From Nostoc sp. FACHB-280 (GTDB lineage: Bacteria > Cyanobacteriota > Cyanobacteriia > Cyanobacteriales > Nostocaceae), in assembly GCF_014697615.1 (NCBI RefSeq), contig NZ_JACJSD010000020.1:62001-126000 (forward strand): a stretch of DNA of 64,000 nt. The letters run 5' to 3'. The first letter of the stretch is position 1. Each line of letters begins with the position of its first letter. Below, piece after piece: positions 1 to 64,000 of this stretch. The notes below the pieces were generated by a model. That model worked only from the letters and a program-made list of their open reading frames with translations, ran no database searches and was not told the DNA's origin. Made by a program: the position numbers and the translations under genes.

Positions 1-623
1 ATCCTTTAACAGTTGCGCGTTATCAGCAGCAATTTGGCCGCCGTCCACCCAATAATCACCAAGATAGACAATGGTTACAGTGGCGTGCTGATATTTTGAC
101 TGATTTTTTGGCACGTTTATATGGCGAAGTCAAAAGAATTAATCCTAACTTGTTGGTGTCGATGTCACCTAATATTTATGATTGGGGATTGCGGGAATAT
201 CTGCAAGACTCAGCCACATGGTTGAAGTTGGGCATAGTGGATATGATTCACCCTCAGATATATCGCCGCGATTTTAATAGTTATAAAGCGATCGCCAATC
301 AACTAGCAAGTTGTCAGTTTAGCGATGCAACTCTCCCCAAGTTAGCACCGGGGATGTTGATCAAGTTGGGGACTTATTCTATCAGCCCAGAATATCTTGT
401 GCAGGCGATCGCTTACAACCGCCGACTCGGAATTTCTGGGGAAGTCTGCTTTTTTTACGAAGGTTTGCGCGAAAATAACAATGCTCTTGCTCAAGTTTTG
501 CGAAATGGCCCCTACTCTCAACCTGCGGCGTTTCCAACTCTGGCTGATTTACAACAACCCAGCAACAGCAATTCTTTGTCATTCTGGCAGAGAATCAAGA
601 GATTCTTAAAAAATCTTTTTTAA
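1..623 (+). CDS. GHL10-like family 10 glycosylhydrolase, C-terminal part
   Basis: The reading frame is open from the window edge (first full codon at base 3), so the gene begins outside the window; the TTG at 96 is not a credible start because coding continues upstream of it. The visible part has features of the DUF187/GHL10 TIM-barrel family: a stretch on what 'lived' residues do (LVSMSPNIYDW), a segment DMIHPQIYRRDF, and the late strand GEVCFFYEGLRE. In this family such proteins are thought to act on cell-envelope polysaccharide. The C-terminus is basic (FWQRIKRFLKNLF) after a Ser/Asn/Pro-rich linker. The next gene follows after 12 bases. Family call is from sequence pattern; substrate is unknown. 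Confidence 0.7.
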   Translation, partial: PLTVARYQQQFGRRPPNNHQDRQWLQWRADILTDFLARLYGEVKRINPNLLVSMSPNIYDWGLREYLQDSATWLKLGIVDMIHPQIYRRDFNSYKAIANQLASCQFSDATLPKLAPGMLIKLGTYSISPEYLVQAIAYNRRLGISGEVCFFYEGLRENNNALAQVLRNGPYSQPAAFPTLADLQQPSNSNSLSFWQRIKRFLKNLF

Positions 624-635
624 AGGATAAAGCGC

Positions 636-1055
636 GTGGCAGATAAATTACAGATAGAACAGGTAATTCAAACTCTCAAACAAGATTTACCCACACTTTT
701 TGAGCAAGATATTACCTATAATATTTATACACAGGATATTTCTTTTAAAGACCCAGTAAATAAATTTAAATATAAATTCAACTATCGAATTATTTTTTGG
801 ACATTGCGATTTCACGCCCAATTATTTTTTACTCAAATTGCCTTTGATTTACATGAGGTGTATCAATCAGCAGAAGACACAATTTTAGCGAAATGGACAG
901 TACGTGGGGTTTTGCGTGTGCCTTGGCAAGCTAAGATATTTTTTAATGGTTATTCAACTTACAAATTCAATTCAGAGCATTTAATCTATGAACATATTGA
1001 TACTTGGGATAGAAAGCCAGGAGAGATTTTAAAGCAATTTATTCAAAAAGGGTAA
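636..1055 (+). CDS. DUF2358 family protein
   Basis: This 139-residue protein starts at GTG, with the purine-rich AAAGGA about 8 bases upstream as a plausible ribosome site. It resembles the DUF2358 proteins of cyanobacteria and plants, which have a cystatin/NTF2-like look: an N-terminal helix (IEQVIQTLKQDLPTLF), then the signature region ending in FKDPVNKFKYKFNY, then beta strands such as TILAKWTVRGVLRVPW. No catalytic residues are known for the family. It lies 12 bases after the glycosidase and 11 bases before the M48-like gene, so the three are probably co-transcribed. Function is unknown. Confidence 0.7.
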   Translation: MADKLQIEQVIQTLKQDLPTLFEQDITYNIYTQDISFKDPVNKFKYKFNYRIIFWTLRFHAQLFFTQIAFDLHEVYQSAEDTILAKWTVRGVLRVPWQAKIFFNGYSTYKFNSEHLIYEHIDTWDRKPGEILKQFIQKG

Positions 1056-1066
1056 ATTTAAACATA

Positions 1067-1978
1067 ATGGAAAGAAAAGTATGGTCTGGTCTGAATATAG
1101 TCAGATTTCAGCATCCATTTGATCAAAAAGCTTTGGCAGCTTTAAATAAAATGCCTGGTTTACCTTTAGTGTTGAAGAAGGTAAATGAATATGGCATTGA
1201 CCGTTTACTGAGAATGCAAATTATCGGTGGAGAATTTCGGGTGACACCGCAAAATTTTCCCAAATTATCTGATGCGTTTATAGAAAGCTGTCAAATTCTT
1301 GATTTGACTCCTCAGCCAGAACTTTATTTATTTCGGGGGACGGGACATATTCAAACTAATGCCGTTGGTGTAGAAAAGCCAATGGTAAGTGCGAATTTGG
1401 AAGCAATGGAATGGTATACACACGCTGAATTACTATTTGCGTTTGGATGTGAAATTGCACGCATCAAGGGTAAATACATTGCTTATCAACAAATGGCAAA
1501 TGTGATGCCATTGTTAAAAAATATTGTTAACAGTACAACTTTTGGTTTGGGAAGTTTAGCAACTGGGGGGATAGAAGTCGCTTTATGTAATTGGATTTTG
1601 ATGTCAAAATTTACATGCGATCGCGCGGGTTTATTGGCATGTCAAGATATTAATATCGCCATCACCGCACTCATGAAGTTGGCTGGTTTACCATCGGAAT
1701 ATATAAGTGCCGATACCATTGCTGAGTTCCAAGCACAAGCACGGGAATTTTCGCTTATTAGTCTGGATAATTTGGATCAAGTCACTAAAATATTCAGCTT
1801 TATGGAGTACAAATTTCCCTGGTCTGTGATGCGAGCTTCCGAATTGTTAAAATGGGTTGATTCGGGAGAATATGAAAAGTTACTACAATCAGAAAATGTA
1901 AACCAACCAGCCGATTCAGAAGACAATACAGATACAGAGAAAGATGCCGAAGATTGGCAGTTTATGTCTTCTTGGTAA
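1067..1978 (+). CDS. M48-like protein lacking the HExxH zinc motif
   Basis: The 303-residue protein matches M48-family peptidases of cyanobacteria in layout: an N-terminal region with VEKPMVSANLEAMEWY, the helix that normally carries HExxH, and a later CDRAGLLACQD motif that fits the conserved ADRAGL region of the family. At the expected zinc site (residues 128-132) the sequence reads C-E-I-A-R, so both zinc-binding histidines are replaced while the glutamate is kept. The downstream Asp-Arg-Ala-Gly segment is intact. The tail (residues 275-297) is acidic. I infer a catalytically dead pseudopeptidase, perhaps a scaffold. It ends the three-gene run and is followed by a terminator. Confidence 0.7.
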   Translation: MERKVWSGLNIVRFQHPFDQKALAALNKMPGLPLVLKKVNEYGIDRLLRMQIIGGEFRVTPQNFPKLSDAFIESCQILDLTPQPELYLFRGTGHIQTNAVGVEKPMVSANLEAMEWYTHAELLFAFGCEIARIKGKYIAYQQMANVMPLLKNIVNSTTFGLGSLATGGIEVALCNWILMSKFTCDRAGLLACQDINIAITALMKLAGLPSEYISADTIAEFQAQAREFSLISLDNLDQVTKIFSFMEYKFPWSVMRASELLKWVDSGEYEKLLQSENVNQPADSEDNTDTEKDAEDWQFMSSW

Positions 1979-2022
1979 ATGATTGTTTATCTAAAATAAC
2001 AGTCTGTCTTCAATTATTAGTG

Positions 2023-2045
2023 AGCAACTTCTTTGTTGCTTTTTT
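2023..2045 (+). terminator. Rho-independent terminator
   Basis: A perfect six-base stem (AGCAAC / GTTGCT, loop TTCTTT) is followed directly by five T. It lies 45 bases after the stop of the M48-like gene and would end that transcript. Confidence 0.75.
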
Positions 2046-2578
2046 AGTGTAATTCGCTTCCTACCCTGCGGGTTGTTCTCGTTCGGTGAAACCGTTCCCA
2101 GAGGTTAGAGTAGATGCTTACGCGTCTATGCTTCGCTTTAGATATGTGCAGGCAAGCTGATGAAATTTTCAGCTTTGATGAAAAATCTCGGTTGCATATA
2201 GCTCTGAATATCTATACTAAATAGAGTAAATTAATTGTTAATCAGATTGTGAAATTAGGCGAGTTTAAGCGAGAAATTATTTCTCAGATATCGTAATTAC
2301 ATCATAATTCAATGACTTTCTCCAGCCAAAATCCAAGAATGTTGTCATCAAAATGACAGGCTCTCTTTTAGGTAACACAAGTGTATGGAAGAGAGATACC
2401 ATGATGTTGGTTGGATTTAATATCTATTTTTGAGATATTTCAAGTCAAATATCTCTAGTAGTAGATTAAACTGAAACAATGGCAAACCCCGAAAATTCCA
2501 GGGTGAATATATGTTTGTTGTGCGTTTGAACCCAGAACTAACTTATCTCATCTATAAAATATGAAGGTGGAGTAAAAG
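2046..2578. other. Intergenic region upstream of era
   Basis: No credible reading frame. The first 110 bases are GC-richer, with short palindromic pieces typical of Nostoc intergenic repeats (for example around TTACGCGTC); the rest is AT-rich and presumably holds the era promoter. No specific operator was recognised. Confidence 0.5.
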
Positions 2579-3535
2579 GTGACTAGTATTGAAAATCACG
2601 TCTTCTCTTTTTCAGGAGAAGTATTAATTCCTCAAGCTCCTCCTGAATATAAATCGGGGTTTATCGGCATCATTGGTCGTCCAAATGTCGGTAAATCTAC
2701 TCTAATGAATCAATTAGTTGGTCAAAAAATTGCGATAACCTCCCCAGTAGCCCAAACTACGCGGAATCGTTTGCGTGGAATTTTGACCACCGAAGCAGCA
2801 CAATTAATTTTCGTCGATACACCGGGAATTCATAAACCCCATCATCAATTAGGGGAAGTGTTGGTACAGAATGCCAAAATTGCCATTGAATCAGTAGATG
2901 TGGTGCTGTTTGTAGTTGATAGTACAGCTGCTTGTGGTGCTGGCGATCGCTACATTGCGGAGTTATTAACCCACAGCCACACACCCGTAATTTTGGGACT
3001 GAACAAAATTGATCAGCAACCAGCGGATTCCCAGTTTATCGATGAAAGTTACCAACAACTAGGTGATGCTAACCAATGGCCGTTAGAGAAATTTTCCGCC
3101 AAGACTGGTGCAGGATTGCCAGAACTACAAGAATTACTGACGGAAAATTTAGAAACTGGCCCTTTATACTATCCGCCTGATTTGGTGACAGACCAACCAG
3201 AACGGTTTATTATGGGCGAGTTAATTCGGGAACAGATTTTATTGTTAACCCGTGAAGAAGTGCCGCATTCTGTGGCGATCGCCATTGATAAAGTAGAAGA
3301 AACACCATCAATTACCCGTGTCATGGCTACCATCCACGTCGAACGGGATTCCCAAAAAGGCATTTTAATTGGTAAAGGTGGTTCTATGCTTAAAGCCATT
3401 GGTAGCGCCGCCCGCGAACAAATCCAAAAACTTATCTCCGGCAAAGTATACCTGGAACTTTTCGTCAAAGTCCAGCCAAAATGGCGACAGTCCCGGTTAA
3501 ATCTGGCAGAGTTTGGCTATCGCGTGGAAGAATAG
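2579..3535 (+). CDS. era: GTPase Era
   Basis: Era binds the 3' end of 16S rRNA and helps assemble the 30S subunit. All GTPase motifs are visible: G1 GRPNVGKST (residues 33-41), the switch I threonines near 60, DTPG (80-83) and NKID (142-145). The C-terminal KH RNA-binding domain has GKGG near residue 263. At 318 residues it is slightly longer than the usual ~300 because of an N-terminal extension before the G domain. The start is GTG with an AAGGTGGAG ribosome site (2564-2572) six bases upstream. It stands alone after a long gap and is followed by a repeat, so it is probably monocistronic or read into the response regulator gene. Confidence 0.97.
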   Translation: MTSIENHVFSFSGEVLIPQAPPEYKSGFIGIIGRPNVGKSTLMNQLVGQKIAITSPVAQTTRNRLRGILTTEAAQLIFVDTPGIHKPHHQLGEVLVQNAKIAIESVDVVLFVVDSTAACGAGDRYIAELLTHSHTPVILGLNKIDQQPADSQFIDESYQQLGDANQWPLEKFSAKTGAGLPELQELLTENLETGPLYYPPDLVTDQPERFIMGELIREQILLLTREEVPHSVAIAIDKVEETPSITRVMATIHVERDSQKGILIGKGGSMLKAIGSAAREQIQKLISGKVYLELFVKVQPKWRQSRLNLAEFGYRVEE

Positions 3536-3542
3536 AGAAGTT

Positions 3543-3597
3543 AGTCAATAGTCAATAGTCAATAGCTATTAAACTATTGACCATTGACCATTGACTA
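3543..3597. repeat. Heptanucleotide (STRR-type) tandem repeats in inverted array
   Basis: Three AGTCAAT units are followed, after a short spacer, by the inverted form (ATTGACC, ATTGACC, ATTGACT). The RNA would fold into a long hairpin. Heptad short tandemly repeated repetitive sequences are known from Nostoc and Calothrix. Confidence 0.85.
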
Positions 3598-3606
3598 GAT
3601 AAACAA

Positions 3607-4284
3607 ATGTCTACCAATCCTAGCTACTCCTTCAATCTGCCGAATGATCAACCTGTGTTGCGGGTGTTGATTGTGGAAGATGATCCGATGATGCAACTAG
3701 GACTCGAACAATCATTGATGGCGCAACCCCAGTTGGAAATTGTTGGACAGGCAGAAGATGGTTATTTAGGGGTACAAGCAGCCTTAAAATTAAAACCAGA
3801 TTTGGTAGTCATGGATATTGGTTTACCACGCCTGGATGGAATTGCAGCGACACAGCAAATTAAAGCGGCGTTACCAGAAACCCATGTCGTGATGCTGACA
3901 TCCCACACCACCGAAACAGAAGTGATTGCGGCACTTTCTAGTGGGGCAGATGCTTATTGTATCAAAGGTGCGAGTGTAGAAAGACTGCTAAAAGCGATCG
4001 CAGCCGCCATTGATGGCGCGACTTATTTAGATCCGCAAATCGCCAGACGTGTCATTGATAATCTCAAACCGCCCGCAACCCAAGGAAACACCGCCAACCT
4101 TTCCGCCAGAGAGTTAGAAGTTTTAAAACTGATGGTAGAAGGTTTAAGCAACCCCGAAATTGCGGAAAGACTTTACCTGAGTCCCAATACCGTTAAAACC
4201 CATGTCCGTGGGATTATGAACAAACTAGCAGTTGATGATCGTGTTCAAGCGGCTGTAGTTGCACTGCGATCGGGTTTAGTGTAG
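3607..4284 (+). CDS. NarL/FixJ-type response regulator
   Basis: This 225-residue protein has an N-terminal receiver domain (about residues 17-135) and a C-terminal LuxR-type helix-turn-helix (165-222). The receiver has the acidic pair D25/D26, the phosphoacceptor D70 in VVMDIGLP, the conserved T in MLTS and a lysine in CIKGAS. The DNA-binding domain contains the expected LSARELEVL and SPNTVKTHV segments. It should be a phosphorylation-controlled transcription factor. No histidine kinase is directly beside it; the kinase at 5029-6930 is on the opposite strand and no pairing can be inferred. Target genes are unknown. Confidence 0.9.
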   Translation: MSTNPSYSFNLPNDQPVLRVLIVEDDPMMQLGLEQSLMAQPQLEIVGQAEDGYLGVQAALKLKPDLVVMDIGLPRLDGIAATQQIKAALPETHVVMLTSHTTETEVIAALSSGADAYCIKGASVERLLKAIAAAIDGATYLDPQIARRVIDNLKPPATQGNTANLSARELEVLKLMVEGLSNPEIAERLYLSPNTVKTHVRGIMNKLAVDDRVQAAVVALRSGLV

Positions 4285-4455
4285 TTAATAATATGTGACT
4301 GTTGCCAGAAATTTACTCGACGGAATGTCATTTTTCACTCGTATTTACCAAGAATTAATGACATAACATTGACACAGATTTGTCAAAACTTTTTAGAGAT
4401 AGAGCAGTCTAAATCAGAAGATAAGTTTTCATTCTGAATTTAGGTGAGTAAGGTT

Positions 4456-4938
4456 ATGAGTTATAGAATCACTTCGGTTAGTTTGTTACTAGGATTAGTT
4501 GCAGTTTCTTTAGGTAATGGTATTGCCTCGGCTGATATCGCTGGTAAACATCCATATTATATTCATGCTCGTAGTGACCTGCGACAAGCAGAATTACTCT
4601 TGCAAAAAGCCGATGAATCTAATGTTATTCAAGAAGAGAAAGCTGCATATTCTAAAGTTCATGCAGCGATCGCAGAACTTGACAAAGCTGCTGTCCTAGA
4701 TCGTAAAGATGTAAATAATTATCCAGCAATTGATAGTTCATTGAAACATTTAGATAAGTTTCGCAGTATTTACAAACTTTTACGCAGTGCAGAAAAGGAT
4801 ATAGAAAGAGAGGAAGATAACCATGCTGCTGTCGGTTGGCGTAATCGAGCCAAAGTTAATATTGAACAAGCAAAACACTATGTCGAAAACGCAGCTAGTA
4901 AAGATGTAATTGACGATTTACGAGCTAGTAATTACTAA
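4456..4938 (+). CDS. Exported helical protein of unknown function
   Basis: The ATG at 4456 is chosen over the GTG at 4444 because AGGTGAG lies seven bases upstream of it and a typical signal peptide follows at once (SYRITSVSLLLGLVAVSL, cleavage probably after ASA). The mature part is about 135 residues, strongly charged and almost wholly predicted helical, with no cysteine: RSDLRQAELLLQKADES and SAEKDIEREEDN are examples. Repeated 'AELL/AEKD' helices suggest a three- or four-helix bundle in the periplasm. I do not recognise the family. Confidence 0.6.
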   Translation: MSYRITSVSLLLGLVAVSLGNGIASADIAGKHPYYIHARSDLRQAELLLQKADESNVIQEEKAAYSKVHAAIAELDKAAVLDRKDVNNYPAIDSSLKHLDKFRSIYKLLRSAEKDIEREEDNHAAVGWRNRAKVNIEQAKHYVENAASKDVIDDLRASNY

Positions 4939-5028
4939 TTAAAGGGTTTGGTATACGATGAAGGGGTATGAGTGTGTAAGTGTTCCAAGCCATTACCACT
5001 CATTACCTTCCTTACACGCTTGTTTAAT

Positions 5029-6930
5029 TCAATCCTCACCTTGTTTTAAAGGAATCACAATTACAAATTCTGTACCTTTACCCGGAGAGGAAATACACTC
5101 CAGGGTTCCATGATGATTTTCTGTGATAATTTGATAACTAATTGACATTCCCATTCCTGTACCTTTACCAATGGGTTTCGTCGTGAAAAAGGGGTCAAAA
5201 ATCCTTTGTTGAATATCTTCTGGTATACCCAAACCATTATCAGCGATTTTAATAGCAATCTGAGTTTCATTCACTACTTCAGTATAAATCCGAATTCTAC
5301 TAGGAGAAGCTTGTATTTCCTTGAGTGTGCGTTGTGCGTCTCGTTCTTCTAAAGCATCAATGGCATTATTCAAAATGTTCATAAATACTTGGTTGAGTTG
5401 ACCAGCATAGCACTCAACTAGAGGTAATTTACCATAGTCTTTAATAACTTTAATACCCTGATAATTATGTTTAGCCTTGAGACGATTCTCTAAAATTAAT
5501 AATGTACTATCAAGACCTTCGTGAAGATTTACTGCTTTATATTCAGCTTCATCAAGGCGGGAAAAATTGCGGAGAGATAGGACAATTTGGCGAATGCGAT
5601 CGGCTCCTATTTTCATCGAAGATAATAACTTGGGTAAATCTGACATTAAAAATTCTAAATCTATAGCATCGATTTCTTCTCGAATTAAATCCACAGGATA
5701 AGGATAATTTTCTTGATAGAGATTAATTAGCTTGAATAAATCATGAATGTAATTAATAGCAGGATTAATATTGCCATAAATAAAGTTAACCGGATTATTG
5801 ATTTCGTGAGCTACACCTGCTACTAATTGTCCCAAAGAAGACATTTTCTCACTTTGAATGATTTGGGATTGAGTACGTTTTAATTCTTTGAGTGTTTCTT
5901 CTAGTTGTTGAGTTTGTTGTCTGAGTGCGGCTTCTGCAATTTTGCGATCGCGTGATTCAATTACCAGCCGCACAAAGTCTGTAATTGAGCCTATAAAGCT
6001 TTCTTCTTCTAATGTCCACTGGCGCGGAGTGAGCAAATGTTCACAACAAACTACACCAATCACTTCCCCTCTTGACCAAATCCGCGCATCTAACATCGCA
6101 TTAATTTCTAACGGAGTTGTATAAGTTGCAGCAAATTCAGCAGTACGAGCATCTTGATACACATCCTTAACTGCAATTATTTGTTCTTCTTTGAGAGCTT
6201 GAAAATATTTTGGGAAGTCGCAGACAGATAATTTTAAACCGTGACTGTGGCGATTATATTCCTTTTCATATAAATCCACACATTGAATTTGCAAACGATT
6301 TTCTGTGTATAACCAAACACTAACACGCCCAACCTCAAGACCTAAACTAGCTACTTCTGTTACATATTGAATCGCAATTTGAAAATCATCATGTTGTAGT
6401 TTTTCACTCTGTACAAGCTGTTGTAGAGCATTGCTATGTCTGCGAAAGCGTTTTTCAGTTTGTTGGCGTTCCTGAATTTCTTGCTCTAACTTATTGATTG
6501 TTTGAAGTAACAAAGTAGTTTCAATTTGCTCTTGGGGAATAATTAGCCGAATTGAACCTACTAAAAATGAATTACCCGCTTCGTCAGATAATAAACTTTT
6601 TTTAGTAGATATAATTTGGGTTCTACCTTGGTAATCTGTGATTAGTTCCTCGTTTTCATCCGTTACGCCTGTGGTGAAAACCAGTTCATCCCTAGCCCAA
6701 AAAACATCGGCTTGGGTTTTGCAAAAAACATCATAATCAGATTTACCAATTAGTGATGTTCGCTTATATCCAATGAACTGACAAAACGCATCATTCACAA
6801 ACACCCAATTGTGTTGTCTGTCCTTTACAAAAATGGGATCAGTAATGCTGTTCAGAACACTCCACAGCAAAGCCTGAGAAGATTGTTGCGGTACAAAATG
6901 AGAAAACGCCATTCTTGCTGAATCCTGCAA
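5029..6930 (-). CDS. PAS-GAF sensor histidine kinase
   Basis: The 633-residue protein has a PAS domain (about 22-135), a coiled linker, a GAF domain (about 180-325), a second coiled coil (340-360) and a histidine kinase core. The phosphorylated histidine is H375 in AGVAHEINNP. N-box, G1 (DNGLGIPED) and G2 (GKGTGMGMSIS) motifs of the ATPase domain are present. No membrane segment is seen, so it should sense a cytoplasmic signal. Its core closely resembles the kinase at 56609-58744, for example in the shared segments DLEFL and LSLRNFSR, which points to a paralogous pair. No receiver gene is adjacent on the same strand. Confidence 0.9.
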   Translation of the reverse strand: MQDSARMAFSHFVPQQSSQALLWSVLNSITDPIFVKDRQHNWVFVNDAFCQFIGYKRTSLIGKSDYDVFCKTQADVFWARDELVFTTGVTDENEELITDYQGRTQIISTKKSLLSDEAGNSFLVGSIRLIIPQEQIETTLLLQTINKLEQEIQERQQTEKRFRRHSNALQQLVQSEKLQHDDFQIAIQYVTEVASLGLEVGRVSVWLYTENRLQIQCVDLYEKEYNRHSHGLKLSVCDFPKYFQALKEEQIIAVKDVYQDARTAEFAATYTTPLEINAMLDARIWSRGEVIGVVCCEHLLTPRQWTLEEESFIGSITDFVRLVIESRDRKIAEAALRQQTQQLEETLKELKRTQSQIIQSEKMSSLGQLVAGVAHEINNPVNFIYGNINPAINYIHDLFKLINLYQENYPYPVDLIREEIDAIDLEFLMSDLPKLLSSMKIGADRIRQIVLSLRNFSRLDEAEYKAVNLHEGLDSTLLILENRLKAKHNYQGIKVIKDYGKLPLVECYAGQLNQVFMNILNNAIDALEERDAQRTLKEIQASPSRIRIYTEVVNETQIAIKIADNGLGIPEDIQQRIFDPFFTTKPIGKGTGMGMSISYQIITENHHGTLECISSPGKGTEFVIVIPLKQGED

Positions 6931-7272
6931 GTTACTGGCTCTCTTTTCGGCAAATCATCCCAAATTAAGCATGATTTACACAAAAGATGGCCAAAGTTTT
7001 CCCTTAGTATGCCCAAGATATCTTAAAATGCAATACCACTTATACAAATATCTTGCATCTAGCCCCGATGAATGGAATTCGCATACCAGATGCTTCAAGT
7101 CGGGAAACCCACCCAACGCACTGGTTCAGCTATAAAAACAAAGTACGCGATCGCGGACTCATAGAAACTCAAGGTTTTTAACCCACATAAATAAGTTTCG
7201 CCTGTGTGCAAGATATGAATATACTCTCCCTTGTCCCCCTTGTCTCCCTTATCCCTCTTATCCCTTCCTTAC
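6931..7272. other. Intergenic region with repeat remnants
   Basis: No gene seen. It holds a copy of the GAA-loop hairpin repeat family (7091-7123, TCGGGAAACCCAC with flanking CAACGCACTG) and a pyrimidine-rich tract built from CTTGTCCCC/CTTGTCTCC/CTTATCC units (about 7228-7265), the complement of the ACAAGGGGG repeats found elsewhere in the window. Confidence 0.55.
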
Positions 7273-8082
7273 CTAATATTCACCAGCTCGAATCACTGTC
7301 CCCAAAGTCGCCTGTCCTAAAATAGCCTTAAATAAATTTCCGGGAATATTGCCATCAATTATCCAACAATCAATTCCCCAATCAGCAATAGCCAAAAATT
7401 CTTCTACTTTCTGAATCATTCCACCAGTCACATCAACTGACTCACTCTTACCGATCGCAGCTTTAATTTGAGTATAATTGGCTGGTGTAATTTCAGGTAT
7501 CACTTGCCTATTTTGGTCATATACACCAGGATAATTGCCAGCATTGATGAGTTTTACTCGATAGTTACCTTGAACATGAAAGTATTTGGCTAACTCTACT
7601 AATAAAGTATCAGTAGAAAGAATAGTACCGCCAATTGATTGATCTAAAACAACATCTCCGAAAACCAAAGGTATTAAGCCAGCTTTGAAACTATTTTCAA
7701 TTACTGAAAAATTTGCTTGCAGTAGCTTTTTATTTTGAGTGACTACCATCATGAAAGGTGGTAAGCTCACTACTGGAAAACTGGCTTGTAAAAAACAATT
7801 TGCTAGTAATCTATTTAAATCTAAAACATCTTGGTGAACTAGACAAAACCCTAGTTTATCAATATCACAGACAACGCCATTGATAGTATTATGTTTATGG
7901 GCTGACTGATGCCCAAAAGAACCAGCACCATTGCCAATAATTAGTTTCAAACTTGGATTTTTCTGCTTGACTAGACTAATTTCTGTAACTAGTTTTTGCA
8001 TAGTTTCTAGTCGAGCAGTGTATGGTTGGTTCTTATCAGTAATTAGAGAACCTCCCAGTTTGATTAATACTAGCTCTAGCAT
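7273..8082 (-). CDS. Predicted isopentenyl phosphate kinase
   Basis: This 269-residue protein belongs to the amino-acid-kinase fold. It has the N-terminal IKLGGSLIT motif with K8, then GNGAGSFGH (50-58). In isopentenyl phosphate kinases a histidine in this glycine-rich loop (here H58) binds the substrate phosphate and separates them from glutamate 5-kinases and UMP kinases. Near the C-terminus VDVTGGMIQKV fits the nucleotide-binding loop. The predicted reaction is ATP + isopentenyl phosphate giving isopentenyl diphosphate. Cyanobacteria make isoprenoids by the MEP pathway and do not need this step de novo, so a salvage role is likely. It could instead act on another small phosphate or carboxylate. 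Confidence 0.75.
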   Translation of the reverse strand: MLELVLIKLGGSLITDKNQPYTARLETMQKLVTEISLVKQKNPSLKLIIGNGAGSFGHQSAHKHNTINGVVCDIDKLGFCLVHQDVLDLNRLLANCFLQASFPVVSLPPFMMVVTQNKKLLQANFSVIENSFKAGLIPLVFGDVVLDQSIGGTILSTDTLLVELAKYFHVQGNYRVKLINAGNYPGVYDQNRQVIPEITPANYTQIKAAIGKSESVDVTGGMIQKVEEFLAIADWGIDCWIIDGNIPGNLFKAILGQATLGTVIRAGEY

Positions 8083-8246
8083 GAAATATCAAGATGTAGT
8101 AACTGTATCGTATTCGGTTAAATACTTATCATTCAGTCAGCAGAGGAAGCAGAGGAGGTTTTGAGGTTTATGCACAGATATGCTGAATAATAACTGATTT
8201 GCCGAACATGATATCATCGAGTGTTCACTTTCTTAAAGCTCAATTA

Positions 8247-8276
8247 ATAAGCAACAGTTATATTGCTGTTGCTTAT
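8247..8276 (-). terminator. Hairpin, probable terminator
   Basis: A perfect 11-base stem (ATAAGCAACAG / CTGTTGCTTAT) with an 8-base loop. It lies 75 bases past the stop of the small gene at 8351-8611 on the same strand. No long T run follows, so efficiency is uncertain. Confidence 0.5.
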
Positions 8277-8350
8277 TTATGATGAACATATTTCTTGCAG
8301 AATCCATAAGTTAAAAACTAGAATCCTGAACTATATATATTGCTTATTTA

Positions 8351-8611
8351 TCAATCATAGAAATTATCTACTCTGATATCCCGTAGGATTTCCGAAACCT
8401 GCCATCCAGAATTGGCGATGGATAAAACTACCGGGTTATCTCGCGCTGGAATATAGTTAGGCTCTCTAGTTTCTACTATATTGACTACTGGTTTTTCCTC
8501 AACGGTAGCTTCTTGGCTTTCATAATCATCTATTGAAAGATTTTCTTCTTCAATCTGTTTGATCTTTTTCAGGATTAATTTTTCGGATTTTTTGATGAGT
8601 CGTATATCCAT
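8351..8611 (-). CDS. Small hypothetical protein
   Basis: An 86-residue frame beginning at ATG without a clear ribosome site. The first third is basic and helical (RLIKKSEKLILKKIKQ), the middle is acidic, and the end holds a compact SIANSGWQVSEILRDI segment. No family is recognised. Its coding character is supported mainly by composition and by the hairpin downstream. Confidence 0.4.
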   Translation of the reverse strand: MDIRLIKKSEKLILKKIKQIEEENLSIDDYESQEATVEEKPVVNIVETREPNYIPARDNPVVLSIANSGWQVSEILRDIRVDNFYD

Positions 8612-8973
8612 GATGATTTGTTAAGCCTTAAAGTGTGACAAAGAAATAATCAACAGAAGGTAGATTCTGAGAGAGTTCAAGAACTTCTTCCAGAATCTTG
8701 CGCTAAATCCGCAAAAAAGTTTTATGAACTTGGGTGTTGAAAAAATTACCTAAGAAAATCTAGGATACATCAAAATCGATTTAAAATCCCCAGAGTCAAC
8801 GGAAAACTTTCTGAAATTGTAGATGCCAACTTCAAACCACCATCAATACTATTTATTAAGCACAAGAAGGTTTATCTCATCAAAAAGTTCTTCTAATTTC
8901 ACTTTCAGTCCTGATTTGTAAGTTGTTGATTGTTTGCCAGCAACTCATACCATTTCACTTTACAGACACAATA
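8612..8973. other. Intergenic region, nothing recognised
   Basis: AT-rich sequence between two leftward genes. No reading frame, repeat or operator could be supported. Confidence 0.4.
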
Positions 8974-11229
8974 TCATTCCTTAAGGCGCACGTTGGGAGG
9001 ACACCAAAACAAATTTTTGCTGGAAATACCCAAAGATTCTAAAATTCCCCGCATAATTTCTGTGCAGTACATCCAATGTTCCAAGTCATCATACATCCGG
9101 TCGGGGTTAAACTCGGCGTTGTAATGCAGCACATTGGGAATGTCTAAAAACTCATCAGAGTTTTGGGGTGAAAGTAACAAAAGTTGAAATGGTTTACCTT
9201 GGCAGTGTTTTTCTAGTTTGCTGACTAAATCTAACACGCCACGGCGATCGCATATACCAGTGCGGACAAAAAGTGCTTGGTCGCAATTTTCAATTGTGTA
9301 CCAAAACCTTTGAGAACGTGCTGTATAGCGTACCCGCATCCGTTCATATACCGGAGACATATCGTTTATAGGGTTGTCTGTGTCTTCCACTTCATGGGCA
9401 AAAGATAAACCAGACCATTTGCTGTGATAAATTCTCCCTGCTTCTGGACTGTAGTTTAGCAAGCTGGGATTCCACATATCATCAAAACGATTTTCGATGA
9501 TATCTGCGATGTCTGCAATCTTGGTAGTGCGGGTCAAGTCAAAGGGAAAAGCCGGGCCATCATATTCCATTTTGTATAACATCATCCGCACCGCGCAGCG
9601 ATCGCCCAATGGCACAATTGCAATTCGACTGATGTCTGATAATTTACATTGATATTGAAATAACACCGCCGACTGTGAGGGAATTTTCACCCGACTTTCC
9701 AGCCCATCTTTACCAATCATCATCGTGCGGAAGGGAATCTCAGGGTGTAATGGGTCTTCGTAAACACCTACTGGTACAGCTTTTAGTGCCTGCCGTACTT
9801 CTTTCCACATGGGATGGATATTATATTCATGGTCTGATTCATTAATTAGCCAGAGGTGGCGTTCATCTTTTTGCAAGATTCCCAAATGCCCATCATAAAA
9901 CAAAACTTGGGAGTCATTCGGGGCGAATAAGTTGAAAGATGCTGTATATTCTAAATCAGAGCCTGATGGTATTTCTACGGTTGTAGCGATCGCGCCATTT
10001 TCCTGCACAGCAAAAAACGGCAGTGTTCCCGGTTGGGGATTTTTGGCAACATAAATACCTGGAAGCAACTTGGCTTTGCTTTGCAGAACTGTTTGGAGTT
10101 CTTGCCAATAAGGCGCAATGGTGTAATTGTGGGGTGATGGATTACTAATTCGCAGACTTTTTTCTTCGATGTAGGCACAAACATAAAATCCCGCATGATC
10201 AAGATAAATCGGGATTTCATTCGGCTGCCAGAAATGGGGATTTTCTTTGGCTAATTTGGCTTTGTCGATATCAAATAATTGCAAATCGATGGCTTCAAAC
10301 ATCAAGCGATGACCGAAGGTGTTGGGATGCGCCGGGTCAAAAGATATCCCCTCCCGCCAGCGTCCTAGGCCATTATCTAAGGCTGGCAACCAATTCAAAA
10401 TCGGTACGCCCCAATTTAAAATTCGATTGTGGGTATCTTTTAACAGCCAGTAATGCTCAGAAGAATAATTGTTATTAGGATAAACCCCACCTAAAATTGG
10501 CAACGCGCCCAGTTTGCGTGTCATTTTCACCAACTGCTGCAAACCGCTTTCAAACCGCCTTTGTACAGATCGCCGTTCATGCGGCGCACAATAAGCCAAT
10601 CCTTCGTTACCCAGAGATAAGGCAATAATTACGACATCAGGTTGTTCTGGTGTAACTACTGAAGCAAAGCGAGCGATCGTACGGCTGACATTGGCTCCAG
10701 CTTCCGAGACATTAACTACTTTATGTCCATATTTTTGTTGTAAAGCTTCTTCTAGTAGTCCAGTCCAACCGTGAAATAACCAAGCTTTATGACCCAAGGC
10801 CACAGAACTGCCAATCACCACAACTTTTAAACTATCAGATTCGTCTTTCAAAACCTGTTTTGCAGTATTTGGCTGCTCAAAGTATCCGAAAGGATGCGGC
10901 TGTAAATAACCGAATGCCCCATCATCGACAATCATAGTACTGGAATGCTTATGATTAATCGGTATCCAACGATTCCACCCAAAAGCTTCCCATTCCCCAT
11001 AATTACTAGTATTAAAACGCACGTACTTATATTCAACTTTCTGATCATCGCCCCCATCTAAAGATGGCTGAATGTCAATTTCATCTGACCACCATAAAGG
11101 ATAGCGATCGCCACTGGTGCGGAGGCGAACACATTTAGTAATATCCCACGATCCCAACTTGGAAGTAGAACCAACCAGCCCAATGGATTCACCAGTTTGG
11201 GTATATGCACTAACCTGGAAGCGATACAT
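8974..11229 (-). CDS. Multidomain SGNH hydrolase / DUF1796 fusion protein
   Basis: The 751-residue protein joins at least four parts. Residues 1-100 look like a CBM20-type starch-binding domain (GLVGSTSKLGSWD, then YKYVRF and WEAFGWNRW). Residues 133-320 are an SGNH/GDSL hydrolase: block I GSSVALG with likely nucleophile S142, block III around N208 (LGNEG), and block V D298-x-x-H301. Residues 345-525 hold two diverged copies of a ~75-residue unit, each with a 'L.I.N....Y.I.P.W.E' start and an 'EIPSGS/KIPSQS' end. Residues 535-751 match DUF1796, a predicted papain-like cysteine peptidase, with LGDRC (C545) at the N-terminal side. No signal peptide is visible. It may bind a glucan and remove acyl groups; that is inference. 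Confidence 0.75.
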   Translation of the reverse strand: MYRFQVSAYTQTGESIGLVGSTSKLGSWDITKCVRLRTSGDRYPLWWSDEIDIQPSLDGGDDQKVEYKYVRFNTSNYGEWEAFGWNRWIPINHKHSSTMIVDDGAFGYLQPHPFGYFEQPNTAKQVLKDESDSLKVVVIGSSVALGHKAWLFHGWTGLLEEALQQKYGHKVVNVSEAGANVSRTIARFASVVTPEQPDVVIIALSLGNEGLAYCAPHERRSVQRRFESGLQQLVKMTRKLGALPILGGVYPNNNYSSEHYWLLKDTHNRILNWGVPILNWLPALDNGLGRWREGISFDPAHPNTFGHRLMFEAIDLQLFDIDKAKLAKENPHFWQPNEIPIYLDHAGFYVCAYIEEKSLRISNPSPHNYTIAPYWQELQTVLQSKAKLLPGIYVAKNPQPGTLPFFAVQENGAIATTVEIPSGSDLEYTASFNLFAPNDSQVLFYDGHLGILQKDERHLWLINESDHEYNIHPMWKEVRQALKAVPVGVYEDPLHPEIPFRTMMIGKDGLESRVKIPSQSAVLFQYQCKLSDISRIAIVPLGDRCAVRMMLYKMEYDGPAFPFDLTRTTKIADIADIIENRFDDMWNPSLLNYSPEAGRIYHSKWSGLSFAHEVEDTDNPINDMSPVYERMRVRYTARSQRFWYTIENCDQALFVRTGICDRRGVLDLVSKLEKHCQGKPFQLLLLSPQNSDEFLDIPNVLHYNAEFNPDRMYDDLEHWMYCTEIMRGILESLGISSKNLFWCPPNVRLKE

Positions 11230-11445
11230 AAGATTTTTTGTGAATTTAAGAATAAAATGCCACTGGAAAGGTTGAATCCTCCAGATGCTTTGACAGTATC
11301 ACATACTACATTTAAAGTCTGTATTCCAAGAACCTTCAAGAATAATTCTGAATCAATCAGGAATTGAGTATTGGGGACGGGTCAAAGCGTTATCATAGAG
11401 GCGATCGCAAATCACACTCAATAGAAATTCGTAAGGTGTCTGGCA

Positions 11446-12111
11446 ATGACCATCTCCTTAGAAAAATTTAGCCAATCTTCTCCGGTGTTTCAGCAGTATG
11501 ATGCAACTTGGCAGGACTATGAGACAGTAAGGGATAACCCGGATATTGATTGGCGTAAAATTGCATTTCATCAGGGATGGTTATGGGTTGATATGGGAAC
11601 GGAAGGACTAGGACATTCTTCTTTTAGCGATTTGATGACCGCAGTTTTCTTTGTGTGGGCGTTCTTACACCCAGAGATGGTATTACAGTCCTACGGACGC
11701 TGTTTAATTGAAAATCCCGAAACCCACGCCTGTGAGCCAGATTTAGTTTTGTACAAAGGTCAAGATATTCCGAAATGGAAACCAGGTGAGCCGCGTCGGA
11801 TTATTCTTGACCATCATCGTCTACCAGATTTAGTGGGAGAAATTGCCGATACCACTTTAGGTATTGATCTGGATGAACAAAAGCGACTTTACGCTAGTTT
11901 AGGAATTGCCGAATACTGGGTAATTGATGTTAAAGGAATGCGATTATTTGCATTTGGTTTAACTGCAACAGGTATCTATCAAGCCATCGAAGTTTCTCAG
12001 GTGTTGACTGGTTTATCCATCGCCCTTGTAGAACAAACACTAGAAAGATTAGCTCAAGAAACTAACACCGCAGCCGCTAATTGGTTGATGCAGCAATTAC
12101 AAACAAAATAA
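11446..12111 (+). CDS. Uma2 family (DUF820) endonuclease-like protein
   Basis: Uma2 proteins share the PD-(D/E)xK nuclease fold and are greatly expanded in cyanobacteria. Here the active-site set appears as D99 (EPDLVLY), E132 (LVGEIAD) and K146 (DEQKRLYASLGIAEYW). Length (221) is normal. Start ATG at 11446 follows a GGTGTCTGGCA stretch with only weak ribosome-site character. The gene is divergent from the SGNH fusion, sharing a 216-base promoter region. Biological role of the family is unsettled. Confidence 0.85.
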   Translation: MTISLEKFSQSSPVFQQYDATWQDYETVRDNPDIDWRKIAFHQGWLWVDMGTEGLGHSSFSDLMTAVFFVWAFLHPEMVLQSYGRCLIENPETHACEPDLVLYKGQDIPKWKPGEPRRIILDHHRLPDLVGEIADTTLGIDLDEQKRLYASLGIAEYWVIDVKGMRLFAFGLTATGIYQAIEVSQVLTGLSIALVEQTLERLAQETNTAAANWLMQQLQTK

Positions 12112-12184
12112 GTATAGGGTATGAGGTTTGTTGAAATTGGGCTTTGGATTGAGTTTAGTTGGTTGGGTATCAACAGGAGAGACT

Positions 12185-12379
12185 ATGCAACGTTATCAAG
12201 TTATGATTGCAACTACTATTGGAACATTAGCGGCGATCGCTTTTGGCTATTTCGGAGTGCAAACACTCGGCAAAGATACGATGTACAGCATTAGTGCGGG
12301 AATGTTTGGAGTCGGGGCGGGAGCTTCTGTGAGTCAAGTGGTGAGCAACAGAAAGCCGCGACGGACAGTAAGAACCTAA
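12185..12379 (+). CDS. Small membrane protein
   Basis: The start is placed at the ATG at 12185, preceded by AGGAGA (12175-12180), rather than the TTG at 12128. The 64-residue product has two hydrophobic stretches (MIATTIGTLAAIAFGYFGV and SISAGMFGVGAGASVSQVV), glycine- and alanine-rich, then a basic tail (NRKPRRTVRT). This fits a short membrane hairpin protein with the tail in the cytoplasm. No family recognised. It follows the Uma2 gene by 73 bases. Confidence 0.55.
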   Translation: MQRYQVMIATTIGTLAAIAFGYFGVQTLGKDTMYSISAGMFGVGAGASVSQVVSNRKPRRTVRT

Positions 12380-12500
12380 TTAGAAAGTCAATAGCTCACA
12401 AAAATACCCCCTGAATTAATCAAACAGAGGGTCAAAAAATTTTGGGACTTGCTGAATTATGGGATGAAATTTAACGGGTTAAAATTTAAAACTCCTTATT

Positions 12501-12574
12501 CTCTCTGCGCGGCAGTCGCTACAATGAGGGGAACCCCTGCAACACGCTGCCTTGCCTTTGCGTCTCTGCGTGAA
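12501..12574. repeat. GAA-loop hairpin repeat element
   Basis: Contains GGCAGTCGCTACAA, the hairpin AGGGGAACCCCT (12527-12538) and CAACACGCTGCC, followed by TTTGCGTCTCTGCGTG. Related copies lie at 7091-7123, 34651-34720 and 62780-62886. Confidence 0.75.
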
Positions 12575-12586
12575 ATAATTAAAACT

Positions 12587-12973
12587 CTAGGACAAAGCTT
12601 TCGCTAACGCTTCTCCAAGTTGTTTGAGGGCTTTTTCTTTGGCAAAATCGGCGGCGGAACGTGCTGACTCTGCAAGGATTGTATCAGTGTTGGGAGTTAA
12701 CTTTAATGCTCCACCGAGATACCCAAGAGACTTGACATAATAATCAGACAAGTTGGTAGAAGCTAAACGTTTCACCGTTTGGTGATCACCACTTTGAAAA
12801 GCGGCTAAAGCTTGGCGATGTAATTCGGTTTCGGGAGTTCCTAAGACTTCCAGGATAGCGTTAACGGCTTGGTTGACTTTTTCTAAGGTGAGTTCCGATG
12901 ACACAGCTTGTATTATTGCGATGTTTTTAACTACATATAGCAGGATACAGATCAGAGGTGACAGTTTAATCAC
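12587..12973 (-). CDS. Small protein with N-terminal hydrophobic segment
   Basis: The 128-residue frame starts at GTG inside the end of the preceding gene (8-base overlap, GTGATTAA), which implies translational coupling. Residues 4-23 are hydrophobic and could be a signal peptide or membrane anchor. The rest is alanine-rich and helical, with TLEKVNQAVNAILEVLGTP and SARSAADFAKEKALKQLG as amphipathic helices. No family recognised. It is the last gene of the leftward lipid/redox cluster. Confidence 0.55.
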   Translation of the reverse strand: MIKLSPLICILLYVVKNIAIIQAVSSELTLEKVNQAVNAILEVLGTPETELHRQALAAFQSGDHQTVKRLASTNLSDYYVKSLGYLGGALKLTPNTDTILAESARSAADFAKEKALKQLGEALAKALS

Positions 12974-14021
12974 GCCATCTTTTCACTCCAGGTATTTCTA
13001 ATACCAAATCTGCACCGTAAACATTCCCTGGGGTTTGAAATCCTGGCTTTACTTCACCTTGGATGATGTGTTTAATCACTACTACAGCAGCTAAAGCCGT
13101 AAAATCATAAGCTTCGGGGCCGATGAGTTTTGCTGTAACTTGACGACCAGATTCATCTTCTGCAATACCAACAACGCCAACTTTACCTTGAGCGCGTTCT
13201 GCTGCACTTGGCCCTTGTGGTAATTGTTTAATTAAATTCGCTAAGGCGCTTTGGAAAAGAGATGAATTAAATAACCAGCCTAAATACTGACTGCTTTCCA
13301 TCAAAAAACTTACCGGGTTGGGAAAGACTGTGTAAGTTTCAATATTGGGAATATTGGTACTGTGGAATGCGGTAACAAGATCAGCACGCCAAGGGTTAGT
13401 TACGGCGGTGACTAAACCCGCACCAAAATCAACTTGACGTTTTTTCTCGGCTGGTCGAGATGGAATTAGTTTGCCTGCTTTGCGGACGAAACCCATTTCA
13501 TGTAAGCTGGGCAGAACCGTATTAGCAGTTCCTTGAGAAACACCGCCTTCAGTTTCATAGATTAAGGTGAGACTGTTGGCGGTTGGTAACTGAGATTTGA
13601 GGTAAACAGCCAGACAATCTGTCGGGACGACACCAAACCCAACACCAGGAAGCAGCATAATTCCTGCATTTGTCGCTTCATCATTTCGTGCTGCTAAAGC
13701 CTGAAATTCGGGAACTTCGCCAGCGATATCTAAATAATGGGTGTGAGTTTGCAAACAGACATCAACCAGTGATTTAGCAGTTTTCGCAAACGGCCCGGCA
13801 CAATTGAGAACAACTGTAACATCTTGCAGAGATTGTGCGATCGCCTGTGCATCGTCCAAACTAAACACCCGAAAATCAAAGTTTAATTTCTCCGCAACTG
13901 ATACCAACGCACCTTGATTTCTACCAGCCAAAATTAACTCTACACCCTGACTTTTTGCAGTTTCCGCTATTAGTTTCCCCGCATAGCCAGTTGCACCATA
14001 CAATAACACCTTTGCAGTCAT
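12966..14021 (-). CDS. Saccharopine-dehydrogenase-like / trans-acting enoyl reductase-like oxidoreductase
   Basis: The N-terminus is a Rossmann nucleotide-binding fold: LLYGATGYAGKLIAE, then ILAGRNQGALVSVAEKL and VLNCAGPFAKTAKSLVDVC, which are typical of the saccharopine dehydrogenase NADP-binding domain. The central HYLDIAGEVPEF and PGVGFGVVPTDCLA segments are shared with the mycobacterial-type trans-acting enoyl reductases and related membrane-associated reductases. The ATG at 14021 is preferred over the TTG at 14033. Length is about 351. It probably uses NADPH to reduce a lipid-like or polyketide-like substrate. In the cluster it lies between the ABM monooxygenase gene and a small overlapping gene. 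Confidence 0.8.
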   Translation of the reverse strand: MTAKVLLYGATGYAGKLIAETAKSQGVELILAGRNQGALVSVAEKLNFDFRVFSLDDAQAIAQSLQDVTVVLNCAGPFAKTAKSLVDVCLQTHTHYLDIAGEVPEFQALAARNDEATNAGIMLLPGVGFGVVPTDCLAVYLKSQLPTANSLTLIYETEGGVSQGTANTVLPSLHEMGFVRKAGKLIPSRPAEKKRQVDFGAGLVTAVTNPWRADLVTAFHSTNIPNIETYTVFPNPVSFLMESSQYLGWLFNSSLFQSALANLIKQLPQGPSAAERAQGKVGVVGIAEDESGRQVTAKLIGPEAYDFTALAAVVVIKHIIQGEVKPGFQTPGNVYGADLVLEIPGVKRWRD

Positions 14022-14080
14022 TGTTTTTCCCAAATTAAATCTTCATAACTCCCCCTTAGCCATAACTCATAAACATTTCA

Positions 14081-14111
14081 ATCCCCCTTTTTAAGGGGAA
14101 GCAGGGGGGAT
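14081..14111 (-). terminator. Hairpin between ABM and reductase genes
   Basis: ATCCCCC pairs with GGGGGAT around an inner CCCCTT...AAGGGG stem. Lying 17 bases past the ABM gene stop, it may terminate or attenuate the cluster transcript; the same sequence type also occurs as a dispersed repeat in Nostoc. Confidence 0.5.
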
Positions 14112-14127
14112 CTAAACTTAACTTGAC

Positions 14128-14433
14128 TTAATTATTCACAATTTGCTGCCATAACTTAACTTCTGGTGGTTCTATTAAAAACTCTTCTGATTTAGTAAGC
14201 ATTGCCCGAATATAAGGCTGTTGTAAATGTTGTTCTAAAACTGCTTGATTAGCCCAATTTTCATGCAGCAAAAACACAGAATGGTCTTCTATAGATTGAT
14301 GTAAATCATAATTAATACAGCCATCTTCCGCACGAGTGAGCGCAATTACAGGTTCAAATTCTTCTCTAAACCTATCTTCTAAACCCTGTTTGACTTTTAA
14401 CCGAGCTGTGACCGTGACTTGTTGACTTGACAT
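14128..14433 (-). CDS. ABM-domain (antibiotic biosynthesis monooxygenase-like) protein
   Basis: The 101-residue protein is a single ferredoxin-like alpha/beta ABM domain of the YgiN type. Typical segments are VTVTARLKVKQGLEDRF, the 'EDGCINYDLHQS' strand, VFLLHENWANQAVLEQHL and the final helix. These enzymes are dimers and act on quinols or other aromatic substrates without cofactors. A ribosome site AGGAGAA precedes the ATG. It lies 84 bases downstream of the lipoxygenase gene. A role in handling an oxidised product is possible, but substrate cannot be told from sequence. Confidence 0.85.
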   Translation of the reverse strand: MSSQQVTVTARLKVKQGLEDRFREEFEPVIALTRAEDGCINYDLHQSIEDHSVFLLHENWANQAVLEQHLQQPYIRAMLTKSEEFLIEPPEVKLWQQIVNN

Positions 14434-14516
14434 GATAGATTCTCCTGTTTAAATTAGATAAAAGTAGAGAGTTGGAATAATTAAATTTTTACTATTCCCT
14501 ACTCCCCACTTCCTTG

Positions 14517-16157
14517 TTAAGTATTGATACTGTTAATAATTTGGGAAGGTTTAAGGAAATTATAAGGTATAGGACGAGTTTGATTTCTAATCTCAATTTG
14601 TCGTTCTATATCATGCAAATTCTGTTGGAACTGCACAACTAATTCTTGTCCCAATGGGTCAGCAAATTCCTCATCATAATAACCCAATTTATCGTGGTGG
14701 TACGATGTTAAAATATGCGTCCACATCACTTGGTCAGCAGCTTGCTTAAATGGAGGCAATATCTTCATAATTGTTTGCATATCCACACCCTTACTTTCAG
14801 GAGTGGGATGATAAGCTGCATAAGGCATATTCGGCACAAAAGCCATATATTCGTACTGGGAAAAATTTAAAGCAGAATGGAAAGGAGCGCAGGTAAAAAC
14901 TACCACCGTAATAATTTGAATTAATTGGTCGATAGTTGCAATTTTTTCTGGCATTCCTTTAACACGTCCACCATCTTGAGCAACTAATTCTCTTGCCCAA
15001 TTTTGCAATTCATAATCTTCGCTTAAATCTTGGGTTGTCTTGTAATAAAGTTGCAAATAATCTGTGACAAATTTATGAATGGCATTCCAAATCAACATCC
15101 CATCATCCCGGAAGGGAAAATGCGGTAATATATCTGGGTCATCCATATTTTGACTTTTCATCAATGTCGGGAAGACAAATTTATCAACACTCCATTCTTG
15201 GTAAGTTTTGACGACAAAAGTTAAAGATTCTTCTAAAGAACCAGCCATAAATTCATCGACTGGGCCACCTGGTTGTAAAAAATGAGTGCGTCCCAAATCG
15301 TTATCAAATAACATGAACCGGAAATGTGGTTTTAGTAGTAAAGCAATGGGATGATTAGGAGCTAATTGGCGTGCTGTGGCGATACAAAAAGGAGCCATAA
15401 CAGCATGAGTATAAGCAAAATGGCTACCTAATTCTTGATGGTTGCCGTCGGCTATCTGCACAGAAGTCTTTGCTAAAAACCAGTCTAGATAAGGGTCATC
15501 GGGAGTGTAAATCAATCCATCTGTACCAGCATCATTATTTAATTTAATCGCTACTGGACGGAGAGAACCACCATTTGCTACACCATTGCTCTGCCAGTAA
15601 AATAAAGCTTGAGGCTTAGGTAAATACTTTCTCACATTTTGAGAAGTTCCACCTTTAATATCAAAGAGTGTGGGATAATCTAATAAATAAAGTTTACCTT
15701 CTTTGAGAGCTGCTTCTAAGTTACTTTCTGTCCCGACAGATTTTTGAAAATGGGCGTTTGTGATGCCGAGATTTTCTGGTAAACTATCAATTCTGCGAAT
15801 TGCTAAAGGGTTAGCACCTGATAATCTTTGCTCTGCGAAACATGAATCGGTTTTATAATTGTTCATCACTGCTGGTTTAGGTAGCAGTGTCAACAGTTCT
15901 TCGTATTCTTCTAATTCATCTAAAGGATCAAGGAAATTTCTGGCTTTGGCAGCTAACATATTTGGTGCTAGATTTGCCATACTAGCGAGGCGTTTAGCTG
16001 TATATTCTGCCGAGAATAGTTCTTGATGGGGAACTTTATCAATAACAGGAATAGGAGCTAAATAATCATGATTAAATTTATAATCTTCTCGATTTTTTAC
16101 TAGCTCATCTTTACGAATATTTGGGTTAGGGTCTACCTGGGGTAAGTATGGTTTCAT
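14517..16157 (-). CDS. Lipoxygenase family protein
   Basis: Lipoxygenases insert O2 into polyunsaturated fatty acids. This 546-residue protein has only the catalytic domain, without a PLAT domain, as in other cyanobacterial forms. The iron-site helix is seen as NHQELGSHFAYTH (239-251) and the later helix has FHSALNFSQYEY, with the His and Asn four residues apart as in the canonical H-A-A-V-N. Two features are unusual. The usual second-helix pair H-x4-H would need a histidine at residue 241, where Q stands; H240 and H246 are six apart. The C-terminus ends in NSINT instead of the usual NSISI, so the iron-binding carboxylate would come from Thr. The gene sits in the middle of the redox cluster beside an alpha/beta hydrolase. 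Confidence 0.85.
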   Translation of the reverse strand: MKPYLPQVDPNPNIRKDELVKNREDYKFNHDYLAPIPVIDKVPHQELFSAEYTAKRLASMANLAPNMLAAKARNFLDPLDELEEYEELLTLLPKPAVMNNYKTDSCFAEQRLSGANPLAIRRIDSLPENLGITNAHFQKSVGTESNLEAALKEGKLYLLDYPTLFDIKGGTSQNVRKYLPKPQALFYWQSNGVANGGSLRPVAIKLNNDAGTDGLIYTPDDPYLDWFLAKTSVQIADGNHQELGSHFAYTHAVMAPFCIATARQLAPNHPIALLLKPHFRFMLFDNDLGRTHFLQPGGPVDEFMAGSLEESLTFVVKTYQEWSVDKFVFPTLMKSQNMDDPDILPHFPFRDDGMLIWNAIHKFVTDYLQLYYKTTQDLSEDYELQNWARELVAQDGGRVKGMPEKIATIDQLIQIITVVVFTCAPFHSALNFSQYEYMAFVPNMPYAAYHPTPESKGVDMQTIMKILPPFKQAADQVMWTHILTSYHHDKLGYYDEEFADPLGQELVVQFQQNLHDIERQIEIRNQTRPIPYNFLKPSQIINSINT

Positions 16158-16180
16158 GATAGTTGTTAAGGAGGAAAGAG

Positions 16181-16207
16181 AGACAAGGGGGACAAGGGAG
16201 ATAAGGG
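16181..16207. repeat. GGGACAAG-type purine-rich tandem repeat
   Basis: Units AGACAAGGGG, GACAAGGGAG and ATAAGGGA in tandem. Same family as 27650-27712 and 28298-28322, and the complement of 7228-7265. Confidence 0.7.
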
Positions 16208-16266
16208 ATAGAGATGTTATGTTTTGCTGGGCTTTGCCCAGCTAATGAATAATGACGAATTATTAT

Positions 16267-17241
16267 TTAGACTTGGAGAGGTCGAGAAACTAAACCAGAT
16301 GTGGGAGTTTCTTGTTGGACAACATTAATGATTTCTTGAATTACTTTGTTATTGCGCCAGTAGCTACCATGTGCGTCGCCACCAGAAAGTAAGGGTAAAA
16401 GTGTTTGTGCAAGTGGTATTTCTAACCATCCAGCGTTGTGTGTGAGAATTTCTTGAATATCTAAGTATTTAGTATCGCCATCCACTAAATCTGTCATGAG
16501 TTCTTTGAGTGGATAAGCGATTGGATCACCAGGATGAAGGTAATTGCGCCAAGGTAGTTTTTTGCCTTTGCGTACTTCTTGCAGACACTCTAATAATGTT
16601 TGGAGATTAGGTGTAATGTCGTGGGTACTGGGTGAATTTGCGTCATCTTTACCTGGGTTGACATTGGTCAAACTAAAGATGGCTAAGGGTGAACCAAGGG
16701 TATGAATACTCGCAATGGGAATACCTTGACGAAGAAGCTCGCTATTGTTCCCAGCTACACCAAAAATGCTATCGCGGATTTCCATAACATCGTTGTGGCC
16801 GGGTACTCGCGGATCATCCCAACGACTAGCAAACAAGATGTCAAACAAAATCACTGTTCCCCAACTGTGGCTGACTATGTGCAGACGATCATCAGTTTGA
16901 GCTTTGTCTAACCCGTTAGCGATCGCTTGAGTTTTTAGTCGGTTGACAACTTTTGCACCAACATGACGGCTAATATAAAGTGCAGCATCACCAGCAAATT
17001 GGATAATTTGCTGTTCCCGAAATCCTCTAAACCACATATCATCCCAATAGGATGAGCGTCTCAGTTGTCCCAACAAATTACTTTCTGCTGGTTTATTCAC
17101 ATCACCCCAATAAAGAGCGATTGGTTTGAGATTCCGTTGGCGATCGCCTACACTTTTTTCTAGGCGTTCAAACATCTCACGGGCGTAGTTTTCGTTACGG
17201 GTATTCACGCCATGAATAAACAACACATAGTCTGTAGCCAT
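16267..17241 (-). CDS. Alpha/beta hydrolase (lipase/esterase-like)
   Basis: The 324-residue protein begins with the oxyanion strand YVLFIHGVNT. The nucleophile elbow is SHSWGT with S126, and HTLGSPLAIF follows as the next core strand. A histidine in GGDAHGSYW (about 294) is the likely catalytic base and ends the fold in the right place. No signal peptide is seen, so it is probably cytoplasmic. Its position directly upstream of the lipoxygenase gene in the same transcript suggests it could release fatty acids for that enzyme. Substrate is inferred only from context. Confidence 0.8.
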   Translation of the reverse strand: MATDYVLFIHGVNTRNENYAREMFERLEKSVGDRQRNLKPIALYWGDVNKPAESNLLGQLRRSSYWDDMWFRGFREQQIIQFAGDAALYISRHVGAKVVNRLKTQAIANGLDKAQTDDRLHIVSHSWGTVILFDILFASRWDDPRVPGHNDVMEIRDSIFGVAGNNSELLRQGIPIASIHTLGSPLAIFSLTNVNPGKDDANSPSTHDITPNLQTLLECLQEVRKGKKLPWRNYLHPGDPIAYPLKELMTDLVDGDTKYLDIQEILTHNAGWLEIPLAQTLLPLLSGGDAHGSYWRNNKVIQEIINVVQQETPTSGLVSRPLQV

Positions 17242-17292
17242 TTCAACACCCCTTTTCTGTAAGTTTTATCGAAACGACGATGCTGCTTAGGT

Positions 17293-18726
17293 CTATAAGG
17301 TTTTTAAGTACTCAATCAGTGCTTTTTTATCGTCACTGGGCAAATCAGTACCATAAAGATGTCCCTGATTAGAATTGGCAGCAACGGTCGTATCATATTT
17401 AAAACCTACACGTTTAGCTTCTGCTCCTTCGGAAATAAAGCCAACTCTTTGCGAATCGTAAACATCGTAGCCCCGATAAAAGGTTTTGGGACGACTCTCT
17501 GGTTTTGCTAACAAATCTTGCAGAGATGGAACGGAACCGTTATGTAAATATGGCGCTCTAATCCACAATCCATCCAGAGACACCGCCACATAGCCATCAG
17601 TTTTCCGTAATTGGCTAAAATCCCAAGGATAGCCATCACCAAAGTGATTGTAGGTGTCTGCGGCTTGCTGAGTCCACATATCTAAACGATGGCGGTCTGT
17701 TCCCACTTCTTCTACAGGAATGACTGTACCTGTTCTTTCACCACCAAAGGCGTGACAAGATGCACAGTTGTTAGCAAAAATTTGACTTCCTGTATTAGCT
17801 AATTTCTTATCTATAGGGAAAGGATATTCAGGTGGCGCAAGTGTAGTGATATAGTCTTCTACTCGTTGCAAATCAGCAACAGGTAAAGAATCTTTAGTTG
17901 CACCATCGCCAATTGCACCTGTTTGCACAGTTTCTTTGAGAGAAGTTTCTAAACCATCCCAATGTAAGGCAAATCCCTTGTGTAGTTTCTGATTCCAAAT
18001 TGGCATCATATCGGAGTTACCGATAGTGTCATCTTTGGGCAGTTTTAAGGTGTTGAATTTCACCGGGTTAAACGGATCAATTCGACCAGGCCCCCAGTTG
18101 GGACGAGAATCCATCCAAGCAAAATCGGCACTTTGTTGTAACAAGGCTTTTTTAGTTTGGGGAATAATCAAAAACCGATAAAGTAAGTTTTCGATCCAAG
18201 AAAACTCATGATTATATTTGATTTCATCCAAAATATAATCGGCGGTAAATCTGGGGTCACTGGCGGCTGCACCCAAAAAGCGCACATAAGCTTGAGAATT
18301 GAATTTGTTAGAAGGCCCAGCCGGGAAAATATGGGGTTTTTCTAGGGGACTGGTTCTATAGGTAGCAGTATGGCAGACTGCACAAGTAATTCCCACACGA
18401 GGAAAACCAATGGTTTTTTTCGTAAAACCAACAGGGGTTTCTTTGCCTTCTTCCCAAGTAATTCCTAAAGAAGTGTAACCGCCTGGCCCTGGTAATTTAT
18501 CAGGAAAGATGCGGGGTAAAACTAACCAAATCCAATAAGGTATACCTTGGGCTGGTTCTGTACCAATAGAACCATATTTAAAATGTTCTTCTGGTGATTC
18601 GTAGGTAAGCGGCACATCCCGAAACAAATGATACCAAGCTATGTAACCTACGCCCCCGACTAACAACACAAAAACTAAAGCAATGCTGGCGAGAATTCTG
18701 CCTAATTTCTCTTTAAATATTTTCAT
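17293..18726 (-). CDS. Membrane-anchored diheme c-type cytochrome
   Basis: The 477-residue protein has an N-terminal membrane anchor (about residues 11-32) and two haem c sites: CAVCH (115-119) and CASCH (321-325). Between them is WGPGRIDPFNP, a conserved stretch shared with its paralogue at 19264-20736. The C-terminal half resembles the MauG/diheme peroxidase superfamily, with RAPYLHNGSVPSL and the final helical cytochrome c segment. It should face the periplasm or thylakoid lumen and either carry electrons or activate peroxide or O2. A ribosome site AAGGAG precedes ATG. It lies 27 bases after the four-helix membrane protein gene. Confidence 0.85.
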   Translation of the reverse strand: MKIFKEKLGRILASIALVFVLLVGGVGYIAWYHLFRDVPLTYESPEEHFKYGSIGTEPAQGIPYWIWLVLPRIFPDKLPGPGGYTSLGITWEEGKETPVGFTKKTIGFPRVGITCAVCHTATYRTSPLEKPHIFPAGPSNKFNSQAYVRFLGAAASDPRFTADYILDEIKYNHEFSWIENLLYRFLIIPQTKKALLQQSADFAWMDSRPNWGPGRIDPFNPVKFNTLKLPKDDTIGNSDMMPIWNQKLHKGFALHWDGLETSLKETVQTGAIGDGATKDSLPVADLQRVEDYITTLAPPEYPFPIDKKLANTGSQIFANNCASCHAFGGERTGTVIPVEEVGTDRHRLDMWTQQAADTYNHFGDGYPWDFSQLRKTDGYVAVSLDGLWIRAPYLHNGSVPSLQDLLAKPESRPKTFYRGYDVYDSQRVGFISEGAEAKRVGFKYDTTVAANSNQGHLYGTDLPSDDKKALIEYLKTL

Positions 18727-18752
18727 AAAGTTACATTGCTCCTTGGTAGAAA

Positions 18753-19184
18753 TTAGGAGAATTGTTTGGCTGGTTCTTTGGCGATCGCCTCAGCATTTTC
18801 ACTCCGCGTCGCTAGAGTTAAGAAAATTGCTTCTACTACACCAAAAAATAAGTCTACAAAGGCAATCGATAAAAAGCCTTTATCTTGCCCAAAAAAGAAC
18901 ACTGCACAAATAAAAAATGTCGAACCAAAGGCTCTAGAGGGAAATATTGATATCCAAGCCGTTGCCCGATAGCGATTAGGATCAATTGCACCTGGAATGT
19001 AAAATGCACTAATGATAAATAACAGCATTCCCGCCGTTCTTACCCAGATAATTGGGTCTGGTTGGTGCATCTTTAAAAACCACAACATTAACTCTGGAAA
19101 GAAGCATGAGGGAATCACAAACAACATATTTACAATAATTCCCAACCAAGTTACACGGCTAAACCACTTTGCATATGTATTCAT
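18753..19184 (-). CDS. Four-helix integral membrane protein
   Basis: The 143-residue protein has four hydrophobic segments, the first about 11-31 (VTWLGIIVNMLFVIPSCFF), the last around 108-128 (FVDLFFGVVEAIFLTLA). Motifs include PDPIIWVRTAGMLLF and a polar loop with DPNRYRATAWIS. It has no haem or cysteine motif. It lies between two diheme cytochrome genes, with gaps of 27 and 79 bases, which suggests it partners them in the membrane. No family name can be given with certainty. Confidence 0.75.
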   Translation of the reverse strand: MNTYAKWFSRVTWLGIIVNMLFVIPSCFFPELMLWFLKMHQPDPIIWVRTAGMLLFIISAFYIPGAIDPNRYRATAWISIFPSRAFGSTFFICAVFFFGQDKGFLSIAFVDLFFGVVEAIFLTLATRSENAEAIAKEPAKQFS

Positions 19185-19263
19185 GATTAGTTCCTAATTT
19201 ACAGTATAAAAAATCTCCTCCACCAGCATTATTTTCTGCATAACTCCTGAATTATTTCTAAGA

Positions 19264-20736
19264 TTACAGTTGCTTCATGTACTCAACCAACGCATCTTTT
19301 TCTGCTGGAGAGAGTTCAGTTCCATATACATGGCCGCTGTTGCTGTTTCCAGGTTTGGTCGTATCAAATTTAAAATATTGCTTGCCGTTCTCTTCAGCAA
19401 TAGTTGATACAAACCCAACTTTTTCCCGATCAATTACGTCGTAACCCCGATAAAATTCTTTGGGTCGATTTTCTGGTTTTTCTAGCAAATCTCGTAATGT
19501 GGGGACTGAACCATTATGTAAATAAGGGCCGCGTAACCAAATACCATCTAGAGGTGAATTAGCATAGCCATTCGTTTTGCGGAAATTATTAAACCGCCAA
19601 TCATACCCAGCGTATAAAGTATTTTGGTTAGATAAAGTTTCGTAGGTAAAAGAATTTAGGCGATGGGGGTCTGTACCAATTTCTTGAATGGGTACTACTT
19701 TACCTACATATTTTCCGCCAAAGGCATGGCAACTAGCACAATTATTGGCAAACAGTTGTTTTCCGGTAGCGGCTAAAGTTTGGTTAACTGGATAGGGATA
19801 TTCGGGTGCTGGTAATGTCAACAGCCAATCAGCAACTCGTTTAATTCTATCTAAATCAATTGTGGTAGGTGTAACTCCCGCACCTAAAGCAGCACTTTTA
19901 TTACGTTCATCAACAGAACTGTTATTCCCATCCCAGTGTAATTCCATGCCTTTGCGCTGTTCTTGATTCCAAATGGAAGGGAAATCCGATGTGCCGATTA
20001 ATTCATCCTCACGCAATTTATCCATTGGGAAATGAAACTGAATTGCTTTATAAGGATTGAATGTATCGACTCTACCCGGCCCCCACTTTGGTTGATCATC
20101 AATAAATTTCAGTCGGCTTCTTTGATTAATTAGTGCGTCGCGGGTTTGGGGAATGGCAATAAACCGATAAACTAGTTTTTCTATTGGGTTCAAACCGCCA
20201 CTAATTTTTTCAATTTCTGGCAGCATCCGGTTGGCAGTAAAGCGCGAATCGATCGCCACATCTGATAAGAATTTAATATATCCCTGCAAGTTGACGACAT
20301 TAGCAGGCATAGTGGTAATGATTTGGCGATCGCTATTTGGTGTATCACGTATTGTCCCGGTATGACACACCGCACAATTCAAGCCAACACGGTTAATAAA
20401 CACCCGTCGTTGCGAAAACCCAATGGGTAAGTCTTTTCCCTCTTCTTGAATAAATCCCAAGGAAGTATAACCTTTATCGGGCAATTTATCAGGAAATAAT
20501 TCTGGCAGAACTTTCCATATCCAGTAGGGAACTCCATTGACTGCCTCACTACCAATGGAACCATACTTAAAATGCTCTTGGATATCAGCATAATCAACTG
20601 GGGAGTTAGATATAACAGGCCAAATTAAAAATACAACTACTGCTACAACTCCCACAATTGCAGCCACAATCCACTTAACAACCGCCTTTGTTCCCTTAAC
20701 AACGGTGGGAACTAGCGTAGGGCTTGTTTGAGTCAT
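19264..20736 (-). CDS. Membrane-anchored diheme c-type cytochrome, paralogue
   Basis: The 490-residue protein is a clear paralogue of the product of 17293-18726. It has an N-terminal membrane anchor (about 21-42), haem motifs CAVCH (121-125) and CASCH (333-337), the shared YWIWKVLPELFPDKLP and WGPGRVDTFNP segments, and LRGPYLHNGSVPTLRDLL near the end. The order anchor, haem 1, haem 2 is the same. The two genes probably arose by tandem duplication, now separated by the membrane protein gene. Likely a periplasmic or luminal redox partner or peroxidase-like enzyme. Confidence 0.85.
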   Translation of the reverse strand: MTQTSPTLVPTVVKGTKAVVKWIVAAIVGVVAVVVFLIWPVISNSPVDYADIQEHFKYGSIGSEAVNGVPYWIWKVLPELFPDKLPDKGYTSLGFIQEEGKDLPIGFSQRRVFINRVGLNCAVCHTGTIRDTPNSDRQIITTMPANVVNLQGYIKFLSDVAIDSRFTANRMLPEIEKISGGLNPIEKLVYRFIAIPQTRDALINQRSRLKFIDDQPKWGPGRVDTFNPYKAIQFHFPMDKLREDELIGTSDFPSIWNQEQRKGMELHWDGNNSSVDERNKSAALGAGVTPTTIDLDRIKRVADWLLTLPAPEYPYPVNQTLAATGKQLFANNCASCHAFGGKYVGKVVPIQEIGTDPHRLNSFTYETLSNQNTLYAGYDWRFNNFRKTNGYANSPLDGIWLRGPYLHNGSVPTLRDLLEKPENRPKEFYRGYDVIDREKVGFVSTIAEENGKQYFKFDTTKPGNSNSGHVYGTELSPAEKDALVEYMKQL

Positions 20737-20753
20737 GACGGTATTACTCTCTG

Positions 20754-20961
20754 GTTAATAGTCAAGAGTCAATGGTCATTTGTCATTTGTCATTAGTAAA
20801 TTAATGTTGTGTGCAAATTTCTCTAAAACCTAACCCCCAACCCCTTCCCTACAAAGGAAGGGGAGAAAGAATCAAAGCCTCTCTCTGTTGTGGGGAGAGA
20901 TTTGGAGAAGGGTGTAAAAATAAATTGCACACCTCATTAAATCTGAATGACAAATGACAAA
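20754..20961. repeat. Composite Nostoc-type intergenic repeat
   Basis: Heptads (AGTCAAG, AGTCAAT, GGTCATT, TGTCATT) at 20758-20800 and their complement (ATGACAA) at 20946-20961 flank a palindromic unit containing CTAACCCCCAACCCCTTCCC, AAGGAAGGGG and TTTGGAGAAGGGTG. No gene is present. This unit resembles repeats widespread in Nostocales. Confidence 0.7.
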
Positions 20962-22380
20962 TTAAATATGTAATGCTGGAACTTCTGCGTTATGTTTTGC
21001 CGACTCATCACTATGAAAGACTGACATGACTTCTTTGATCATCGCATCATAGTTATTATCAAAGCGACTGAGTTCATAACAACCCAAGGGATTTTCAATG
21101 ACATTGAGTAGACATTTATTGCAGTAAGTACATGGTCTATCGGGTAAGTCTTTACCTTGTTGCAGTTGTTTTGCTAAATCGTTATTAGCAATCAACTGTC
21201 GAGCAATTGTTACGCCGTCACAATAGCCTTCTTCAATGGCTTTGCGAATAAATGAACCTTGTTGAAAACCGCCAGTACACAAAACTGGAATATTAACAGC
21301 TTGTTTAATTGCTTGGGATGAAAGTAAGTTTCTACCTTGGTTTTCTGCTAATAGTTTTCTCATTGCATCATCGGCAACATAATCACCACTAAATGCTGGC
21401 GGTGGGAGTTGTCTTTTCACCCGATTCCACAAGAATTTAAAAATGGGACGTAGCAGTTTATATCGGAATAAGATGTAGTTGCGAATTGTTTGGTTCCCAC
21501 TGGAAAGCATTGTGTCATAGGTTTTGGTGATGACATTAAAATTAAAATCACCAATGGGGTTAAGTGGATGAGGAAATAAACTACCTACAGACACATGAAC
21601 AGCATCAGCACCGGCTGCTTCTGCCCATTTACAAATTTGTACAGATTCTTCTAAAGTATTGCCGGGTTTTTCACAAGGAATTACAGCATCGTTATAATCA
21701 ATAGCACTAATTTTAAATTGCAGATGAAAATCATTACCAACTTCTTGCCGAATCGCCCGAATTACATCTAGTAAAAACCGCGCCCGATTTTCGAGTGAAC
21801 CACCATATTCGTCGTTGCGATCGTTAATTCCTGAACTAAGAAATTGGTTAAATAAATAACCATTAGCACTGTGTAATTCTACACCGTCTAACCCAGCTAA
21901 ACGCGCCCGTCTTGCGCCATCAGCAAACATTTGGATGGTTTCTTTAATTTCTTTCAAGGTCATTGCTTGGCAGCGCAAGCCGTGAAATGATTCAGTACGA
22001 CTAGTAGAACTTAATCCTTTTAAACCATCGTTTTCTACACCACCAATGTCTTGTTGTCGTCCAGAATGGCTTAGTTGCAAAATAAATTTACAGTCGTATT
22101 CATGGACTTTTTCACCTACTTTGCGCCAAAAAGGAATCCTATCATCGCAGTGAATTGTGGCGTAGTTGGGCATAATTCTGCCGCGAATTGTTACGGGTAC
22201 AAATGAAGTAATAATCGCGCCAACCCCACCACGAGCAAATTTTTCTTCCCAGTTAATTCTGGCTTGAGTACCTGAACCATCGTAGTTATCCCACCTACCA
22301 GATATACTGGAGCGAAAAATCCTGTTTTTGACAGTGAGATTACGAAATTCTAAAGGCTTAAAGATAATATCGTTCTCCAT
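20962..22380 (-). CDS. Old yellow enzyme family NADH:flavin oxidoreductase
   Basis: The ATG at 22380 is chosen because AGGAGAG lies just upstream and the next residues (ENDIIFKPLEFRNLTVKNRIF) are the usual start of the family; the open frame extends further upstream without homology. The FMN barrel shows LQLSHSGRQ, LDGVELHSANGYLFNQFLS and DGVTIARQLIAN. Near the end PCTYCNKCLLN and a later cysteine suggest an iron-sulfur site as in 2,4-dienoyl-CoA reductase-type members, though it lacks the large C-terminal half of those. It would reduce activated C=C bonds. In plants a member of this family (OPR) reduces the lipoxygenase-derived oxylipin OPDA. It is the first gene of the leftward cluster. Confidence 0.85.
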   Translation of the reverse strand: MENDIIFKPLEFRNLTVKNRIFRSSISGRWDNYDGSGTQARINWEEKFARGGVGAIITSFVPVTIRGRIMPNYATIHCDDRIPFWRKVGEKVHEYDCKFILQLSHSGRQQDIGGVENDGLKGLSSTSRTESFHGLRCQAMTLKEIKETIQMFADGARRARLAGLDGVELHSANGYLFNQFLSSGINDRNDEYGGSLENRARFLLDVIRAIRQEVGNDFHLQFKISAIDYNDAVIPCEKPGNTLEESVQICKWAEAAGADAVHVSVGSLFPHPLNPIGDFNFNVITKTYDTMLSSGNQTIRNYILFRYKLLRPIFKFLWNRVKRQLPPPAFSGDYVADDAMRKLLAENQGRNLLSSQAIKQAVNIPVLCTGGFQQGSFIRKAIEEGYCDGVTIARQLIANNDLAKQLQQGKDLPDRPCTYCNKCLLNVIENPLGCYELSRFDNNYDAMIKEVMSVFHSDESAKHNAEVPALHI

Positions 22381-22873
22381 ACTCTCCTGCCTGTTTGTAT
22401 TAGAATCAAGTATTAAAATTATTACTGTGTAAACAAAAACTACCCAGATAACTACCATTGATAGATACTCTGGGGGTTCGATTGGAATACTTACAAGTTC
22501 AAGACTGAGTTTTTCGGATGTGAGGTCAAAGATTAAGTTTTTGTTACTTAGTTTGCTGCCTCAATATTCAACCAAAGCTTTACCAGTTCAAGGTTGAACC
22601 ATGAAATGAGAATTTTTTGTAATTGAGTGAAACTAGCATCCTCAACAAATCAAATCTTAAGAAATCATTTCTTTGATATCAAGGTTAACGCAAAATTAAT
22701 ACAGGCTGCTGCACACAATTTGTTACAAAATTAACCTAGTGTAAAATGTCGCTTATACGATAACAAATGATATTGATGATGCCAGGATAAATTTACAATT
22801 TTTTAAATAAATCAGTTGACAAAAGAGCGGTTTTTTTAGTGACGTTTGGCTAAATTGTGTAGTAACTTCGTAT
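22381..22873. other. Divergent promoter region of the redox/lipid cluster
   Basis: Non-coding AT-rich sequence between the leftward reductase gene and the rightward small frame and RoxA-like gene. It should hold promoters for both arms. No operator of a known regulator was recognised. Confidence 0.4.
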
Positions 22874-22993
22874 ATGACCGTGCCTAAAATTATGGTGCCA
22901 GATTATTTATTTGCCATTCGCCAAAAATATCTGAAGGATAGATCAGGAAAATGGCAAATTCATGGTGAAGCTTTGCTATTAAGATCCACCTAA
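22874..22993 (+). CDS. Possible 39-residue small protein or leader peptide
   Basis: A short frame with ATG and TAA lies 31 bases before the ATG of the RoxA-like gene. The product would be basic, with PDYLFAIRQKYLKDRSGKWQ in the middle. There is no clear ribosome site. It could be a leader peptide, a small protein or chance. Confidence 0.25.
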   Translation: MTVPKIMVPDYLFAIRQKYLKDRSGKWQIHGEALLLRST

Positions 22994-23024
22994 TTAGGTT
23001 TAGGTGTTACTCATAGAGAGTTAT

Positions 23025-25025
23025 ATGAATAAAATACGCCTACTGTGGAAGGGCTGTTTGGTGGTTGGCGCTGCGATCGCAATTATAATTTGCGGTTGGT
23101 ACAGCACCCCAACAGCTTTAGCTGGTGAGTATGGTGAAACACCTGCTCCCATCTCCAAAGAGTATAATGATGCGGGTTATGCTGATAACTGCGATGGTAT
23201 CGGATATCTCCCGCCATATACTAAAGAAAATCTCACCGACGCTGAAAAAAGAGGCCGTTGTACTTGGTACTTATGGACTGGTGGTAATGGTGAATACTAT
23301 CGGGACATTGCCAAGCGCACTCACGGCAATGTTGACTTACTCCAGCTAATTGACTCGAAGTACCATGATGAGCGTTTAAAACTCTTTGGTGCAATCAACG
23401 ACCCCGGATGTGAAAAAGCCACAGAACCAGATGAATATGGGTTGTTGTTGGATAAGTGTAAAGACCCTCTGTCTACTGGTGTGATTGGGTTACGTAAGTT
23501 TCCCAACCCCAAATTTGACAGATCAAAATGGAATGCTGAGAAATACGTCAAGGATGTATCAATTGAGCCTCCATATTTGATTGGACAGTCTTGCGCTATT
23601 TGTCATGTTGCTTTAGACCCACTCAACCCACCCAAAGACAAAGAACACCCCCAATGGGAAAATCTCGTTCCAGCTTTGGGTAATCAGTACATTAAGGAAG
23701 CTAAATTATTTTCGCTCAAACTTAGGGATGATAGTTTCATCAAACAAGTCTTGATGGCACAACGTCCCGGCACATCTGACACCTCAAGAATTGCTACAGA
23801 TCATATTAATAATCCAAATGCGATAAATGCCATTTTTAATTTAGGCGATCGCCCCACATATCCGGAAGTGATGAACGATGGTTCTACCAAAAACGTTAAT
23901 CACATTCTCAAAGATGGTGCAGACTCCACAGGTGTAGCTACAGCTTCTTTGCGTGTGTACGTCAACATTGGGATGTGTGGTGACTATTGGCTAAAACTGC
24001 ACGAAGCTATGTTAGGTCGAACTCCCCAACGTCCTTTTGATATTGAAACCGCCAGAAAGAATTGCGAAGGCTGGAGACAAACAGAAGCACGTATGGCTGA
24101 TGCAGAAGCATTCCTCAAAACTATCAAACCGATGCACCTCAAAGATGCACCCGGTGGTGATGCTTTCTTAACCAAAGATGAAAAGGTTCTCGAACGTGGC
24201 AAGATAGTTTTTGCTGATACCTGTGCATCTTGTCACTCTAGTAAAAAGCCACCTGCTGAAATTGCAGCTGACCCCCAACAAGCGAAGAAGTGGTACGAAG
24301 AATCAGTACTCAGTAGCAATTTCCTTGACCATAACTTCTTATCTGATGACCAACGCTACCCAGTCACACTACTTGGTACTAACATTTCCCGTGCTTTAGG
24401 AACCAACGCAACTAAAGGCCATATTTGGGATCAGTTCTCTTCCAAAACTTATAAAGAACTACCTTCTCCTGGTCAATTAACGCTGTATAATCCCTTCAAC
24501 GAAGCCAAACCAATCAATTTCCAAATACCAGAAGGCGGCTTAGGATATTACCGCACACCTTCACTCATTAGTATTTGGGCAACAGCACCATTTCTCCATA
24601 ACAACACTTTAGGTTTATATAACGAAGATCCTTCTGTGCAAGGTAGGATAACAGCCTATAACGATGCGATGGAAAAACTGCTGTGGCCAGAAAAACGGGA
24701 AAACATTATCAGCAGAACTGACCGCAAAAGTAAATTAGATTTACCCCCAGGAGATCCAAATCCGAGATTGCGTTTACCTGTACCTAAAGGTATGCCTGTA
24801 AACTTGTTGGCAAACGTCAATATGAGAGAAGCAATTACTTCTCTTAATTTGGGTAACTTATTCCAAGACTTAAGACCAGAAGGTGGCATCAAAGGTAAAC
24901 TCGCCCGCGTATTATTGAGAGCGAATAAATCTCCTGACTTCATTGAAGATAGAGGTCATACTTTTGGTTCTGATTTGTCTGATGAAGACAAAAAAGCACT
25001 CATCGAGTTTGTGAAGACTTTCTAA
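23025..25025 (+). CDS. RoxA-like secreted diheme cytochrome c oxygenase
   Basis: The ATG at 23025 is chosen because a standard signal peptide follows (LLWKGCLVVGAAIAIIICG, cleavage after TALA). Length is 666 residues. Haem motifs are CAICH (190-194) and CASCH (400-404). The bacterial rubber oxygenase RoxA has the same plan, about 680 residues with one haem near 190 and one near 390 as I recall it. Shared-looking segments include ASLRVYVNIGMCGDYW (308-323) and MHLKDAP followed by RGKIVFADTCASCHSSKKP. RoxA and LatA cleave C=C bonds of polyisoprene with O2. The protein should be exported to the periplasm or outside. It begins the rightward arm opposite the lipoxygenase arm. Other diheme-peroxidase functions are possible. 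Confidence 0.7.
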   Translation: MNKIRLLWKGCLVVGAAIAIIICGWYSTPTALAGEYGETPAPISKEYNDAGYADNCDGIGYLPPYTKENLTDAEKRGRCTWYLWTGGNGEYYRDIAKRTHGNVDLLQLIDSKYHDERLKLFGAINDPGCEKATEPDEYGLLLDKCKDPLSTGVIGLRKFPNPKFDRSKWNAEKYVKDVSIEPPYLIGQSCAICHVALDPLNPPKDKEHPQWENLVPALGNQYIKEAKLFSLKLRDDSFIKQVLMAQRPGTSDTSRIATDHINNPNAINAIFNLGDRPTYPEVMNDGSTKNVNHILKDGADSTGVATASLRVYVNIGMCGDYWLKLHEAMLGRTPQRPFDIETARKNCEGWRQTEARMADAEAFLKTIKPMHLKDAPGGDAFLTKDEKVLERGKIVFADTCASCHSSKKPPAEIAADPQQAKKWYEESVLSSNFLDHNFLSDDQRYPVTLLGTNISRALGTNATKGHIWDQFSSKTYKELPSPGQLTLYNPFNEAKPINFQIPEGGLGYYRTPSLISIWATAPFLHNNTLGLYNEDPSVQGRITAYNDAMEKLLWPEKRENIISRTDRKSKLDLPPGDPNPRLRLPVPKGMPVNLLANVNMREAITSLNLGNLFQDLRPEGGIKGKLARVLLRANKSPDFIEDRGHTFGSDLSDEDKKALIEFVKTF

Positions 25026-25167
25026 GCAACTCGTCAGAATGCTTGGCATTTCACTAGTCGTTCCTAAGTTATACTTGGGAACGATAAATATTTGGAATAA
25101 GAGTCAAGAACAATGATTCTTATATAAATAAATAACCAATAAAAAATAATAAATATGGAGGCGATAA

Positions 25168-26577
25168 ATGCAATATTTACCAATTATTTATGTACGCGGC
25201 TATGCAGGTACAGATAAAGATGTTGACCAAACGGTGAATGATCCATTTTATGGATTTAATAGTGGTTCAACTCATATTCGGGTGGGAGAAAAAGGTACTC
25301 CGGAAAAGTTCTTTTTTGAGAGTCCCTTGTTACGTTTAATGACTGACCACGGCTATCGTCCTGTGTTTGATAATAAGCAGTTGAGCAGTAATATCAAAAC
25401 TATTTGGATTTATCGATTTTATGATATGACTTCACCGAGTTTTGGTGAGGAAAAAACCATCAGGCTAGAAATGGAGGAAATTGCTGAGGGTTTACGAGAT
25501 TTAATTAATGTCGTGAAAAAGGAAAGTGGTGCAAACAAAGTTTATTTAATTGCTCATTCAATGGGTGGACTGGTCTGTCGGAGTTTGATTCAAAAAATTT
25601 ATCCAGATCATGGTGAAAAAGCTGAAGACCATATTGATAAATTATTTACCTATGGTACACCGCATGGGGGAATTTATTTTCAAGTTGGCGGCGGTTTAAT
25701 TGAAGGTATCAGAGATACTTTGAAATGGAATAACTCTGATGATTTTGGCCCGCAAAGAATGTATGAATATTTCACTCCCAAAGTGAAGTTAGTGCCAGAA
25801 TTACCCCAAGATTTTGATACTCAAAGTCTGGATAATGCTTTTTCGCCAGACAGGGTTTTTTGTATTATTGGTACAAATGCGCGTGATTATGAAAATGCTG
25901 CTGGCTTTTCACAAAAGGCTGTAGGGCCGCAGAGTGATGGGTTAGTGCAGATAGATAAAGCTTATGTCAGAGGAGCGCATCGCGCTTATATTCATCGGAC
26001 TCATGGCGGCCGCTATGGAATGGTAAATTCTGAGGAAGCTTATCAAAATCTGCAAAGATTTTTATTTGGTGATATCAAGGTAAAGCTGTCTCTAAGTAAT
26101 GTAGAATTAAGCGATCGCCAAAATACTTTTTATCAAATGGAAGTTCGGGTGGCTTTGCGTGGTCTTCCTACTCCCATACACGAACAAGCCATTGACCGTT
26201 ATTGTCCCATCACGGTGGAATTAATGCGGGATAAGCCTGTACCTTTGTTTACAGCTTTCTTAATTCCCCGTTATGCAGTGAACGCCGATAGTACTTGTAG
26301 ATATGCAATTCGTTTGGCGCTGCATTCTTTTACAAAAAAAGAAAGAGATTGGTTGTTTGATAGCCACATTGACCAGCTACCTTTGTGGTCTGATTATTTA
26401 ATTGTGGATGTTATAGCTGAAGATAATATATACAAGGCGAAATATTGTTGGAACTCTGAAAGTTTAGAGCCGAATATTGATTTAAGTTTAGGTGCTGATA
26501 TTCTCTTACCCCAACGTGGTCGAGATGTTGTTGGTGCGAAATCAGCTATCAAGTTAGAAATTTCGCAATGGCAATAA
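25168..26577 (+). CDS. Lipase-like alpha/beta hydrolase
   Basis: The 469-residue protein starts with LPIIYVRGYAG, a variant of the HG oxyanion strand of class-2/PGAP1-type lipases. The nucleophile elbow is AHSMGG with S131 (VYLIAHSMGGLVCRSL). YGTPHGG follows. The acid is probably in GPQSDGLVQ and the base in IHRTHGGRYGM. The C-terminal ~160 residues form an extra beta-rich domain without an obvious match (VKLSLSNVELSDRQ onwards). AGGCG precedes ATG. It follows the RoxA-like gene by 142 bases and may supply lipid substrate. No signal peptide is visible. Confidence 0.8.
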   Translation: MQYLPIIYVRGYAGTDKDVDQTVNDPFYGFNSGSTHIRVGEKGTPEKFFFESPLLRLMTDHGYRPVFDNKQLSSNIKTIWIYRFYDMTSPSFGEEKTIRLEMEEIAEGLRDLINVVKKESGANKVYLIAHSMGGLVCRSLIQKIYPDHGEKAEDHIDKLFTYGTPHGGIYFQVGGGLIEGIRDTLKWNNSDDFGPQRMYEYFTPKVKLVPELPQDFDTQSLDNAFSPDRVFCIIGTNARDYENAAGFSQKAVGPQSDGLVQIDKAYVRGAHRAYIHRTHGGRYGMVNSEEAYQNLQRFLFGDIKVKLSLSNVELSDRQNTFYQMEVRVALRGLPTPIHEQAIDRYCPITVELMRDKPVPLFTAFLIPRYAVNADSTCRYAIRLALHSFTKKERDWLFDSHIDQLPLWSDYLIVDVIAEDNIYKAKYCWNSESLEPNIDLSLGADILLPQRGRDVVGAKSAIKLEISQWQ

Positions 26578-26599
26578 TTGTAGCGTTTAGGTACAAAGT

Positions 26600-26750
26600 T
26601 TGTCTGTTAAGAATGAGTGTAAGGGTTTAGAGGCTAAGGGTGTAAAGGTTTGGAAGACCTACACTCTTACAGGGAAATCAAAAAATTTTTGAATTTTGAC
26701 TTGATTTTACCCATTCACCCTCTCTTAAACCCTTAATTTTAGAGGTACAC
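26600..26750. repeat. GTGTAAGG-type inverted repeat region
   Basis: Contains GAGTGTAAGGGTTTAGAGG, AGGGTGTAAAGG and the complement CCTACACTCTTACAG. Similar units occur at 42672-42755, 46590-46690 and 50008-50060. Confidence 0.6.
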
Positions 26751-26857
26751 GAAGAGGAGAGGTGTTAGGAAACATGATTGATGTGGCTGTAGTCAATTGT
26801 CAGAGTAATTAATAACCAAACTATTTTTGTTTGCTAGATTCTAACTAAGGTAAAGTT

Positions 26858-27649
26858 ATGCAAAGCGATCGCAGAAAAACTGCCCTAATTACTGGTGCAT
26901 CTGGTGGGATTGGTTATGAGTTTGTGAAGTTATTTGCTCAAGATAAATACAATTTGGTATTAGTTGCCAGAAGTGAGCAGAAACTCCATCAAATTGCTGC
27001 TGAATTAAGAACTAACTTTAGGATTGAGGTCAAAGTTATTGCTAAAGATTTGGCGAATCCTACTGCGCCAGAAGAAATTTTTGCTGAGTTACAACAAGCA
27101 TCAATTAAGGTTGATATTCTGATTAACAATGCGGGATTTGCCAGCTATGGTTTGTTTAACGAAACAGATTTAACTGCGGAATTACAAATGTTGCAAGTTA
27201 ATGTGATGTGTCTGACTCATTTAACCAAGCTGTTCCTCAAAGATATGGTGAAGCAAGGTTATGGCAAAATTTTGAACTTGGCTTCAACTGCGGCTTTTCA
27301 ACCAGGCCCTTTAATGGCGGTTTATTATGCCAGTAAGGCTTATGTATTATCATTTTCAGAAGCGATCGCTAATGAATTAGAAGGTACAGGTGTATCTGTA
27401 ACTGCACTTTGTCCAGGGCCGACAGAATCAGGTTTTCAAAAACGCGCCGCAATGGAAGACTCCAAACTTGTCAGTGGTCAAAAAATTATGGATGCAGAAA
27501 CTGTGGCTAAAATCGGCTATGATGCCTTATTTGATAACAAAACCGTAGTTGTTCCTGGCTTGAAAAATAAACTCCTTTCTGAAAGTGTGAGATTTACACC
27601 CAGAAAGCTTGTGACCAAAATTGTCAGAAGTATGCAAGAAAGTAAATAA
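26858..27649 (+). CDS. Short-chain dehydrogenase/reductase
   Basis: A classical SDR of 263 residues. It has the NAD(P)-binding TGASGGIG motif near residue 14, the NNAG motif, a serine in LNLASTAAF and the catalytic YASK. After the active site CPGPTESGF is typical. The basic tail (RFTPRKLVTKIVRSMQESK) suggests membrane association, as seen in subfamily members acting on lipids or sterols. It is the third gene of the rightward arm, 280 bases after the lipase across a repeat, so co-regulation is less certain. Substrate unknown. Confidence 0.88.
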   Translation: MQSDRRKTALITGASGGIGYEFVKLFAQDKYNLVLVARSEQKLHQIAAELRTNFRIEVKVIAKDLANPTAPEEIFAELQQASIKVDILINNAGFASYGLFNETDLTAELQMLQVNVMCLTHLTKLFLKDMVKQGYGKILNLASTAAFQPGPLMAVYYASKAYVLSFSEAIANELEGTGVSVTALCPGPTESGFQKRAAMEDSKLVSGQKIMDAETVAKIGYDALFDNKTVVVPGLKNKLLSESVRFTPRKLVTKIVRSMQESK

Positions 27650-27740
27650 GACAAGGGGGATAAGCGGGACAAGGGGGACAAGGGGGACAAGGAAGACAAG
27701 GGAGAGAAGAGAGCGGTATTTCTACCTTGTCTCCCCCCTC
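27650..27740. repeat. GGGACAAG tandem repeats
   Basis: Right after the SDR stop, units of about 10 bases repeat (ACAAGGGGGA, TAAGCGGGAC, AAGGGGGACA, AGGAAGACAA) and end with the partial complement TACCTTGTCTCCCCCCT, so the RNA can fold back. Confidence 0.75.
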
Positions 27741-27854
27741 TCAGGACTCAGCACTCAGCACTTTTCTCGCATCAGGATTTACACTAATACACAACTTACT
27801 AAGTACGGTGTTAGGCTGAAGTCCTTAAATACCAACTGTGTAAATTCTGATGTC

Positions 27855-28280
27855 ATGTCTAAATTAGTATCAGCTTTATTAATTACCGCTACTTTGCTAT
27901 TAACCGCCAGCCATGACTCGAAAATTTCATTGGCTGGAACTTGTGCTTCTAACTGTGGTAAGGCTCCACTTCAATTTACACCAGGACAACGTGTCCGCGT
28001 GCAAGTGGTGAATAGAACTCCCCGTGTGCTGAAACTACAAAAGCCTTCCATTACTGACCCCATTTCCCTCAGTCCCGGACAGATTTTATATCTAGATCAG
28101 TTAGAAGGTACAGAACCCAACACATCTTTAATATTTTGGGATGAAACGGGTAGGTCAATCGAAGCTAATCTTTCTCGACCGAGTTTAGCTACTTTGCGCG
28201 TAGAATTGCGGCCGACTTGGCGTGTTCCTGGCGATCGCTCAGTGTACATTCAAGATGATGGTAGAATCAACGTACTTTAA
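27855..28280 (+). CDS. Small exported protein of unknown function
   Basis: The frame is open from 27621, but the upstream part is translated repeat sequence. The ATG at 27855 gives a 141-residue protein with a signal peptide (LVSALLITATLLLTAS). The mature part has two cysteines (GTCASNCGK) that may form a disulfide, then a beta-rich domain with PGQRVRVQVVNRTPRVLKLQ and LSPGQILYLDQLEG. This cupredoxin-like or Ig-like appearance is only impression. No family recognised. Confidence 0.6.
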   Translation: MSKLVSALLITATLLLTASHDSKISLAGTCASNCGKAPLQFTPGQRVRVQVVNRTPRVLKLQKPSITDPISLSPGQILYLDQLEGTEPNTSLIFWDETGRSIEANLSRPSLATLRVELRPTWRVPGDRSVYIQDDGRINVL

Positions 28281-28386
28281 GATAGTAATCAGAGATACGA
28301 GGGAGACAAGGTAGACAAGGTAGAAAGATTTTCGGAAACTACAGCCGCATATTCATAAGGGATTTCCAAGAAATACATTATTCAAT

Positions 28387-28448
28387 CTTGTGGGGTGGGC
28401 TTCTAGCCCGCCCTTGGCTAGGGGCGGACAAGATGTCCACCCCACAAG
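28387..28448. repeat. Inverted repeat with 12-base perfect arms
   Basis: CTTGTGGGGTGG (28387-28398) pairs with CCACCCCACAAG (28437-28448); inside are further short arms (TCTAGCCCGCCC / GGGGCGGAC). Two weak reading frames over it are not genes. This resembles small MITE-like elements of Nostoc. Confidence 0.75.
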
Positions 28449-28488
28449 AAAAATTGTATGTTTTTTTATTTGGAAGTCCCTAAAATAT

Positions 28489-28518
28489 TGTAGAGACGTT
28501 ACATGTAACGTCTCTACA
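28489..28518. repeat. Perfect 30-base palindrome
   Basis: The half-site TGTAGAGACGTTACA is followed at once by its exact complement. A related imperfect copy lies at 54906-54931. Confidence 0.9.
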
Positions 28519-28603
28519 TTGCTTTGGATTTCATGCTTATACATCATTTACCCAAAACAAGCTGTATATTCCTTCAACAATCAACTCAAAGTGTTATTGC
28601 TAT

Positions 28604-29065
28604 CTATTGCTTCGCTCCCATTTCTAATACAACACTACGCATAAAATCGATGCGCTTCTCCAAATCTAATCGTTCAACATTTTCTACAAAGTCATTTGTT
28701 TCTTCAGGTAGTTCATAATCAGAAGGTACAGTAATAATCTGATTACTTTCCATACCTTGCGCTAGGCGTAACCACAATTCTAATTTGCCACTAGAATGCA
28801 AGGCGGTATAAGCACGGCTAATATCACTGTTCGTACAGCCAGCAATATCACGTTGCGCTTGTAATTGCTGTTCTCTTGGCAAAGCCAGAATTTGGTCATA
28901 CACTGCATTAGCTGTATCTACTTCAGCAGCTACGTTTCCCGAAGGAAGTATTTCATCTTTGATATCAAGATAGCCAAACCACAGTAAAGCTAATTGAGTA
29001 TCAACATCAAATTGGCGAAATTGTTCTACAGCTTGTCTGGTGCTTTCGTCGGTTGCGTAAGTCAT
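28604..29065 (-). CDS. Helical carotenoid protein (OCP N-terminal domain homologue)
   Basis: The 153-residue protein corresponds to the all-helical N-terminal domain of the orange carotenoid protein, without the C-terminal NTF2-like domain. Signature parts are TQLALLWFGYLDI, LPREQQLQAQRDIAG and SRAYTALHSSGKLELWLRL, ending IDFMRSVVLEMG. Aromatic residues that line the carotenoid in OCP are matched by W29, Y32 and W98, while the Tyr next to the last Trp is replaced by Leu. HCPs bind a ketocarotenoid and, depending on clade, quench phycobilisome excitation or singlet oxygen. It lies about 4 kb from the phycobilisome rod genes. Which HCP clade it belongs to is not certain. Confidence 0.85.
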   Translation of the reverse strand: MTYATDESTRQAVEQFRQFDVDTQLALLWFGYLDIKDEILPSGNVAAEVDTANAVYDQILALPREQQLQAQRDIAGCTNSDISRAYTALHSSGKLELWLRLAQGMESNQIITVPSDYELPEETNDFVENVERLDLEKRIDFMRSVVLEMGAKQ

Positions 29066-29258
29066 AATATATCTCCGATCGCTTGGATTACACTAAGTAA
29101 TTAAAATTACTCAGGACAGTTAACTGTCGCTCACTCTCAAAATGCTATAAATCAAGCGTTGTGGTTTAACCCTACCGGAGATATAAATAAGTTCTGTCGC
29201 TTTTGACAGATGTAAATAATACACTAATCCTTTGTCAGCACAAATGACCAATGAAGAT

Positions 29259-31829
29259 TTATTTAATAATTTGAAATTCACCATCTTTAGGTGAAACTAA
29301 AAAAACCAAGTCTTGAATGTTTTGGTCATTAACTAGGCGATCGTGATTCTGATCAAACCTGACTTTAGTTTGAGCGCCTTCCACTACAAAATCAGGCTTG
29401 CTGAGTTCTTCATATAAACGTTTACGAGTTAAATTATTTCCACTTCTCTTTAAACCTTCCACAAGTGCTTGAGTTGCATCGTATGTCATAGCACTAGCAA
29501 AGTTAATATCTGTATTGTCTGTACTTTCCCAAAGTTCTTGCGATTTCTGCTCAAATATAGACAAATTATTCCCATCATTTCTATGCCAATGAACAGCAAT
29601 AATTAAATTGCCAAATATGTCTTTTCTGCTTGATATATCTTCCAAGTAAGCAGTAGTTCCAGATAAAATAATTCTATCTTTGTTATTTGCTAATATCTTA
29701 TCAATTTCTCGACTTAAAATATCATTACTAATTGGTAAAAAAATTGCATCAGCTTGTTTATTATTGGCTTCTTGTAAACACTGTGTCATGACAATAGGAT
29801 TATTGATTTGATATTCAGCAAAATCACATTCTGTCACAATGCTTCCTTGTGGAGAAACTGCCTTTTTAAATTCTTGACTAAAAGAAAAACTATAAGGATC
29901 TAAATGATTAAAAAATATAGCAATCTTATTACGTTTTTGTTTCAAGCTATAATTAGCTAAAGCTTTAGCAAAATGTGAGTCAACTGGAGAAACTCGAAAG
30001 ACATAGTTATTAATATTTAAAATTTCTCTTTTGTTAAATTTAATACCTCTAATTGCAGTGCTAGTAGGAGAAATACTAACTAATTTATTGTCTCCCAGTT
30101 GTGCATTGCCGTAAATTTTTCCTGCCTCCCAAGTCATTAAGCTATAGTAATGACCGATAACTCCAATAATGCTTTTATCTTGTACAATTTTTTCGGCAAC
30201 TTCATGAGCAGTATCTACATTTTGTTCATCATTACAAAGCTGGATTAATAATAATTTGCCATTAATTCTGTTTCGAGTTTGCGTATTAATGTCGTTTTGA
30301 ACAACCGCGACTCCACGCAAATAATTTTCTATGCCAACACCATTATTTGGGAGAATTGGTAGACATATTGCGACTTTAATAAACTTGCCATTTTTGGCTG
30401 CGATCGCATTATTTAAGTAAATCCTGACTTCTGGTTTATTAGGGTCATTTTTGAGATAATCAGAAAAGTTTTGAATTGCTAAATCATATTCTCCCTTTTT
30501 AAAGGCAACTGTTCCTTGGTTAAAATTTCTTTGACCTAAAATAGTTGGTTTAGATTCTGGTTGTAAAAGTGATTTTTCTCCACAGCTAAACAGAGGATCA
30601 TCAATACAAATTGGTGTAGCTTTCCATAAAAAATAAACCCAAGTAGCTAATCCTAAAAATAAACTTCCTAAACCTCCTAGTAAGATTATTTTCCATAATG
30701 CTACAGATTTTAACGATGAATTTGGGGATGGCTGTTGTCCAGAATTTTCTGGTGTTAATAAATTGTGAGGTGGGTTTGTTGATGAATTTTGAGATGGTAG
30801 CTGTACAGGTGTTTCTAAGTTCAATAATGGCGAAGATTGATTGATAAAGTTAGAGTCAGGTAGTGGTGTTGGTGCTGATATTGTTTCGTTATCTAACGCC
30901 ACCATTACTTGACGCGCTGACTGGAAACGATAGCTAGTTTCCGCCGCCAGCATAGTATCTAAAATGGTAGCTAGTCGGTCACTGACATTAACATATCTTC
31001 GCCAACTCCAGGTATCGCCAATTCGCAAGTTCTCTGGGGTTTTTAATGTGAGCAAACAAACACAAGTTGCAGCCAGAGAATATAAATCTGAAGATGGAGA
31101 TACAGCTAAACCTGCTCGTTGTTCTGGTGAAGCATAACCCGGTGTTGATATAGCAATAGATTGTTCTGCGGGTACACCTGCGATCGCTTGTTTTACAGCT
31201 CCAAAATCTATAAGATAAGGTACTCCTGTTTGCTCCAGAATAATGTTCTCTGGTTTAATATCCCTATGGATTAACATCATAGTTTGTTGACTATGAATAT
31301 AATCTAAAACTGGCAAAATTTGCCGCAGAAAATTCACAATCTCTTCTTCTGTCCATTGCGTGTTCTTTAAGTGTCTGAGATTGCTGCCGTGAATATAATC
31401 TTGTACTAAATAAAATCCTATTTGGGTTTCACCTGCTTGTTCAGATTCTTCTAAATTTGGTGCAGAAATTTCAAAAGAATCCCATAATCTAGGAATTTGT
31501 GGATGATTTAACTTCCGCAGCGTTTGGGCTTCTCTTTTAAAAGAATTTTGGATGTATTCTAACTGTGCAGGTGTCCACGGTGCATTAGAAATATTTGTGA
31601 GTCGTAATTGCTTAATTAAACATTCATGTTCTAAATGAGAATCCCAGGCGCGAAATGTTCTACCAAATCCCCCACTACCGATTTGTTCTAAAGCTAAGTA
31701 GCGAGTCTTTAAAACAAGTCGCATTCCACAATTACTACAAAATTTCTGTTTACCTTTAGCATAACGAAATTCATCAGGAATATCGTTTTCTGGGGTGCGA
31801 CAGTTAGGATTTGTACAGTAAACTTTCAT
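29259..31829 (-). CDS. Ser/Thr protein kinase fused to a periplasmic amino-acid-binding domain
   Basis: The 856-residue protein starts with a zinc-ribbon-like motif (C5, C10, C31, C34). A Hanks-type kinase follows (about 45-315): glycine loop GSGGFGRTF, K73, HRD 188-190 with K192, DFG 208-210 and PGYASPEQ. A Pro/Ser/Asn-rich linker leads to one membrane helix (379-401). Outside it is one TPR-like unit (434-470) and then a type-I periplasmic binding domain (about 483-856) of the branched-chain amino-acid receptor family, with VIGHYYSLMTWEAG and SPTSTAIRG. The plan suggests a one-component receptor kinase sensing an extracytoplasmic small molecule. No transporter genes are adjacent. Confidence 0.88.
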   Translation of the reverse strand: MKVYCTNPNCRTPENDIPDEFRYAKGKQKFCSNCGMRLVLKTRYLALEQIGSGGFGRTFRAWDSHLEHECLIKQLRLTNISNAPWTPAQLEYIQNSFKREAQTLRKLNHPQIPRLWDSFEISAPNLEESEQAGETQIGFYLVQDYIHGSNLRHLKNTQWTEEEIVNFLRQILPVLDYIHSQQTMMLIHRDIKPENIILEQTGVPYLIDFGAVKQAIAGVPAEQSIAISTPGYASPEQRAGLAVSPSSDLYSLAATCVCLLTLKTPENLRIGDTWSWRRYVNVSDRLATILDTMLAAETSYRFQSARQVMVALDNETISAPTPLPDSNFINQSSPLLNLETPVQLPSQNSSTNPPHNLLTPENSGQQPSPNSSLKSVALWKIILLGGLGSLFLGLATWVYFLWKATPICIDDPLFSCGEKSLLQPESKPTILGQRNFNQGTVAFKKGEYDLAIQNFSDYLKNDPNKPEVRIYLNNAIAAKNGKFIKVAICLPILPNNGVGIENYLRGVAVVQNDINTQTRNRINGKLLLIQLCNDEQNVDTAHEVAEKIVQDKSIIGVIGHYYSLMTWEAGKIYGNAQLGDNKLVSISPTSTAIRGIKFNKREILNINNYVFRVSPVDSHFAKALANYSLKQKRNKIAIFFNHLDPYSFSFSQEFKKAVSPQGSIVTECDFAEYQINNPIVMTQCLQEANNKQADAIFLPISNDILSREIDKILANNKDRIILSGTTAYLEDISSRKDIFGNLIIAVHWHRNDGNNLSIFEQKSQELWESTDNTDINFASAMTYDATQALVEGLKRSGNNLTRKRLYEELSKPDFVVEGAQTKVRFDQNHDRLVNDQNIQDLVFLVSPKDGEFQIIK

Positions 31830-32010
31830 AGATTAGCCTAGAGGTAGAACAAAGTAATAAATTTCCACCTGTGTTGAATGTTAGCAATTTGACAATAACC
31901 AGAACACACCAGAAAAATCGAAACTATACTAGTTTCTAGCTGAGTAAACTATAAACAACCGACCTAAACCCTAAATTTTAAACATTTGGGATGTGGTGCT
32001 AGATACTACG

Positions 32011-32032
32011 GTACAGTTATTATTGCATTTTT
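32011..32032. repeat. 22-base direct repeat, copy 1
   Basis: GTACAGTTATTATTGCATTT plus two T, identical to 32839-32860. The two copies bracket the PIN-type toxin-antitoxin pair. Confidence 0.85.
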
Positions 32033-32086
32033 TTTGACTTTTCCGTAACTCCGTAGCCATAAACAAAAGCTAGAAAAACTGCGTAA

Positions 32087-32518
32087 TTATGTACTCAAAA
32101 GTTTGACCCAACCTAGAGAAGAATGAACAGCATTAAATAAACGCTTGTCCGCAGTCCATAACTCGATATTTAAGCGTTCTGCTAAAGCCAGATAATGGGC
32201 ATCATAGGTTGCAGCTAGGGAATGACGCTGTGCAATCTGATAAGCTTGCTGATGTAGTTCCGCATCTCCATAAAATATCACACCAATACTGACTGCTCTC
32301 TCTAAAAGTTCTCCACCTTCTGCTTGGGTAACTTGTCCAGCAAGCGCCGCACGATGAAAAGCATTACAAACTTCATAAATTAGCAATGTTGGCGCAACCA
32401 TTTTATATCCTTCTATTTGCCACTGATACAATTTTTTTTGATAGATTGAATCCGGCTGAATATCAGTCAATAAACGTATGATAAAACTAGCGTCAACACA
32501 AACCATTGCGTTTGTCAT
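32087..32518 (-). CDS. PIN-domain toxin (VapC-like)
   Basis: The 143-residue protein is a single PIN ribonuclease domain. Its acidic metal-binding residues are D9 (CVDASF), E49 (LIYEV), D106 (ATYDAHYLALAE) and D124 (WTADKRL), all in the right order. Such toxins cleave RNA, often tRNA or rRNA. The start codon overlaps the stop of the upstream gene (ATGA), the usual toxin-antitoxin arrangement. It is probably held inactive by the product of 32515-32787. Confidence 0.9.
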   Translation of the reverse strand: MTNAMVCVDASFIIRLLTDIQPDSIYQKKLYQWQIEGYKMVAPTLLIYEVCNAFHRAALAGQVTQAEGGELLERAVSIGVIFYGDAELHQQAYQIAQRHSLAATYDAHYLALAERLNIELWTADKRLFNAVHSSLGWVKLLST

Positions 32519-32787
32519 CTGTTAGGATTCTCTTCAAAACAAGCACGTAGCAATTCATCTTGTTGAGCAGTACGTTCATCTCTGGTGATATAAATATACT
32601 CATCTAAAACAGGCTCAAAAGATTTACCTTCTCTCCTTTGAAAAATTTCTCTATGAATCTGCTCTCGTTTTTGCTGTTCTTCATAAAAAAGTCTTTGCTG
32701 CTTTAACTTTTCTTCTAAAAAAGCTTGTTCTTCAGGTGTCAACGATTGAATAATTTGTGCTAAAGATTCAACTAACTTTAAATTCAT
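32515..32787 (-). CDS. Putative antitoxin partner of the PIN toxin
   Basis: The 90-residue protein is hydrophilic and largely helical: VESLAQIIQSLTPEEQAFLE, then a charged coiled region rich in Glu, Gln and Arg, then an acidic tail. No AbrB, RHH or Phd domain is obvious, although the N-terminal LTPEEQAFLEEKL resembles small cyanobacterial antitoxins next to PIN genes. Assignment rests on the four-base overlap with the toxin gene and on size. Expected autoregulation would act upstream, near 32800-32860. Confidence 0.7.
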   Translation of the reverse strand: MNLKLVESLAQIIQSLTPEEQAFLEEKLKQQRLFYEEQQKREQIHREIFQRREGKSFEPVLDEYIYITRDERTAQQDELLRACFEENPNR

Positions 32788-32838
32788 AACACCTCTTCGT
32801 TTCCATAGCAGGGAAATCGTAAGTTGAGGATAGATTGT

Positions 32839-32860
32839 GTACAGTTATTATTGCATTTTT
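32839..32860. repeat. 22-base direct repeat, copy 2
   Basis: Identical to 32011-32032. It sits 52 bases upstream of the antitoxin start, inside what should be the promoter of the pair. Confidence 0.85.
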
Positions 32861-32881
32861 CGAGATAATACCATTAAAAGC

Positions 32882-32966
32882 TACTGGGTCTAGCTTTTAC
32901 TCAATGTAACATCCAACTACACATTAGCTGTTGGTTATTACATCAACGCAAAAACTAGACCCAGTA
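32882..32966 (-). terminator. Long stem-loop ending the cpc transcript
   Basis: TACTGGGTCTAG (32882-32893) pairs with CTAGACCCAGTA (32955-32966), and inner segments (ATGTAA...CCAAC with GTTGG...TTACAT) pair too. It begins 30 bases after the cpcG4 stop, so it is the likely end of the 12-kb phycobilisome rod cluster. Confidence 0.75.
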
Positions 32967-32995
32967 TAAAATTTTAGACAACTAAATTTTTAATC

Positions 32996-33763
32996 TTAGC
33001 GTCTGTTACCACCACGGTAAGGCACTGCGGCTAAATAATCGATATCAAAGGATGAGATTCTTTGAGCGTAGTTACCGCTAGGATTAATCGCTGCTGCCAA
33101 ATCTGCAAATTTGCGTGGGTCGCCTTCGGCCAAGCGTTTTTCTTGGAACTTGCGGGTATAGAATTTTTCCAAAGTAAAGCGCCAGTCGGTTTGAACTGTA
33201 CCTACTTTTTCTTGGAAGTCTTCGCCGTAGCGAGGTGTCACCAAGTTGTGAGGACGGTCTGCCAAGCGTTTGCGTTGGTAGGGTACGGTGTTCTCACCAA
33301 AGGCTTGATTGTATTCTTCGCTGTCCAAAATAGCATCAACAAAGCCACCAAAACCTTTGGTTCCAATCACAATTGACCAAGCAATTTCTTCTTCTTTGTT
33401 GTAAGAAGAACGACCTAATAAACGTTTGAGGGTGATGTCAACTAAACGGTAGTTATTATTGACAGAAACAACCAAACGATAAAAAGCTTCAGACTTAGCT
33501 AAACCCCGGATAAAATCACGCACAGAAATTGCGCCAGTTTTGAGCTGAGATTCTAAAGTTACTTGGCGGTTGAACTTGAGAATTTCATGTTCGCTGAAAA
33601 CTTGGCGATAAGCTGCCCAAATGATGTTTTGGATATCAGTATAAGAACTGACATCTTCTATGCGATAGATATATGGTGTATTTTCGTTTTGGTCAGCAAT
33701 ACCAAAGCTTTTAACACGGTGGTTTTGACTGCTGGGTTTGTATTCAAGTAACGGCAGTGCCAT
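32996..33763 (-). CDS. cpcG4: Phycobilisome rod-core linker CpcG4
   Basis: CpcG proteins join phycocyanin rods to the allophycocyanin core. This 255-residue copy has the PBS linker domain (about 20-190), recognised from [53 protein letters not shown] and [21 protein letters not shown]. The C-terminal tail (about 195-255) is specific to this copy and ends PYRGGNRR. It is the last gene of the cluster, in the order G1-G2-G3-G4 known from Anabaena. Confidence 0.93.
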
Positions 33764-33874
33764 GCTGCTTTTTTCCTCTTATTAAAAGATTACACAGAGA
33801 TTTAGCTGGTGATCAATGAGGAGGTTTGATGACTCAAATCCTCACTCATGCTTTATCTATTGTCCCGCATTAGG

Positions 33875-34588
33875 TTAGAACCCAGTATGAATTCCTAACC
33901 AATTTAGTACCAACAAGAAAGTTATGCCTGCGGACATTACAAGCAATACACCTAATAGTGCAGCCCCATCAACATTTTGACTAGGTAGATACGACAAGGA
34001 GCGATAACCGCCACCTTTGACAATACCTGCGCGTTCTCGATAGTCAGCACCATAGCGGGGAGTAAAGCTGAATGGTCGGTCTATGGTCATGCGTTTGCGC
34101 TGATAAGGTACAGTGTATTCACCAAAGGTTTGGGCATATTCTTCACTGTCAATCAAAGCATCCACAAATCCATGCCAACCGCGAGTGGCAATTTGAATAG
34201 ACCAGGCTATTTCTTCTTCACGATTGTAAGGAGAGCGACCTAACAACCGTTTTAAGCACATTTCTACCAGCCGGTAGTTATTATTGGGTGTGACTACTAG
34301 CTGATAAAATCGCTCTGATTTAGCCAATCCTCGGATAAAATCTTTAACCGTAATTGACCGATTTTTAAGTTGGGTTTCTAGGGCGATTTGGCGGTTAAAT
34401 TTCAGAATTTCCTGCTCGTTGAAGACTTGGCGATAAGCTGCCCAAATGAGCATTTCAATTTCGCTAGGAGAGTTAGCTGTTTCTGTACGGTAGATATAAG
34501 GTGTATCTTCGTTAGTATCTGCTGCACCAAAGCTACTAACTCTTTGATTTTGAGTTGTGGGTTTGTATTCCAGTAAAGGTAATGCCAT
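33875..34588 (-). CDS. cpcG3: Membrane-anchored rod linker CpcG3 (CpcL type)
   Basis: The first ~190 residues are the same linker domain as in the other CpcG copies ([21 protein letters not shown]). The tail differs: instead of a hydrophilic core-binding segment it ends in a hydrophobic helix ([20 protein letters not shown], about 207-226). In cyanobacteria this form is called CpcL; it anchors core-less phycocyanin rods at the thylakoid membrane and serves photosystem I. In Anabaena PCC 7120 cpcG3 encodes CpcL, matching the gene order here. Length 237. Confidence 0.93.
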
Positions 34589-34650
34589 ACTAAAGACCGC
34601 CTTAAGAATAAAGTTGGCATCTTATAAATTTTGGATTTTGCGAAAAGTTG

Positions 34651-34720
34651 CTTGGGCGGGTTTCCCACGCCAGTCGCTACAACGGAGGGAACCTCCACAA
34701 CGCGCTGGCTCGACTTGAGC
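34651..34720. repeat. GAA-loop hairpin repeat element
   Basis: Between cpcG2 and cpcG3: CCAGTCGCTACAAC, hairpin GGAGGGAACCTCC (34684-34696), CAACGCGCTGG. Same family as 12501-12574 and 62780-62886. Confidence 0.75.
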
Positions 34721-34831
34721 AAACTTTTCAAGACGGATTTTGGATTTTAGATATATCTATCAATCCATTGGTCTCCATTCTTTTTCCAAGTGACCTTTTT
34801 ATACTTTTATCAAACCACTGAAAAATAGCCC

Positions 34832-35575
34832 TTAGCGCACGGGGAAGTTAGCACTGGAACTAATCGACACCGGGATACCTTGGGGTACGGTTTCTCTGGT
34901 GGTGTCGGGAATTTTGATGTTGGTGAGGTTAACTGGCGTGTAAGTAACTTGTTTGATGCTGAGGGAGTTAGCCAAAGCCAAGAAGTTTTTAATGTCTCCT
35001 TCTTTGTAGCGAGCATCTTCTAGCTTGTCGCGCCAGTAGTTACCGTAGCGGGGGGTGACTAGGTTGAAGGGTCTATCTTTATAACGGCGGCGTTGGTAAG
35101 GTACGATGTTTTCGCCAAAGTTGGTGAGATATTCTTCGGAGTCTATTAGAGCGTCAACAAAACCATCCCAACCAGCTGTTGCTATTTTGATTGACCAAGC
35201 AATCTCTTCGTCTTTATTATAAGGCGCACGACCTAAAAAGCGTTTCAGGGCAATTTCTACTAAACGGTAGTTAGAATTTGTCTCGATGACTAAACTCCGA
35301 AAGGCTTCAGATTTGGCTAGACCGCGAATAAAGTCACGTACAGTGATGGCACGATTTTTGACCTGAGACTCTAAATTGCCTTGGCGGAAGAATTTCAGGA
35401 TTTCATGTTCGCTGAATACTTGACGATAAGCTGCCCAAATTAATTCTTGAACATCGCCATCACTAGCACAGTTTTCGATGCGATAGATTCTGGGGGTGTT
35501 TTCGTTAGGGATTTCGTAACCAGGGACGCGCTGGTTTTGAGAACTGGGTTTGTATTCTAGTAGAGGTATTGCCAT
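34832..35575 (-). CDS. cpcG2: Phycobilisome rod-core linker CpcG2
   Basis: A 247-residue rod-core linker with the standard N-terminal linker domain ([74 protein letters not shown]). The C-terminal part (about 190-247) is hydrophilic, contains VTYTPVNLTNIKIPDTTRE and ends ANFPVR, fitting a core-binding tail. It follows cpcG1 after 70 bases holding heptad repeats. Confidence 0.93.
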   Translation of the reverse strand: MAIPLLEYKPSSQNQRVPGYEIPNENTPRIYRIENCASDGDVQELIWAAYRQVFSEHEILKFFRQGNLESQVKNRAITVRDFIRGLAKSEAFRSLVIETNSNYRLVEIALKRFLGRAPYNKDEEIAWSIKIATAGWDGFVDALIDSEEYLTNFGENIVPYQRRRYKDRPFNLVTPRYGNYWRDKLEDARYKEGDIKNFLALANSLSIKQVTYTPVNLTNIKIPDTTRETVPQGIPVSISSSANFPVR

Positions 35576-35585
35576 AGTTTTAGGG

Positions 35586-35640
35586 TTTGTCCTTTGTCAT
35601 TTGTCCTTTGTCATTTGTTAATACTGACTTTTGACGACTG
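35586..35640. repeat. Heptad TGTCATT/TGTCCTT repeats
   Basis: Tandem TTTGTCCTTTGTCATT units followed by GACTTTTGACGACTGACT between cpcG1 and cpcG2. Short STRR-type array. Confidence 0.75.
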
Positions 35641-35645
35641 ACTAC

Positions 35646-36485
35646 TCAGGTTGTCTTAGTGCCAGGAAGATAACGGTAAGGTAGGGCAACGGCTGTAGGT
35701 TTGACGGTTGGTTGGGGAGTACCACCTTCACGGCTGTTGTCGGGGATATTCATATCTCTAATTTGGGAGACAACGGAGGCGGTTATGCGTTGATAATTGC
35801 GTTCGTTGGTAATGATGTTCCCAGCCATTGCCATGAAGTTGCTAGGAATTACGCGCCGAATTTCTTCTTTGGTGGCATAACCTGTGGTGCGGGCGCTGTA
35901 GAAGGAACGACCACCCAGGAAGTTGAGGGTTTGGCGATCGCGCCAGTAAGCGTCGTAGCGTGGGTTAACTAAGTTAAAGGGTCTGTCTTTAAAGCGGCGG
36001 CGTTGGTAAGGTACGATATCATCTCCAAAGTTTTGCTGATATTCGTCGCTGTCTAGCAATGCGTCGATAAACCCGTGTAAACCTTTGGTGGCAATGACAA
36101 TTGACCAGGCAATTTCCTCATCTTTATTATAGGCAGCCCGACCCAAAAACCTCTTTAAGGTGATATCTACTAAACGGTAGTTGGAGTTGATATCTGCTAC
36201 TTGGGTGCGGTAAACTTCCGATTTACCCAAGCCGCGAACAAAATCTCGGACGTTAATTGCCCGATTCCGCAGTTGTGATTCTAAAAAGGTTTGGCGGTTG
36301 CTTTTGAGAATAAGTTGTTCGCTGAAGATTTGCCGATAAGCTGCCCAGATGATGGCATCAATATCTTTATCGTCAATGGCAGCAGATAAGCGATAAATAG
36401 TTGGGGTATCTTCGTTGGGTACTTCGTATCCTTCTACCCGTTGGTTTTGGGAACTTGGTGAATATTCAAGTAGTGGTATTGACAT
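35646..36485 (-). CDS. cpcG1: Phycobilisome rod-core linker CpcG1
   Basis: The longest of the four CpcG copies (279 residues). It has the linker domain ([72 protein letters not shown]) and an ~85-residue tail containing SFYSARTTGYATKEEIRRV and ending in a Pro-rich segment. Long tails of this sort attach rods to the core. Start ATG at 36485 follows cpcF by 40 bases. Confidence 0.93.
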   Translation of the reverse strand: MSIPLLEYSPSSQNQRVEGYEVPNEDTPTIYRLSAAIDDKDIDAIIWAAYRQIFSEQLILKSNRQTFLESQLRNRAINVRDFVRGLGKSEVYRTQVADINSNYRLVDITLKRFLGRAAYNKDEEIAWSIVIATKGLHGFIDALLDSDEYQQNFGDDIVPYQRRRFKDRPFNLVNPRYDAYWRDRQTLNFLGGRSFYSARTTGYATKEEIRRVIPSNFMAMAGNIITNERNYQRITASVVSQIRDMNIPDNSREGGTPQPTVKPTAVALPYRYLPGTKTT

Positions 36486-36525
36486 ATTTACTTTTACCTT
36501 GTTTTATGGTAGACAAACAAGCTTA

Positions 36526-37125
36526 TTAACGATAAGCTAGTTGCACACGAGCGCGGACGGATTTTTCGGCATCGGTTGTGAGCATTTCGTTGAGTCTGGC
36601 GAAAATAGGCTGTTGTAAATCGCTATTTTTTGCCAAGGCTTGTAAACCCACAACGGCAGCATACCGAATTGACCATTCAGAGTCTTGAGAAATAAATATA
36701 AGGGTTTCTAAGGCTCTTTTGGGTGCTGTATGGCTTTCGGGAAAATCTAGCTTATGCCAGTGTAAGTTTCCTAAACCTTTGGCAGCAGCACGGCGGACAC
36801 TAGGGGCAAAGTCTGTAGCAGCTGCACTGACTAATAAATCTAAAGCACGAGGGTCTGCGATCGCCGCTAAGGTGCGAATCGAATAAGCCCGCGCGCCATA
36901 GTTGTAGTCATCAATTTGAGATATTAGCTGCGGTACTGCCACTTCTCCCATTTCTGTGAGGGCGGCGGCGGCTACTACTGCGGCGGCTGGATTGTTATAT
37001 CCAAACACGGCAATCAAAGTAGGAATTGCAGCTATATCTTTTGTGGCTGCCAAGTTCTGCACTGCTGTCACCATTTTTGCTGGTGTATCTGCTAGGGCGA
37101 CGGCACGAATTAGTTCTTCAGTCAT
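36526..37125 (-). CDS. cpcF: Phycocyanobilin lyase subunit CpcF
   Basis: CpcF forms a heterodimer with CpcE that attaches phycocyanobilin to Cys84 of the phycocyanin alpha subunit. The 199-residue protein is built of HEAT-like helical repeats: DIAAIPTLIAVFGYNN, MGEVAVPQLISQIDDYNYG and APSVRRAAAKGLGNLHW. It has no NHCxGN motif, unlike PecF. It follows cpcE after 73 bases filled with heptad repeats. Confidence 0.93.
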   Translation of the reverse strand: MTEELIRAVALADTPAKMVTAVQNLAATKDIAAIPTLIAVFGYNNPAAAVVAAAALTEMGEVAVPQLISQIDDYNYGARAYSIRTLAAIADPRALDLLVSAAATDFAPSVRRAAAKGLGNLHWHKLDFPESHTAPKRALETLIFISQDSEWSIRYAAVVGLQALAKNSDLQQPIFARLNEMLTTDAEKSVRARVQLAYR

Positions 37126-37198
37126 TGGTCGTTAGTCATTGGTCAATAGTCACTTGTCATCAGCTTTTGACCAATGACAAAAGACAAAAGACAAGTGA
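37126..37198. repeat. Heptad inverted repeat between cpcE and cpcF
   Basis: GGTCGTT, AGTCATT, GGTCAAT, AGTCACT, TGTCATC on one side and ATGACAA, AAGACAA, AAGACAA, GTGACTA on the other. The RNA would form a long hairpin inside the operon and could separate expression of the two lyase genes. Confidence 0.8.
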
Positions 37199-38029
37199 CT
37201 ATAAAAGTGAATCCATCAAGTTCATTACCCGAATTGCATCATCAGATACAGCAAGTTTCTCTAACTCATCTGTTAATTGATGCTCTAGCAATCCTTTGAG
37301 GGCAATAAGTTTGAAGCTATTTTCGACCTGAGCTTGAGCGATCGCTTCTGCTGCTGCCAAATACCCAATTGCACCCAAATCCCCTAAGACAACGCGGCGT
37401 AATTTCAGATCACCTGTTGCCAACATTTTCACTAACCTGTCTCCGTAGATAGGGTTTCGTGTGAGTTGGTACATGGCTCTGGCTGCGGCGCATTGTACTC
37501 GTGGTAATGGATGCTCTAGGAAAGGCTCTATGAGTGGAGTTGCCTCAGTGGAGTTGATGGCTCCCAAGGCTTCTAGGACTGCTTCGTAGGGCTGGGTTAG
37601 ATGAGGGAGTCCCGGTACTTGCACGGCCTCGGCTACACCCCCATCTAACATTTTGATCAGTGCTGGTGCGGCAGTGCGATCGCGCAGCATTTCTAAAGAT
37701 TGGGCAGCCGCTTCGCGCACATAGAAATCAGAACATTCTAGGCATTCAATTAAGCTTGGTACTGCTCTGGCATCACCTAACTTACCTAATGCTCTAGCTG
37801 CATTCCGGCGCAGAGGATAACCTCCGAGTTCTGTTCTATCAGCTTCATCTTCTAATGCTGCAATTAACGCATCTACAGCATCTGCGCTGTTAACCCGGAA
37901 CTTGCCCAGCCACCAAGCTGCATAATAGCGGAGACTTAAATCTGGTGATTGCAGGTTAGCGATCGCTATATCTGGTGTGAGCTGAGGCCCGTTCTCTGGG
38001 GCAATTTGCTCCCCACTGGGTTCTATCAT
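37199..38029 (-). CDS. cpcE: Phycocyanobilin lyase subunit CpcE
   Basis: The 276-residue HEAT-repeat protein is the larger half of the CpcE/CpcF lyase for the phycocyanin alpha subunit. The family start LRYYAAWWLGKFRV is clear, followed by repeats such as DARAVPSLIECLECSDFYVR and RVQCAAARAMYQLTRNPIYG. Gene order cpcD-cpcE-cpcF and paralogy to PecE (41893-42666) support the call. Only 10 bases separate it from cpcD. Confidence 0.95.
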   Translation of the reverse strand: MIEPSGEQIAPENGPQLTPDIAIANLQSPDLSLRYYAAWWLGKFRVNSADAVDALIAALEDEADRTELGGYPLRRNAARALGKLGDARAVPSLIECLECSDFYVREAAAQSLEMLRDRTAAPALIKMLDGGVAEAVQVPGLPHLTQPYEAVLEALGAINSTEATPLIEPFLEHPLPRVQCAAARAMYQLTRNPIYGDRLVKMLATGDLKLRRVVLGDLGAIGYLAAAEAIAQAQVENSFKLIALKGLLEHQLTDELEKLAVSDDAIRVMNLMDSLL

Positions 38030-38039
38030 TGCCAGGGGA

Positions 38040-38282
38040 TTATTCCTCGTCAGCAGTTAATGGCTCAATCTTGACGATTTTGCCACCCAGACGGGTAATT
38101 CTTTGGTATTCTTCATTCATCCGGCTATATGGCACGGTAATAAATACGCTACCGCTATTGCGAATGTTGTATTTATTTCTGTCAGTTTCGGAGTTTTGCC
38201 GCAAGCCTACAACTTCGTAGCGAAACACACGACTAGCAGAAGAAGAAACGCTACTAGCACCCAATGTGGTTTGACCGAACAT
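38040..38282 (-). CDS. cpcD: Small rod-capping linker CpcD
   Basis: The 80-residue protein is the distal rod-capping linker that limits rod length. It matches the CpcD domain: SRVFRYEVVGLRQNSE, SVFITVPYSRMNEEYQRIT and GGKIVKIEPL. The same domain forms the C-terminus of CpcC and PecC. It follows cpcC after 45 bases with a likely AGGAG-type ribosome site. Confidence 0.95.
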   Translation of the reverse strand: MFGQTTLGASSVSSSASRVFRYEVVGLRQNSETDRNKYNIRNSGSVFITVPYSRMNEEYQRITRLGGKIVKIEPLTADEE

Positions 38283-38327
38283 TACTTCTATATCTCCTGT
38301 TTGGTTTACAATCCCTAGAGCAGCAAT

Positions 38328-39188
38328 TTAAGCTGGGGTAACGCTGGCTATTTTGCCACCTTGCTTATGGATTTGCTGAATTTTTTCAGAAAGACGTTCG
38401 TAAGGTACGATAAAAGCTGTGCTGCTTCTTCTCACACTCGGATAGCCGGGATTGCGAAGTCCTGTAACTTCAATCCGGTAAACACGATCAGCTTGCCCGA
38501 CAGCGTTGCCTAAATTCCGCTTCGGAGCTAAGTCTGCTGTTGCACGGAAACTCCAGTTGCTATTGCTGCCGGAGGGGCCAACAATTGAAGATGCTAGATT
38601 GCTCGCTAATTCCCGCGCTAACCGTGGCTTTTTACCTTCTACTTGGGCGCGATCGCTATTGGCATAGCCTCTGTATAACCGGAATATCCGGTTAAATCCT
38701 ACTGTCTTCTGCCCAGGCTGAGTTTCAAAACCACGATAGTAAGGTACGATGTTATCGCCAAAGTTGTTTTGATACTCTACAGAATCAATGTAAGAGTCAA
38801 TTTCTGCGTCGTAGCCTTTGTTTTGGTACAAGTCGAGGTGATAAACAACTTCTGACTCATCGTAAGGAGCGCGACCCAACAAATGCTTATAGTTGAGTTC
38901 GATCAACCGAGTTTGGAAGCTGTTATAGAAAAACTTGGTTTTGTAGAGTTCTGATTTGGCAACGCTACGCACAAACTCCCGCACTGTCAGGTTTCCATCC
39001 CGCAGGAGTGATTCTGCGCTTACAAGGCGTTCTGATGCCATGATGTAATCATTACCCAAGACTTGCCGATACACGGCACGAATCACGGCTTCGACTTCTT
39101 CTTTGCTGGCGTTGGGGCGCAGTTCAACTCGACGTGCTTCGCTGTATGGCTCTGTCCCTAGCCTAGATGCTGCTGCTGTAATTGCCAT
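38328..39188 (-). CDS. cpcC: Phycocyanin rod linker CpcC
   Basis: The 286-residue rod linker joins phycocyanin hexamers. An N-terminal PBS linker domain (about 15-165: [50 protein letters not shown]) is followed by a CpcD-like domain (about 228-286: [34 protein letters not shown]). It is preceded by a hairpin that separates it from cpcBA, which would lower its level relative to the subunits. Confidence 0.95.
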
Positions 39189-39270
39189 CTTTTATCCCCT
39201 TATTGATGTTCGGCGGTTTCGGCCGACTGCTTGCTCAAAAAAGCTTTTTACCTATCCCTACATAAAACTA

Positions 39271-39333
39271 TGCCCGGAGCTTGATCCAACTGCTAGGTGA
39301 TTTCCATCCAGCACTTGCATCCCTCTCCGGGCA
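39271..39333 (-). terminator. Hairpin between cpcA and cpcC (attenuator)
   Basis: On the transcribed strand TGCCCGGAG, ten bases after the cpcA stop, pairs with CTCCGGGCA. A stem-loop here is known in other cyanobacteria to protect or end the abundant cpcBA message while allowing some read-through. Confidence 0.75.
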
Positions 39334-39342
39334 GAAAACTAT

Positions 39343-39834
39343 CTAGCTGAGAGCGTTGATAGCGTAGTCGATGTAGGTGTTAGCTTCGTTAGCAGCTTGA
39401 CCAGACAAACCATGATTAGCTTTGATGTATTTCAGAGCTTCTACGTACCAGCTAGGAGATAAATCAAAGGAGCTGTTGATTTCAGCCAAACCAGCAATCA
39501 GGTATTCATCCAAGGGGCCAGTACCACCAGCTACTAAGCTGTAGGTGATGATGCGGAGGTAGTGACCAACGTCACGAGCGCACTTGGATTTACCACGGCT
39601 GTCAGCAGCAAAGTTAGGGCCGGGTGTTTGGGTGGTGTAGGGGAATTTTTGGTAAACAGCTTGGGTTGCACCGTCAATCAAGCGTTGAGCGTTGGAGGTC
39701 AAACCACGAGCAGCTTCCATGCTGGCAGCAGCACGTACATAACGACCGTTAACAGCTTGTAATTCGGTGTTGCTCAGGAAACGTCCTTGGGTATCAGCAG
39801 CTGCGATAGCTTCGGTAATTGGTGTTTTAACCAT
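39343..39834 (-). CDS. cpcA: C-phycocyanin alpha subunit
   Basis: The 163-residue globin-fold phycobiliprotein carries phycocyanobilin on C85 of this numbering ([13 protein letters not shown]; conventional Cys84). Other landmarks are [14 protein letters not shown] and [18 protein letters not shown]. It pairs with CpcB into the (alpha-beta) monomer of rods. AAGGAG lies ahead of the ATG. Confidence 0.98.
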
Positions 39835-39913
39835 CTTTTCAAATCTCCTTGGTATTTTTTAGTCTTTTTACCTGGTTGCCTAAATACTTTCGTATTGAGA
39901 CGTTGGACTACTA

Positions 39914-40435
39914 TTAAGCAACAGCAGCAGCAGCACGATCAAAGTAGCTTGCTACTTCGGAGATCAATGCACTGCAATCACCTTTGGTGATACCGTTGGG
40001 ATCGTTAGCGATCGCAATAGCTGCATCTTTCATTTTTTGAACGCCAACAGCTACGGAAGAACCAGGAGTACCTAGAGCGTTGTAGGTTTCACGCAAGCCG
40101 TTCAAGCAACGATCATCCAGGACACTTGCATCACCAGCCAAAATAGCGTAGGTTACATAGCGCAAAATGATTTCCATGTCGCGCAAGCAAGCAGCCATAC
40201 GACGGTTGGTGTAAGCGTTACCACCAGGAGCGATCAATTGGGGTTGTTCTTCAAACAAAGAACGAGCAGCGTTGGTAACGATCGCAGAAGCGTTGCTGGT
40301 GATCCGGTTAACAACATCTAGGCGCTTGCTGCCATCTTTAACAACAGCAGATAGAGCATCCAATTGCTCGTTGCTCAAGAACTCGCCTCTAGAATCGGCT
40401 TGAGAAGTTACCTTGGTGAATACATCTAATGTCAT
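39914..40435 (-). CDS. cpcB: C-phycocyanin beta subunit
   Basis: The 173-residue subunit has both chromophore cysteines: C83 in [11 protein letters not shown] (conventional Cys82) and C154 in TKGDCSALI (Cys153). The conserved methylated asparagine region [10 protein letters not shown] is present. AGGAGA precedes ATG. It is the first gene of the cpc part; its promoter should lie in the 563 bases upstream. Confidence 0.98.
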
Positions 40436-40998
40436 GGACTCTAATCTCCTAATTCCTTAGTTGAGAGATGTCTCGATTAAAACTGGTAATGTTTTATCAA
40501 TTTAGGATGGAACCTAACAGACCAAGTAATCATTTCTCGTTTTGCTGCTCTCAAGTCCGCCTGTTGCTTCATGAGGAAAATTATGAGAACTAGGGTTTGT
40601 TTTATGAGAAACCAGCAAACTTTACGAATTGATTGCCTTGTTTATGTTCTGTCTGTTATTTACCCCTCCAGCTTATGTTTATACAACGCTATAGATCCTT
40701 TATTTGTTACAAATTGTGAATAAATAAGTTGCAGTCATAAGAACCACCTCAAATCCTTTACATACAAGGGCTGTAACTGAGAGAATCCGCTTTTTTCTGT
40801 TACACAACTTTATATTTGATAATTTTTTCCAAAAATATTGCGTGTTTAATATTTTCTTAAGCTTCTTAGAACCCTTACTGAGCAAGATATTGCTGTTTTA
40901 CATCAGTTGTCGCATCCGGAAGGTTATTGTGAAGAAACATAAAATAAATATTTCGCAACATTTTTGTGAGTGCTGGGTTTAGGGTCAAGAGACGATTC
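40436..40998. promoter_or_regulatory. cpc promoter region between pecF and cpcB
   Basis: Non-coding AT-rich region of 563 bases upstream of cpcB. The length and the high expression expected of cpcB make it the natural site of the cpc promoter and a long untranslated leader. No factor-binding motif was recognised; a 61-codon frame on the minus strand is not convincing. Confidence 0.5.
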
Positions 40999-41634
40999 TC
41001 ATCGGTCATAGGTCATGGGTAATTTGTTCGTTTTCCCTGACTCCACGGCTAAAGCTACGCGCGATCGCACCACAGGATCGGTTTCTTGAGCGATCGCAGT
41101 TTGTAAAGCCGCCTTTGCTTTTGGTGTCGCCAATTCTTGTAAAGACACAGCCGCCGCATAACGCAGTCCCCAATCTTCAGGAGAAACCAAAGCCCAAATT
41201 AATTTTTCTTGGACACAACCAATCACTTCTGCATCTTGAGAATTTATAGCAATTTTTCCTAACCCGCGTGCTGCAATTCGGCGCACATTACCTTGGCAAT
41301 GATTTGCTACAGTTGTCCCCAAAACTTCCGCTAACAAATCCATTGCCTCATCTGAACCAATTTGAGCTAAAGCTTGAATAATATATGCTTGCAATCCCTG
41401 ATCACGAGAAGTTTCATAAGTAGCAATTAAGGGTTTTACTGTTGCATTTCCCAACTTAACTAAAGCCTCTACCGCCGCATTTCTTACCATTGGGTGATGA
41501 TGAGTTAAAGCTGTAATTACTGCATTGATAGAGTCGATTTCTGGAGTATCAGCAACAGCTATAGCGGTAATTGATGTAATTGCTGCTTCTGGTGTTGCAG
41601 CCTGATTAATTTGGGCAATTAGTTGCTCATTCAT
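40999..41634 (-). CDS. pecF: Phycoerythrocyanin lyase-isomerase subunit PecF
   Basis: PecF with PecE attaches phycocyanobilin to PecA and isomerises it to phycoviolobilin. The ATG at 41634 is chosen because the frame upstream (30 codons) is hydrophobic and not conserved in the family; it gives 211 residues. The isomerase motif NHCQGN is at 111-116, with C113, exactly the NHCxGN known to be needed for isomerisation. HEAT-like repeats flank it (HPMVRNAAVEALVKLGN). Confidence 0.95.
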   Translation of the reverse strand: MNEQLIAQINQAATPEAAITSITAIAVADTPEIDSINAVITALTHHHPMVRNAAVEALVKLGNATVKPLIATYETSRDQGLQAYIIQALAQIGSDEAMDLLAEVLGTTVANHCQGNVRRIAARGLGKIAINSQDAEVIGCVQEKLIWALVSPEDWGLRYAAAVSLQELATPKAKAALQTAIAQETDPVVRSRVALAVESGKTNKLPMTYDR

Positions 41635-41892
41635 GGTTCTGCTCACTGATAAAAAATTGCATGGCAAAAAAGTAAAAAGGTAAAAGGCAAAAGTAAAAAT
41701 AATTTTTTGCCCTGGAATTTGCAAAAAATCAATGATTTATCTTATGGAGCGTTCATCCTGCCTACTATATATTAAGGGACACTGATGATATCCAGCCCAC
41801 AAGAAAATTTAAGTTTTTAATGAAAATTCTTTTTTACTTTTGCCTTTTTACTTTTTACTTGTGATACTAATTTCAAAAATGTATTTTGATTT
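41635..41892. other. pecE-pecF gap with repeat remnants
   Basis: Contains the pair AGTAAAAAGGTAAAAGGCAA (41668-41687) and, inverted, TTTTTACTTTTGCCTTTTTACTTTTT (near 41830), plus a CCCACAAGAAAATTT fragment also seen near 28441. No gene. Confidence 0.55.
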
Positions 41893-42666
41893 TTAAAGTT
41901 GAATTAGTAAATTATCTATCGCTTGAAAAATTAATAAAGCTGTCTCTTCGGCATAACTATGACTTTCCAGCAGTGCTTCTAAAATGCGCTTTAAGTTTAA
42001 TAACTTCAAACTATTAGGAACCTGGGCTGTTAAGATAGCCTGGATAGCTTGTTGATGACCAACTGCGCCTAAGTCAAAAACTGCCGCCCAACGTAAATAC
42101 ATATTGTCGTGGTTGAGGTTTTTGACGATACGTTCAATGTATTCGGGTTGTTGCGTTAACAGATACATATATCGCGCCGCCGCACATTGAACTCGTTCTG
42201 AAGGATGTTGCAAAAAATCTTCGATTTGCGGACGTGCTGACCAAACTTGGAGTGTTGCTAATGCTTCAATCAAGGCTTCATAAGGTTGTTCTTGACTGGT
42301 TGCTAACAGATGTAACAAAGGAGTCACAGCCCTTTTGTCACCAATAGCAGCTAAAGCTGCGATCGCAGCTTCCCTTAAACGCAAATCCTCATCGCACTCT
42401 AACGCTTTTACTAACGCTGGTACAGCTTGGGGATTTTTCAATTGTCCTAATGCGCGGGCGGCTTGACGGCGTAGCGGATAACCCCCGCCGGGAATGCGAT
42501 AACGTTCATCAGACAAAGCCTCGCATAACGCCACACAGCCAGCTTGCACTTGATGTTTACCCAACCACCAAGCAGCATAATAACGAATTTGATTATCTTC
42601 ACTAGATAATGCTGCGATCGCACTTTCTGGTGAAAGAATTGGTTCAGCAGAGTTAGTAATAGTCAT
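41893..42666 (-). CDS. pecE: Phycoerythrocyanin lyase-isomerase subunit PecE
   Basis: The 257-residue HEAT-repeat protein is the paralogue of CpcE. The family start IRYYAAWWLGKHQV is present, followed by GGGYPLRRQAARALGQLKNP and RVQCAAARYMYLLTQQPEYI. It works with PecF on PecA Cys84. Its place between pecC and pecF is as in Anabaena. Confidence 0.95.
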   Translation of the reverse strand: MTITNSAEPILSPESAIAALSSEDNQIRYYAAWWLGKHQVQAGCVALCEALSDERYRIPGGGYPLRRQAARALGQLKNPQAVPALVKALECDEDLRLREAAIAALAAIGDKRAVTPLLHLLATSQEQPYEALIEALATLQVWSARPQIEDFLQHPSERVQCAAARYMYLLTQQPEYIERIVKNLNHDNMYLRWAAVFDLGAVGHQQAIQAILTAQVPNSLKLLNLKRILEALLESHSYAEETALLIFQAIDNLLIQL

Positions 42667-42671
42667 AGTGA

Positions 42672-42755
42672 AAAGGGTGTAAGGGATTAAGGGTGTAGGG
42701 GTGTAGGGATTTTTTTACACCCGTATACCCCTACACCCTTACACCCTATCAAAAA
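42672..42755. repeat. GTGTAAGG inverted repeat between pecC and pecE
   Basis: AGGGTGTAAGGGATTAAGGG and GGTGTAGGGGTGTAGGG are followed by the complement CACCCGTATACCCCTACACC and CTTACACCCT, a long imperfect hairpin. Confidence 0.75.
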
Positions 42756-42780
42756 GAGAATTCCTGATTTTTGCTGAAAT

Positions 42781-43617
42781 TTAAACTTGCAAAATGTTGA
42801 TGATCTTACCGCCGCGCTTGTGAATTTCTTGGTAGGTAGCTGAGAGACGTTCGTAAGGTACAGTGTAAACTTGACGGCTACGGCGTACTGAAGCTTTAGA
42901 GCCAATTGTACCGGCGATCGCTTCAATTACAAACATCCGACTATCTCCGCGTTGAGCCGCACTAATTAAAGTTGGTGCAACAGAGGTAAAACCTGTGCCG
43001 GCGGAAGTAGGCGGTAAAATTCCATTAGCTAAATTCAACGAAACTTTAGTCCGCAAGCGAGAATTTTTTCGCCCCATTTGAGCATTATCACTATTACCAG
43101 AACCGCGATAAAGCTCAAATATGCGATTAAACCCGACGGTTTTCATGCCTGGAATTGATTGAAATCCTCGGTGATAAGGCACAACAGAATTCCCAAAAGC
43201 ATTGTCATATTCTGGGCTGTAAATGTAAGATTCAATATCTGCATCATAGCCACGCGCAGCATATAAATCTACATGGTAAGCAATCTCTGATTGATCGTAA
43301 GGCGCACGTCCCAATAAGTGCTTATAGTTTAATTCGATAAAACGCACTTGGGAGTTGTTATAAAAAAAGCATTCTTTGTAAAATTCCGATTTTGCCAAAG
43401 TCTCAACAAATTGCCGCACGCTAATTTTGCCATTCCGCAATAAAGCTTCAGCACTAGTAAATTTTTGGCTGGCATAGATTCCCTGACGACCAAAAGTTTG
43501 CTGATAAGCGGCGCGAAATACTTTTTGTAATTCGTCTTCGCTCCAATTTTGGCGTAGCTCTACTTTAATGCCAATTTCATTTCTAATGCCTAGTCGGTCT
43601 GCAACAGAAGCACTCAT
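42781..43617 (-). CDS. pecC: Phycoerythrocyanin-associated rod linker PecC
   Basis: A 278-residue rod linker with the PBS linker domain ([53 protein letters not shown]) and a C-terminal CpcD-like domain ([32 protein letters not shown]). It is the paralogue of CpcC and holds the phycoerythrocyanin hexamer at the rod end. Confidence 0.95.
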
Positions 43618-43659
43618 TTAGACTATCGCTCCTTTTGAAATTTTGGTTAGCCATAAATT

Positions 43660-43743
43660 TGGGTCTTTGGCAGTAGATAACAGCAACAATTAAAGTAGAA
43701 ACTTTTCCTACTAATTGAGCAATTCTCTATTGACAAAGACCCA
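43660..43743 (-). terminator. Hairpin between pecA and pecC (attenuator)
   Basis: On the transcribed strand TGGGTCTTTG, just after the pecA stop, pairs with CAAAGACCCA, a perfect 10-base stem with an inner secondary structure. It matches in position the hairpin between cpcA and cpcC. Confidence 0.7.
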
Positions 43744-43753
43744 TAAGTTTGTA

Positions 43754-44242
43754 TTAGCTTAAAGCGTTAATTGCATAGTTGAGGTATGTGTTAGCTTCAC
43801 CAGCAACATCACCATTTAAACCATGATTGTCACGCACAAATTCCAAAGCTGCTACATACCAACTAGGAGATAAACCCAAAGCACTATTGAGTTCACTTAA
43901 ACCAGCAACTACATATTCATCTAAGGGGCCAGTACCGCCAACAACACAGCAATAGCTGATGGTGCGGAGATAGTGATCAATATCGCGTACACACTTGGAT
44001 TTACCTTCGGGAGTAGACGCATATTGAGGGCCACTCATTTGAGTGGTGTAGGGGAATTTTTGATAAACATGATTAGCAGCGGCTTCTGCCCATTTTTTGC
44101 CATTATTGCTAAATGCTTTCGCAGCTTCTAAACCTGCACGAGCGCGGTTGAAACGACCAAATACTGCTTGCATTTCGGTATTGCTGAGATAAGAACCGCG
44201 CAAATCAGCAGCAGCGATCGCTTCTGTTAAAGGTGTTTTCAT
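43754..44242 (-). CDS. pecA: Phycoerythrocyanin alpha subunit
   Basis: The 162-residue phycobiliprotein has its bilin cysteine C84 in [13 protein letters not shown]; PecE/F load phycoviolobilin here. The CC pair in [15 protein letters not shown] is a feature of PecA and not of CpcA. It is otherwise closely similar to CpcA. The absorbance of PEC near 570 nm extends rods toward green-yellow light. Confidence 0.97.
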
Positions 44243-44315
44243 AATTCTCCTAATCTCCTCGATTTTTGACTAATTCTTAACAACCAGTTTGAGAAAAGTT
44301 GGGACAAGTAATTTA

Positions 44316-44834
44316 TTAAACAACAGCACTTGCAGCGCGATCAAAGTAGCTGGCTAATTCAGCAATTAATTGGCTACAATCACCTTTTGTGATCCCTTTG
44401 GGGTCATTAGCGATCGCAATAGCAGCATCTTTCATTTTTTGAATTCCCGAAGCTACAGCATCACCAGGAGTACCCAGTGCTTGATAGGTTTCACGCAGAC
44501 CATTTAAGCAGCGATCGTCCATTGTGCTGGCATCACCTGCTAATACAGAATAAGTAACGTAACGCAGAATAAATCCTAAGTCACGGATACATGCAGCTTG
44601 GTTGCGGTTGTGGAAACAAGCACCACCAGCATTAAAAATTTGTGGACGTTCAGCCACTAAAGACCGATAAGCATTAGCCACAATTGAGGAAGCATTACTG
44701 GTAAGTCTGTTAACGATATCTAACCGCTTATTGCTATCAGCAACCATTGCTGATAATGCGTTAATTTCTTCACCACTTAAATATGAACCTTTTTTATCGG
44801 CTTGTTCAACTACTTTGGAAAAAGCGTCGAGCAT
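44316..44834 (-). CDS. pecB: Phycoerythrocyanin beta subunit
   Basis: The 172-residue subunit has C82 ([12 protein letters not shown]) and C153 (KGDCSQLI) for two phycocyanobilins. GGAGGAA lies ahead of the ATG. It is the first gene of the pec-cpc cluster. PEC in Anabaena is favoured at low light; the regulatory region would be upstream. Confidence 0.97.
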
Positions 44835-45608
44835 TTTCTATTCCTCCGATTATTCATTGCAGATATTTATGTGGGTTATAGCAATTAATCTATTGAGCAA
44901 AATTTATTGCATAACAGAATTAGTATTTCAAATACTAATTTGAAATAACAATCGCTGCCATCAACTATTCTTAAAAACAGCTAATTTTGCTGGTGTTTTT
45001 AATTGCTTTTAAAACCTTGTTCGTATTTTATATATTGGTTGACTTAGTTTATTCTTAAGTTTTATAAAATAGTGTTGCTCCATACAGCTTTTTCACTAAA
45101 CTATCGCTCTACAAAGCTTTGACCCATCCTCAAAAAAATTTTGCTTTACATTCAAACATTTTTAGAAAACTTACTTCATATATTTCCTGAACTTTTTGGA
45201 GCTTAGTAAAAAATGAAACTTATATATCAAGAATTTCTGACAGTATGAATTGCACAAGTGATAAACACAGCAGGAATCAAGCTACTGTTCAACAAGAACC
45301 AAAAGTTGAAAAATTCGGCTTTTTTATTTCTAACTTTAAAATTTTGGCTTGCAGTCGCTGTTAGTAGACTGTTAAATATTTGTTAGAGAAATTTTGTGAT
45401 TTAGATCACAATTTTGAATTTTTTTGATCCAAATAAAAATTATGGAGATGCCAAGTCTGAAATATAGGCTTAATTTGCTTATAACTTTTTGTTTATCAGC
45501 ATTTCACCTGTGACTACAGCTTGTAAATCAGGTTTTGAGTAAAAATCTCTGTGTAAGCTTTTGTAAACCAAAGTAAAGCAGAATCTGAAAATTATTTATA
45601 TTCTTTTT
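44835..45608. promoter_or_regulatory. pec upstream region
   Basis: 774 AT-rich bases without a gene. They lie upstream of pecB and downstream of the pseudouridine synthase gene on the same strand. A CRP-type palindrome is at 45395-45410. Other elements are not recognised. Confidence 0.55.
45395..45410. promoter_or_regulatory. CRP-type binding site
   Basis: The sequence TGTGATTTAGATCACA is a perfect match to TGTGA-N6-TCACA, the consensus for CRP-family proteins including cyanobacterial SYCRP1 and Anabaena AnCrpA, and the symmetry extends one base each side. It lies about 560 bases before the pecB start. Function at this distance is inference. Confidence 0.65.
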
Positions 45609-46547
45609 TCAAAAAGAAACTGCGACTCGGCGACGGAGGACTTCTAACAAAGTTGTAAACGTTTGGGGTAACGGTGCTGTAACTTCAATCCAATCTTCGG
45701 AAATTGGGTGCTGTAACTTGAGTCTCCAAGCGTGTAATGCTTGACCAGGAAGATTTACACCCACCGAACGACCAGAACTATAAACAGGATCACCAACAAT
45801 AGGATGACCGATTTTGGCGCTATGAACCCGAATTTGATGAGTACGCCCTGTTTCTAATTGGAATTTAATTAATGTGTAATTACCTAAGCGTTCTAGTATT
45901 TGCCAATGCGTAACTGCTGTACGTCCACCTTCTTCTACAGGAACGACGGCCATTTTTTTGCGGTCTTGGGGATGGCGACCGATAGGAAAATCTATCGTCC
46001 CACTTTCAATTTTTGGCGCTCCGTAAACGACACCTAAATATTCTCGCCTTGCGGTTTTGGCTTGCAGTTGTGCTTGTAAGTGCTGATAAGCGATGTCTGT
46101 TTTGGCGATCGCGATCGCACCAGTGGTATCCTTATCCAATCGATGTACAATTCCCGGACGCTGAACTCCGCCAATACCGGGAAGGTTTGGACAATGCGCC
46201 AACAAAGCATTTACCAATGTGCCATCATAATGTCCCGGTGCGGGATGGACAACTAAGCCAGCAGGTTTGTTAAGGATGAGTAACTGCTCGTCTTCGTAAA
46301 GAATATCAAGGGGAATATCTTCTGCCTGTAGCTCTAGGGGCTGTGCTTCTGGTATTTGTAGAGTGATGCGATCGCCTACTTTCACATTCTCCTTTTTAGA
46401 CGTGCAGACTTGACCGTTAACTTGGACATTTCCCTGTTCAATCAACTGCTGAATGCGAGAACGAGAAACATCCGATAACTCTTGTGCAAGATAACGGTCT
46501 AAACGTGCGCTATTTTCTAAAACTTCTAAATTAATATCTGTCTGCAT
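45609..46547 (-). CDS. RluA-family 23S rRNA pseudouridine synthase (RluD-like)
   Basis: The 312-residue protein has an N-terminal S4 RNA-binding domain (about 14-60, LDRYLAQELSDVSRSRIQQL) and a pseudouridine synthase domain with the signature HRLDKDTTGA; catalytic Asp is D138. LVVHPAPGHYDGTLVNALL and TGRTHQIRVH are also typical. It would modify uridines in 23S rRNA. A housekeeping gene; no operon partner is evident. Confidence 0.93.
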   Translation of the reverse strand: MQTDINLEVLENSARLDRYLAQELSDVSRSRIQQLIEQGNVQVNGQVCTSKKENVKVGDRITLQIPEAQPLELQAEDIPLDILYEDEQLLILNKPAGLVVHPAPGHYDGTLVNALLAHCPNLPGIGGVQRPGIVHRLDKDTTGAIAIAKTDIAYQHLQAQLQAKTARREYLGVVYGAPKIESGTIDFPIGRHPQDRKKMAVVPVEEGGRTAVTHWQILERLGNYTLIKFQLETGRTHQIRVHSAKIGHPIVGDPVYSSGRSVGVNLPGQALHAWRLKLQHPISEDWIEVTAPLPQTFTTLLEVLRRRVAVSF

Positions 46548-46589
46548 TGAGGATAGGGAGTGGGGAATAACGAAAAATTAAGGGTTTTG

Positions 46590-46690
46590 GCAAGGGTGTA
46601 GGGTACAGAGGTATAGGGATGTATCTCAAACCCTTACGCCATACACCCTTACACCCAATCTTCATAGACAATCTTGGTGCGTAAGTCCTG
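46590..46690. repeat. GTGTAGGG inverted repeat
   Basis: AAGGGTGTAGGGTACAGAGG is followed by CACCCTTACACCCAAT and then TAGACAATCTTGGTGCGTAA. The tail recurs at 50050-50080 (CAGACAATCTGTGCCTAAGT), so these are two copies of the same element. Confidence 0.7.
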
Positions 46691-46698
46691 TTCAAACT

Positions 46699-47415
46699 TC
46701 ACGCTTCATCAGGGTTAATTCCCCTATCGTGGAGTAAAGCGCGGAGTGCTGCTAGTTGAGTTTCGGCTTGTTCAGCACGTTGACGCTCTCGTTCAGCACG
46801 TTGACGTTCTCGTTCGGCTGCTATTTGTGCTTGTTCGCGTTGTTGCGCTAGTTCTAAATAGGTGAGAAACTTCTGTCCATCGGGACGATAAATTTGAAGT
46901 TCGCCATCTGATAACTCAAAGCGAATACCTAGACGCGGACTTATCCAGTGAATCATTTGGGGAATTTCGGCTAATTCATGTTCTGAACGCAACCAACCAC
47001 TTAATTCTGTTGTCTCTGGGTCATATATATAGTATTCTTCTACCCCATAGCGATCGTAGAATTTATACTTTGCAATCATTTCTTTGGCAGTGTTCCTAGG
47101 GGAAAGAATTTCAAATACCACTTGTGGCGGAATGTTACCTTCTTGCCATTGTAAATAAGAACCGCGATCGCCTTTTGGTCTACCAAACACCACCATCACA
47201 TCAGGCGCTCTTCGAGTTAGGTTATTACCCTCAACAGGGTACCAAAACAAATCACCCGCTACAAATACATTTGGCTCATTTTGAAATAAAGTATCTAATC
47301 CGTCTTGAATAGTTACAATCAAGCGATATTGTTTCGTATTTTCCGCCATCGGCTGTCCATCAGTTTCCGGGTAGATGATGTCTTTTTGGGTAGAAGAAGG
47401 TAGTTGAGTCACCAT
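46699..47415 (-). CDS. Uma2 family (DUF820) protein with coiled-coil tail
   Basis: The nuclease-fold residues are D72 (APDVMVVF), E102 (FEILSP) and K117. VEEYYIYDP matches the strand following. Residues about 185-225 form an Arg/Glu/Gln coiled coil with a near-perfect ERERQRA repeat, and the end LLHDRGINPDEA is common in these proteins. At 238 residues it is longer than the copy at 11446-12111 because of this tail. Function unknown. Confidence 0.85.
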   Translation of the reverse strand: MVTQLPSSTQKDIIYPETDGQPMAENTKQYRLIVTIQDGLDTLFQNEPNVFVAGDLFWYPVEGNNLTRRAPDVMVVFGRPKGDRGSYLQWQEGNIPPQVVFEILSPRNTAKEMIAKYKFYDRYGVEEYYIYDPETTELSGWLRSEHELAEIPQMIHWISPRLGIRFELSDGELQIYRPDGQKFLTYLELAQQREQAQIAAERERQRAERERQRAEQAETQLAALRALLHDRGINPDEA

Positions 47416-48444
47416 GAGCGTAAGTCCAAATTACACAAGTGGCATAGTCAATTTTAGCTTAATCATTCAATAGCTAGAATTCAGTAGAGTTTAAGAACTT
47501 ATATAGTAGTCCTCCATAAGAAGCAAATAAATCTTGACTTCTGAAGACGGAATTCTGAGCCTTTCTCTACCCCTTGCTCAAGATGATTAATTACTGAACT
47601 TCTTTAAACTCTCCGGATATTCTGCTGTATTCTCGACAATTAAAATCTTTAAATAATAATTATATTTATATCTTCAGAGGTTGTTTATCATAAAACTAAC
47701 TAGTTTTTATCTGGATACAAAAAAATCTATGATGCCACCATCTACTATTTAGCTGAATTTAGATACCTAGCTTCTATCAAATATCCTTTTTGACTTTTGC
47801 ACCCGATTGGATTGACAGAACACAAAAATATTTACCCAGAAATATTTTTCGACTGATAACAGCAAAACCGATTTTTTAGTGCTGATGCTTCGATTAACTG
47901 CTGTAAGTCTTGTTCAGAATCAATTTTCAACTTATTACTGAGACACAATATTTTACTGAGTTCCAACATATACTACAAATATCAAAAACCAAAATGAGTC
48001 AGTATATACTTAAGATAAGCCTTTTCTCGTTCATAGACTCTGATTGTCAGACAAAATATCAGTACTTAAGAGCTAATTTTGCTACTGATGGGTTGGAGCC
48101 AATACTTCTAAATGCAAAATATGATGTACTGTTAAACTAGCCAGATTATTGCAAGCGAAGCAAGCAAAATTGTTTTTTGGATAATGTTTACCATGAACAA
48201 ATCCAACTACTTTTTTGTTGAGCGATCGCTTAGTTTGGTATTTCTTAGTTAGGTGTAGTTAGGTTAGCAACATCTTATCAGAGATTGACTACTTTAGAGT
48301 TAGGGGTAAAGAATCTCTGTACTAACTGAAATGTGACCGCTATATTTAGCTCAATAGAATCTCAAAAATATTTGCTTGTGGATACCAACTAGGTAATTCA
48401 CAAATTTGCATTGCCAATATGTACTTTTATCTAAAGATATTCCT
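47416..48444. other. Long intergenic region upstream of patA
   Basis: About 1 kb, AT-rich. A 76-codon frame at 47910-48140 has no ribosome site and low-complexity-like content, and is not called. The region should hold the patA promoter; no NtcA-type GTAN8TAC site was found by eye. Confidence 0.45.
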
Positions 48445-49566
48445 ATGAAAACCCTCCCTATTAGTAGATATAGATTTTTCCAAAAAATCCAGCCCTTATC
48501 TTTATTGAAGAAAATCACCAGTAAATCTGTGACTGGTTGTTTACAAGTCTTTAGTACATCTGGCGCTTGGTCAATATATATAGATGAAGGTAAGCTAATC
48601 TATGCCTGCTATTCCGAAAAGATGTTTGAACCGCTTTACCGGAATTTACAACATTTGAGTGAGCAAATTTCGACGTTACCTTGTGGTATTGACGCTCAAC
48701 TCAGAGCAATATTTGAAAATGGCGCTGGTAGTCAAGCCATACCTAACCCAGATTATTTGGCAATTTGCTGGTTAGTTAATCAAAAGTATATTAGCCCAAC
48801 AGAAGCAGCCGTACTCATCGAACAATTAGCATTAGAAGTTCTAGACTCATTCTTGAACTTGGAAGAAGGTAGTTATGAATTCATCCCCGAAAGCTTTTTG
48901 GATGATATGCCTAAATTCTGCCATCTTAATCTCCGCTTGTTAGTCGAACGCTGTCAAAAGCGAGGAAAAGAGGGAGTTTATCAAGATACTTCACCATATA
49001 CAGAAAGTAGCTTTGTTGGGTTTAATCATCAAGGCTTCCGTTCATCAACAACTGTGGCGCAGCCATCGCCATTTACCACCCCAACTCGACCACAACCCAA
49101 ACCAGAACCACAATTACCCAAAATTAACCGCTATCCATCACAAGCTACTAACCCTAGCCATCATAGTTATCAAACGAATTCTGCACCATCTCCAGAGAAG
49201 AAAGTATACACAATCTTTTGTATTGATAATAGTCCTGCTTTATTAAATGTCGTTAAGAATGCTTTAGATGAGCAAATATTTTCTGTAATTGGAGTTACAG
49301 ATTCTTTAAAAGCTTTAATGGAAATTCTGCGGACTAAACCGGACATTATTTTATTAAATGTAGATATGCCTGATTTAGATGGCTATGAGTTATGCACTTT
49401 ATTACGACAACACGCATATTTCAAAAATACACCCATAATTATGCTGACCGAAAAAGTCAGTCTGATCGACAGAGCAAAAGCTAAAATAGCCAGAGCTTCT
49501 GGCTATTTAACTAAACCTTTTAACCAAGGAGATTTAATGAAAATTATTTTTAAGCATATTGTCTAA
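48445..49566 (+). CDS. patA: Heterocyst pattern-formation protein PatA
   Basis: The ATG at 48445 is used instead of the upstream TTG; it gives 373 residues beginning MKTLPISRYRFFQKIQPLSL, the start I recall for Anabaena PatA. The N-terminal PATAN domain (about 1-175) is followed by a variable Pro/Gln/Ser-rich linker and a receiver domain (about 254-373). In the receiver D261 is present, but the phosphoacceptor position is N305 (LLNVDMPDLDG). T/S and lysine (LTKPF) are kept. PatA allows heterocysts to form inside filaments. In Anabaena PCC 7120 patA also lies close to the pec operon, which supports orthology. Confidence 0.88.
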   Translation: MKTLPISRYRFFQKIQPLSLLKKITSKSVTGCLQVFSTSGAWSIYIDEGKLIYACYSEKMFEPLYRNLQHLSEQISTLPCGIDAQLRAIFENGAGSQAIPNPDYLAICWLVNQKYISPTEAAVLIEQLALEVLDSFLNLEEGSYEFIPESFLDDMPKFCHLNLRLLVERCQKRGKEGVYQDTSPYTESSFVGFNHQGFRSSTTVAQPSPFTTPTRPQPKPEPQLPKINRYPSQATNPSHHSYQTNSAPSPEKKVYTIFCIDNSPALLNVVKNALDEQIFSVIGVTDSLKALMEILRTKPDIILLNVDMPDLDGYELCTLLRQHAYFKNTPIIMLTEKVSLIDRAKAKIARASGYLTKPFNQGDLMKIIFKHIV

Positions 49567-49620
49567 TTTTCAGATTTAGTTAGAATAAATCAACTAAATT
49601 GCTGATGTGGAGATTCAGAA

Positions 49621-49992
49621 TTGAGTATTACATGGGTGGGAACAATTCTGATATTAGAAGATGCTCTCAGTGAACTAGCAAATGTGCTGGGAGATAAAGG
49701 TTATAAAATTATTAAAGCTAAAACTGCAAAAGAAGCATTAGAAATGGCTTTAGAAGAAAAGCCAGATGCAATTATTACTAATGTATTTATGCCAGGGATG
49801 AATGGTTTTGAATTGTGTCGCTTCCTCACAAGTCATCCCAGTCAAGCCAAAGCACCTATCTTAATTTGTAGTACCACAAATCAGACTAGTCATTTGGTGT
49901 GGGGTAGAAAACAGGGTGCAGATGCTTATTTAAGCAAGCCTTACACCGCCGAAGAATTGCTGAGTGCCATTCAATTGGTTGAGATGGACTAA
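49621..49992 (+). CDS. CheY-like receiver protein with Asn at the phosphoacceptor site
   Basis: A single receiver domain of 123 residues. The start is TTG with TGGAG eight bases upstream. The usual acidic N-terminal residues appear as E13/D14, the lysine is kept in YLSKPY, but the phosphoacceptor position is N54 (ITNVFMPGMNGFELC). PilH/PixH-like proteins often follow PATAN-receiver genes in cyanobacteria. It lies 54 bases after patA on the same strand and may be co-transcribed. Confidence 0.85.
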   Translation: MSITWVGTILILEDALSELANVLGDKGYKIIKAKTAKEALEMALEEKPDAIITNVFMPGMNGFELCRFLTSHPSQAKAPILICSTTNQTSHLVWGRKQGADAYLSKPYTAEELLSAIQLVEMD

Positions 49993-50007
49993 TTTAATTA
50001 GGATTCA

Positions 50008-50100
50008 GGGTGTAAGGTTTTAGAGACATACACCCCTATACCCCTACACCCAATTTTCACAGACAATCTGTGCCTAAGTCCTGATTGAGATAATAGGACT
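50008..50100. repeat. GTGTAAGG-type repeat
   Basis: AGGGTGTAAGGTTTTAGAGA, CACCCCTATACCCCTACACC and CAGACAATCTGTGCCTAAGT. Second copy of the element at 46590-46690. Confidence 0.65.
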
Positions 50101-50141
50101 TATATACGCCACTACACATACTAGACTCTAGCTTGAATTTT

Positions 50142-51092
50142 TTAAACTTCCAGAGCCAAATGCAGATTAATCGACTCGTCAAATTTCCAAGTGTAATTAC
50201 CCGCAGCAGCAAAAGCCTCAGCTACGTGCAGTACTTTTGCTTCTAAAATATCCTGCAATGACTCACCTTCATAATCAGCAATATGCGCCATTTTCAACAT
50301 ATTGTAGTTGATAGTATCATGGGGTAATTTTAGCTGGTCAAAATCTGGAGTCAAATCATATTCGCTATTTTCTAATATGTGGTGGTCGCCAGAATGATAA
50401 TGAACATCAAACCAATCTCTAGTGATTCCTCTTCCATTGGGTGCAAAAAGTATTTGAGACTCTGGAGAGTCAATAACACATTCTGAAATACCTACAGCGA
50501 TAAACTCAATAGCTAACATCCCAATTAAGGCGTTTCGCATATCGGTTTCTTTATTAATCAAAGTATCCATCGCTATAATTGGTTCTGCTTTTTCAAGCTG
50601 GGCTAGAAGTTTAGCACCTTCAGGTGAAAGTTTACCTGTACTTGAATCAGTCATGATTCCGACAGCCGTCATTAACTTCTTCCAATAATCTAAATGACTA
50701 CCTTCTTCAAAACCATAGTCTTTGGCAATACCAGAAATACCATGTTGCAAAGAAGCTAAGATTTTTTCGCGTTCTTTACCTGTGTAGTTGAAAACTAAAA
50801 GCAAATTACGGCTGGAATTTTGTTCAGAGAAACGGTTCAAAAACTTTTTGACGTTTTTGATAACAGTACGAGGAAAGGTTTTGACTATTCCCCAGTAAAT
50901 TGCTGAATATGACACTAGAGAAAAATAATCACCAGCACACATACCTTGGACTACCTTAGAAGCACCCATGATTTGTTTAACTCTATGAGAGAGTTGAACG
51001 ATCTCATCAGGCATTTCGGTTAGCAACCCCAACTCATCAACAAGAACTTTACCTTGTTGCAATTCTTCCAATTTAATCAAGGGTGTATTCAT
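50142..51092 (-). CDS. Haem-oxygenase-fold-like protein, function unknown
   Basis: The ATG at 51092 is preceded by AGAGGA and is preferred to the upstream frame start. The 316-residue protein is nearly all helical and has no cofactor signature I can name with certainty. The second half has a Glu/His pattern (EEGSHLDYW, then AIEFIAVGISE, then FDVHYHSGDHHI) reminiscent of haem-oxygenase-like diiron or iron-containing redox proteins (PF14518-type). Spacing of the ligands does not fit the standard motif exactly. Soluble and without signal peptide. Confidence 0.5.
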   Translation of the reverse strand: MNTPLIKLEELQQGKVLVDELGLLTEMPDEIVQLSHRVKQIMGASKVVQGMCAGDYFSLVSYSAIYWGIVKTFPRTVIKNVKKFLNRFSEQNSSRNLLLVFNYTGKEREKILASLQHGISGIAKDYGFEEGSHLDYWKKLMTAVGIMTDSSTGKLSPEGAKLLAQLEKAEPIIAMDTLINKETDMRNALIGMLAIEFIAVGISECVIDSPESQILFAPNGRGITRDWFDVHYHSGDHHILENSEYDLTPDFDQLKLPHDTINYNMLKMAHIADYEGESLQDILEAKVLHVAEAFAAAGNYTWKFDESINLHLALEV

Positions 51093-52405
51093 GATGGTTT
51101 CCTCTCTACAAGTAGGTGTGTTGATTCTGACCAAAGTGAACAATTAGTTACCAGCCAACTGAGAAGGCTTTTCAAAATAAGTTGCTTGTGGTTTTCAGCA
51201 TTTTTTACTCTCCTAATCCCCAATAACGATACTCTCCAGATATGCCTGTAGAGTATGAGTAGCCACGCAGAGTCTGACCAGAAATGAGAAACACAAAGCA
51301 AGTAGCTTTAAATCAGCAGAGGATTTCAGCAGTTCTTCTTAGGGAAATCTAAGACTAGACTGCCTGACCACAGTGATTTATTTCCAACACACTGGTTCTT
51401 CTTTGGTGGGAGGATTTAAGAGAATTTAAGACTTGTTGCTAATAATCGAGAAGGCTTTGAAAATATCCTCTGAAGAGGATTCAGTACCTATACTCACCAC
51501 CTCAAAATGCTTCAAAGTATCATTTTATAGGTGTGATTTAGAGTAATCTTTTAGGTTTCATTACAACATCAAAAAGTTTTTAGATTTCCTCTAAGCAGTA
51601 AGGTATTTCAATCGAAACTAGTAAGTAGTATAACTTAGGTTTTTTAGATTCTAAGTGAAATATTAACGAGTAAGATTATAAGGATTTCTCGAAAATAATA
51701 AAAAAGCCACTGAGATAACGTGATATAATTCCGCTTTTTATACATAGAGTATAAATTTTAGTAAAATAAGATTTTCAGTATTAATACTTAAAACAAAGAT
51801 AAATCAGTAGTAGGTGCGTTAAGGTAAAATATAAATATTACGCTATAAAATTCAGCATTTACTAAGATAATCCGATTTAAAAAGCTGATTTTATGATTTT
51901 TTGTCTTTAATCAATTTTTTAAATTTTAGTAGTTTTAAAAACTTTATGTAAATTTGAAGTGAGGTTTATTTATGTATTTACTTAAGTAAGTAACATCTCA
52001 ACCTTAGTAGATATTACTGGGATAATCTTTGGATGATCTTTAAATTTTTTCTTTAATCTTTAAGTAAAATATATTATTTTCTAGCCTCTTAAGTTCATTG
52101 CTGATGTCAATTTTTACAGCAAAAATAACGGGGGTGAAAAATTAGTCATTATCATTGATATATCAGTGGCAGGAGGTAAAAGTTTTAAGTGAGGAGAACA
52201 AGGTAATACGTAAATTACAGAAAATCATCCTAGAACTAAAGAGCGTTGAAAAGTCAGGAGGAATCTAGATAGTAATATCGCCCTTCGCCCTGGGAAAGGA
52301 ACGGGTGAATACACCCATCCCACAAAAAAATTTTAGATATTTTTAGGACTTAAGCAAAAAACGGCATCTTATAAATAACTTACCGGATATGCGACTATAT
52401 CTTGT
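51093..52405. other. Long AT-rich intergenic region
   Basis: About 1.3 kb with no reading frame of note. It holds a weak Fur-like sequence (near 52142, GTCATTATCATTGATA) in an odd position and a repeat fragment (52285-52335, ending CACCCATCCCACAA). Could contain an unrecognised RNA gene; none can be supported. Confidence 0.4.
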
Positions 52406-54505
52406 CTATAAGCTTGAGCTTAAGCCTAAACGGAAAGTAAACCCAGGGCTATAAATGCGATTTACTCGCTCGTATTGCTCACCCAGCAAGTTTTCTAAGT
52501 AAACTGTCAATCCTAAATTACCGGCTACAGGAATGCGACCACTAAAATCTAAGTTGAAATAGGATGGGGCAAAATCTGTAATTTGGTCTCCAGTTCTATT
52601 AAACAAGGCTCGACGCGCACCACTGTTGTAGGTCATATATAAGTTAGCTTGCCAACCAGAATTTTGATACCCAACACCAGCTTGGAGTAAGGAATAGGGA
52701 ATTAAACCCAACTGTAAGCCTCTTTCTGAGCCTGTTTTAATTTGAGCATCTGTGTAGGTGTAGTTGAGAAAAGTTGACCAGCCAGAGTTGAGTCTGAGTT
52801 GTAAGGCTGCTTCTAAACCATTGGTATCTACTAGCCCAATATTTGCCCAGCGTCCGGCTACAATACCGAGACGATTATCGATACTGCTGCCGAAATAAGT
52901 AAACTGTCCAGTCAAATTCTCGGCAAATTTGACATCTACTCCCGCAGTCCAACTCGAACCGGTTTCGGGGTCTAAATCAGGGTTTGGTTCCCAACCATGT
53001 ACTGTGTCATAAACATATAACTGGTCTAGTCCGGGGTTGCGTTGTCCGCCAGCCCAACTTCCGCGCATTGCTAGTGTGGGGGTAAGGGCATAACGCAAGC
53101 CGACACTTGGATTAAGATAGTTACCAAATTCTGTATCAAAACTCTGTCTGAGTCCTAAATCTAGTTGGAAATTTTTAGTAATATTCCAACTATTGACAGC
53201 AAATAAAGCTGTGTTTAATAAATCTCGGTTTTCGGTTTCATTATTAGCAATACGCTGTGGGCTGGTACTGAAAACATCACCGTTTAAGTTAGTATTTTTT
53301 AAATCTAATCCCCAGCGTAATTTATTACTTTGGCCTAATTGCCACTCATGGTCTACTCTGGCTGAAAATTGTTGTGTATCTAAAGCCCCTGTGCGATAAA
53401 AGTTACCTGTTGGCCCGTAGGTACTAAAATAGTTCTGATTGTAACCAATGGTAGTGGTTAAATTAGAGCGATCGCCATTTCCTAACCGAGCTTTCCAAGA
53501 TAAACCAACATTCAAGCCATCATGGTCTAAACGGTCTCTTTGTAGCGGGAAACCAAAATAAATTAAACCGCGACGGCTACTCAATGCAGTCACATCTAAA
53601 TTTAAAGTATTGCGCGGATTTAAATCTATGCCGATGTTACCAAAATAAGTACTTGTTGCTGTATCTGCATTGAATAAAAAACCTTGGGAATCTCTATTGG
53701 CTGCACCTAAAGGCACACGATAACGGTTATCGGTAAAAAATCTTTCAAAACTGAAATTATATCTCGCCGCCCCAACAGAACCACTAAAACTAGTCTGTTG
53801 ATTATTTAAGCTTAAGGAGCCATATTCCACACTACCAGTTAGTTTTGGTTTACCATAACCTTCTTTGGTGATAATATTCACAACTCCACCAAAAGCTGAG
53901 GAACCATACAAAGTAGAAGCGACACCGCTAGATAATTCGACTCGTTCAATTGATTCGACAGGAATGCTATTTAAATCAGTTGTGCCGTGATAAGTATTGA
54001 TATTATTATTAATCGGTCTGCCATTAATTAAAAATACAGACTGATTAATTGAGGCACCACGATAATATGTGCCTGTGTGAATATCTGCGCCATGACCAAC
54101 ATCATTAATCGCAAACCCAGGTAATCTTTTTAAAACATCTGCAACACTAGTAGCACCTTGTTTTTGAATTTCTTCTTTTTCAATTACATAAACAGGTGTA
54201 GAGCCAGATAAAGTATCTTGTTCCCCAATAACTTCTGTAGAGATATCTGCATTATCAGCAGGTTGGTTTTCGATTTCTGGCTGAGTTTCTGGTTTAAATT
54301 CTATATCATTCTCATTACTCGTTTCTTGAGTTAGTAATTCAGCACGAGTAATCGGTAAGTCAATGTCTTTTAAGTCAGAAATAGTTGAAGTTACCGGAGT
54401 TAATTCAGTATCAGTTTGCTGTTGAGTCTCAGTATCAATGGCTTCAGCAGGTAGAGTTATCAGTAAGTTTGGTAAAGCAACTAGTAACCAACAATTTTTT
54501 TTCAC
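52406..54505 (-). CDS. TonB-dependent outer-membrane receptor
   Basis: The GTG at 54505 gives a typical signal peptide (KKNCWLLVALPNLLITLPAEA); the open frame begins further up at TTG. The protein is about 699 residues. An N-terminal acidic linker is followed by the plug domain (DTLSGSTPVYVIEKEEIQKQ to GSSAFGGVVNIITKEG) with INGRPINNN, then a 22-strand beta barrel ending FTFRLGLSSSL. It should import an iron-siderophore, haem or vitamin through the outer membrane. It lacks the AMIN domain present in the second receptor. No transporter genes adjoin it. Confidence 0.9.
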   Translation of the reverse strand: MKKNCWLLVALPNLLITLPAEAIDTETQQQTDTELTPVTSTISDLKDIDLPITRAELLTQETSNENDIEFKPETQPEIENQPADNADISTEVIGEQDTLSGSTPVYVIEKEEIQKQGATSVADVLKRLPGFAINDVGHGADIHTGTYYRGASINQSVFLINGRPINNNINTYHGTTDLNSIPVESIERVELSSGVASTLYGSSAFGGVVNIITKEGYGKPKLTGSVEYGSLSLNNQQTSFSGSVGAARYNFSFERFFTDNRYRVPLGAANRDSQGFLFNADTATSTYFGNIGIDLNPRNTLNLDVTALSSRRGLIYFGFPLQRDRLDHDGLNVGLSWKARLGNGDRSNLTTTIGYNQNYFSTYGPTGNFYRTGALDTQQFSARVDHEWQLGQSNKLRWGLDLKNTNLNGDVFSTSPQRIANNETENRDLLNTALFAVNSWNITKNFQLDLGLRQSFDTEFGNYLNPSVGLRYALTPTLAMRGSWAGGQRNPGLDQLYVYDTVHGWEPNPDLDPETGSSWTAGVDVKFAENLTGQFTYFGSSIDNRLGIVAGRWANIGLVDTNGLEAALQLRLNSGWSTFLNYTYTDAQIKTGSERGLQLGLIPYSLLQAGVGYQNSGWQANLYMTYNSGARRALFNRTGDQITDFAPSYFNLDFSGRIPVAGNLGLTVYLENLLGEQYERVNRIYSPGFTFRLGLSSSL

Positions 54506-54673
54506 TTCTTGTCTCACACCAAGTAACAATAATCACTGCTAGGTATTGTTACTGTTACTGTAAAATTTTGTCAAAAGACATTTTGTCATATTTCTCCTCA
54601 AAGATTCATAAATCAAGCAAATATTAGGGTTAGAGATTATTGGTCTGCAAAATTTATTGAACATAAGAAAAAA

Positions 54674-54702
54674 CTAGAGAGTAATCACAATTACTCTTCT
54701 AG
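54674..54702 (-). terminator. Rho-independent terminator of the GG-peptide locus
   Basis: On the minus strand CTAGAAGAGTAAT pairs with ATTACTCTCTAG around TGTG (one bulged base) and six T follow (54668-54673). It begins 27 bases after the stop of the small peptide frame, which supports that frame being or having been a gene. Confidence 0.8.
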
Positions 54703-54729
54703 TTAATTAACTTATTCATTAATTAAAAC

Positions 54730-54945
54730 CTAACAGTAGGAATTATATCCAAAGCCGAAGCCACCATAACTACCAAAACCACCATAGCCTGCACTAAATC
54801 CAGATAGTGCTGAATAAAAACCACCTTCCAGAGATAGTATTTCTTGGCTATTTAGCCCGTCAAGAAAGCTTTCAGAATCATGAAACAGTTCATAACCAAG
54901 AATATTAGAGACGTTGTATACAATGTCTCTACAACAACGGATAAA
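54730..54945 (-). CDS. Double-glycine-leader, Gly/Phe/Tyr-rich peptide frame with unresolved start
   Basis: This open frame ends at 54730 and encodes a leader-like segment DSESFLDGLNSQEILSLEGG, after which the core reads FYSALSGFSAGYGGFG and continues SYGGFGFGYNSYC. The Gly-Gly preceded by alternating hydrophobic and acidic residues resembles the cleavage site of double-glycine (C39 peptidase) leaders of cyanobacterial bacteriocin-like precursors. The core has one cysteine, at the very end. No ATG, GTG or TTG is in frame within the open stretch, which starts after a TAA at 54946-54948; part of the 5' end is a copy of the palindromic repeat. It may be a pseudogene whose start was lost to the repeat, or use a rare start. 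A strong terminator follows. No maturation or export genes are near. Confidence 0.5.
   Translation of the reverse strand, partial: FIRCCRDIVYNVSNILGYELFHDSESFLDGLNSQEILSLEGGFYSALSGFSAGYGGFGSYGGFGFGYNSYC
54906..54931. repeat. Palindromic repeat, second copy
   Basis: TAGAGACGTTGTA is followed by TACAATGTCTCTA, complementary but for one base. It is related to the perfect palindrome at 28489-28518 and overlaps the 5' part of the GG-peptide frame. Confidence 0.85.
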
Positions 54946-54966
54946 TTATCTGTTGATGAGGTGGAA

Positions 54967-55890
54967 TTAACCTATTTGGATTGCAAGTTGAACTTCTTGT
55001 TGCAAGCGATGGAGTAAATCTTTGGTTCTCTCGTAGGCAATTTTTTGGTTTTGGTTTTCAAAGTACTCAGATGCTTTGTTTAAATCTGCGATCGCTCTTT
55101 GATTATACCCCAGATAATACTGAGCTATACCGCGATTCAAATAAGCTTGACCATTACTCGGATCTAGCCTAATCACTTCCGAAAAATGATTGACGGCGGC
55201 GTTGTTATCTCCGTTACGACCACAGACACAACCAAGGTTAAAATAAGCTCGGTAGTTATGAGCATTGAACCGAATCGCTAAACTAAAGTCTTGCATTGCT
55301 GCATCTAAATTATGCAACTGAAAATGGGCTAAACCTCTATCGTTGTAAATATCTGCAAACAAGACATTAGCTACTGGCGAAATTTGTGTTAGCGCCAAAT
55401 TAAAATCAGTGATGGCAGAGGTGTGATCACCAATTGCGTTATGAGCTACACCCCGATTATAGTAGGCGCGAAAATCTTGGGGTTTGTGCGCGATCGCTAA
55501 ATTATCATCATCAATCGCACTGAGATAATTACCTTGTCTGTAATGAGCTAATCCGCGATTCAGATAAGCTTCTACATTATTTGGAGAAAAATTTATTGCT
55601 TGTGTACAATCAGCGATCGCTTGATGGTAATCTTGTAAATAAAGATAAGCAAGACAGCGATTACTGTAGGCAACGGCAGTTTTTAGGTTCTGGGTAATTG
55701 CTTGATTAAAGTGAACTATAGCTGCTTCATAATTGCCTTGCTGCATCTGTAACACACCTAAATTAACAGACTCGTTAGAGAAACTTTGAGCCAGTGATGT
55801 GTGTGGAAATGAAAACTGACTAGCAAAAGTCAAAGAAAACACAACTAGCAAACTTAACAAAAACCGCCAAAAATTAGTCATAATTATCAT
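54967..55890 (-). CDS. Exported TPR-repeat protein
   Basis: ATG at 55890 is chosen over the TTG at 55905. The 307-residue protein starts with a signal peptide or anchor (FWRFLLSLLVVFSLTFASQF, probable cleavage after LAQ) and then carries about seven TPR units, each of ~34 residues: QQGNYEAAIVHFNQAI, LQDYHQAIADCTQAI, RQGNYLSAIDDDNLAI and so on. It is likely a periplasmic or luminal protein-binding scaffold. It follows petJ across a terminator, so it is probably transcribed separately. Confidence 0.8.
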   Translation of the reverse strand: MIIMTNFWRFLLSLLVVFSLTFASQFSFPHTSLAQSFSNESVNLGVLQMQQGNYEAAIVHFNQAITQNLKTAVAYSNRCLAYLYLQDYHQAIADCTQAINFSPNNVEAYLNRGLAHYRQGNYLSAIDDDNLAIAHKPQDFRAYYNRGVAHNAIGDHTSAITDFNLALTQISPVANVLFADIYNDRGLAHFQLHNLDAAMQDFSLAIRFNAHNYRAYFNLGCVCGRNGDNNAAVNHFSEVIRLDPSNGQAYLNRGIAQYYLGYNQRAIADLNKASEYFENQNQKIAYERTKDLLHRLQQEVQLAIQIG

Positions 55891-55916
55891 CGACAATTTC
55901 GGCAAAACAATATAAT

Positions 55917-55940
55917 CTGCGGGGCTAATTGTCCCCGCAG
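55917..55940 (-). terminator. Terminator of petJ
   Basis: A perfect GC-rich eight-base stem (CTGCGGGG / CCCCGCAG, 8-base loop) lies 27 bases past the petJ stop on the minus strand, followed by the AT-rich ATTATATTG. Confidence 0.7.
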
Positions 55941-55966
55941 TTTGTAAGACTATACTAATCTATACC

Positions 55967-56302
55967 CTACTTCCAGCTTTTGTCTGCTTGTGCTAATACG
56001 TAAGCAGCAACATCTTCAATTTGATTAGATTTTAGACGACCTTTAAAAGCAGGCATGGCATTTTTACCATTGGTTACTTGAGCAATAATGGCCTCTGGTG
56101 AGTTCATACCGTACTTTTCTAAAGCATCTTTTTGCAAGTTCTTGTTAGCTTGAACTAGGTTTTTACCACCTGCATGACAAGAAGCGCAATTAGCACTAAA
56201 CACTTTAGCGCCATTATCGGTGTCGGCTGCTAAAGCTGGGGTGCTGAAGGCAAAAGTGAAGATAGCAATGCCTAACAGCAAAACGGAAATAACTTTTTTC
56301 AT
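55967..56302 (-). CDS. petJ: Cytochrome c6
   Basis: ATG at 56302 gives a 111-residue precursor with signal peptide [18 protein letters not shown], cleaved after ALA (residue 25). The mature luminal protein begins [21 protein letters not shown] with haem site C39-x-x-C42-H43 and the axial methionine M83 in KNAMPAFKG. It carries electrons from cytochrome b6f to photosystem I or oxidase, replacing plastocyanin when copper is low. The spacing [12 protein letters not shown] and the ending [12 protein letters not shown] are standard. Confidence 0.95.
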
Positions 56303-56608
56303 GGAGTGTTCTCTCTGAAACCAACGTACATTTCGGACGATATCATTCATAATTGTCAATTGATAAAATTCCCTTCGTCAAAAGACAGACTGTCAAACTT
56401 CGCTGTAATGATTGTGAACAGCAAATTTCATCAGTTAAGAAAAAATCAAATAAAAATAGGCGATCGCACTCTTGCTATACTCACAATCAGTATGCAATTG
56501 GTTGCAGATTAAGCCGCACTTTTATCGGGCAGAATGTTACATAGCTTCAACAATAGGGAATTCTAGATTTAACAGACAAATTAAATCTATATAATTCCTC
56601 AAATTAGA
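56303..56608. promoter_or_regulatory. Divergent promoter region, petJ and histidine kinase
   Basis: 306 bases between the divergent petJ and PAS kinase genes; contains one HIP1-related GCGATCGC at 56460. Promoters for both genes must be here; no specific motif was recognised. Confidence 0.45.
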
Positions 56609-58744
56609 ATGAACTCACAAAATCAAAATATTCAACCAAACAATATTAAGAATTGTCCTGTTAATAGCAACACAGATTCTACAGATTTTACACCCCAATC
56701 TACAGAGCAACAATTACAACAGCTACAAAACAAACTTCTATTACTAACCCAACACAACCCTTTACCAATAATTGAGTGGAATACAGCTTTTGAAGTCACC
56801 GAATGGAATTTAGCGGCTGAAAGATTATTTGGTTATAGCAAGAATGAAGTTATCGGCTGTAACATCACCGAATTAATTATCCCAGATAATGAAAAAATAA
56901 AAGTTAGTGCAATGATGCAGTTATTATTGCACCAGTCAGAAGCAAAGAATATAAATCTCTATAAAAATGTCACAAAAGCTCAGAAACTAATTATTTGCGA
57001 ATGGGTTAACATCCCTATTTTTGATTTAAAGGGTCAGGTAGTTAGTATTGTTTCAATTGTTCAAGATGTTACACAAATTAAGAGTTTTACACAAGTTATA
57101 CGCGAACAAGAAAAAAATTATCAGTCAATTTTAGATGCTATTACCGATATGGTGTTAGTTAAGGGGGCTAACTCTCGTATTATTTGGGCAAATAAAGCTT
57201 TTCGTGATTATTACGGTATGACAGTGGAAGAACTACGAGATTTGATTGATGCCCCTTTTAACGAACCAGAGAATACACTCCAATATATTAAAGATGATGC
57301 TTATGTATTTGAAACAGGAAACACTTTAGAAATTCCGCAAGAACCAGTGACAAGGTATGATGGAGAAGTACGCTTATTTCATACGATTAAATCTGCCATT
57401 CGTAACGAACAAGGTGAAGTTGTGATGACAGTAGGTGTATCTCGTGATGAGAGCGATCGCACATCATCTGAAAAAGAAAAAGCCAAACTATTAGCAATTA
57501 TCGAAGCTGCACCAGATTTTATTAGTACGGCTGATTTAACTGGACAAGTTCTCTACTTTAATAAAGCTGCTCGCAGAATGTTGGGACTGTCAGAAACAGA
57601 ATCATTTCAAGGCAGAAATTTATCCCAAAATCATCCCCAATGGACAAATGAAATCATCCTCAATCAAGGCATCCCGGAGTCAATTCGCTGTGGTAATTGG
57701 GTAGGAGAAACAGCACTTTTAGGTGGAGACGGTAAAGAAATTCCCCTTTCACAACTGATACTTGCTCACAAATCATCTGATGGAAAAGTTGAATATTTAT
57801 CCACAATTGCCAGAGATATTAGTGAAATAAAAGCTGTGGAAGAATGTCTACGACAAAAAGCTCAAGATTTAGAAAAAGCACTCAAGGAATTGCAATATAC
57901 CCAAGCGCATCTGATTCAAAGTGAAAAAATGTCATCTATTGGTCAATTAGTCGCCGGGGTTGCTCACGAAATTAATAATCCCACTAGCTTTATTTACAGT
58001 AATATCCAACCAGCTAATGAATATATAAAAAACTTATTAGAGCTAATAAAACTTTATCAAGCATGTTATCCTAATCCTGAAAAAGTTATTCAAGACCATA
58101 TCAAAGCGATTGACTTAGAATTTTTGATAGCAGATTTGCCTCGATTATTTTCCTCAATGAAAATAGGCGCAGAACGAATTGCACAAATTGTGCTTTCCCT
58201 ACGCAATTTTTCGCGGATGGATGAAGCCGAGTGTAAACCTGTAGATATTCATTCTGGTATTGATAGCACTTTAGTAATTTTGACACATCGCCTCAACGCA
58301 CAACACAACCGTCCGGCGATCGCAGTTATCAAAGAATACGGCAACTTACCTTTAGTAGAATGTTATCCCGGACAGTTGAATCAGGTTTTTATGAACATTT
58401 TAGTGAATGCTTTAGATGCTTTAGAAGAACGAGATCAACAACGTTCTCTCGAACAAATCCAAGAAAAACCTAGTACTATCCGCATTCAGACTTTTGTATC
58501 AGATACACAACATATTGTCATTCGGTTTATTGATAATGGGCCAGGTATTCCAGAGAACTTACTCAAACGTTTATTTGACCCTTTCTTTACAACTAAACCT
58601 GTGGGTGTGGGTACAGGATTAGGTTTATCAATTAGCTACCAAATCGTTGTAGAAAAGCACAAAGGGAAACTTTCTTGTCTATCCACACCAGAACAAGGTG
58701 CTGAATTTCAAATCAAAATTCCCATCCATCTTGGGCTATCGTAG
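56609..58744 (+). CDS. PAS-domain sensor histidine kinase
   Basis: The 711-residue soluble kinase has three PAS domains: about 42-155, 168-280 and 292-408. Then comes a coiled-coil linker and the kinase core with H453 in AGVAHEINNP, an N-box region (NQVFMNILVNALDAL), DNGPGIPEN and GVGTGLGLSIS. It is the paralogue of 5029-6930, with its GAF domain replaced by extra PAS units. No bound cofactor can be identified from the sequence. There is no adjacent response regulator; the neighbouring AraC gene follows after 113 bases. Confidence 0.9.
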   Translation: MNSQNQNIQPNNIKNCPVNSNTDSTDFTPQSTEQQLQQLQNKLLLLTQHNPLPIIEWNTAFEVTEWNLAAERLFGYSKNEVIGCNITELIIPDNEKIKVSAMMQLLLHQSEAKNINLYKNVTKAQKLIICEWVNIPIFDLKGQVVSIVSIVQDVTQIKSFTQVIREQEKNYQSILDAITDMVLVKGANSRIIWANKAFRDYYGMTVEELRDLIDAPFNEPENTLQYIKDDAYVFETGNTLEIPQEPVTRYDGEVRLFHTIKSAIRNEQGEVVMTVGVSRDESDRTSSEKEKAKLLAIIEAAPDFISTADLTGQVLYFNKAARRMLGLSETESFQGRNLSQNHPQWTNEIILNQGIPESIRCGNWVGETALLGGDGKEIPLSQLILAHKSSDGKVEYLSTIARDISEIKAVEECLRQKAQDLEKALKELQYTQAHLIQSEKMSSIGQLVAGVAHEINNPTSFIYSNIQPANEYIKNLLELIKLYQACYPNPEKVIQDHIKAIDLEFLIADLPRLFSSMKIGAERIAQIVLSLRNFSRMDEAECKPVDIHSGIDSTLVILTHRLNAQHNRPAIAVIKEYGNLPLVECYPGQLNQVFMNILVNALDALEERDQQRSLEQIQEKPSTIRIQTFVSDTQHIVIRFIDNGPGIPENLLKRLFDPFFTTKPVGVGTGLGLSISYQIVVEKHKGKLSCLSTPEQGAEFQIKIPIHLGLS

Positions 58745-58819
58745 TCAATACAATTAACATAACCCGCGATCGCCACTGTCTTTTTAGGATTATCCTCACT
58801 TAACTTAATGGTAAAATTA

Positions 58820-58842
58820 TTGCAATTAATTATCATTAATGT
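58820..58842. promoter_or_regulatory. Possible Fur box upstream of AraC gene
   Basis: GCAATTAATTATCATTAAT matches about 12 of 19 positions of the Fur consensus and lies 20 bases before the start of an AraC/PchR-type regulator beside a siderophore receptor. The match is weak in such AT-rich DNA. Confidence 0.35.
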
Positions 58843-58857
58843 GAGCAATTTCTGACA

Positions 58858-59862
58858 ATGACGATTACTTTAAGTAGTCAAGACTACAATGAACTTTTAA
58901 AAGCAAGCAAGGAAAATAGTACTTCATCCCCAGGTTTAGAAGCAGATGAATATCTTGATCACATGCCCAAACAGCTTGGTCGAGGCTACTATCGCACAAT
59001 TGAAGTATACCCTCAACTTTGGTTATGTATTTTTGATAAAGAGTATCATCATGATATTGTGCTGAAAACCCCAATTAACCATCATCCTTTGCAATTTCAT
59101 GCCTTAGCTTTAGGGATGTATACAGATACTTATGGGCAGATGGGGAGAGAAAATAGAAATACCTTTATTTCTGGTGGTGGAATGCAGCAAAAAATTGATG
59201 TTTTCTATCACCATTCCCAAAGAATTTTGGGTGTTGACATAGAAATGCCGCCACATTTATTGAAGACTTTTTTTCCTGGAACAGATGGAGAAATACTGCC
59301 TCAATTAAAATTTTTGGCAAAAGAAAGCGATTGGCAAACACTACTTTACTCTCCAACTCATTCAGCCATTCAAAGTGTTGTAATGCAAATTATTAACTGT
59401 CCCTATCAAGGCGTAACTAAGCGGATGTATTTACAAGGTAAAGTCATAGAATTAATGGCTTTGCAATTAACTCCTTTTTTAGAAGACCGCACAGTAAAGC
59501 AATTACCATCACGATTAAAAAGAGAAACTATTGCCAAAATTCATCACGCTAAAGAAATTTTACAAGCGAATTTGGAGAATCCGCCGTTATTGTCAGAATT
59601 GGCGCAACAGGTAGGCGTGAGCGAAAGTACTCTGCAAAGAGGATTTCAGATGCAATTCGGTACAACTGTGTTTGGCTATTTGACAAGTCAGCGTATGGAA
59701 CAAGCGCATCATTTATTACAGAATAGTGATTTTACAGTGGCGGAAGTAGCTAATATTGTCGGCTATTCTCATTTAGGACATTTTGCAGCTGCTTTTAAGC
59801 GCAAGTTTGGCATTACACCAAGGGAATGTAGTTTAGGTCAAAAGCTGGTTTCGGGACTATAA
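58858..59862 (+). CDS. AraC-family regulator, PchR-like
   Basis: The 334-residue protein has a C-terminal AraC double helix-turn-helix (about 228-330): NPPLLSELAQQVGVSESTLQ and FTVAEVANIVGYSHLGHFAAAFKRKFGITPRE. The N-terminal ligand domain contains GRGYYRTIEVYPQLWLCIFD and resembles PchR-type regulators of siderophore uptake. It lies directly upstream of a siderophore receptor gene on the same strand, which suggests it activates it when bound to the ferri-siderophore. Ligand is unknown. Confidence 0.88.
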   Translation: MTITLSSQDYNELLKASKENSTSSPGLEADEYLDHMPKQLGRGYYRTIEVYPQLWLCIFDKEYHHDIVLKTPINHHPLQFHALALGMYTDTYGQMGRENRNTFISGGGMQQKIDVFYHHSQRILGVDIEMPPHLLKTFFPGTDGEILPQLKFLAKESDWQTLLYSPTHSAIQSVVMQIINCPYQGVTKRMYLQGKVIELMALQLTPFLEDRTVKQLPSRLKRETIAKIHHAKEILQANLENPPLLSELAQQVGVSESTLQRGFQMQFGTTVFGYLTSQRMEQAHHLLQNSDFTVAEVANIVGYSHLGHFAAAFKRKFGITPRECSLGQKLVSGL

Positions 59863-59971
59863 GACTGTTTTGGGATAGACTCAATTAGTTCTACTCTTTT
59901 ACACTCTGTTTGTTGGTAATTAAGAAATATACGCAATAAGCAGGATTCTTTTTAGGGGTGTAGGGAGTAGT

Positions 59972-62575
59972 ATGAAAAGTTGGTGTTCTGCTTCTAGCAG
60001 CAAGGGTTTGGCATTATCACTGAAAATTTACCTGTGGTTGGTAGTTGGTGGAGTCGGGATCATCTGTAGTGTATGCCAACCTGTACAGGTATTGGCATCA
60101 GAAAAACAGCAAAATACCATTCAAAGCACGAGGGAGAAAATTTTACTGGCTCAATCAACTGTACTAATTACAGGAGTGAAGGCAAATCTAACAGATAAAG
60201 GCGTGGAGGTGATTTTAGAAACAACCCAAGGGGAACAATTGCAAGTCACAAACCGTAGTGAAGGTAATAGCTTGATTGCAGATATCTCTAATGCTCAGTT
60301 GCGTTTAGCATCAGGAGAAGCTTTTACCTTTCGTTCCGAAAAGCCGATTGCGGGAATTGCTGAAATAACGGTTACTAATATTGATGCTAATAGTTTACGT
60401 GTAATGATAGTGGGTGAAACAGTTCTACCTACAGTTGAGTTATTTGATGGAGATGAAGGCTTAATTTTTGCTGTAGCATCTACAACAACTGCGACACAAC
60501 CACCGCAACCAGCCACCCAAACACCACAGGATGAACCAACAGCGCAACAAGATGAACCTATTGAGTTGATAGTCACAGGGGAACAAGAGCAGTATTTCAC
60601 ACCGAATGCGACGACAGCCACAAGGACAGATACACCGATTTTGAAAATTCCCCAATCAATTCAGGTGATTCCGCGTCAAGTTTTGGAAGAACAGCAAGTA
60701 ACCCGCCTAGAGGATGCTTTAAAAAATTCTAGTAGTGTTGTCTACAACGGTACAGATACAGGTAGTGATTTAAACTACAGTATTCGGGGATTTGACCAAG
60801 CACCTGTATTGCAAAATGGCTTTCGTCAATATGATTTTGCGGAGATTCCTGAAGTCGCCAATATAGAACGCATTGAGGTGTTAAAAGGGCCAGCATCGAT
60901 ACTGTATGGCGAGATTCAACCTGGAGGTTTAATTAATGTCGTCACGAAACAACCTCTATCGGAACCTTTTTATCAAACTGAACTACAATTTGGTTCGGAT
61001 GGCTTGATTCGTCCACAGATAGATATTTCTGGGCCTTTAACAGATGATAAACGCCTACTATATCGGTTGAATGCAGTTTATTCGCGGCGAGATGGGTTTC
61101 GTGATTTTGATCAAGAGTTTAAGCAATTTTTCATTGCACCAGCGTTGACATGGGAAATTAGCGATCGCACTAAGTTGGCTTTTGATTTACAAGTCTCCAA
61201 CCGCGAACAACCTTGGGATTCGGGTACAGTGGCTTTTGGGAATGGAGTTGTTGATACTCCGCGCAGTAGGATTTTCAATGAACCCGATGATTTTCTGCGG
61301 CGTGATTTCTTGAGTCTAAATTTCTCTGTAGACCACAAATTCAGCGATAACTGGTCAATCCGCAATGCTTTCCGCTTTACAGATTCTACAGTTTTCTCTG
61401 ATAAACTCAGCATCTTTCTGGGATTTGATGAAACAACTGGCGAACTCCAGCGAATATTTGCCTTAGATGATTTCAATTCTCGCAATTACGCCTTACAAAC
61501 CAATGTTGTTGGCAAATTTACCACTGCTGGACTCAAACACACTTTACTATTTGGTGCAGATTTGAGTCGCACTAATACCAGTCGCTTTGCTTTAGCTAAC
61601 TTTACCTCATTCCCTATCAATGTGTTCAATCCCAGCTATGGCGTAAATCGACCAGACTTTGATACGCTGCTATTTGACCGCGATTCGGAAAGCGATCGCT
61701 TAGGAATTTATCTGCAAGATCAAATTGAAATCTTTGAACAATTAAACCTGTTGCTAGGCTTGCGCTATGAAACAGTAGCACAAAGAAACGAGAATGTGCC
61801 TGCTTTATTCTATCCAGGTGGTGATACAACTCAAAATGATTCTGCCTGGACACCTAGAATCGGTGTAGTTTATCAACCAATTCCCAATATTTCCCTCTAC
61901 GGCAGTTATTCCCAATCATTTAACCCTAGTGTGGATGACATCGGTGCAGATGGCAATCCCTTAGAGCCTGAACAGGGAGAAGGATTTGAAGTAGGGGTAA
62001 AAACAGAACTATTAGGCGGGAGTTTGTTGGCGACGTTAGCTTATTTTGACGTTACCAAGCAGAATGTCGCTACCGAAGATCCAAATTTTCCTGGTTTGGG
62101 TATTTCCATCGCCACCGGCGAACAGCGTAGCCGGGGTGTAGAATTCGACTTAGCAGGAAAAATTTTACCTGGCTGGAATGTTATTGCTTCCTACAGCTAT
62201 ACGGATGCCACAGTCACTCAAGATAATACTATTCCTGTAGGAAACAGGTTGACTGGGATTCCCCAACACCAAGCCAGTTTATGGACAACTTACGAGCTTC
62301 AAAGCGGGAGTTTGCAAGGATTGGGTGGAGGAATCGGGATTAACTATGTTGGTGAACGTCCGGGAGATTTGAATAATAGTTTTACCCTAGATAGCTATTT
62401 CCTCACCAATGCAGCAGTATTTTACCGCCGCGATAATTGGAAGTTTGCGCTTAACTTCCGCAATCTATTTGATGTGGAATATACAAACAGTCGGGGGGGA
62501 TTTGGTAGCCGCACAAATGCAGGTATTCCCGGCGAACCATTTACAGTTGTGGGTTCAATTTCAGTGAGTTTTTAG
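59972..62575 (+). CDS. TonB-dependent siderophore receptor with AMIN domain
   Basis: The 867-residue protein has a signal peptide (about 1-43), an AMIN domain (about 60-165) common in cyanobacterial siderophore receptors, a Pro/Thr/Gln linker, the plug (about 210-335: LKIPQSIQVIPRQVLEEQQV, LKGPASILYGEIQPGGLINV) and a 22-strand barrel ending with the terminal phenylalanine (VVGSISVSF) read by the BAM machinery. It imports ferric siderophores. Gene order AraC regulator, receptor, binding protein is typical for cyanobacterial siderophore uptake clusters. Confidence 0.93.
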   Translation: MKSWCSASSSKGLALSLKIYLWLVVGGVGIICSVCQPVQVLASEKQQNTIQSTREKILLAQSTVLITGVKANLTDKGVEVILETTQGEQLQVTNRSEGNSLIADISNAQLRLASGEAFTFRSEKPIAGIAEITVTNIDANSLRVMIVGETVLPTVELFDGDEGLIFAVASTTTATQPPQPATQTPQDEPTAQQDEPIELIVTGEQEQYFTPNATTATRTDTPILKIPQSIQVIPRQVLEEQQVTRLEDALKNSSSVVYNGTDTGSDLNYSIRGFDQAPVLQNGFRQYDFAEIPEVANIERIEVLKGPASILYGEIQPGGLINVVTKQPLSEPFYQTELQFGSDGLIRPQIDISGPLTDDKRLLYRLNAVYSRRDGFRDFDQEFKQFFIAPALTWEISDRTKLAFDLQVSNREQPWDSGTVAFGNGVVDTPRSRIFNEPDDFLRRDFLSLNFSVDHKFSDNWSIRNAFRFTDSTVFSDKLSIFLGFDETTGELQRIFALDDFNSRNYALQTNVVGKFTTAGLKHTLLFGADLSRTNTSRFALANFTSFPINVFNPSYGVNRPDFDTLLFDRDSESDRLGIYLQDQIEIFEQLNLLLGLRYETVAQRNENVPALFYPGGDTTQNDSAWTPRIGVVYQPIPNISLYGSYSQSFNPSVDDIGADGNPLEPEQGEGFEVGVKTELLGGSLLATLAYFDVTKQNVATEDPNFPGLGISIATGEQRSRGVEFDLAGKILPGWNVIASYSYTDATVTQDNTIPVGNRLTGIPQHQASLWTTYELQSGSLQGLGGGIGINYVGERPGDLNNSFTLDSYFLTNAAVFYRRDNWKFALNFRNLFDVEYTNSRGGFGSRTNAGIPGEPFTVVGSISVSF

Positions 62576-62779
62576 GATGAGGGGGTAGTAGTGCGATTAT
62601 TACTGTTACAGCAGTTTTCATGTATTTAGACTACTAGCGTGGCAAGGCTAAAGTAGTGCATTAGATTGGAAAAAATTAACCGCAGATGAACGCAGATAAA
62701 CGCGGATAAAATCGATTTTTTAATGCAACATTTAAGGCTTGTCACGCCACTACAAGCCAGTATCTTGATTTCTTTGTAC

Positions 62780-62886
62780 CTTTGCGCGGCAGTCGCTTCA
62801 AGTCGGGGAACCCGACGACAGTTGCTACAACGGAGGAAACCTCCGCAACGCACTGTCTCCCCAACGCGCTGCCTTACATTTGCGTG
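62780..62886. repeat. GAA-loop hairpin repeat, tandem copy
   Basis: Two hairpins in one element: GTCGGGGAACCCGAC (62802-62816) and GGAGGAAACCTCC (62832-62844), with GGCAGTCGCTTCAA, CAACGCACTG and CAACGCGCTGCC around them. It lies immediately upstream of the siderophore-binding protein gene and touches the region of its ribosome site. Confidence 0.8.
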
Positions 62887-62896
62887 AGATAAAAAA

Positions 62897-63955
62897 ATGT
62901 GGTTCAATTACCTGAAAATCGCTGTAAGTTGTTTGATGTTTCTCTCACTTTTAGGTTGTCATCGCCAACCGCCTGACATCCCATCTTCAAGTCGCATACC
63001 CAGAGGTGATTGTCAAACAGTGCGACATCTGGGGGGAGAAACGCGGATTTGTGGACAACCACAACGGATTGTGGTTCTCAATCCCAAGATGTTAGATATT
63101 GTACTTTCATTGGGTGTGCAGCCGATTGGCTACGCGGAAATATTTAGCAATCGTCGCGGTGATTTTGATCGTCCTCAAGAACAGATTCCCTATTTAGGCG
63201 ATCGCATCACCCAACCAATTACTAACCTGGGGATGAGTAGCAAACCATCCCTAGAAAAGATCATCAGACTCAAGCCAGATTTAATTTTGGGGGATATCGG
63301 GGGAAATCAGCAACAGTATAGCCAATTATCAAAAATCGCTCCCACATTGCTATTTGAGTATGTTGGTAGGGATAAATGGCAAGATTCTCTACAAGCGATC
63401 GCTCAAGTATTAGGACGCACTAATCAAGCTAAAAAAATCATAGCAGCCCATCGCCAACAAATAGCAACAACCCGTCAAGCATTAGCAGGTGTTGTCAAAA
63501 CCTATCCAAAAGTCCTCATGGTATCCTCAGAACAACTCAACTCATCAATCAATCTAGTCACTTCTCTAGATTTTTGTGGGGGTTTATTAGAGGATATTGG
63601 ATTTAAACTAGCTAGAGTTTCCAACTCTACACCAACAAATATTACTCAACCGATTTCTATAGAAATATTACCCCAACTTGATGCTGATTTAATCATTGTC
63701 CAAGGACATAACATTGTTGAGTTAAGCAATATAAAAAATATAAATACTTTTACCAAAACTCAATTACAATCTGTGCAGCAATCTTGGCAAACAAACACCC
63801 TTGCTCAGTCATTACGTGCGAGTAGAAACAACCGAGTCTATTTTATTCCTACTTATATTTGTTTAGGTTTACCTTCACCAAGTGGTACACAAATTACTCT
63901 TCAATCTTTACAAGAGCAACTATTACCCTTGGCTAAAACAGTGAATCAAAATTAA
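62897..63955 (+). CDS. Iron-siderophore ABC transporter substrate-binding lipoprotein
   Basis: The 352-residue protein has a lipoprotein signal with lipobox LSLLGC and acylated C21. The FecB/FhuD-type fold is seen from RIVVLNPKMLDIVLSLGVQP, a long central helix region and LKPDLILGD, then DADLIIVQGHN. It delivers ferric siderophore brought in by the receptor to a permease that must lie beyond the window. It follows the receptor gene after 321 bases that contain a repeat, so it may have its own promoter. Confidence 0.92.
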   Translation: MWFNYLKIAVSCLMFLSLLGCHRQPPDIPSSSRIPRGDCQTVRHLGGETRICGQPQRIVVLNPKMLDIVLSLGVQPIGYAEIFSNRRGDFDRPQEQIPYLGDRITQPITNLGMSSKPSLEKIIRLKPDLILGDIGGNQQQYSQLSKIAPTLLFEYVGRDKWQDSLQAIAQVLGRTNQAKKIIAAHRQQIATTRQALAGVVKTYPKVLMVSSEQLNSSINLVTSLDFCGGLLEDIGFKLARVSNSTPTNITQPISIEILPQLDADLIIVQGHNIVELSNIKNINTFTKTQLQSVQQSWQTNTLAQSLRASRNNRVYFIPTYICLGLPSPSGTQITLQSLQEQLLPLAKTVNQN

Positions 63956-64000
63956 CTCTTACCAGACTCCAACTCACGTCAACCGTATATTATTAAGATA

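Follow-up and report, generated by a model that had tools for sequence, protein, structure and literature searches.

The window analyzed here, a stretch of 64,000 nucleotides from Nostoc sp. FACHB-280, contains two divergent gene arms (Table 1). Every gene named in the preliminary description was found there, and the tight spacing and shared divergent region that it reported are confirmed by the ORFs, the domain calls (made with Pfam and NCBIfam models) and the intergenic gaps.

Table 1. Genes and other features of the cluster, with positions in the window.
Feature	Position	Strand	Description	Remarks
SacDH	12966..14033	-	Sacchrp_dh_NADP reductase, 355 aa	accessory, moves with LOX arm
ABM-domain protein	14128..14433	-	101 aa, ABM 71.6 bits	accessory, moves with LOX arm
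LOX	14517..16157	-	mini-lipoxygenase, Lipoxygenase domain 209 bits	
abhA	16267..17241	-	alpha/beta hydrolase-like, 324 aa	SHSWG serine motif by eye
cytA	17293..18726	-	di-heme cytochrome c, CAVCH115, CASCH321, PYLHNG392	core; N-terminal anchor by eye
memb	18753..19184	-	143-aa helical membrane protein, AF2 pLDDT 94.8	core
cytB	19264..20736	-	di-heme cytochrome c, CAVCH121, CASCH333, PYLHNG404	core; N-terminal anchor by eye
OYE	20962..22458	-	ene-reductase-type FMN enzyme, Oxidored_FMN 220 bits	core
Conserved block	22839..22885	.	47 bp in divergent gap	candidate promoter/operator
rox	23004..25025	+	673-aa di-heme protein, CAICH197, CASCH407, PFLHNN529	N-terminal signal-like helix
abhB	25168..26577	+	PGAP1-like lipase/hydrolase, AHSMGG	
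SDR	26858..27649	+	short-chain dehydrogenase	

The genes from SacDH to OYE are separated by gaps of 26–225 bp, and the divergent gap measures 545 bp, or about 620 bp if OYE begins at an inner start codon (22380), which gives a protein of 472 aa. Alignment of 23 Nostoc-type divergent gaps revealed that the 47-bp block is strongly conserved, and the 31-base core pattern of this block occurs only once in the genome with up to three mismatches allowed. OYE carries, besides its Oxidored_FMN domain, the His-x-x-Asn-x-Tyr motif (HSANGY), which presumably plays its usual role in OYE enzymes. No Pfam family was matched by abhA (at E 0.01), by memb or by a 128-aa ORF. For comparison, 15 loci with a LOX at least 70% identical (L031–L045) were fetched and treated as ortholog loci; the conserved cluster starts at 12966, because the ORF at 12587–12973 had a tblastn match in only one of them (L032).

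The preliminary description proposed a search for co-occurrence in Nostocales relatives, and there the genes do stay together, contrary to the outcome that it said would refute the shared pathway. The cluster LOX is present in 16 of 192 sampled genomes from the window's family, all 16 of which also carry the cytochrome core. The core itself occurs in 30 of the 192 (LOX in 16, a LOX remnant in one), with 14 further genomes having the core and no intact LOX. Core genes lie beside LOX in 15/15 ortholog loci vs. 0/25 fetched loci of less similar LOXs (Fisher p = 2.5e-11, kinship being ignored in this as in other Fisher values, for which the cytB tree discussed below is a partial remedy). OYE shares one cluster with LOX in the window and in 14 of the 15 ortholog loci, the remaining locus being cut by a contig end. 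SDR was found in 14 of these loci, abhB in 13 and abhA in 10, whilst SacDH was found in 13, with both misses (L042 and L044) at contig ends. The ABM gene was also found in 13; L044 is again a contig end, and in L042 some 880 bp past LOX hold no ABM match, so the gene may really be absent from this locus. Gene presence was called by tblastn (E 1e-8, 30% cover). As the queries represent a few lineages, more divergent copies may have escaped, and some contigs stop inside the cluster.

Beyond this family, the OYE–cytB–memb–cytA unit, usually together with rox, was found in Cyanobacteriota, in Acidobacteriota and on Rhizobium plasmids. Removal of four near-duplicates from 94 core loci left 90, with OYE in 61 and LOX in 22. 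In Verrucomicrobiota and Planctomycetota, cytA–cytB occurs with rox and without OYE, and the cytochrome loci of these two phyla and of Nitrospira contained neither OYE nor any of the searched lipid families. We discarded a family of ∼591 aa seen in 12 loci: in L158 and L165 its members lie antisense to cytB, and the others were taken to be alike. The two divergent arms and the variation in accessory genes would be consistent with independent units that happen to be neighbors, but the core order is kept across families, phyla and plasmids, which makes this scarcely credible, even if independence of ABM, SacDH and SDR from the core unit could survive. Judged by this conserved order, the genes are one unit with OYE–cytB–memb–cytA as its core and LOX as an accessory, and the central place first given to LOX is not upheld, since the core persists without it.

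The proteins cytA and cytB are 49% identical and form a tandem pair flanking memb, each with two CxxCH motifs and a MauG-type P-Y-x-H-N-G motif. Both exceed the cut-offs of PF21419 (RoxA-like_Cyt-c; 54.7–56.4 vs. 26.7 bits) and of NF040606 (di-heme-cytochrome C peroxidase; 177.6 bits for cytA and 201.3 for cytB vs. 150). By contrast, rox, originally labeled RoxA-like, stays under both (22.2 and 48.5 bits, respectively); on these scores, the RoxA label is better suited to what had been listed as two more di-heme cytochromes. In a Foldseek search, the model of rox (pLDDT 78) had no match among solved folds and RoxA was not listed; a rox profile finds RoxA (4b2n) with a match of 27 residues (E 0.0006). 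The alignment of rox with cytA and cytB is confined to the C-terminal heme region. No confident PDB match was obtained for the fold of memb (best E 0.059). In two loci of Acidobacteriota (L179 and L184), memb shares one frame with cytA.

Cleavage of isoprenoids or other alkenes by RoxA-type chemistry, which corresponds to the alkene-cleavage option of the preliminary description, agrees with RoxA being the best PDB relative of cytA and cytB (4b2n, E 8e-16), and with a Trp aligned with Trp302 of RoxA. However, the NCBIfam RoxA, RoxB and RoxC models score the pair at just 58–89 bits against cut-offs of 900–1000, and the partner genes are fatty-acid enzymes. The residue aligned with Phe317, which is described as essential in the available text of PMC4496055, is Leu in cytB and Ile in cytA, although the alignment of this stretch has little strength by itself (i-Evalue 0.57). 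Alkene cleavage is highly improbable.

The cluster LOX matches PF00305 and has three His and one Asn as iron ligands (His246, His251, His427 and Asn431), assigned by motif and presumed to have their usual roles. LOX proteins normally end in Ile, but this one ends in Thr546, as do 14/14 full-length cluster LOXs (L031–L045) and 0/24 other readable LOXs; the terminal carboxylate itself can still bind iron. In a tree of 31 LOX rows picked by hand for spread and length, the 14 from the cluster form a single clade (support 100/100). In the PDB, the cluster LOX is matched best by 5mef (E 7e-131), which we take to be CspLOX2. The length reported for CspLOX2 in the available text of PMC10177866, 569 aa, equals that of 5mef, and the length given there for NpLOX2 matches a clade of 547-aa LOXs with a Val or Ile end that lies outside the cluster; by length alone, we infer this clade to be of the NpLOX2 type. 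Two further LOXs, from a plasmid record of P. aeruginosa and a plasmid of Acaryochloris, had no cluster around them. The presence of LOX and OYE in one cluster recalls a jasmonate-like route, with LOX feeding OYE as in plant OPR, and this parallel had been drawn previously. Neither an allene oxide synthase nor an allene oxide cyclase family was found among the cluster proteins, of which abhA and memb match no family, and in most core loci OYE is present but LOX is not. Such a route is highly improbable.

In some cyanobacteria, the place of rox beside OYE is taken by a heme dioxygenase belonging to the fatty-acid alpha-dioxygenase family. This enzyme combines a PF03098 match (390.7 bits), a near full-length match to a fatty acid alpha-oxidase, its best in the PDB (4kvj, E 5e-121, residues 16–593 of 601), and a Y-R-x-H motif, which was found in 11/11 dioxygenase loci (L110 has two pieces, one of which carries it). 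The cytB tree, for which 46 of the 94 core loci were hand-picked for spread and length, requires at least four changes of the dioxygenase label. Together, rox and the dioxygenase occur in 0/48 loci, 38 having rox, seven the dioxygenase and three neither. Read from these loci and the tree, the two appear mutually exclusive at a locus and repeatedly exchanged, which suggests that rox may itself be a fatty-acid dioxygenase. Most cyanobacterial cases have a 306-aa partner beside the dioxygenase, for which there was no PDB match by phmmer or profile and nothing relevant in Pfam. Its identification as a catalase-related lyase is not supported (hhalign E 0.019 and probability 2% for catalase-related proteins, E 0.33 for catalases, E 0.087–0.47 for unrelated controls).

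The locus is probably a modular system for fatty-acid oxygenation (oxylipin-forming), with rox doing the job of a dioxygenase, a reading to which we assign a probability of roughly 0.6 from sequence comparison. A lipase (abhA or abhB here) would free an unsaturated fatty acid, which LOX and/or rox would dioxygenate. The di-heme pair cytA and cytB, which memb would keep at the membrane, may then rearrange or reduce the hydroperoxide. A dehydrogenase (SDR or SacDH here, GMC elsewhere) would convert the hydroxyl to an enone, and OYE would reduce its C=C bond. Whilst each of these chemical steps is putative, a shared oxidative lipid pathway, as claimed in the preliminary description, is supported by the conserved linkage and by further lipid enzymes at related loci, namely alpha-dioxygenase-like enzymes, patatin, Tle1-like and DUF900 hydrolases, GMC and P450; its centering on LOX, the jasmonate parallel and alkene cleavage in the RoxA sense are not supported. 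LOX requires polyunsaturated acids, and since these are absent from many bacteria that carry the core, different lineages may use different substrates. By eye, LOX and OYE have no signal sequence and the three cytochromes (cytA, cytB and rox) look extracytoplasmic, so an intermediate must cross the membrane. This crossing counts against the oxylipin reading, as do the lack of a fold match for rox and its alignment with cytA and cytB in the C-terminal heme region alone, the three loci with neither oxygenase, the OYE-less cytochrome loci of Verrucomicrobiota, Planctomycetota and Nitrospira, an alphaproteobacterial locus (L196) with the dioxygenase and cytB but no OYE, and the presence of a hydrolase of the searched families in just 34 of 58 loci of at least 15 kb.

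The same genes could instead serve clearance of lipid peroxides, not synthesis, with the di-heme cytochromes acting as quinol- or cytochrome-fed peroxidases and OYE, SDR and SacDH removing reactive enals and ketones. OYEs do reduce enals, the family whose cut-off cytA and cytB exceed (NF040606) is named as a peroxidase, and PA2078 is read partly as detoxification in the available text of PMC4496055. Yet the clusters contain hydroperoxide generators (LOX, alpha-dioxygenase-like) and hydrolases, none of which a pure defense set would need, and the exchange of rox for a dioxygenase would also be unnecessary to it. Clearance appears unlikely.

Only a few enzymes have been linked to bacterial oxylipins, and little is known of the steps that follow the initial oxygenation. 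A core extending from soil Acidobacteriota to Rhizobium plasmids to Nostoc would give bacterial oxylipin pathways a genetic address, and the exchange of rox and dioxygenase yields a sharp, cheap prediction on rox, an enzyme of unknown function. More tentatively, at what we consider somewhat below even odds, this may be an undescribed oxylipin-type system of several phyla, whose front ends vary around a constant OYE–cytB–memb–cytA core. Within it, rox would represent a new c-type di-heme class of fatty-acid dioxygenase, for which a tyrosyl-radical heme dioxygenase from the alpha-dioxygenase/cyclooxygenase superfamily would have been substituted repeatedly in evolution. Among the literature matches listed, judged by title or start of abstract and with subscription journals largely outside the scope, none described the cluster.

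Several known systems resemble parts of this locus. Like the cyanobacterial mini-LOX CspLOX2 and NpLOX2 of Nostoc punctiforme, the cluster LOX has no PLAT domain, but it differs from these in its separate clade and its Thr end. The replacement for rox belongs to the same family as the plant and cyanobacterial fatty-acid alpha-dioxygenases (4kvj; CalDOX/LepDOX, PMC8720084); the available text on CalDOX/LepDOX does not contain "gene cluster," "operon" or "cytochrome," whereas the cluster dioxygenase adjoins the OYE/di-heme core. A heme dioxygenase beside a small partner is likewise seen in the Nostoc 10S-dioxygenase with its catalase-related lyase (Brash 2014, as given in the available text of PMC9579011). 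L214 has a pair resembling the latter; over 378 residues, its dioxygenase shares 24% identity with that of the cluster.

With the rubber-oxygenase group of RoxA, RoxB and RoxC, the last of which has an unknown function according to the available text of PMC10837239, cytA and cytB share the di-heme layout and the RoxA-like cytochrome domain, although they fall far under the cut-offs of these families. The oleate diol synthase PA2078-PA2077 of P. aeruginosa (FadCcp), as described in the available text of PMC4496055 and PMC5155153, is likewise an adjacent paralogous RoxA-like di-heme pair, and by that description it has the P-Y-x-H-N-G-S-V-P motif in common with cytA and cytB. Of two further residues given in PMC4496055, Trp302 (PA2077) is aligned with a Trp here, whilst Phe317 is not aligned with a Phe, in a stretch of weak alignment. 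The PA2077/PA2078 proteins are longer (624/634 aa vs. 477/490 aa) and, unlike that pair, cytA and cytB are accompanied by a small membrane protein, OYE, a third di-heme protein and hydrolases.

The cluster is a conserved, modular system that most likely oxidises fatty acids. A divergent group of lipoxygenase (LOX), RoxA-like, old yellow enzyme-type reductase (OYE) and lipase genes, serving a common oxidative lipid pathway, had been proposed in the preliminary description; the finding is real, and the system extends further than was seen there. In this Nostoc-type genome of 7.64 Mb (window G000:C27:62001-126000), the minus arm carries, outward from the divergent gap, OYE, the di-heme cytochrome c cytB, the 143-aa membrane protein memb, the paralogous cytochrome cytA, the hydrolase abhA, LOX, ABM and SacDH, with intergenic gaps of 26–225 bp, and the plus arm carries the 673-aa di-heme protein rox, the hydrolase abhB and SDR. 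These labels agree with those first given, apart from RoxA-like for the larger di-heme protein: the other two di-heme proteins are both more RoxA-like than rox. A conserved TTTGTTACAAA palindrome lies near the block in the divergent gap (see table).

Coordinates of features in the window and in other loci (L-numbers)
Location	Feature
8974-11229	751-aa protein with starch-binding domain, GDSL lipase domain and DUF1796
12587	128-aa ORF; of the 15 ortholog loci, only L032 has a match
22839-22885	47-bp block, strongly conserved across 23 aligned Nostoc-type divergent gaps; 31-base core pattern found once in the genome at ≤3 mismatches
28604-29065	Just past the cluster: stand-alone N-terminal orange carotenoid protein domain (Carot_N, 133 bits)
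29259-31829	856-aa reading frame; protein kinase and periplasmic-binding-like domain, by eye
L149:3047-6410	Moorena bouillonii: cytochrome P450 adjoining alpha-dioxygenase-like gene
L170:7542-9938	Member of ~790-aa family adjoining the cytochrome pair; no Pfam match
L214:5045-7838	Heme dioxygenase (YRWH) beside catalase-related protein; no link to di-heme core

LOX-like genes are common in the Nostocaceae (146 of 192 sampled genomes), and 40 loci around them were fetched, 15 with a LOX of ≥70% identity and 25 with a less similar LOX. The genes first described as a cluster are kept together in the former, with cytA, memb and cytB beside LOX in 15/15 loci (LOX being cut in L044 and cytA split in two pieces in L041), whereas 0/25 of the latter had any cluster gene besides LOX, their sole other matches being a Carot_N gene in L061 and a Uma2 gene in L068. 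OYE and rox were present in 14 of the 15 ortholog loci, the missing one, L045, being a contig end, SDR also in 14, abhB, SacDH and ABM in 13 each, and abhA in 10; L044 seems genuinely to lack abhB, and L042 to lack ABM. The cluster LOXs form a single, fully supported clade (14 of 31 tree rows), and all 14 full-length ones in L031-L045 have a C-terminal Thr rather than the usual Ile, as do those of L104, L108 and L139 outside the family, compared with 0/24 readable non-cluster LOXs (that of L061 is broken).

LOX is nevertheless an accessory to the cluster. The cytA/cytB profile matches 33 of the 192 family genomes, three of these being remote matches (E about 1e-58 to 1e-63); with these left out the core is found in 30, and LOX in 16 of the 30, the window's genome counted. 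Loci were fetched from the other 14: abhA occurs without LOX in five, an alpha-dioxygenase-like gene in two, and memb is shifted behind cytA in six, followed in four by a GMC oxidoreductase. An apparent loss of the LOX arm is seen in another of the 14, G026 (L224), where the core is intact but no more than the final 61 codons of LOX and part of SacDH are left. In the whole-class sample, the cytochromes were found in 13/388 genomes (E 1e-40).

A cytochrome-profile scan of named genomes yielded 143 relatives, of which the 78 best loci were retained. The core, OYE–cytB–memb–cytA, is found again together with rox in Acidobacteriota; on plasmids of Rhizobium johnstonii 3841 (pRL11) and Sinorhizobium fredii it is accompanied by rox, GMC and patatin. 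OYE is missing in Thiocystis and Thiocapsa, which do carry the cytochromes, memb, GMC and rox; the Verrucomicrobiota and Planctomycetota loci, and a Nitrospirales locus (L176), have only cytA–cytB and rox, and two Nitrospira loci only cytA–cytB. With duplicates removed and loci of every length counted (90 in all), memb occurs in 63, OYE in 61, rox in 54, SDR in 32, LOX in 22, GMC in 13 and dioxygenase in 11, while cytA, cytB, memb, OYE and rox are all absent from the 35 control loci (25 LOX, 10 catalase-related); GMC was found in two of these, SDR in two and a weak dioxygenase in one. Two Acidobacteriota loci (L179, L184) encode memb and cytA in one frame, with a RoxA-like domain confirmed in that of L184, which suggests that memb touches cytA. 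Relatives of the ~790-aa family of L170 occur in L169, L171, L176 and L188 (Nitrospira-type and proteobacterial loci).

In several cyanobacteria, the slot adjoining OYE holds, instead of rox, a heme dioxygenase (390.7 bits to PF03098; best-matching PDB entry 4kvj, a fatty acid alpha-oxidase, E 5e-121) together with a 306-aa protein that belongs to no known family. The Y-R-x-H motif is present in 11/11 loci bearing the dioxygenase gene. Among the 48 non-duplicate loci that contain OYE and extend at least 4.5 kb past it, 38 have rox, seven the dioxygenase, three neither and none both, and the two are together in 0/94 rows of the locus-wide presence table. When mapped on a tree of cytB from 46 loci (rox in 34, dioxygenase in nine, neither in three), the dioxygenase label needs five changes, at least four of them forced by supported branches, and one genome (G377) holds both versions at separate loci, L107 with dioxygenase and L108 with rox, LOX and patatin. 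Mainly because of this swap, we infer that rox may be a fatty-acid oxygenase; alternatively, mutually exclusive genes can represent separate branches from one intermediate, and an alphaproteobacterial plasmid locus (L196) with dioxygenase, cytB and an FAD_binding_4 protein, without OYE, counts against a simple swap rule. Hydrolases near the core vary by lineage (PGAP1-like abhB, abhA, patatin, Tle1-like, DUF900), at least one being found in 34/58 loci of ≥15 kb. The use of several lipase families at the same position, alongside LOX or an alpha-dioxygenase-like enzyme, points to fatty acyl compounds as the probable substrates.

The L149 neighbours recall fungal dioxygenase-P450 fusions, and the L214 pair resembles a 10S-dioxygenase and lyase that reportedly occur as a pair in Nostoc. 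CytA and cytB are 49% identical, and their profile matches RoxA (E 8e-16) over three collinear stretches, the significance coming from the middle one (i-Evalue 2e-6; others 0.57 and 0.27); in the weak first stretch (0.57) the inter-heme Trp302 of RoxA aligns with Trp, and Phe317 with Leu/Ile. Rox has only the C-terminal heme region in common with cytA/cytB (hhalign E 2.8e-16), and a search with its predicted model (pLDDT 78) found no solved structure that matched. In P. aeruginosa, PA2077, a 10S-dioxygenase, and PA2078, a 7,10-diol synthase, stand in tandem, the same layout as cytA/cytB (PMC4496055, PMC5155153), and by this analogy an oxygenase/hydroperoxide-isomerase pair would be the nearest functional model for the two cytochromes.
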